From IMG/VR virus record IMGVR_UViG_3300005288_000024, positions 1 through 25,581 of that record: DNA of 25,581 bases. One strand, 5' to 3'. Source of the DNA: a virus. Positions 1 to 25,581 of the stretch are shown here, in pieces. Made by a program: the position numbers and the translations under genes. The notes under the pieces were generated by a model. That model worked only from the letters and a program-made list of their open reading frames with translations. It did not search any database and was not told the origin of the DNA. Each line of letters starts with the position of its first letter. The first letter of the stretch is position 1.

Positions 1-49
1 TAAGGATATTTAGTCCTAGCTTGATAATTAATTTTTAGGAGATGCCATC

Positions 50-313
50 ATGGCTGCTACTGATCTGATCCTGGTAACAAAGCTGTACACTGATCCAGTT
101 ACCTCTGTGGTGACTAATGGTCTGGAAGAACGTATTCCAGTTGGCACGCTTATGTCTGGTGCCACAGCAACTACTGCACAAGCAGGCGCTGTCAAGCAGA
201 TTACTTTTACTGCCCAACAGTCCCCGGACTTTGCTACTCTAGCCGCTGTGACTGTGGCGTATAACGCACTGCTCACCAAATTCATTGCTGCTGGTATCAT
301 GCCATCTAGCTAA
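50..313 (+). CDS. Small virion-associated protein upstream of capsid gene
   Basis: An 87-aa protein starting at an ATG preceded by AGGAG at 37-41. It is rich in Ala, Thr and Val, has no signal peptide and no clear membrane segment, and alternates in a way that suggests beta structure. I recognise no domain. It sits immediately before the major capsid gene with its own strong ribosome binding site, so a head decoration, stabilising or scaffold-related role is possible, but this is inferred from position only. It is short for a scaffold protein and lacks the charged helical character usual for one. The coding call is secure; the function is not. Confidence 0.75.
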   Translation: MAATDLILVTKLYTDPVTSVVTNGLEERIPVGTLMSGATATTAQAGAVKQITFTAQQSPDFATLAAVTVAYNALLTKFIAAGIMPSS

Positions 314-329
314 TAACTAATGCATATAG

Positions 330-353
330 CCTAAGCGAATTTAAAATTCTAGG
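330..353 (+). promoter_or_regulatory. Hairpin overlapping the capsid gene ribosome binding site
   Basis: In the 49-base gap before the capsid gene, GAATT (337-341) pairs with AATTC (345-349), and CCTA (330-333) can pair with TAGG (350-353), leaving three unpaired bases on the left side. The right arm contains the first bases of the AGGAG ribosome binding site at 351-355. The fold is A/T-rich and weak, so it may modulate capsid translation or mark an RNA processing site. No promoter was recognised here. Confidence 0.35.
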
Positions 354-362
354 AGATTCAAC

Positions 363-1586
363 ATGACCGTAGGTATTTTTAACACTAGTAACTTCACTCC
401 CAAACTGGCAAAGCTTTCCTTTGCTGGCATGATTACCCGCTTTTTCCCAGCTGGTAACGCGCCATTGTTTGGGCTTACTTCCATGCTGCCTAGCGTAACT
501 GCTCTGCAACCTGAGCATGGTTTCTTTACTAAGACCATGATCTTCCCAGCATTTACTCTGAGTGCTGACATCCTTAGCACTGATACTACAATTAACGTAG
601 TATCTACCAAAAACCTACTGCCGGGTCAGATTCACCAGTTCTTTGCTACCAAAGAGAACGTAATCATTAACTCGGTAGTTTCTGCTACCCAGATTATCGT
701 TACTCGTGCAGTAGGTACTGTGGCTGCAGCAGCAGTAGATATCCCAGGTGCTAGCCCAGAAGCGTATCAAGTTGGTAACGCATTTGAGGAAGGTTCTGTT
801 CGCCCACAGGCATTGTCCATTAACCCAGTTAGCGTTACTAACTATACCCAGATTTTCCGTAACTCTTGGGGTATCACTGGTACCGTAGATGCAACTCAAG
901 TAATTGCTGGCGATACTACCCAGTCTGAGAACAAGCAAGACTGCGCAGCATTGCACGCAAGTGATATTGAGAAAGCATTGTTCTTTGGGCAGAAGTCTAT
1001 TGGTCAGCGTAACGGTATGCCATTCCGTACCATGGATGGTTTGATTAGTACAGTAAGTAACATTGCTTACTACCCTCCAACTTACTCTGTACCGAACGTA
1101 TTCCCAGCTGGCTCCACTACTACCAACGATCAACTGGAAGCAATGATTGATCCAGTTTGGGATCAGTCTACCGATCCTAAAGTTGCTAACCAGCGTGTTA
1201 TGTTCGTTGGCGGTAAGGCTCGTGTAACTCTGAATAACATCGGTAAGAAGTCCGGTGTGTATCAACTGATGGATGGTCAGACTTCTTGGGGCTTGCAGTT
1301 TAGCACCATTAAGCTAGCTCGTGGTACTATTCAGATCATTGAGCATCCACTGTTTAACTCCAACGCAAACTGGGCGAAGATGGGCGTAGTTGTAGATCTG
1401 AGTACTTTTGCAATGGCTTATCTGCGAGGTCGTGAGACTGTTAACAAAGAGTTCAATATCACTGGTGGCCAGACTACCGATAACGGTATTGATGCTGTTG
1501 GCGGTTCGCTGCTGACGGAATGCACTACTGAAATCCGTAACCCACCAGCTAACTCTATCATCACTGGCTTCACTGCTGCTGCTTAA
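363..1586 (+). CDS. Major capsid protein, SU10/DUF5309 type
   Basis: A 407-aa protein that resembles the DUF5309 (phage SU10 major head protein) branch of HK97-fold capsid proteins. The family-like core is the central stretch with VTNYTQIFRNSWGITGT, then SENKQ, a helical DIEKALFFGQ segment, and a PFRTMDGLIS segment of the kind seen in this family. The length is normal for an HK97-fold protein without a fused protease. The start has AGGAG at 351-355, 7 bases upstream. Arginine codons are almost all CGT or CGC with no AGA/AGG, unlike the later tail genes, which fits very high expression. It should form the icosahedral shell. The family call is from pattern recognition, not a search. Confidence 0.85.
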   Translation: MTVGIFNTSNFTPKLAKLSFAGMITRFFPAGNAPLFGLTSMLPSVTALQPEHGFFTKTMIFPAFTLSADILSTDTTINVVSTKNLLPGQIHQFFATKENVIINSVVSATQIIVTRAVGTVAAAAVDIPGASPEAYQVGNAFEEGSVRPQALSINPVSVTNYTQIFRNSWGITGTVDATQVIAGDTTQSENKQDCAALHASDIEKALFFGQKSIGQRNGMPFRTMDGLISTVSNIAYYPPTYSVPNVFPAGSTTTNDQLEAMIDPVWDQSTDPKVANQRVMFVGGKARVTLNNIGKKSGVYQLMDGQTSWGLQFSTIKLARGTIQIIEHPLFNSNANWAKMGVVVDLSTFAMAYLRGRETVNKEFNITGGQTTDNGIDAVGGSLLTECTTEIRNPPANSIITGFTAAA

Positions 1587-1609
1587 TAGCAGATTCCAGG
1601 CTTAGCGAA

Positions 1610-1631
1610 TCCGGGTGTGAAAGCGCCCGGA
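1610..1631 (+). promoter_or_regulatory. GAAA-tetraloop hairpin after the capsid gene
   Basis: A 9-bp stem, TCCGGGTGT (1610-1618) with GCGCCCGGA (1623-1631), closes a GAAA loop (1619-1622). Two pairs are G-U on the plus strand and would be C-A mismatches on the other strand, so the plus-strand RNA is the one that folds. Only three T residues follow closely (1638-1640), so it is a poor terminator. It may be a partial attenuator or a 3' stabiliser that sets capsid expression above that of downstream genes. Confidence 0.55.
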
Positions 1632-1671
1632 GACGTCTTTATCTCGCTTAATTAATTCAAGGTAATTACTC

Positions 1672-2151
1672 ATGGCTACTGTAACTCTTTTCAAGAATTC
1701 CCACGGTAATTGCGGCTGCCCAGTGACTATGCCTGGCGGCTCTATTATTACTGTCCCATTCGTTTCTGGTAAGTTCTTTACTACTGATACTCGCCTAGAG
1801 GCAGTACTCAACCAACTTGCTGAACACCGTGAGATGGGTATCTATGTTGACACCAAAGAATCCGACATTGATCCAGAATGCGCAACTCCAATGGAACAAA
1901 TGAAACGTAAGTTGCGTGATGAACTTATCGCAGAGATGAAAGCTAGCGGTGAAATGTCTAAGGACTTTGGCACCAGTGACCAGAAATCAATTCAACAAAC
2001 CCTAACTAATTCTACTGGGATTGTTGGTGCAGCTGAACTCACCAGTGCAGAAGCGGCTCTGAAGCAAAAGCAGATTGAAGAACTTAACAATCCTCAGACT
2101 GCTAACAAGTCTCTCTCCACTGCTGAGCTGCTCGCTAAAGCAGGTAAGTGA
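1672..2151 (+). CDS. Hypothetical protein next to capsid gene
   Basis: A 159-aa protein, ATG preceded by AAGG at 1660-1663. The first 60 residues look like a small beta domain that contains a CGCPV motif near residue 14. The rest is charged and helical (residues 62-85) followed by a low-complexity Ser/Thr/Gln/Lys-rich tail that is probably disordered or coiled. I do not recognise a family. Its place between capsid and adaptor genes suggests a head-completion or head-associated role. The gene ends 11 bases before the structured RNA element at 2163, which could influence its mRNA 3' end. Confidence 0.75.
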   Translation: MATVTLFKNSHGNCGCPVTMPGGSIITVPFVSGKFFTTDTRLEAVLNQLAEHREMGIYVDTKESDIDPECATPMEQMKRKLRDELIAEMKASGEMSKDFGTSDQKSIQQTLTNSTGIVGAAELTSAEAALKQKQIEELNNPQTANKSLSTAELLAKAGK

Positions 2152-2162
2152 GTTAGGTGGTA

Positions 2163-2357
2163 GGCGCGCGAAGGCCGCCAAGGAGCTGACCGCATAAGCT
2201 AAGCGATGAAGCCGAGGTAGCACTAAGTCAATCGCGTTTTTCGAGTCTAGCTAGGCTGGCGAAGCCAGCCGAAGCGGCTCGAAACAACCGATTGATCTTA
2301 GGGCCGAGGCGAAATAAGCTAGCTGGAGCGGGTTAGCTCCTAAGGTCTTCAAGCGCC
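2163..2357 (+). ncRNA. Structured RNA element, copy 1
   Basis: This fills almost the whole gap between two late genes. It can fold as one long rod. The outer helix is GGCGC (2163-2167)/GCGCC (2353-2357), a 2x2 loop, then GAAGGCC (2170-2176)/GGTCTTC (2344-2350). The second helix is AGGAGCTGACC (2181-2191)/GGTTAGCTCCT (2331-2341). The third is GCCGAGG (2211-2217)/CCGAGGC (2304-2310) with tandem G-A mismatches. The core is CTAAGTCAATC (2223-2233)/GATTGATCTTAG (2290-2301) with one bulged T. The tip has TTCGAG (2240-2245)/CTCGAA (2278-2283) and a GGCTGGC-GAA-GCCAGCC hairpin (2254-2270). Two helices contain G-U pairs on this strand. A related copy lies at 17902-18068 on the other strand. No own promoter was seen, so it is probably made with the late mRNA. 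The class is unknown. Confidence 0.65.
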
Positions 2358-2376
2358 AATATAGGAGATAACTAAG

Positions 2377-2976
2377 ATGACTTTTGACGAAATGGTAACT
2401 GAGGTTATATCCATAACTAAGCGGCCAGATTTGCAGACAAAGATCGAAGGTAATGTACGAGCTGCTACACTTAAAGCGCACCACTCGGATTTTTATTACA
2501 GGGACTTATTTGAAGTTCCAGTCCAGTTTACTGATTTGTTTCCGTTGCAAAGTTTCCTCCCCACTGAAGTTGCTCCACTGTTTCGTAAGGTGAAGTATAT
2601 CCGGTTGTGGGTAGGAGATACTTCTGGCGATGTAGGACAATTCTTAACTCCTGTTCAAATTGAAAATTCTGTCGATGGCTATGGATATATTAAGACTAAC
2701 GTATATTACATGGCTGGGCAGTTGCTGCAATTACGGGGAGCTTGTGCGTTAGACAAAGTTTTATTCGGCTGTTATCAGCATCCAGTAATTGCACCGAGTA
2801 CAGCTTACAGTTCTTGGATTGCAGTTGATATGCCTTATGCAATTATATATGAGGCAGCTAGGGTTACATTTAAATCCATATCGTTTACTGAGCAGGCGAA
2901 TGAGTACGGCGCGCTTGTTAATGAGCAGTATGCAGAACTCAAACTATCTTATGTAGATGATGTCCCAATGACTTGA
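2377..2976 (+). CDS. Putative head-tail adaptor (connector) protein
   Basis: A 199-aa protein with AGGAG at 2363-2367. The N-terminal helical region has the form seen in podoviral adaptor proteins: a short helix, a TKRPDL-type turn, then a segment ending in HHSDFYYRDL, followed by a beta-rich middle. A C-terminal helix around residues 150-190 (YEAARVTFKS, then ALVNEQYAELKL) follows. This pattern matches gp4/gp6-type head-completion proteins that sit under the portal and join it to the tail. Its position after capsid genes and before fibre genes agrees. The role is inferred from motif resemblance and order; a tail tubular A-like protein is the main alternative. Confidence 0.65.
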   Translation: MTFDEMVTEVISITKRPDLQTKIEGNVRAATLKAHHSDFYYRDLFEVPVQFTDLFPLQSFLPTEVAPLFRKVKYIRLWVGDTSGDVGQFLTPVQIENSVDGYGYIKTNVYYMAGQLLQLRGACALDKVLFGCYQHPVIAPSTAYSSWIAVDMPYAIIYEAARVTFKSISFTEQANEYGALVNEQYAELKLSYVDDVPMT

Positions 2977-2986
2977 GGAGATTAAC

Positions 2987-3295
2987 ATGGCTATTGGAAT
3001 CTGGACACCAGTACTGCTAAGTGCTGTGCAGGTAGTGTTTCCTGACAGACTCACTATGTTTGCAAACAAGTTACAGACTACTGCACTAGCTGCTGGCACA
3101 CATATGCGATTTACTAACATGCATTGTCATCCAATTTATATTCATAGTTCAGCTCCTGCAGACGATGTAGCAGGACTGAAAGGTACTCCAATCTATGAAG
3201 AATCAGATGTAGTTCTTCCTAGAGTTTCCCCAATTTGGATTTACTCTCCTTACGATAACGCTACTGTTATTATAGATGTCGGTGCCCTCACTTAA
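2987..3295 (+). CDS. Small virion appendage protein with IWxP N-terminus
   Basis: A 102-aa protein with AGGAG at 2977-2981. It is beta-rich, without a signal peptide or membrane segment, and resembles a small jelly-roll or Ig-like accessory domain. Its N-terminus (MAIGIWTPV) has the same IWxP signature as the two fibre genes downstream at 3308 and 4479 (SSIWSP and STIWAP). This suggests that the three share an attachment element or descend from a common N-terminal module. A role as a small tail or fibre accessory protein is inferred from its neighbours; no family is recognised. Confidence 0.7.
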   Translation: MAIGIWTPVLLSAVQVVFPDRLTMFANKLQTTALAAGTHMRFTNMHCHPIYIHSSAPADDVAGLKGTPIYEESDVVLPRVSPIWIYSPYDNATVIIDVGALT

Positions 3296-3307
3296 GGATA
3301 CCTAATC

Positions 3308-4132
3308 ATGGTTGATTCAAGTATTTGGAGTCCCGGAGATATGGCAGGTCCACCAGGGCCACCTGGCCCAGCGGCTACAATCCAAGTTGGTACAGTTGTT
3401 ACAGGCGCAGCTGGCACTAACGTAGTTATTCAAAACTCAGGAACTAATAGCGCAGCTATATTTGATTTTGTAATTCCTAGAGGTGATACAGGAGTTGGAA
3501 CACAAGGACCGTCTGGCCCTCCAGGAGCTAGTGTACAAGGTCCGCAGGGTGACATAGGTCCTACTGGTTCAGCTGGTCCACAAGGTGTTGCAGGATCTAG
3601 AATAATTGGAGGATCAGGGTTTCCGTCTAATGCTGTAGGTGTTGATGGAGATTATTTCTTAGATCAATCTAATGCTTTGCTTTATGGTCCTAAGGTGTCT
3701 GGAGTTTGGTCAGGAACTTTTATTGACTTGAAAGCTGCGTTAGGTACTGCTATTCCCCTAGCCAGTGCATTTACTGGGGTGGTTGGCACATCTGGTTTAG
3801 CAGCTAGACAAGATCACGTACATCCAACACCAGCTTTTATTTACGAAGATTTCACTCCGCTTACAGGTACTGCTATCACAATTTCAGATCCTACTAGTTT
3901 TGCAGTACTGTCCCCAGCTTCAACTCTAGCCACACTAACAGTAAACCTTCCTCCAGCTTCCACTTCCTACAATGGTAAAGTAGTAGAGATATTTATCCAG
4001 AACTTTGGCATTACTACTCCAACTACTCAAGCCACTGGCTGTGTTATTCGTGGCCCACTTCCTTCACCGGCTGCAGGTGGCTACAGATTTAGATACAGAG
4101 CATCTAATACAACTTGGTATAGAGTTAACTGA
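3308..4132 (+). CDS. Collagen-like tail fibre protein
   Basis: A 274-aa fibre protein with AGGA upstream of the ATG. Residues 1-8 carry the SxIWxP tag shared with neighbouring genes. Gly-X-Y repeats follow at about residues 14-21 and again at about 59-98, with a non-collagen beta segment between them. Residues about 150-176 contain [16 protein letters not shown], a motif common in trimeric phage fibre proteins. The C-terminal 90 residues look like a small beta domain. Collagen-like stretches in phage fibres form trimeric rods, so the product is probably a trimeric host-contact or linker fibre. The receptor is unknown. Confidence 0.8.
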
Positions 4133-4141
4133 GGATTAAAT

Positions 4142-4477
4142 ATGACTCCGTCAGATAAAGCTGATGCAGTTACAGGAATAGTAACTGTAACACTTGGAGC
4201 TTTAAGTGGTTCCTTTAGTCCAGCAGACTTTCACGAATGGGGGACGACTTTTATGAGTTTGTCCCCCTTTGTACTTGTACTGTTTTTAATCTGGCGAGTT
4301 AGGTTGCTAGATACGCAACACAAAGAATGCACAGCTAATTGGGCTAAGGCGCAAGAACAACTAGTGCTAGCCTATAGGGCTATTCAGGATGTGCAAGTTA
4401 GGCGCAATCTTCCTAGCGAAGATGAATTTAAGAACGGCAATTTTTGCCTAGATAATCATACGCAAAGGGAGAGATAG
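4142..4477 (+). CDS. Single-membrane-segment protein, candidate holin or spanin
   Basis: A 111-aa protein with AGGA upstream. Residues about 10-28 are moderately hydrophobic and amphipathic; residues about 38-53 (FMSLSPFVLVLFLIW) form a strong membrane segment followed by a basic turn. The remaining 55 residues are polar and helical, like a coiled coil. The shape fits a small holin or an i-spanin-like lysis protein, and the phage has an endolysin at 9169, but this gene sits between fibre genes rather than beside the endolysin. It ends one base before the next start. The membrane segment is visible; the lysis role is inferred. Confidence 0.6.
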   Translation: MTPSDKADAVTGIVTVTLGALSGSFSPADFHEWGTTFMSLSPFVLVLFLIWRVRLLDTQHKECTANWAKAQEQLVLAYRAIQDVQVRRNLPSEDEFKNGNFCLDNHTQRER

Positions 4478-4478
4478 C

Positions 4479-6074
4479 ATGGCAGGTTCTACTATTTGGG
4501 CTCCAGTTGGAGATAAAGGTCCTACTGGAGATAAAGGTCCTACAGGCGATCAAGGGCCAGTAGGGCCTGAGGGGCCTGCAGGGCCAGGCTTAGATATATT
4601 TGTAGCAGACTTAGCTACTGCAACTAACGTTGCTAAGGGCGCAGCACTAGTCGGGTATCGTGGCCGGACAGTACACAAACGTTTGGATAATGTATTTAAC
4701 GTACTTGATTCTTACAATGGCATACCTGGTGCAGATCCTACTGGTGTGCTAGATTCGCTAGCAGCATTCAATTCTATCCGGGATTTGATTCAAACTGCCA
4801 GTGATTTCCGCGGAGGTACGATTGTAATTCCTAAGGGGGTTTATAAACTATCTGGCCCTTGGACATTCACTGCCCAAAATGGTGTACACAACATTACCAT
4901 TATTGGTTCTGGGGAATTAAGCACTACGTTGGACTTCACTACCGGCGCAGCTAACACCGACGGTATTGTATTTACTGGGGCTGGTGCGCATGTAAATGTT
5001 GGCGGGTTCATGTTGAAAAGTGCTCGGCGAGATGGCATATCAATCTCAACTTGCCATGAAGTTAGCTTACATGATTTGCGAGTACAGAATTGCCTTAGGC
5101 ACGGTATCGGATTTGATGATACATTTATGTGCAGTCTTAGCAATATCTGGTCAACGACTAACGGTGCACAAGGTATTAACTTTGCGCAGAAACATACCTC
5201 TATTACCGCTTATCGTGTATATGCTAACGATAACACAGGTAATGGGTTTAGTTTGAATGGCGTTACATACAGCTCATTTATTAGTTGTGGATCTGATAAT
5301 AACAGTAAAGGCTACACAATCTCTAACGTTCGTGGCGTAACGATGCTAGCTTGTGGATCTGAAGCTAACTTGCTTGATGGTTGGTATTTGTTCTCAAGTA
5401 ACGCATCTAAGGGCACACTACCGCTGGAATACACAAATATTTCCGGACTGGAACTTATCAGTTGTCAGGGTTATTTCAACAATACTTCCAGTCCAGGGAA
5501 CTTTGGCGCATTTGGTACAGTGCTTACAGCTGACTCTAACCCAATTCAGTTTAGTATGCGCAACTGTGGGTCAGTTCGACAGAACGTAGCAGATTTCTCT
5601 GTTATTTTCTCTGGCGCCAATGGCACTATTAACTATCGCGATGAAGATTCTAAACATGATGCACCATTCAACTATTCTGGTTCTGTGCTTCCATCAGACT
5701 TTATCCAGTCTATTGTTCCGTCGGGCGCATCTGTATCACTAGTATCTAACACGGCTAAGACTGTAACTTCCATTACATTGCCAGCTGGTGACTGGGCAGT
5801 AGATGGTACAGTTTTGTACACTCCTACAGGCTCAACAGCCGTTACTGCTTATTGGGCTGGTAATGGGTCAGCTACAAACACCATGCCTGGCGAGCAAGAT
5901 TACACATCTAATGGACAGGGCTTTACACGAACTAGTGGTACAACATTTTATATCACATCCCCAACTACACGCATCCGGTCTACTGGATCGACAGTTGTAT
6001 ATCTTATTGCACAAGCGGCCTTTACTGCATCCACTCTTGTGGCATGTGGCAAGCTAACTGCTCGTAAGGTATAA
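4479..6074 (+). CDS. Tailspike with collagen-like neck and beta-helix
   Basis: A 531-aa protein preceded by GGGAGA. The N-terminus has the STIWAP tag (residues 4-9), then about nine Gly-X-Y triplets (residues 12-38). Residues 46-77 (VAKGAALVGYRGRTVHKRLDNV) match the head-binding-to-helix linker of P22-like tailspikes. From residue 80 a GADPTGVLDSLAAFN start leads into a right-handed parallel beta-helix of pectate-lyase type with many short N/G-rich turns, to about residue 400. The last 110 residues form a beta-sandwich ending GKLTARKV, a common phage fibre end domain. It likely binds and perhaps degrades a surface polysaccharide. Catalytic residues cannot be assigned by eye. Confidence 0.85.
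   Translation: MAGSTIWAPVGDKGPTGDKGPTGDQGPVGPEGPAGPGLDIFVADLATATNVAKGAALVGYRGRTVHKRLDNVFNVLDSYNGIPGADPTGVLDSLAAFNSIRDLIQTASDFRGGTIVIPKGVYKLSGPWTFTAQNGVHNITIIGSGELSTTLDFTTGAANTDGIVFTGAGAHVNVGGFMLKSARRDGISISTCHEVSLHDLRVQNCLRHGIGFDDTFMCSLSNIWSTTNGAQGINFAQKHTSITAYRVYANDNTGNGFSLNGVTYSSFISCGSDNNSKGYTISNVRGVTMLACGSEANLLDGWYLFSSNASKGTLPLEYTNISGLELISCQGYFNNTSSPGNFGAFGTVLTADSNPIQFSMRNCGSVRQNVADFSVIFSGANGTINYRDEDSKHDAPFNYSGSVLPSDFIQSIVPSGASVSLVSNTAKTVTSITLPAGDWAVDGTVLYTPTGSTAVTAYWAGNGSATNTMPGEQDYTSNGQGFTRTSGTTFYITSPTTRIRSTGSTVVYLIAQAAFTASTLVACGKLTARKV
4509..4544 (+). repeat. Tandem 18-bp repeat coding GDKGPT
   Basis: Two adjacent copies of GGAGATAAAGGTCCTACT, differing only in the last base, encode two six-residue collagen-like units. 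A third, diverged unit (GDQGPV) follows. Such identical repeats are typical slippage or recombination points that let fibre length vary. Confidence 0.8.
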
Positions 6075-6129
6075 GGATAATTCGGCCAGGGATGGCATTT
6101 ATTTTCTGCAACCAAGAGAGTTATTTATT

Positions 6130-7728
6130 ATGGCCCAGATTCCTTATAGAGCTAATTTGCAGTCTATGTCGTTTCCACTGCTCTCAGAATTATCTGGGCG
6201 CACAATTATTAATCCACAAGCTGATAATACTTATGCCAGATTCGTATCTTCAGATGGTCAGGCTCCTGTAGATACAGGTGTACCTCAAATATTCTATTGT
6301 CATAATGTAATGCCGGCTACATATGGCTGGCAATCAGTTAGATACAATACGTATGCACCACAAGCATTTCCACCTGCCGGCCTCAATTTTCAAAATACTA
6401 GACTTATTTATGGCGCACAGGTTATATCTAGTGGTGGCGGAGAGCTAGTAATCTCTACAGGATTTAAATCTTATATCTCCATTGCCAAGGGTGGTACGGA
6501 CGGAGTTTATATTTTAGACCCAGTTAATAAGATTTGGCTACAGATTACAGTAGGGCCCAATTTGCCAGCTGATTGTGTTATGTCTGTAGCTACCATTAAC
6601 GGGGCAAGCTATATTTATTTCTCAGGTGTTGGCTGCTTCATATACAATAACAACATTGGTGGGCTAGTTGAACGAACTCTTGTTGGCCTCAGCAAGACTG
6701 ATACGCTAGGTATCGTAGCTGCTAACGGGTATCTTAATGCCTGGAACAGAACTGGAGTGGCTTGGTCTAGCACTGTGAGTGTAGAGGATTTCGTACCATC
6801 TGATGTATCTGGGGCAGGTGGTGGACAAGTACAGGAAGCTAAGGGCGAGATTGTTACAGCAGTTGCGACTCAGCTTGGCTACATTCTTTACACTAGAGAG
6901 AACGCAGTATCTGCAATCTTTTCGGGTAACGCAGAATTCCCATGGAATTTTAAAGCTATTCCAGCTTCAGGCGGTGTGTCTAGTTCTGACGTTGTGTCTC
7001 TTGAGCAAGCTCAGGGATTTCAACAAGTATATTCTACTAACGGTGTGCAGCAGATTACGCACTCTCGGTGCAATACAATTGCTCCGCACATTACAGACTT
7101 TATTGCAGGCAATACTTTTGAGGACTTTGACTCCGTAACTAATACATTTGCGTCCACCAACTTTACTTGGACAATGAGAAAGAAACTAGCTGTGGTGTCT
7201 GATAGATACGTTGTGCTTTCTTATGGCCTTGATCCAGTTGCTGATCTGACTCATGCACTTATCATTGACCTTACGCAAAATCGCATGGGCAAACTAAAGA
7301 TCCAACATACATCCTGTTTTGAACTTAGGTCGCTAGATGCAGGTGTGGTTGAAATTCCTAGAGATTCTATTGCATTCTTGCAAAAGGATGGAGCCATTAA
7401 AGTTGTGGACTTCAGCTTGTTAGAAACTGCAGATGATTCTGTTTTAATCCTAGGCAAATACCAATATGTTCGCCAAAAGATGATTGAGCTTAACCAACTT
7501 GAAATAGAAAATGTTGAGGTTGCAGATACCTTTACAGCCTACGCAATTCCAAGCCTTAATGGCAAAACATTTGGAACTCCACTGCTAGGGTATCTAATGG
7601 AAACTCAGGATAACTATAGGAAATATACTTGGGATGGGGCATTAGGTGTAAATGTATCTTGGCTATTTAAAGGCACTTTTAATATTAATGCTCTTGTAGG
7701 CTGGTTCAGTCTGGTGGGCAATCCATAG
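6130..7728 (+). CDS. Tail nozzle / P22 gp10-like stabilisation protein
   Basis: A 532-aa protein with AGAG upstream of the ATG. The bulk is regular beta structure with repeated hydrophobic strands, consistent with a beta-propeller. The segment at about residues 209-290 (WSSTVSVEDFVPS, then GAGGGQVQEAKGEIVTAVATQLGYILYT, and later FPWNFKAIPASGGVSS) is characteristic of podovirus tail nozzle or stabilisation proteins such as P22 gp10 and T7 gp12-like proteins. It would close the short tail tube below the adaptor. Start chosen at the first ATG; the 55-base gap upstream shows nothing else. Confidence is good for tail nozzle, lower for the exact subfamily. Confidence 0.75.
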   Translation: MAQIPYRANLQSMSFPLLSELSGRTIINPQADNTYARFVSSDGQAPVDTGVPQIFYCHNVMPATYGWQSVRYNTYAPQAFPPAGLNFQNTRLIYGAQVISSGGGELVISTGFKSYISIAKGGTDGVYILDPVNKIWLQITVGPNLPADCVMSVATINGASYIYFSGVGCFIYNNNIGGLVERTLVGLSKTDTLGIVAANGYLNAWNRTGVAWSSTVSVEDFVPSDVSGAGGGQVQEAKGEIVTAVATQLGYILYTRENAVSAIFSGNAEFPWNFKAIPASGGVSSSDVVSLEQAQGFQQVYSTNGVQQITHSRCNTIAPHITDFIAGNTFEDFDSVTNTFASTNFTWTMRKKLAVVSDRYVVLSYGLDPVADLTHALIIDLTQNRMGKLKIQHTSCFELRSLDAGVVEIPRDSIAFLQKDGAIKVVDFSLLETADDSVLILGKYQYVRQKMIELNQLEIENVEVADTFTAYAIPSLNGKTFGTPLLGYLMETQDNYRKYTWDGALGVNVSWLFKGTFNINALVGWFSLVGNP

Positions 7729-7741
7729 CCTAGGAGTTTGT

Positions 7742-8536
7742 ATGACGAGTATTATTGGTAGAGCCGGGTCTAGTCTGAATATGCGCTTAGGTCAGGTCCC
7801 AGATATAAAAGACCCTAATCTAAATTACGAGATGCAATTAATTTATAATTCATTGCATTTGCTAGATCAATATATGGCAGTCTTGCGAGAGAACTTAGAA
7901 TCTGCACCAGGCCAGAATCCATCAGAGAGCGTTAGATTTCGACGCAAGCTTTGGGGAGTTGCAGGTCAGGCTATTACTGTTGGAGCAGTAGTCTCTGCTC
8001 ACAATAATACTATTGTGAATGGAGTTGCAACTAACCAACCACTTCCAGTTGTGGAAGATCCGGCTGTTACCATTGGTTCTACTGGTTCGCGTCGACGCTA
8101 TAACATGATACCGGCGCAATTCTTTATAGCACTGACTGCTGCAAATCCAGGAGATTTGGTACAAGTTGGAGTAGGCCCAGGAATTATTCAAGTAACTGGG
8201 GCTAAGTGTGGACAACTTGTTTGGGCAGTTGCGGCTATATCCGTGGATAGTTACAGATCTGCAAATACTTCAACACAATTTACTACTCCAGGTACTCCAG
8301 TAAATAATGGAGGTTTATATCTAAATAATATACTAGGGACTAGAACACTAGCTGGAGGTATAATATATAATTGGGAAGGCTATTGGCTACCAGGATTTCC
8401 TGTAAATCCTGGAGGTAATTCAAGATACAGTAGAGCCTATTTATATCCTGTTGGAGTGTGCGTGTCAGACGGCTATGTTATGTTTTCTGATTACAAAAGA
8501 TCTGACCCACTGCCAGATAACATTATAGCACCTTGA
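7742..8536 (+). CDS. Virion appendage protein, paralogue A
   Basis: A 264-aa protein with AGGAG at 7732-7736. Residues 15-50 carry LGQVP, DPNL, EMQLIYNSLHLLDQYM and LR, a conserved helical N-terminal module found in several phage structural proteins. The same module is in the next gene (203 aa), so the two arose by duplication. The remainder is beta-rich, with a VRFRRKLWGVAGQAITVGAVVS stretch resembling a small capsid- or fibre-decorating fold and a variable Gly/Asn-rich insertion at about residues 175-225 that the paralogue lacks. Likely a tail-associated adhesin or decoration protein; the function is not established. Confidence 0.7.
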   Translation: MTSIIGRAGSSLNMRLGQVPDIKDPNLNYEMQLIYNSLHLLDQYMAVLRENLESAPGQNPSESVRFRRKLWGVAGQAITVGAVVSAHNNTIVNGVATNQPLPVVEDPAVTIGSTGSRRRYNMIPAQFFIALTAANPGDLVQVGVGPGIIQVTGAKCGQLVWAVAAISVDSYRSANTSTQFTTPGTPVNNGGLYLNNILGTRTLAGGIIYNWEGYWLPGFPVNPGGNSRYSRAYLYPVGVCVSDGYVMFSDYKRSDPLPDNIIAP

Positions 8537-8546
8537 GGAATGCACT

Positions 8547-9158
8547 ATGTCAAGTATTGGAGGATATAGATCACCAGTTGATTTAGGTCTTGGGCAAGTA
8601 CCACTCACAACTGACCCAGAACTCTTTACTGAGATGACTGAGGTATATAACGCAATTCATTTACTTAACCAATATCTTGACCAATTGCGAGTAGTGGCAG
8701 AGGGTGGTGGCGGGTCTGGGCAAACGCCAGCAGACTCTATGCCATTTAACAGATTCTATGTAGCTACGGCATTGCAGGATATTAAAGCTGGAGATCCAGT
8801 AAGTCCTTCGTCCGTATCGGGACAGAACGGAATTGTTAAGGGAGCACTAGCTCATGACTATACTAGTTTTGCACCGAACTCTAATTTTTGTGGAATTGCC
8901 TTGATTGATGCACTAGCTGGGGAAGATGTGCGAGTAGGCATTGGGCCAGCAGCACTTGAGTTTCCTGGGGCAGTCACTAGTCAATTGGTTTGGGTATATC
9001 CTTCTAGAGCCACTAATGGAAACTTATTTGGTGATGACACAATTAATATTGGTAATCCTGGAGCGAAAACCAATGGAGCTGGCATAGCTTATCCTATGCC
9101 AGTAGCTACATGTCCAAAGGACGGATTTATATTATTTGGTCAGTATCTAGCAAGGTAA
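8547..9158 (+). CDS. Virion appendage protein, paralogue B
   Basis: A 203-aa protein with AGGA upstream, 10 bases after the preceding gene. The N-terminal module (LGLGQVPLTTDPELFTEMTEVYNAIHLLNQYLDQLR) matches paralogue A, followed by a Gly-rich hinge (EGGGGSGQTP) and a beta-rich domain (FYVATALQDIKAGDPVS onward). It is about 60 residues shorter because it lacks the variable C-terminal insertion of paralogue A. The shared N-terminus suggests both attach to the same virion site while presenting different outer domains. No enzymatic motif is seen. Confidence 0.7.
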   Translation: MSSIGGYRSPVDLGLGQVPLTTDPELFTEMTEVYNAIHLLNQYLDQLRVVAEGGGGSGQTPADSMPFNRFYVATALQDIKAGDPVSPSSVSGQNGIVKGALAHDYTSFAPNSNFCGIALIDALAGEDVRVGIGPAALEFPGAVTSQLVWVYPSRATNGNLFGDDTINIGNPGAKTNGAGIAYPMPVATCPKDGFILFGQYLAR

Positions 9159-9168
9159 GGGGAAATAA

Positions 9169-9624
9169 ATGAGCATTGAGAATCTATCACCACACTTCAC
9201 TTATCGGGAAGCTACTTATTCAGCTACAGCTAGGGATAGGAAAATAGATAATAATCCGAATCCAGCCCAGTTAGAGGCAATGAAATATACTGCAATGAAA
9301 ATGGAAGCAGTGCGCCAGTTACTGGATGCGCGGCCACTATATATCACTAGCTGGTTTAGATCTTTTGCACTTAACGTAGCTATTAATGGTGCACAAGGTT
9401 CCCAGCATTCCAAGGGAGAAGCAGTAGATTTCAAGTGTCCAGGCTGGGGAAGCCCAGAACAAATATGCCGACACTTGCTAGCTAATAAGACTATCTTGCA
9501 ATATGATCAGCTAATTCTTGAGCCTACATGGGTGCATATATCTTTTGTTCCCCATGGCGCCAGGGGTAACGAACTAACTTGGCGAGCACCTGGGCATTAT
9601 ATGCCTGGTATTACAAAGGTCTAG
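9169..9624 (+). CDS. Endolysin, peptidase M15 family
   Basis: A 151-aa zinc peptidase of the M15 (D-Ala-D-Ala carboxypeptidase / L-Ala-D-Glu endopeptidase-like) type. The visible motifs are SWFRS (61-65), NGAQGSQHSKGEAVDF (73-88) and WVHIS (121-125). H80, D87 and H123 are the expected zinc ligands, with R64 and E118 near the active site. It should cut peptidoglycan cross-link peptides at lysis. There is no signal peptide, so release needs a holin; the only membrane candidate here is the gene at 4142. GGGGA lies 5 bases before the ATG. The length is typical for a single-domain phage endolysin of Gram-negative hosts. Confidence 0.88.
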   Translation: MSIENLSPHFTYREATYSATARDRKIDNNPNPAQLEAMKYTAMKMEAVRQLLDARPLYITSWFRSFALNVAINGAQGSQHSKGEAVDFKCPGWGSPEQICRHLLANKTILQYDQLILEPTWVHISFVPHGARGNELTWRAPGHYMPGITKV

Positions 9625-9630
9625 ATAGCT

Positions 9631-10125
9631 ATGGCAGAATTCATTTCCTTTACTGCTAAGCCCTTGATATACTACGACGATGATGCATCAGCCTTATTAG
9701 GTGGAGATTATTATCGTGTGGCAGAATCCTTTAGATACTATCTTGGTGAGAAATACGGAGATAGCTGGGTATTCGTACCAGCCGGAATGCTTACTGATCT
9801 AGCTTCTATCCCAAGGATTGTATGGAACATACTCCCTCCCAGCGGCAAGTACGGCCCCGCTGCAATTGTCCATGACAGACTTTGCAATACTTTGCAGATT
9901 ACACAATCCGGTAAGCAGGTTGCTATCACAAGGGAAAAGTGTGATGCAGTACTTGGGGAAGCTATGAAAGTTCTTCAGGTTCCGTGGGCTAAACGCATCC
10001 TCATATCAAGTGCAGTCTGCTTACATCGCTGGGTATCAAAAACTAACACTCCCGTAATTTCAGAACTCCAGCTCAAGCTTGAACGAGACTGGGTAAGAGC
10101 AATACCACCTGTATATGATAATTAG
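9631..10125 (+). CDS. DUF1353 family phage protein
   Basis: A 164-aa protein matching DUF1353. The diagnostic block is at residues 47-85: FVPAGMLTDLASIPRIVWNILPPSGKYGPAAIVHD. The family is common in phages, often beside lysis or tail genes, and its function is not known. Here it starts 6 bases after the endolysin stop, with a weak ribosome binding site (AAAGG at about 9615) inside the endolysin end, so translation may be coupled. A role in lysis or virion assembly is possible but unproven. Confidence 0.8.
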   Translation: MAEFISFTAKPLIYYDDDASALLGGDYYRVAESFRYYLGEKYGDSWVFVPAGMLTDLASIPRIVWNILPPSGKYGPAAIVHDRLCNTLQITQSGKQVAITREKCDAVLGEAMKVLQVPWAKRILISSAVCLHRWVSKTNTPVISELQLKLERDWVRAIPPVYDN

Positions 10126-10149
10126 TTAATACTGATTTGGAGAACTATC

Positions 10150-11337
10150 ATGGCAGCAGTTGACCAACTGACAGGACTTATGTCCCTGATCAATGGACTT
10201 AAAGGGTCGTCCAGCACTATTACGACTAGTGGTGGTAAGTCCACACAACAAACCAATGTATCTGATCAGGGTGTTGATCAGTTAATTAAACAAATTCTTT
10301 CTGGTTCAGGAGGTGTTAAAACTATTGGGTCTCGTGCACGCTCTAGTGGCCTATACAATTCCACTAGTGAAGATGTGCTGTTAGGCAACTTATATTCCAC
10401 AGCAGCTAATCAGGCTGAACTTGCTCGGTCTCCAACTGTAACTACCACAGCTCCTCAGACGCAAACCACTAAAGGTTCTAAGGCCAGTGTAGGTGATTTA
10501 GCTACAGGTCTTGGCGGAGCATTCTTAGCATCGCAGGCACTTAACATTGGTGCTAAGGCTTTGTCTCCAGCTGTAGACGCAGGTAGCAATTATGTAAGTG
10601 ATTTGCTTAGCGGTTTGTTTGGGAGCAATGTTGCAAGTTCGGGCGGCAGTGGTGACACTAGCACTTCTGGTAAGAAAGGTTTAGGAGATGTAGATTTTGG
10701 CGGTTATGGCGGATTTGGTGGGAACATTGCTAGCTCTGGTACTGGTATCTCAACTGGTGAAGGTTACGGTATCAATACTTCCACTCTAGGTAATTTTGGT
10801 GGGAGTTCTGCACAAGATGGCGCAGTAGGCTTGAACTTTGGTTTCGATACTGACACCGGCGGCAGTTCTGTAGGTGTAGGTGGCCTTGGAGCAATTGGCG
10901 GTTTGCTAGGTTCGATTGTTAGCGGACTTGGCGGGGGCAGTGGCGGTAGTTCTGGCGGAGGTTCCTCAGGTGGCTCTGTTATCTGTACAGCTCTTAAAGA
11001 CCAAGGCCTTCTGGACTGTGAACTGCATGCAGCCGGAGCTAAGTATCTCAATGCTATGAACCCAATCACTGTGATTGGTTATCAGGTTTGGGGGAATAAA
11101 ATTGCAGCCAGGATTCGTGACGGGCATAAGGGCTGGACTAAACTTGCTCTGCCCATTGCTACTAGTCGGACTGCCTTACTTGCTACTTCTGGCTCCTTTA
11201 TGGATCACGTTAAGCATCCGTTGGGAACCCTTACTAAATTTATTGGCGAACCTATTTGCCATGTAATTGGTGTGTTTGTTCCAGAAGGTTTGTTCATTCA
11301 AATGCTTGAGTCTTATAAACTACAGAAAGGAGTTTAA
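10150..11337 (+). CDS. Gly/Ser-rich internal virion protein
   Basis: A 395-aa protein with GGAGA before the ATG. Residues 1-105 are Ser/Thr/Gln-rich, about 110-160 are Ala/Gly-rich and mildly hydrophobic (LATGLGGAFLASQALNIGAKAL), and about 160-276 are very Gly/Ser-rich with runs such as GGGSGGSSGGGSSGGS. From residue 277 a compact domain begins (VICTALKDQGLLDCEL, then NPITVIGYQVWGNKIAARI), which I have seen at the C-termini of other phage ejection-cluster proteins. It is the first of three ejection-type genes in a row. A role in the internal core or in DNA delivery is inferred from order and composition. Confidence 0.65.
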   Translation: MAAVDQLTGLMSLINGLKGSSSTITTSGGKSTQQTNVSDQGVDQLIKQILSGSGGVKTIGSRARSSGLYNSTSEDVLLGNLYSTAANQAELARSPTVTTTAPQTQTTKGSKASVGDLATGLGGAFLASQALNIGAKALSPAVDAGSNYVSDLLSGLFGSNVASSGGSGDTSTSGKKGLGDVDFGGYGGFGGNIASSGTGISTGEGYGINTSTLGNFGGSSAQDGAVGLNFGFDTDTGGSSVGVGGLGAIGGLLGSIVSGLGGGSGGSSGGGSSGGSVICTALKDQGLLDCELHAAGAKYLNAMNPITVIGYQVWGNKIAARIRDGHKGWTKLALPIATSRTALLATSGSFMDHVKHPLGTLTKFIGEPICHVIGVFVPEGLFIQMLESYKLQKGV

Positions 11338-11339
11338 TC

Positions 11340-13058
11340 ATGGCTGGGTTTGATCTCGGAAGTATCATTAGCAGTGCTGCACAGTTATCATCGACTCAAA
11401 CCCAGCAAGCTCAAGGTATTGCGGATCTGAATAATCAGTCCGCTGCCCTGAGTCAGGAAGCTAGTGATAAGATTAGCACAGCTGGTAACTTGCAGTCTCA
11501 GGCTCAACTAGTTCAATTGCAAGGTGAACTTCAAACTCAAAAGGATCGAGTGCAAGCTGCTAATGCATTCGGTACTAACGTTGGTGACGTAAGTGATATC
11601 ATTACACAACTTGGGCAAGGCATGCGCCAATCTGCAATTCAGCTTACCGCAGCTCAAGCTAAAGTATCTGACATTGAAGCCAATAGCGATATCATTAATA
11701 ATCCGATTGGCTGGTTACGGGATCTTGTACAAGGTGATGGAGCTAGGGCTGAGCGTGATGCACTAGCACAACAGTTTGATACGCAACAGAAACTGGCGGC
11801 TGGATTAAATGCGCAAACTCAAAGTACAGTGCAAACTCAGAACGCAATCACAGAAACTCTCAGCCAAGCGAGTATTACACAAACTGCTGATGCTACCAAA
11901 TTGCTTGCAGATGCAGAAGCAAGTAAACAAGCGATTGCAGGTAAGCAATATGGCGCACAGGCAATTGAAGCATTGCGTACGAATGGTGCTCAGGAATTCA
12001 ACCGTTCTATCCAAGTCTATTCCCAGATTACGGAGGATGCTCGGTATAAGGAAGGGATGGCACTGAGGCAAGAGCAGTTCGCAGCTCTGCAAGAACAGCG
12101 TAAGCGTGGCAAGTTAGAAGATCAAGAATATGTAGATGCTACTGGTAGAGTGAATGCTTATCGTACAGCCGCAGGTATGCCAGCAGTAAATGAAACATTT
12201 GTAAGAAGGACTCTTACGCAAGGTGGAGATTTGGGTGATGACATTCGCCGGCAAGAAGCTAGCGGGATGAAACTCATGGGTGGGGAAGTTAAAGTCTTTG
12301 GTAACTCCCCGGCAGATACTATTGCAGTGCTGACTAAAGACCAGCCTAATTTGCCAGACAGCTATAAACCGGCTGTAAGTATTCTACAAGCTGCAAGTCA
12401 AGTAGCTTCAGATGAGATTGCTAAGAAGTTGCTTGTGCCTGGTAGCGAAGACTTGAAAAAGAATCCAGCAGCTAGGGCTCAGATTCTTAACGAATCTGTG
12501 ACTCAGGTAGCTAAAGGTTACCAAGCTAATATCCAAAATGATAAAGGTAATCCTTATCAAGCTCCAGCTATTAGCACTGTGCTCAGTGAAAAGAATGGCT
12601 TGGCTGAATCCAAATTTGGTAAAGTAGTTCTGGCTACACTAGTGGCAACTGAGCAAAACTATCCTACTCCTGACACGCTAATGGCATCTGGAATTGCAGC
12701 AGTAGATCGTGGAGAGTTAAGCCTGAATGATGTTCGGGATGGCGTAACTAGTTTCTATCAGAATGCTGTAGGCATTAACAACGCTACTGGCGGATATCTG
12801 CAATTGGGTGTTCCAGCGCAGCAAGGATATAAAACTAAGATTGAAGGATTCAGTCGTTCACTCTTTGATGCAGCATTTAGCTCGCTAAGTGTTATGGAAC
12901 CTGGGCTAGGTGCTAAGCAAATGCAGCAAACTAATCGCAATGAGAAAGCTGCTGCTAAGCCACTGGACATGACTAAATCTACAGATGTAACATTGGCACT
13001 CACAGTTATGCAATCCAAGAAACTTGCTGATTCAATTCTCAAGAGGGCTCCTAAATGA
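11340..13058 (+). CDS. Coiled-coil internal virion (ejection) protein
   Basis: A 572-aa protein with GGAG before the ATG, starting 2 bases after the previous stop. Residues 15-115 and 150-275 are almost continuous Ala/Gln-rich helix with heptad-like spacing, typical of podovirus internal core proteins (T7 gp15-like in character, not shown to be homologous). The C-terminal half has more mixed helical sequence and ends in basic residues. Its stop codon overlaps the start of the 1615-aa gene (ATGA), so the two products are probably made in fixed ratio. Likely role: internal core or ejected trans-envelope channel component. Confidence 0.65.
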   Translation: MAGFDLGSIISSAAQLSSTQTQQAQGIADLNNQSAALSQEASDKISTAGNLQSQAQLVQLQGELQTQKDRVQAANAFGTNVGDVSDIITQLGQGMRQSAIQLTAAQAKVSDIEANSDIINNPIGWLRDLVQGDGARAERDALAQQFDTQQKLAAGLNAQTQSTVQTQNAITETLSQASITQTADATKLLADAEASKQAIAGKQYGAQAIEALRTNGAQEFNRSIQVYSQITEDARYKEGMALRQEQFAALQEQRKRGKLEDQEYVDATGRVNAYRTAAGMPAVNETFVRRTLTQGGDLGDDIRRQEASGMKLMGGEVKVFGNSPADTIAVLTKDQPNLPDSYKPAVSILQAASQVASDEIAKKLLVPGSEDLKKNPAARAQILNESVTQVAKGYQANIQNDKGNPYQAPAISTVLSEKNGLAESKFGKVVLATLVATEQNYPTPDTLMASGIAAVDRGELSLNDVRDGVTSFYQNAVGINNATGGYLQLGVPAQQGYKTKIEGFSRSLFDAAFSSLSVMEPGLGAKQMQQTNRNEKAAAKPLDMTKSTDVTLALTVMQSKKLADSILKRAPK

Positions 13059-16000
13059 ATTTCGATGAAGCTCCTAGCTTTCTACAAGCTGCTGATGCTC
13101 ATAACGTTGCAGCGGACAATGGCTCAGTATTCGATGATATTGGTGAAGTAGTATCTAATGCTCCTAGCTTCTTGGCAGTATCCATTGCTAGCGGCTTAAA
13201 TAGTTTCTACAACACTGGCGCAGCAATTGGAAACATATTCCAGTCTGGAGAAGATGCCACACCTCAGCGAGATACTGCTGAATGGATCTCTGAATATGAC
13301 GATGATCTTGGTAAGTATTATCAGGATAATAAATCAGCAGCGGATCTTACAGGATTTATCGGCACTAGTTTGGTTCCTGGACTAGCTGGGGTTAAAGCTC
13401 TTAAGGCTGGGCAGAATGCTTTGAGAGCTGCAGCCACTGGTGAGATTGGTAGCAACATGCGATTCGCTACTAACTTACTTGCTCCAACAATGGAGACTTA
13501 TGTTAAGCGGGAAGCTGCTGATCTCGCTGGCAAGTCTGCGAGTTTTAGTTTTGCTAACACCAATGCCATTAAAGCTTTAGCGTCCGGAACTCAGCAAGGG
13601 ATTCTTGAGTCTCTGGCATTTGAGACTGCTGTGGCGGCCACTATGTTTAAGTCTCCAATTCTGGAAGACATGGACTTTGGCGATATTGTTAAGAACATTG
13701 GATTTGGGACTCTTATCGGCGGAGGCATTGGCGCTATTGGCGCCAGTGCTGGAACATACTTTGGTGTGAAGAAACTCCTAGCTAATGCTGATGCTCGCCA
13801 ACTTAATGCCGTGCGCTCCACTCAGCTTAGTTCTGCAACTGCTGAGACTTCCACAGCTGATAAGATTGTAGCAGCTTCCACTGACCGGACAATTCTAGCT
13901 CAGGAGATTACTCCAGAATCTGTGCGAGCTAAGAAGATTCTCCAAGGAGAGTCAGGTGAGTCTCTTACGGATGAGGCAATTGCAGGTGAAGTAGCTAAGT
14001 CAAATCGTTTACGTCAAGATAACTTGATGAAACTTGATAACGAGATTCGCACTGGTATTCGAAAGCTCACTGGCGATGATGCTCTTGGTAATGATTTTGC
14101 AGATATCGCAGCTAAGCTTGGGAATAAGGGAACCCAAGAAACTTTCATGAACATGAAAACTTTGACTCGTGTAGCTGAAGAGTCTAGTGTTGAAACTCGC
14201 ATTAAAAATCTGATTAAAGAAGGTTTAGCTAAGACCGTCAATCAAGCTCAGAAACAAATTACGGATGAAGGCTTTATTAATATCCGTATGCACTCTGGCC
14301 AGATTGGTGAGACTAGTGCAGGTTCAGTTGGTGTGCCTAGACTTGCTGATAAGTTTAAGCCTGAGCAGATTAAGAAGTTGGCAGCTAAGGCTCGCACTAG
14401 TGTTAACGATCGTGTAGACTTTCGTCAAGTTAAGAACGCTCGTGATGTAGAATTGCGTTGGTATAATGCTAGAACTCTCTCACTGCCATTTAATAAAAAT
14501 ACTGTGATCGGCTCACACGACTTGCCATTTATTGATAAAGCAATTCGAGATAAGGTAGAGCAGATTACAATTAGCAATGGCCCTAAAGTATTGGACCAGC
14601 AAGTCATTGTGGGCACGGATGCAATTAAAAAGCATTTTGATAAAGTTAAGGCTGAGGTAATTGAAGCTCAGAAAGGTTTGAAACATACCAGTAACTTTAT
14701 TGAACTGGCTAGCAATGTGCGTAGGGATTTCATTGAAGGGACTTCGAAACTAAAAGATCCTACGCTCAATTATAACGCACAAGAATCATATGCTCAGGAA
14801 CTTAGTCAGTTCTTAGGTAAGCCTGTTACTGCTGCTGACCTGCACCTTAAGCCACGGTTTGGCAAGGCTACATATGATACCACTAAAGTAAGTGATGAAG
14901 CTGGGCATGTGCTTGCTGGCATGGCATTGATTAAATATCGGGAGAAGATGGCAGTTGAAGCTACAGCTAAAGTATTCGCAAGTTATGTTGGAGAACTTGC
15001 TGAAACATTCCCTGCGATTAGTGAAGACTTATTGCGCTCTGCTAACCGTACTGGCGGTGGAGCTGGAACATTCACTAACGCAGGTGGAGCATATGGATCG
15101 CTAGAGCAAGCCACTAGCTACATTGGCCAACTTACTAGCGAACTCACTCGAACTAAAATCAATAAGCTGACTGAGACCATTAATCCAGTTGCAGTTAAGC
15201 TGGCTCAGAATCCTGAAGAGGCTGTACGGTTCAGTACAATTAACGAGATCATTGCTAACAGCCCTGAGAAGTATGTAGTATCAGATGCTGGCCATGCATT
15301 GATTCCCCAGAAAATTCGTGATTACCAACGAGCATTGGAAGCTGGTGAGGAAGTTGCTCCACCTGAATTGTTTAAAGGTACGGTGGAAGAGATTCCATTA
15401 ATCAATCCTAATGCTCTGGATAACACAGTTCTTAGCGATGCAGTAAATCTACACATTGCACTTAACGGTACAAGGAACCAGTCTTGGAAAGAACTCAACG
15501 CTGTGCAGGGAAACACAGATAATAAAGCATTGGATGTATTTTATCCCATTCGCCCAAACCCTCGTGACTACCGGCACATTGCCTTTGTAAAGGATGAGAC
15601 TCTGGTAGGTGTTGGGCACACTAAAATGTTGTTTGCTAACACTAGTAAGGAGCTGGAAGATCAGATTGCTAAAGTCCCTAGCGAATATAAAGTTTATACC
15701 AAAGGGCAAGCAGAAGAATTCTATAATGCTAAGGGGGAATTCATCTACGATAAGACACTGCACGATAATTATATTAATACTGATCTGCTTTCTAGGGGCA
15801 TCAGTTCGAGATTCTTTCCACAAACCGATCCTAGTAAGATTGTTAATGGCTGGCTCCAGGATCATGTTGCTAAAGAGAGCACGCTGATTAAGCAAATGGT
15901 CTTGGCTAAATATGAAAAGGAAACAAATGAACTGAAGCGGCTAGGAGATCAGTTTACTAACGTAGCAGGCAGTAAAACAGGTAAGGACTCTGTTACGGAT

Positions 16001-17902
16001 GTAGTAACATCCTCTGATAAGAACCCGTATCTGGCTCAGGTTAAGGCAATGCTAAACATCACGAAGACGGATGAGGTACCATTGCTTAACACGCTTAACC
16101 AGACTCTGGATCGTTATGCCTCTAGAGCTTGGAACAAAGCAACTGAAATCTTTGAAAGACAAGGGGGTAAATTTACTCAGGAAAAGTCTGATGAGATTAA
16201 TAATGTCTTTGAAGAGCTTGGTTTCAAGACAGCTTATTATGATGCAGCAACGAACCTTATGGCAAATAGCTCTGTGCCACGAGGGGTTCTTACTAACTTT
16301 ATTCGGAAGTCTAACGCATTTCTCACCACAACAATTCTCAGGCTTGATCCCTTTAACGCACTGAACAACTTGCTCGGGAACACTGTTTTGTTCAGTGCAG
16401 AGTTGAAAAACCTTACTGGCGCCATTAGCAAAGGAAGTGCTGACGGTGCAGGTGAGCTAGCTAAGATTATGAAGATTGGTATCCCAGGAGTTGATGGAGA
16501 TCTAATTACTAGTCCTAGTAAACTGATCAGTAATAGTTTGGCTAGATTGCACGGTGAAGGTAAGGAGGCCTTGCTATCACAGTATAAGCTCAGAGGTTTA
16601 TTGCCTGATCTTAGTGATCAGTATTATAAATCACTGGATGCTATGACACTTACCGGCAAGGAAGGTGTTCATGACATGAGCAAGAAGTCTGAGCAGCTTA
16701 GTGCAGCTTGGGAAGCATTTGGTAAAGCTGGTGAGAAGTTTACTGGTAACCGTTGGACTGAGCAATTTAACAGACTGATCTCTGCTGACGTAATGAAACA
16801 GATTACTGAAGTGGGAGTTAAGCATGGTGTGATTGATGAGAAACTTGCTTGGGCTTATGTGAATACTTTCACTAACCGAGTGAACGGGGTTATCCGTGCA
16901 GCTGAAAGGCCACTGATGTTCCAAGGTCCAGTTGGTCAGGCTATTGGTTTGTTCCAAAGTTACCAGTTTAACTTGATGCAGCAAATGTTCCGATACATTG
17001 GTGAAGGAAATGGTAAGGCAGTTGCAATGGCTGCTGGTTTGCAAGGATCTGTATATGGAGCTAGTAGCTTACCGGGATTCAATTTAATCAATAGTTCCCT
17101 GATTGGCAATGCTAATGGGAACTCTGAACATAAGGATCTATATAGTGCAACTAATACATTGTTCGGTAAGTCCGGTGCAGACTGGCTTATGTTCGGTGCG
17201 CCTAGTAATATCTTAAAAGCTAGTCTCTTTACCCGTGGCGATACCAACCCGCGTACATGGAGTATCGTACCTAATCCAACTAATCCGGGAGACATTCCGT
17301 TTATAAGTGCATTTGGTAAAGTGTTTGCAAGTACTAAGCAGAGTCTTAGTGATGTAGCTGGCGGTGCTCCTGTATGGAATAGTTTCTTAAATGGCATTGA
17401 GCACATGGGATTAAGTCGTCCACTTGCTGGCATGGCTCAGACTGCTAGAGCATTTACGAATGAAGATGGTAAGGTTACAAGTACTCAGGCTAATGGAACT
17501 ATTCTGGGAACTAATGATCTTGCTAGCTGGGCAACTATGACCAGGCTCGCTGGTGCTAAGCCCATTGATGAGGCAATTACTTCTAATGCTTATTTCAGAG
17601 TCCAAGGATATATGGCTGCTGATAGAGTTAAGCGTGAGAAGTTAGGAACTGCGCTTAAGTTAAATCTTCAGGGAGGTGGGCAAGTTGATCATGAACAGAT
17701 CGGACAGTTCGCACAGAAATATGTGGAACAAGGAGGAAGGCAGAAAGGCTTTAATAGTTGGTTTATGGAGCAGTATAAAAACACTGATAGGAGTAGAGCA
17801 GAGGCTTTAGCTAATGGACTTAGTTCTAGTTACTCCAGATACATGCAGGAAATTATGGGAGGTAGGGATAGTTTAGGACAAGATAGTGTGGATACATTCT
17901 AG
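13055..17902 (+). CDS. Giant internal virion / DNA ejection protein
   Basis: A 1615-aa protein, the last gene of the late operon. It is mostly helical and charged. Residues about 210-237 (IVKNIGFGTLIGGGIGAIGASAGTYFG) form a glycine-zipper hydrophobic segment able to insert in a membrane. Around residues 1298-1315 lies FQSYQFNLMQQMFRYIGEG, a pattern seen in C-terminal parts of large podovirus ejection proteins. I saw no RNA polymerase motifs of the N4 virion polymerase type and no clear lysozyme or transglycosylase motif. The probable role is ejection into the cell envelope ahead of the DNA. The TAG stop lies on the edge of structured element copy 2, whose outer stem starts at the last base of the stop. 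Confidence 0.75.
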   Translation: MNFDEAPSFLQAADAHNVAADNGSVFDDIGEVVSNAPSFLAVSIASGLNSFYNTGAAIGNIFQSGEDATPQRDTAEWISEYDDDLGKYYQDNKSAADLTGFIGTSLVPGLAGVKALKAGQNALRAAATGEIGSNMRFATNLLAPTMETYVKREAADLAGKSASFSFANTNAIKALASGTQQGILESLAFETAVAATMFKSPILEDMDFGDIVKNIGFGTLIGGGIGAIGASAGTYFGVKKLLANADARQLNAVRSTQLSSATAETSTADKIVAASTDRTILAQEITPESVRAKKILQGESGESLTDEAIAGEVAKSNRLRQDNLMKLDNEIRTGIRKLTGDDALGNDFADIAAKLGNKGTQETFMNMKTLTRVAEESSVETRIKNLIKEGLAKTVNQAQKQITDEGFINIRMHSGQIGETSAGSVGVPRLADKFKPEQIKKLAAKARTSVNDRVDFRQVKNARDVELRWYNARTLSLPFNKNTVIGSHDLPFIDKAIRDKVEQITISNGPKVLDQQVIVGTDAIKKHFDKVKAEVIEAQKGLKHTSNFIELASNVRRDFIEGTSKLKDPTLNYNAQESYAQELSQFLGKPVTAADLHLKPRFGKATYDTTKVSDEAGHVLAGMALIKYREKMAVEATAKVFASYVGELAETFPAISEDLLRSANRTGGGAGTFTNAGGAYGSLEQATSYIGQLTSELTRTKINKLTETINPVAVKLAQNPEEAVRFSTINEIIANSPEKYVVSDAGHALIPQKIRDYQRALEAGEEVAPPELFKGTVEEIPLINPNALDNTVLSDAVNLHIALNGTRNQSWKELNAVQGNTDNKALDVFYPIRPNPRDYRHIAFVKDETLVGVGHTKMLFANTSKELEDQIAKVPSEYKVYTKGQAEEFYNAKGEFIYDKTLHDNYINTDLLSRGISSRFFPQTDPSKIVNGWLQDHVAKESTLIKQMVLAKYEKETNELKRLGDQFTNVAGSKTGKDSVTDVVTSSDKNPYLAQVKAMLNITKTDEVPLLNTLNQTLDRYASRAWNKATEIFERQGGKFTQEKSDEINNVFEELGFKTAYYDAATNLMANSSVPRGVLTNFIRKSNAFLTTTILRLDPFNALNNLLGNTVLFSAELKNLTGAISKGSADGAGELAKIMKIGIPGVDGDLITSPSKLISNSLARLHGEGKEALLSQYKLRGLLPDLSDQYYKSLDAMTLTGKEGVHDMSKKSEQLSAAWEAFGKAGEKFTGNRWTEQFNRLISADVMKQITEVGVKHGVIDEKLAWAYVNTFTNRVNGVIRAAERPLMFQGPVGQAIGLFQSYQFNLMQQMFRYIGEGNGKAVAMAAGLQGSVYGASSLPGFNLINSSLIGNANGNSEHKDLYSATNTLFGKSGADWLMFGAPSNILKASLFTRGDTNPRTWSIVPNPTNPGDIPFISAFGKVFASTKQSLSDVAGGAPVWNSFLNGIEHMGLSRPLAGMAQTARAFTNEDGKVTSTQANGTILGTNDLASWATMTRLAGAKPIDEAITSNAYFRVQGYMAADRVKREKLGTALKLNLQGGGQVDHEQIGQFAQKYVEQGGRQKGFNSWFMEQYKNTDRSRAEALANGLSSSYSRYMQEIMGGRDSLGQDSVDTF

Positions 17903-18068
17903 GCGCTACAGTCCCTACCCAGCGTAGCCGCTGAGCTAGCTTACCACAACCGGGCCCTAAGATCAATCAGCCACTCGGCCTTCGGCCTCGCTAGGCATGA
18001 TTGACTTAGTGCTATCCCGGTTGCGACGCTACGCTCCATCGGCAGCTGGGTAACGGGCCTTCCGCGCC
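17902..18068 (-). ncRNA. Structured RNA element, copy 2
   Basis: Read on the minus strand from 18068, this repeats the order of copy 1: GGCGCG then GAAGGCC; the blocks TAGCACTAAGTCAATC (18014-17999) and GATTGATCTTAGGGCC (17968-17953), identical to copy 1; TAAGCTAGCT (17943-17934) at the same 9-base spacing; and a closing GCGCC (17906-17902). Helices: GGCGC/GCGCC; TTACCCAGC (18053-18045)/GCTGGGTAG (17923-17915) with one G-U; AACCGGG (18022-18016)/CCCGGTT (17954-17948); the bulged core helix; and a GGCC-GAA-GGCC tip (17987-17977). Flanking helices differ in sequence from copy 1 but still pair. The G-U is a C-A mismatch on the plus strand, favouring minus-strand RNA. The element lies in a 260-base gap between convergent operons. 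Confidence 0.62.
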
Positions 18069-18077
18069 ATGTGCGTT

Positions 18078-18083
18078 AGTATA
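18078..18083 (-). promoter_or_regulatory. Candidate -10 box for structured RNA copy 2
   Basis: TATACT on the minus strand, placed so that transcription would start around 18070, just before the first base of the structured element at 18068, and downstream of the bidirectional terminator. No convincing -35 hexamer is found at 15-18 bases upstream (best match 2 of 6), so this is only a position-based candidate. Confidence 0.25.
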
Positions 18084-18118
18084 CGCCATCGCTAGTTTCA
18101 TGCATTTTCACTAGATAC

Positions 18119-18159
18119 AAAAATGCCCCAGCTAGGAAACTAGACTGGGGCTTTCTTTT
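18119..18159. terminator. Bidirectional intrinsic terminator between operons
   Basis: GCCCCAG-CTAG (18125-18135) pairs with CTAG-A-CTGGGGC (18140-18151) around a GAAA loop, with one bulged A. On the plus strand TTTCTTTT follows (18152-18159), ending the late operon. On the minus strand the hairpin is followed by A then TTTTT (18123-18119), ending the replication operon just after its last gene stops at 18163. Confidence 0.85.
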
Positions 18160-18162
18160 GCC

Positions 18163-18429
18163 TTAAGCTTTATCGTAAGTCAGCTCAAAGATGTCAGGCT
18201 TGCAAGGATAGATTTCTCCTTTAACTCCTCGAATAATGTAATCCCCAGGAGCTGCATTCATTATGCCTTCAAGTGTGTAAATGTTTAGACCTCCGTCAAT
18301 AGTGGGCGAGATTTTTCCAGCAGTAATCTCTTGCATAAACCACTGGGGAATAGCTGTAGTTTCTTCGCCATTGTCAACGAGTTGGTAAGCTTCAATTACG
18401 ACAGGCTTCTTGCGGTATTTAAAAGTCAT
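18163..18429 (-). CDS. Conserved small phage protein (YRKKPVVIEA type)
   Basis: An 88-aa protein, last gene of the minus-strand operon, with AGGAG 6 bases before its ATG. It has the layout of a small phage protein found widely in siphoviruses and podoviruses: KYRKKPVVIEAYQ at the N-terminus, a central TLEGIMNAAPGDYIIRGVKGE and a YPCKPDIFELTY end. The function of this group is not known to me. The terminator follows 4 bases after the stop. Confidence 0.75.
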   Translation of the reverse strand: MTFKYRKKPVVIEAYQLVDNGEETTAIPQWFMQEITAGKISPTIDGGLNIYTLEGIMNAAPGDYIIRGVKGEIYPCKPDIFELTYDKA

Positions 18430-18437
18430 GTTAGCTC

Positions 18438-18776
18438 CTAGACTTTAAGTGACTTACTTGCGTCATGCAAATGTTGCTTGAGCAAGTAGCCTTCCAGCTC
18501 CCAGATCTTATCTCGTGCATTCTCCCTTGAGATCTTCTCACCAATTTCTTGGTTAAAGTTTTCCTTGCTCACACAAGAGGATACTCCTAGAACTGTGAAT
18601 CCGTTCTTAAGTTCCATCTCACATACCATGGTGCGCCCACTAGGAAGCACTGTGAATGTTTGTCCTTTGATTACGCTGTCAATCCATTCAGGAGTAAGCC
18701 TTGGCGCGGTAAGGCCTTTAGCCTTAATTGCCTTTTCTAGTTCTTGCTCATCTGTTAAGCAGTTATCTTTTTCCAT
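18438..18776 (-). CDS. Phage gp49-like family protein (Phage_gp49_66)
   Basis: A 112-aa protein that matches the Phage_gp49_66 family: LTAPRLTPEWIDSVI near residues 22-36, then LKNGFTVLGVSSCVSKENFNQEIGEKISRENARDKIWELEGYLLKQ at about residues 56-101. The family is widespread in phages and has no established function; it typically lies among early accessory genes, as here. Its start has TAGGA upstream, 9 bases after the previous stop, and it ends 8 bases before the next gene, so it is part of the same transcript. Confidence 0.82.
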   Translation of the reverse strand: MEKDNCLTDEQELEKAIKAKGLTAPRLTPEWIDSVIKGQTFTVLPSGRTMVCEMELKNGFTVLGVSSCVSKENFNQEIGEKISRENARDKIWELEGYLLKQHLHDASKSLKV

Positions 18777-18785
18777 ATTTAATTC

Positions 18786-19163
18786 CTAGTGCTTGTAGTC
18801 AGATTGCATAATGATTCTGGACTCTTGTCTTAGCCCAGTTTCGCCAGTGTTAACACGGTTGTTAACAATCACACTTCTCCTTTCCTCAAGTTTCTCTCTA
18901 ATGATATTGCATACATTGCAGAGAGATTCGTGCGAGTAGATTCCATCCATTAAGATACCAACCTCAGCAGCTAGGAATCCAATAGCTTGCTCAAAGTTTT
19001 GAATCAATGCCTGATCTGTGTCTTCATCCATGGTGAATAGAGTAGCGTGAGCATTAGCTCCATCTAGCTCAGCCTGTTTCATTCTAGCAAATAGCTTAGG
19101 GTGATTAGGAATTTCCTGAACCATATTAATGATTCGCTGGTCTAGCATTACGATCTGGACCAT
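18786..19163 (-). CDS. Hypothetical early protein with CxxC motif
   Basis: A 125-aa protein, helical and acidic in the middle, with a CNVC motif around residue 87. I recognise no family. An upstream TTG at 19187 gives a longer frame, but the ATG at 19163 overlaps the exonuclease stop as TAATG and has AGAGG upstream, so translational coupling from this ATG is more likely. The single CxxC is not enough to claim a zinc site. It is part of the tightly packed replication operon. Confidence 0.65.
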   Translation of the reverse strand: MVQIVMLDQRIINMVQEIPNHPKLFARMKQAELDGANAHATLFTMDEDTDQALIQNFEQAIGFLAAEVGILMDGIYSHESLCNVCNIIREKLEERRSVIVNNRVNTGETGLRQESRIIMQSDYKH

Positions 19164-19750
19164 TAGGCAAATAACCTCTGATACCAAGAAGACTTATCAA
19201 CAATAGCATTGAATTGCTTTGCTGCCCAGATTGCATCAGCTAAAGCTGTATGCGCTGCTTCGTCCTGGCCACCTTTGATACGTGCCCCAGGATTAAGAAA
19301 CAATAGATCTCGTGTACAATGAAAGTTCCGGTAACTGTAAGCAGTCTTTTCAATTCCGCTAGTTTTGAATAGATAGCCAAGAATGGTTTGGTCAAAGTCT
19401 TTACCCTGTGCCCACATATGTAGCTCAGCATTAGCTGCGAATCCACTGAGCCATGTATGGAATTCGTGAGCCGCTTCCTGAAATGATACGCCTAGTTCTT
19501 CACACTTATCTAGATAACCTGGATTCTGTTTCTCATGCCATTCTAGTGTGTCAGCATCAATCTCAAATGGAGTGCCAACATAACTGGATGGTTTAATATA
19601 GAGCTGAAATTGGCAAGGCTCAAACTTACCCATTGCCATTACGGCACCAATGTCCACGACTGCTGCCTTGGAATCTAGTGCCAGTGTTTCAGTATCTACT
19701 ACAATATTGACTTTAGCTTTATAAGTTTTAACTGGGGTTGTGCTAGCCAT
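19163..19750 (-). CDS. DEDDh 3'-5' exonuclease
   Basis: A 195-aa exonuclease of the DnaQ/RNase T superfamily. The four acidic residues and histidine of the DEDDh class are visible: D19 and E21 in VVDTET, D118 in the GKDFD segment, H167 and D172 in AAHTALADA. The spacing and the DIGAVMA and DADTLEWHEKQ segments resemble the Rv2179c-like exoribonuclease group (DUF5051) common in phages. It may trim or degrade nucleic acid, for example host RNA or DNA ends; the substrate cannot be told from sequence. The start overlaps the preceding stop (TGATG). The polymerase in this operon has its own exonuclease domain, so this is a separate activity. Confidence 0.85.
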   Translation of the reverse strand: MASTTPVKTYKAKVNIVVDTETLALDSKAAVVDIGAVMAMGKFEPCQFQLYIKPSSYVGTPFEIDADTLEWHEKQNPGYLDKCEELGVSFQEAAHEFHTWLSGFAANAELHMWAQGKDFDQTILGYLFKTSGIEKTAYSYRNFHCTRDLLFLNPGARIKGGQDEAAHTALADAIWAAKQFNAIVDKSSWYQRLFA

Positions 19751-20046
19751 CAGATTCTCTCTGTGATTTTGAATTTAAGTTCTTGGGAATCTCGCAAGTC
19801 ATTCATGTCAAAGACTTTGTTACGGAGTTTAAAGTTACTATGCGCTAACTCTATTGCAAACTCAGTACTCTCTGCTTCGTCCATTATGAATAGTCTGAGA
19901 TTTCTAAGACCTCTCAGCTGGTAACCTTGTGTTATCCGTATAGGCCGTTTGGATTTAAAATAACCATTTTCCCAAAGCCAACCTTCGCCAGCTTTGAATT
20001 GATTGTAGCGCTTAGCTAAGATTAGAATTGGCTCTGGTTTGTACAT
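19750..20046 (-). CDS. Hypothetical early protein, 98 aa
   Basis: A 98-aa protein in the replication operon, starting 4 bases after the previous stop and overlapping the exonuclease start by one base. It is basic in the first half (KRYNQFK, KSKRPIRITQGYQLRGLRNLR) and acidic in the middle (MDEAESTEF). No recognised domain, signal peptide or membrane segment. The basic stretch could contact nucleic acid, but that is only a composition-based guess. Confidence 0.7.
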   Translation of the reverse strand: MYKPEPILILAKRYNQFKAGEGWLWENGYFKSKRPIRITQGYQLRGLRNLRLFIMDEAESTEFAIELAHSNFKLRNKVFDMNDLRDSQELKFKITERI

Positions 20047-20050
20047 GGCA

Positions 20051-20485
20051 TTAACTACTCTTAGGGAGACGATCTTCTACAAGTTTCGCATAGCCTTGAA
20101 TGTCATGCCAGTTGTCATCGTAGTTAGGATCACCAGTGAGGATACGAGCAATCTTATCAAAGATAACTTCAATTGCCTGCTTAGCTACATCGTCTAGGTT
20201 TTCAAAACCTCTGCCACTATTTGCAGGCATGGCTATGATAGCGCATGATTTAAAACTCTGGCAAACTCTAGCATGATCAGTGAAGTCCCCATAGCGAGAA
20301 CCTCGTTGCGCTAATGTAGCTGCAACTGAATCAGCTACGACTGGCTCAGGAACTTTAATCACTTGATCCGGTTGCTCTACGCTAGGGTCAACTAGCTTTG
20401 CTTCTATATATACTGGCTTATCTTTCAATGCCAGCAAACGGTCTTTAGCAATTTGTGCACTGTAAATTTCATTTCCGCTATTCAT
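20051..20485 (-). CDS. DUF6378 family phage protein
   Basis: A 144-aa protein. The first 50 residues are variable; residues 57-140 carry the DUF6378 pattern: LAQRGSRYGDFTDHARVCQ, then DVAKQAIEVIFDKIARILTGDPNYDDNWHDIQGYAKLVEDRL. The HD and DNW-type residues give it the look of a small helical phage protein usually found in early regions; its function is not established. The start follows the preceding stop by 2 bases, and its strong ribosome binding site (GAGAGGGGA) lies within the end of the upstream gene. Confidence 0.8.
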   Translation of the reverse strand: MNSGNEIYSAQIAKDRLLALKDKPVYIEAKLVDPSVEQPDQVIKVPEPVVADSVAATLAQRGSRYGDFTDHARVCQSFKSCAIIAMPANSGRGFENLDDVAKQAIEVIFDKIARILTGDPNYDDNWHDIQGYAKLVEDRLPKSS

Positions 20486-20487
20486 CT

Positions 20488-21798
20488 CTATTCCCCTCTC
20501 TCTTCTGAACTCATGTATCTGTAATCCAGATACTCATTAGTTGGAGTTTCTAATACTCTCTTCATCGGCAATAACTTATCGCCACTGAACTGAAGCTTCT
20601 GTGCTTGCACCATGCCCATGATATGGTTCTGGAAACTTTCCATCTTGTCAAAGTCTAGCTGAACCTTACTCCACAGATCATGAATATTAAGAAGTTCTTT
20701 GCTAAGCTCTAGCTCCTTAATAATCTTATGGGTCATGCCAGAGTTACGTGCCGTACCAAACTCCCCGTATGCATCTGGCATAAAGTGTTCTGTGTAATCC
20801 ATGATCGTATTTGCCCGCTTGATATCAATGGCATCAATGGTAGGTGATAGTCTGCTAGCGGCATGGATAAGTGCGATCTTGAGCAAGTGAGTAAGTCGTC
20901 TATTACTATACGATTCAAACCTGCTATCTGGGATTCCTTTCCAGTTTTGGTAGATCCTATCAATGAGGTTCCAGCTGTCCTCGGTGATTTCCACTTCTCC
21001 GGAGTGATAGTTTCTGATCTCCAATAGTCTGTCCAGTACGAGCTGAGTCTCCTCCTCGCTAGGATTCTTTGGCCTAGTGATCTTTCGTCCACTAGCTTTA
21101 ATGTGTACTGCCAAGATTCGGCTAAAGAATCCCTGGCCAATGCTTTCAACTGGAAAGGTGGTTGAGAAAGTAGTCGGGGTATTCCCGCTAAGGATGTTAA
21201 CGTATGGATTGGGGATAACAACTGACTCCCCGTGCTTAACAGAGTTTTCATATTTGCCCTCGTAATCCCATAGGTTCCCTAAGGTACTACAGAATTCAAA
21301 AATGTTATTAGCAAAGAACTCATTGAACTCATCTGCCACTACCCAAGTCTCTCGGTAATCACAGTCATCTATCTCGCCAAAGAGTTGTTGGTCAAGAATA
21401 TTATTAAGTCCGCCCGTTGCTCCTGCCCCATTTTGCTTGGCAAGTTCAGAAAGGAATTTCTCTTTGGAAATCTTTTCAGCCGAGAAATTCTCGTAGCCTG
21501 CTTTAGCAAGTAACTTCTTAGCTGTTTTAATAGCTGTGGATTTCTTGCTACCAGCTTCTCCCAGCAACATAATGTACTGGTTAGCATATAGTTTAGCCGA
21601 TCCAAACTTAACGTGGACATCTCTTCCAAGCCAAGCACCCAGCATGCCGATGGCAGACCAGCGATTGGCATGGGCTGGAACTTCTGTGCCGGAAGTATAC
21701 TCCAAGTAATGCGCAAAGAAGTCTTGTGTTCCGTCTGGATTGATATGGGGATCATACTCCCTGGAACTAGCGAGTGTGAGTTTAGCTGGCTCATTCAT
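20488..21798 (-). CDS. DUF3987-like replicative ATPase/helicase
   Basis: A 436-aa P-loop ATPase. Walker A is GEAGSKKST (80-88), Walker B is TWVVADE (151-157), a polar sensor is NILSGNTP (201-208), and R227 in GQGFFSRIL sits where an arginine finger would be. This order and the pre-P-loop helical domain match DUF3987-type proteins, which in phages take the place of a replicative helicase or primase-helicase. No zinc-finger or TOPRIM primase domain is present. Next to DNA polymerase and SSB-like genes, a role at the replication fork is likely. The start overlaps the polymerase stop by 8 bases (ATGAATGA), so the two are co-translated. Biochemical activity is inferred. Confidence 0.75.
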   Translation of the reverse strand: MNEPAKLTLASSREYDPHINPDGTQDFFAHYLEYTSGTEVPAHANRWSAIGMLGAWLGRDVHVKFGSAKLYANQYIMLLGEAGSKKSTAIKTAKKLLAKAGYENFSAEKISKEKFLSELAKQNGAGATGGLNNILDQQLFGEIDDCDYRETWVVADEFNEFFANNIFEFCSTLGNLWDYEGKYENSVKHGESVVIPNPYVNILSGNTPTTFSTTFPVESIGQGFFSRILAVHIKASGRKITRPKNPSEEETQLVLDRLLEIRNYHSGEVEITEDSWNLIDRIYQNWKGIPDSRFESYSNRRLTHLLKIALIHAASRLSPTIDAIDIKRANTIMDYTEHFMPDAYGEFGTARNSGMTHKIIKELELSKELLNIHDLWSKVQLDFDKMESFQNHIMGMVQAQKLQFSGDKLLPMKRVLETPTNEYLDYRYMSSEERGE

Positions 21799-24238
21799 CT
21801 GTACCTGCCCAAGTACGTCCGAGTATTTTAATATCTACCGGGACTATTAAGTCTCTTGTGATTCCCGCACAGTCTCTAATTGGTACGGGGAATGTCATTA
21901 GTTCCTTGACTTCTTGAATGAGGTATCGGTGGCCGATACGAGTCTGTCCAAGTATGGAGTCGTGGATTTGAGCTAGGAGGCGTATATTGGGATTGAACAT
22001 AAACTTAGCGTTGACTCTAAGCCAAGCCTTATTCAAGTTCATTGCATTGAGATTCTGAGTCTTGTGTGCCACATACTTATTGAGTGCTGGCTTGGATGTT
22101 TCGGGATTACCAAAACAATACCGTACCCAACCAGTATCTGATACCATCTTATTAGTTCTTTTAATTTCCAGTACAATAGATTTATAGTATTCTTTCTTAA
22201 CAGTTGGGAACGCTCGGGCATAACAGTCTAGCAGGTACTGGCATACTTGAATCAAGGTCATTGAGGACTTAAGTTTAAGAACTCGTTGTGCTTCACGTAC
22301 AGCTTTGATACCCATTGTTTCCAACAATACTTGGGCACCCATGTTGTAGTTTGCACCGTGGTTAATTCGTTTACCAAGTTGGCGAATAGGTTTGAGAAGA
22401 ATCTTCCCCTCAGTTGCTGGCACATGCAGGCCAGTCTCGCCATCGATATAAGCTTGTTTACCTTCCTTATAAATATCCTCATAAGGGATACCAAAGAACA
22501 TTGCAGCTTTATAGCTATGGCTATCTACACCGCGCTCAAAGATATCAAGCAGAGTTGGATCACCAGAACTATACGCAACGCCTCTGTCTTCAGCCTGGGA
22601 GAAGTCAGCTTCAAATAGTTCAAATCCCTCATCAGCTATATAAGTTGTCTTCACATCGCCACTAGACTTCATATTCTGGATATTGATACCGCACCAGAAA
22701 TGATGCTCCTTACTGGCTAGCCTTCCGCTGTCAGTGGCATCTGGGTTAAGGCTAGCCAGAACTCGCTCAAAGCCTGGTGGCCCGAACTCTTTGCCTAGCG
22801 ATTCCCCTTTCTTTACTTTAGCAGTGGACTTCAGTGCTGCACCAACTGGGAGATATGTACTGATCTCCTTGCGCAATTCACGATACTCTTTAATAGCAGT
22901 GAGGATTCGCTCATTAAGTGGGTGAGCATATGAAGCTTTCTCCATTGCTTTCTTATCTGCTGCTTGCCGAGCACGCTTCTCTTGCTCAGTCATGTCCTTA
23001 ACTTTCACTTCCTTACTAGGAGGTTTAGTTCCTGTAAGCACACAGATAAGTTTCACAACTTGATCTGGTGAGGAAGGATTAAATTTAGGTGAGCCTACCA
23101 TAGCCTGACATGTAGCTAGAATTCCTTTCAGTTCCTCTTGCTTGCGTGCGTTTACTTCACGTAGCCTTGGCATGTCACGGCGAATACCGCGCATCTCTAC
23201 CATATGCAGAGAAGGAACCAATGCGAACTCAGTTACATAGTTTGTCTTTGCCCAGTCCGGCGCTTGCTGGAGCCAGCTAATATAAGCTTCCCCTGTAGCC
23301 CACGTATCAAGAGCGCCGTACCTGAACTTGTCCTGACTATCTCCGGACGACGATAAGTCTTTCCAGTACATAATATCTCGCAACCACAAGGCAGACGAGA
23401 ATGCAAGATCCTTGGGAAGTTCGCAATACTGGCTATGCATTCCATTTTTAAGATCGTGATAGTAGGCACTGAGAGGCGCGTTATACATAAAGAAATATGC
23501 GCAATCATACTTGCCATTTTGCAATACCTTCCGAACATCATTAGCATTAACAGAGCGCATGAACTGAACTGCATCCATGCTATCCATGGTCACTACATAA
23601 GTCCAAGACTCATTAGTATCGAATTTGAATCCAGTGTATTGCAGTAGTTCTATGCGCGGCCACTTGCAAGTTGCATTGGGCTTTTGTGTTTCAGTATCCA
23701 CTGCAATTAGATCACAGGTAGCCAGCAATTTACGTGCATCTTCCATGTCCCGACCTGGCTTAAGTAACCACCAGCGAAACTCAGAAGTCTTGCGCCACGA
23801 ATCAGGCTCAGTTACTTTGCGAATGATTTGCTTAAACATCCACGGTGCGTATTCAATTGAGACCAGTTGCTTAAGTGCTGGAACAAACAGGAACTCTACA
23901 CCATGGAATGGGATAATGCTGCCAGTATAGTTAGCTATGTTTGCTTTCTTAATCCGCCCTTGTGGGAGCAGAGCCAGCAACACATCTAGTCTTGTAGTAA
24001 CAATGGTATTGAACCCAGCATTCTTGCACTGAGTTGCTAATACCGCAATAGAACTTACATCGTTGCCATCGTATACACGGAGGTTAGCACTGGCAAACAT
24101 AGCTGAGAGCTTAGCGCAGTGAGGCTTATCCTCATGACTGATCCACAGAACTATGTTCTGCTTGATAACAGTCTTATGCTCTCTAGTAATTGCTATGCTT
24201 GACGCTGATAACTTAGTGTCTGCTACCTGCTGATTCAT
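21791..24238 (-). CDS. Family A DNA polymerase with 3'-5' exonuclease
   Basis: An 815-aa polymerase. After a roughly 160-residue N-terminal region of unclear type comes a proofreading exonuclease: D181/E183 (VDTET), N241-D245 (NGKYDCAYF) and Y307-D311 (YGALD). The polymerase domain has motif A at 544-553 (ADFSQAEDRG, metal ligand D545), motif B at 619-632 (RQLGKRINHGANYN, K623 and Y631) and motif C at 757-761 (QIHDS, D760). H627 replaces the Phe of E. coli Pol I position 762, and the Glu after HD in motif C is Ser. There is no 5'-3' exonuclease domain. It should be the replicative polymerase of the phage. GGGGA and GGA lie before the ATG; a terminator lies just upstream. Confidence 0.93.
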   Translation of the reverse strand: MNQQVADTKLSASSIAITREHKTVIKQNIVLWISHEDKPHCAKLSAMFASANLRVYDGNDVSSIAVLATQCKNAGFNTIVTTRLDVLLALLPQGRIKKANIANYTGSIIPFHGVEFLFVPALKQLVSIEYAPWMFKQIIRKVTEPDSWRKTSEFRWWLLKPGRDMEDARKLLATCDLIAVDTETQKPNATCKWPRIELLQYTGFKFDTNESWTYVVTMDSMDAVQFMRSVNANDVRKVLQNGKYDCAYFFMYNAPLSAYYHDLKNGMHSQYCELPKDLAFSSALWLRDIMYWKDLSSSGDSQDKFRYGALDTWATGEAYISWLQQAPDWAKTNYVTEFALVPSLHMVEMRGIRRDMPRLREVNARKQEELKGILATCQAMVGSPKFNPSSPDQVVKLICVLTGTKPPSKEVKVKDMTEQEKRARQAADKKAMEKASYAHPLNERILTAIKEYRELRKEISTYLPVGAALKSTAKVKKGESLGKEFGPPGFERVLASLNPDATDSGRLASKEHHFWCGINIQNMKSSGDVKTTYIADEGFELFEADFSQAEDRGVAYSSGDPTLLDIFERGVDSHSYKAAMFFGIPYEDIYKEGKQAYIDGETGLHVPATEGKILLKPIRQLGKRINHGANYNMGAQVLLETMGIKAVREAQRVLKLKSSMTLIQVCQYLLDCYARAFPTVKKEYYKSIVLEIKRTNKMVSDTGWVRYCFGNPETSKPALNKYVAHKTQNLNAMNLNKAWLRVNAKFMFNPNIRLLAQIHDSILGQTRIGHRYLIQEVKELMTFPVPIRDCAGITRDLIVPVDIKILGRTWAGTDE

Positions 24239-24257
24239 TTTCCATTCCCCGTAATCT

Positions 24258-24291
24258 AAAAAACCCCGGCAGACTTTTAATCTAACCGGGG
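24258..24291 (-). terminator. Intrinsic terminator inside replication operon
   Basis: On the minus strand CCCCGG (24291-24286) pairs with CCGGGG (24269-24264), with a loop that can add AGA/TCT pairs, followed by six T residues (24263-24258). It lies 46 bases after the SSB-like gene and 19 bases before the polymerase start. It should cut expression of the downstream polymerase group relative to SSB. A second promoter for the polymerase group was not seen. The bases 24292-24337 hold only a weak TAGCTTA/TAAGCTA inverted repeat. Confidence 0.8.
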
Positions 24292-24337
24292 CTTGTGTTG
24301 CTTAGCTTAGTTGGCCTGAGCTTGAGCTATCAGCTTG

Positions 24338-24814
24338 TTAAGCTAGAGTAAGGAGTTTGATCTCGTTAAACTTGCTGTCTGGATCTTTCTTGCTAGCACG
24401 AACGCCCAGAGTTGCTACGACTTCAGCGCCTTCAGATGCTTCAATCATACCCTGAATAGTCAGTGTACCTTCTGGATTAAATACTGGAGCGATTGCTTTC
24501 AGAACTTCCTTGAGTCGGCCTTGATCCTGAGTATTAGGAGTGCCATCTGCCCAAACCATTGGCTCACCATCCAGACGCTGGATGCGCATGTAGAATGTAG
24601 CTGCTTTACCAATAGCAGGGAAGTTCTCTTCTGCTACGCCAGGCAGGTCCAACACTTCCATCATAGTCAGTTTAAGCTGAACGATACGGAACTCTTCATG
24701 GTCTGGCATTTCCCAGCTCATACCAAATTTGTAAGAACCTTTAGGTAGTGGCTCAAACTTTTGCAGATCAGCCAAGTCATCAAGGTTCATGTCGAGCAAG
24801 TTATCAAAGGACAT
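24338..24814 (-). CDS. Putative single-stranded DNA-binding-like protein
   Basis: A 158-aa protein. The pattern FEPLPKGSYKFGMSWE, then EFRIVQLKLTMMEVLDLPG and a C-terminal EVVATLGVRASKKDPDSKFNEIK, resembles the small beta-barrel proteins (DUF669-like) found beside Sak-type recombinases and taken to be phage SSBs. It is acidic at the N-terminus, with no acidic C-terminal tip. The ATG at 24814 is preferred over the in-frame GTG at 24826 because GTGAG at 24826-24822 would serve as its ribosome binding site. Its abundance relative to the polymerase may be set by the terminator downstream. Assignment is by resemblance and context. Confidence 0.6.
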   Translation of the reverse strand: MSFDNLLDMNLDDLADLQKFEPLPKGSYKFGMSWEMPDHEEFRIVQLKLTMMEVLDLPGVAEENFPAIGKAATFYMRIQRLDGEPMVWADGTPNTQDQGRLKEVLKAIAPVFNPEGTLTIQGMIEASEGAEVVATLGVRASKKDPDSKFNEIKLLTLA

Positions 24815-24864
24815 AGTATTTCTCACTTAAGTATTTAGATTTGGTTTGTTGCTGGTATTACTGG

Positions 24865-25143
24865 TTACATCTTTTCTGCTACATCAACTAACAGAATCTC
24901 TTTGATCTTTACTTCATGCGACTGATCAGCTGCCAGTCTGTACTGGTTAGTAAACACTTCTCCAGTAGTTTTATTTACCAGCTCAATGCAGAATGTCTGG
25001 CCACCATTGAACTTATCTTCGTGGGCATAGACAGTTAGAATTTGATTCTCACCTCTCTCCATACCTACTACTGGGAAGCTAGTGCTGCCACCTTCCAGCA
25101 TACTAATTTTAATACTTTCTATCTCACGCTTTGCAAACTTCAT
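24865..25143 (-). CDS. Hypothetical protein in recombination/replication operon
   Basis: A 92-aa protein. The in-frame GTG or other start further upstream (25158) is possible, but the ATG at 25143 overlaps the stop of the upstream ATPase gene as ATGA, which is the usual coupling here. It looks like a small beta-rich domain (SIKISMLEGGSTSFPVVGM, then QTFCIELVNKTTGEVFTNQYRL). No family is recognised. Lying between a Sak4-like ATPase and an SSB-like gene suggests an accessory role in recombination or replication, inferred from position only. Confidence 0.7.
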   Translation of the reverse strand: MKFAKREIESIKISMLEGGSTSFPVVGMERGENQILTVYAHEDKFNGGQTFCIELVNKTTGEVFTNQYRLAADQSHEVKIKEILLVDVAEKM

Positions 25144-25581
25144 GCTGTCTGCCCCCACAATACTATTAGGTTAGCATCTGGAGTCTTACCAAGATCCACA
25201 TTCGCTCGTGATCCTGTCAGGATATTGTTGTCAGTTGCTGTGCTAGATGCTAGAGTATGCTTACCATTCTGCACTCTAGCATAAATTACTTCATCAAAGT
25301 ACTTAGCCACGTTCCGGTTAAAATTGCTAGTGCCGCCAACTGGAACAAGCTTAGCTGATTTATCTACCATCTTAACTTCAGCTTCGTGGCTAATGCAAAT
25401 CACGTTAAAGCTAGCTGCTTGGACATAACTAAAGAATGTATCCATTAGCTTACCAAGATATGCCCAGTCATCATACTCAAGCTTATAATCATCTGGCTTA
25501 AGTTTGGTGATGTGTGCGATTGCACTATTCGTCAGCTGAGTACAGGAGTCTACTACCACAGCCGAGTCATTGTCAAGGGGC
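25140..25581 (-). CDS. Sak4-like RecA-fold ATPase, partial at window edge
   Basis: The frame is open to the right edge, so the N-terminus, including Walker A, is outside the window; 146 codons are visible. The sequence DSAVVVDS near the edge is a Walker B strand, NVICISHEAE is a sensor-type strand, and VGGTSNFNRNVAKYFDEVIY fits the Sak4/AAA_24 RecA-like family of phage single-strand annealing or recombination ATPases. Such proteins commonly act with a phage SSB, and an SSB-like gene lies two genes downstream. The GTG at 25559 is inside the ATPase fold and is not the real start. Confidence 0.78.
   Translation of the reverse strand, partial: PLDNDSAVVVDSCTQLTNSAIAHITKLKPDDYKLEYDDWAYLGKLMDTFFSYVQAASFNVICISHEAEVKMVDKSAKLVPVGGTSNFNRNVAKYFDEVIYARVQNGKHTLASSTATDNNILTGSRANVDLGKTPDANLIVLWGQTA

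Follow-up and report, generated by a model that had tools for sequence, protein, structure and literature searches.

The window, that is, the whole stretch of DNA analysed here, comprises positions 1–25581 of a 38,072-base (38-kb) virus record (G000). The record is incomplete and about 7 kb shorter than those of its relatives. It encodes a podovirus gene set that includes a capsid protein (PHROG 1328), tail fibres, a primase and a DNA polymerase, with the late operon on the plus strand and the early operon on the minus strand. Based on the capsid protein, its closest cultured phages, at no more than 39% identity, are Aeromonas phage P5, Polaromonas phage Tiera and the PaP2/PaMx41 group (Fredfastierviridae); the nearest classified cultured relative found is Jamesmcgillvirus PaMx41 (Fredfastierviridae). 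Several of its genes have features of their own. DNA repeats in the tail-fibre genes (window 3532–4549) suggest collagen-like Gly-X-Y repeats, and an early gene (window 19163–19750, minus) carries an Rv2179c-like 3'-5' exoribonuclease domain (E 7e-22), making its product a candidate phage RNA-processing enzyme. A Dda-like helicase is encoded in two overlapping frames (L041 6005–6376 and 6249–7814; record 31005–32814, minus), with a UvrD_C_2 domain shared across both, pointing to a frameshift that is either programmed or an assembly error. Similarly, an AAA_24 ATPase domain is spread over adjacent ORFs (window 25140–25559 and L041 573–944, i.e. record 25573–25944, minus), which suggests a frameshift or a split gene.

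The window contains two copies, c1 and c2, of a strongly folded element in opposite orientation, with the following features:

2163–2357, plus: copy c1 of the predicted rod RNA (fold z −9.76; covariance-model match 152 bits)
2163–2167, plus: 5' strand of the base helix, GGCGC (partner 2353–2357; covariation in 5/5 pairs of this helix 1)
2218–2233, plus: core strand of c1, TAGCACTAAGTCAATC, containing the family's nearly invariant UCAA
2290–2305, plus: core partner of c1, GATTGATCTTAGGGCC, with one bulged U and the nearly invariant UUGA
2315–2324, plus: TAAGCTAGCT of c1, with an unpaired UAA adjoining a paired GCU
2363–2367, plus: Shine-Dalgarno-like AGGAG of the 199-aa gene, 5 bases past the c1 rod
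17902–18068, minus: copy c2 of the predicted rod RNA (fold z −6.75; covariance-model match 176 bits)
17999–18014, minus: core strand of c2, TAGCACTAAGTCAATC
17953–17968, minus: core partner of c2, GATTGATCTTAGGGCC
17934–17943, minus: TAAGCTAGCT of c2
18119–18151, minus: terminator-like hairpin with a T-run, closing the early operon about 50 bases ahead of c2

Copy c1 fills the gap between a 159-aa gene, which follows the capsid gene and ends at 2151, and the 199-aa gene, which starts at 2377. Copy c2 is located at the convergent end of the early (minus) and late (plus) operons and overlaps the stop of a 1615-aa gene (13055–17902) by one base. Each copy is predicted to fold into one unbranched rod (−107.7 kcal/mol for c1 and −94.4 kcal/mol for c2), and none of 200 shuffles of either was as good. 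The initial annotation had described the pair as a duplicated structured RNA with exactly shared blocks, and c1 and c2 are indeed homologous. All shared blocks lie on the strands and at the positions listed above, with TAAGCTAGCT nine bases beyond GATTGATCTTAGGGCC in both copies, and both copies start with GGCGCG and end with GCGCC. The folds also show the proposed helix of identical blocks with its single bulge, the bulged base being a U, and the strand named for each copy beats its complement by 17 (c1) and 12.5 kcal/mol (c2).

The element is more than a simple duplication: there are up to four copies per genome, and the family is wider than the source phage. A pattern scan yielded a third homologue (L001), and a covariance model built on three sequences (R1) detected eleven elements in three phages (G000, G001 and G002). 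A second model (R2), trained on these eleven, matched elements outside its training set (L107 in G043, 8e-19; L121, 2e-10; L149/L152, 9e-8; L173, 2e-6), as did R3 for elements absent from its own (L191/G045, 3e-12; L027, 1e-6), these E-values being rough given the short calibration. Further R2 members include L073/L067, L171, L132, two sites in G041, L183, L162 and L130, and weak R3 matches were obtained for L120 and G030. Three covariance-model rounds bring the family to about 25 distinct members, not counting the two weak ones. They are carried by about 16 phages, all uncultured podoviruses; 16 of the 46 records searched are positive.

Within the G000–G002 lineage, the sites are fixed. All three phages carry c1, c2 and a further site, p, which in G000 lies beyond the window (35113–35316, plus). 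G001 and G002 each have four copies, placed at four matching sites, the fourth (ter) being located between terS and terL, and the ter site of G000 probably falls off the end of the incomplete record. Site p is antisense within the early operon and adjoins a 334–350-aa gene that, by size and place, looks orthologous across the three phages. Orthologues of c1 occupy the same gene junction in G001, G002 and G045, the capsid fragment of the latter being 73% identical to that of G041. The c2 site is also occupied in G001, G002 and G041. The terminator upstream of c2 is kept in G001 and G002; in G041, the element comes first, past the last early gene, and the terminator after, with no downstream gene.

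Phages beyond these three typically carry one copy, including G070 and G071, relatives of full genome length. Most members are found in the terminase–portal–capsid part of the late operon, at junctions that differ in the more distant phages: between terL and the portal gene (G041, G042, G070, G063, G051, G053 and G024), after the portal gene (G048, G071, G075 and G068), between terS and terL (G043 and G030) or after the capsid genes (G045). Every late copy is in the sense orientation relative to the late genes, and most lie no more than about 30 nt past a stop codon and 14–52 nt ahead of the next start codon; at the c1 and ter sites of the G000–G002 lineage, the start codon follows 14–19 nt beyond the rod. 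The sites are stable, as the outer stems of c1 are 79–86% alike across the three phages. The core of c1 in G000 matches c2-type cores at 76–78%, compared with 57–66% for other c1 cores, which suggests that cores may have been exchanged between copies.

The family consensus is an unbranched rod of about 150–200 nt. Its nearly invariant elements are UCAA/UUGA in the bulge-bearing helix, CCG/CGG and AGC/GCU, together with unpaired A positions close to the rod base, and the three bases of the unpaired UAA before GCU are conserved at 100, 96 and 87%. C(GNA)G apical triloops are present in about 17 of the 25 members. Such triloops are typical of very stable single-stranded DNA (mini)hairpins and would be odd in an RNA. 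A kissing pair between the apical CUAGC and a GCUAGC strand was also considered and dropped, as it fails in L072 and L073.

A MAFFT alignment (A2) misplaced the outer stems, and model-fitted alignments were therefore used instead. In alignment A4 (11 members), 87.6% of cells pair, compared with 27–45% when slid, two-sided changes affect 40 of 58 pairs and none of 500 shuffles reaches any measure, while A7 (23 members) gives 85% against at most 44%, two-sided changes in 52/58 pairs and a covariation score of 0.498 against at most 0.114 when slid, pair counts in both being biased towards the model structure to which they were fitted. The finding of members outside the training sets is independent of alignment fitting and thus provides support free of this bias. 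Homologues with compensatory changes in related phages, whose absence would have refuted the initial annotation, are accordingly present, the homologues coming from about 16 phage contigs.

The same data identify a preferred strand. In all 23 members, the homologous strand gives a more stable fold than its complement, and DNA energy parameters likewise favour the named strand in 13/13 cases (the first 13 members). Cells with G-U outnumber those with A-C by 33:11 in an earlier set (p 0.001) and by 69:35 among the 23 members, where 17 rows show the excess versus 1 with the opposite. This bias includes p and c2, both of which are antisense to their neighbours. Strand tests identify the selected strand and do not, alone, tell RNA and single-stranded DNA apart; what favours RNA is the consistent sense orientation of the late copies relative to the late genes, and that no linked DNA-processing partner emerged. 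Specifically, a scan of early and flanking G000 proteins, which covered part of the genome, turned up none of four families: HUH, transposase, reverse transcriptase and phage RNA polymerase. A linked transposase or HUH protein would be expected of a mobile palindromic element of the REP/MITE type.

In line with the earlier statement that the element belongs to no known RNA class, Rfam 15 (4227 families, including ribozymes and phage ncRNAs) gave no match at the gathering score for the window and 10 further member loci, and a permissive search returned only noise. A tRNA or tmRNA identity was rejected, none being found, and so was an N4-type virion RNA polymerase promoter hairpin: the 1615-aa late protein shows no T7-like polymerase motifs, and no polymerase family bearing on this idea was found among the scanned proteins. 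A model search detected no member in the cultured relatives Tiera, P5, PaMx41 and EBPR podovirus 3, and DNA similarity searches of cultured phages with c1, c2 and one distant member gave short chance matches or none. In 84,980 bacterial and archaeal genomes, the pattern scan produced six matches, none backed by the model; the viral pattern matches L068, L070, L071, L074, L075 and L077–L079 were discarded as chance. A literature search retrieved no account of this rod-RNA family.

Two of the cultured phages contain structures of their own. In PaMx41, a late intergenic gap past the portal region (L082 7073–7249) harbours a rod of about 150 nt that folds strongly; this rod shows no sequence match to the family and is possibly an analogue. 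In EBPR podovirus 3, a late intergenic gap (L083 9382–9551) holds a near-perfect long palindrome containing GCGGCCGC.

Given the lack of matches in Rfam and in the checked cultured relatives, together with the compensatory changes and the strand evidence, we conclude that the element represents a new structured nucleic-acid family, most likely of RNA. That it is real, new and strand-specific is hardly in doubt, and there is good reason to predict that the molecule is RNA. As judged from the sequences, the rod RNA almost certainly has some function, since many paired mutations have left its base pairing intact.

Regarding this function, we tentatively favour, at somewhat less than even confidence, a noncoding RNA that acts in trans via a partner. 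This preference follows from three observations: the neighbouring gene differs between phages, copies p and c2 cannot lead their neighbours, and the core is conserved in sequence. As the junction varies from terS/terL and terL/portal to sites after the portal or capsid genes, no single gene can be the cis target. The single copies in G070 and G071, the position of p antisense to early genes and the c2 copy of G041, which has no gene to control, likewise speak for trans action. The RNA would be made within the late mRNA and then either be released by processing or work in place, with c2, where the early operon ends, and p, on the antisense strand of that operon, as additional sources. Recognition of the UCAA/UUGA helix with its adjacent bulge, of CCG/CGG and of the unpaired UAA beside GCU would fall to a partner, probably a protein, and the remainder of the rod would position these core elements. 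Such a partner may take part in virion assembly or may be a factor of the host that the RNA sequesters. A more specific version, possible yet more speculative, is a new class of phage ncRNAs that work in trans both early and late, each genome keeping as many as four copies distributed over the two strands; their sequence-specific protein partner would act in head assembly or belong to the host.

What counts against trans action is, first, that the rod at late sites fills the gap between stop codon and Shine-Dalgarno sequence, which would also fit a role in cis. The element could then be a generic intercistronic module of the mRNA that undergoes cleavage (by RNase III, for instance), stabilises mRNA ends or isolates the translation of the late neighbours. 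The placement of most late rods (no more than about 30 nt past the stop codon and 14–52 nt before the start) and the filling of a similar gap at differing junctions are consistent with such a module, and long imperfect rods are natural substrates of double-strand nucleases. However, p is antisense to its neighbours, no gene lies downstream of c2 in G041, and a double-strand nuclease has no need of nearly invariant UCAA/UUGA pairs or an unpaired UAA; we consider a cis-acting element rather unlikely.

The C(GNA)G triloops also count against an RNA acting in trans, as does the search of the upstream regions, which revealed no clear sigma-70 promoter; a TATACT motif 9 bases upstream of c2 is only suggestive. 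The triloops would instead fit a hairpin that the named strand forms as single-stranded DNA and that serves replication, packaging or mobility, as would the preference of DNA parameters for that strand, the orientation of c2 opposite to the other three copies, the differing junctions, which dispersal would yield, and the c1 core that looks swapped with c2-type cores. We regard a DNA hairpin as improbable, because the four families named above were not found among the early and flanking genes scanned, the sites and c1 outer stems are stable across the three phages, and the invariable sense orientation of the late copies is expected of RNA. A packaging or head-machinery RNA with a role like that of phi29 pRNA is very unlikely: the stretch from terS to the capsid genes holds most members, whose size is close to that of phi29 pRNA, but these phages encode small and large terminase genes, many relatives lack the element, and the rod is unbranched, with no sequence or Rfam link.

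The favoured trans-acting RNA resembles known phage systems only in part. Like phi29 pRNA, the rod is phage-encoded, structured, of similar length and associated with packaging genes, but it lacks the branched junction fold of pRNA and occurs in up to four copies, in phages with terS and terL. The RNase III sites of the T7 early region are likewise imperfect intercistronic stems within phage mRNA; they are about one third as long as the rod, which differs further in its conserved sequence core and in its copies outside mRNA junctions. The put antitermination RNAs of HK022 also occur in more than one structured copy per phage genome, but are short, consist of two hairpins and lie near early promoters, whereas the rods are mainly found deep within the late operon. 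Families such as GOLLD and skipping-rope similarly emerged by comparative genomics from phage or environmental DNA with their function not known; the rod family differs from these in matching none of the 4227 Rfam families, in being unbranched and in its multiple copies per genome.

For tailed phages outside the model systems, few noncoding RNAs are known, and few are so well backed comparatively, the support here being covariation at more than 50 pairs together with a core that hardly varies. The family supplies a ready covariance model for searching metatranscriptomes and allows a clear test between a trans-acting RNA, an mRNA module and a DNA hairpin. For the phages themselves, maintaining several fixed-site copies over the two strands of a compact genome implies a real cost and a real benefit.
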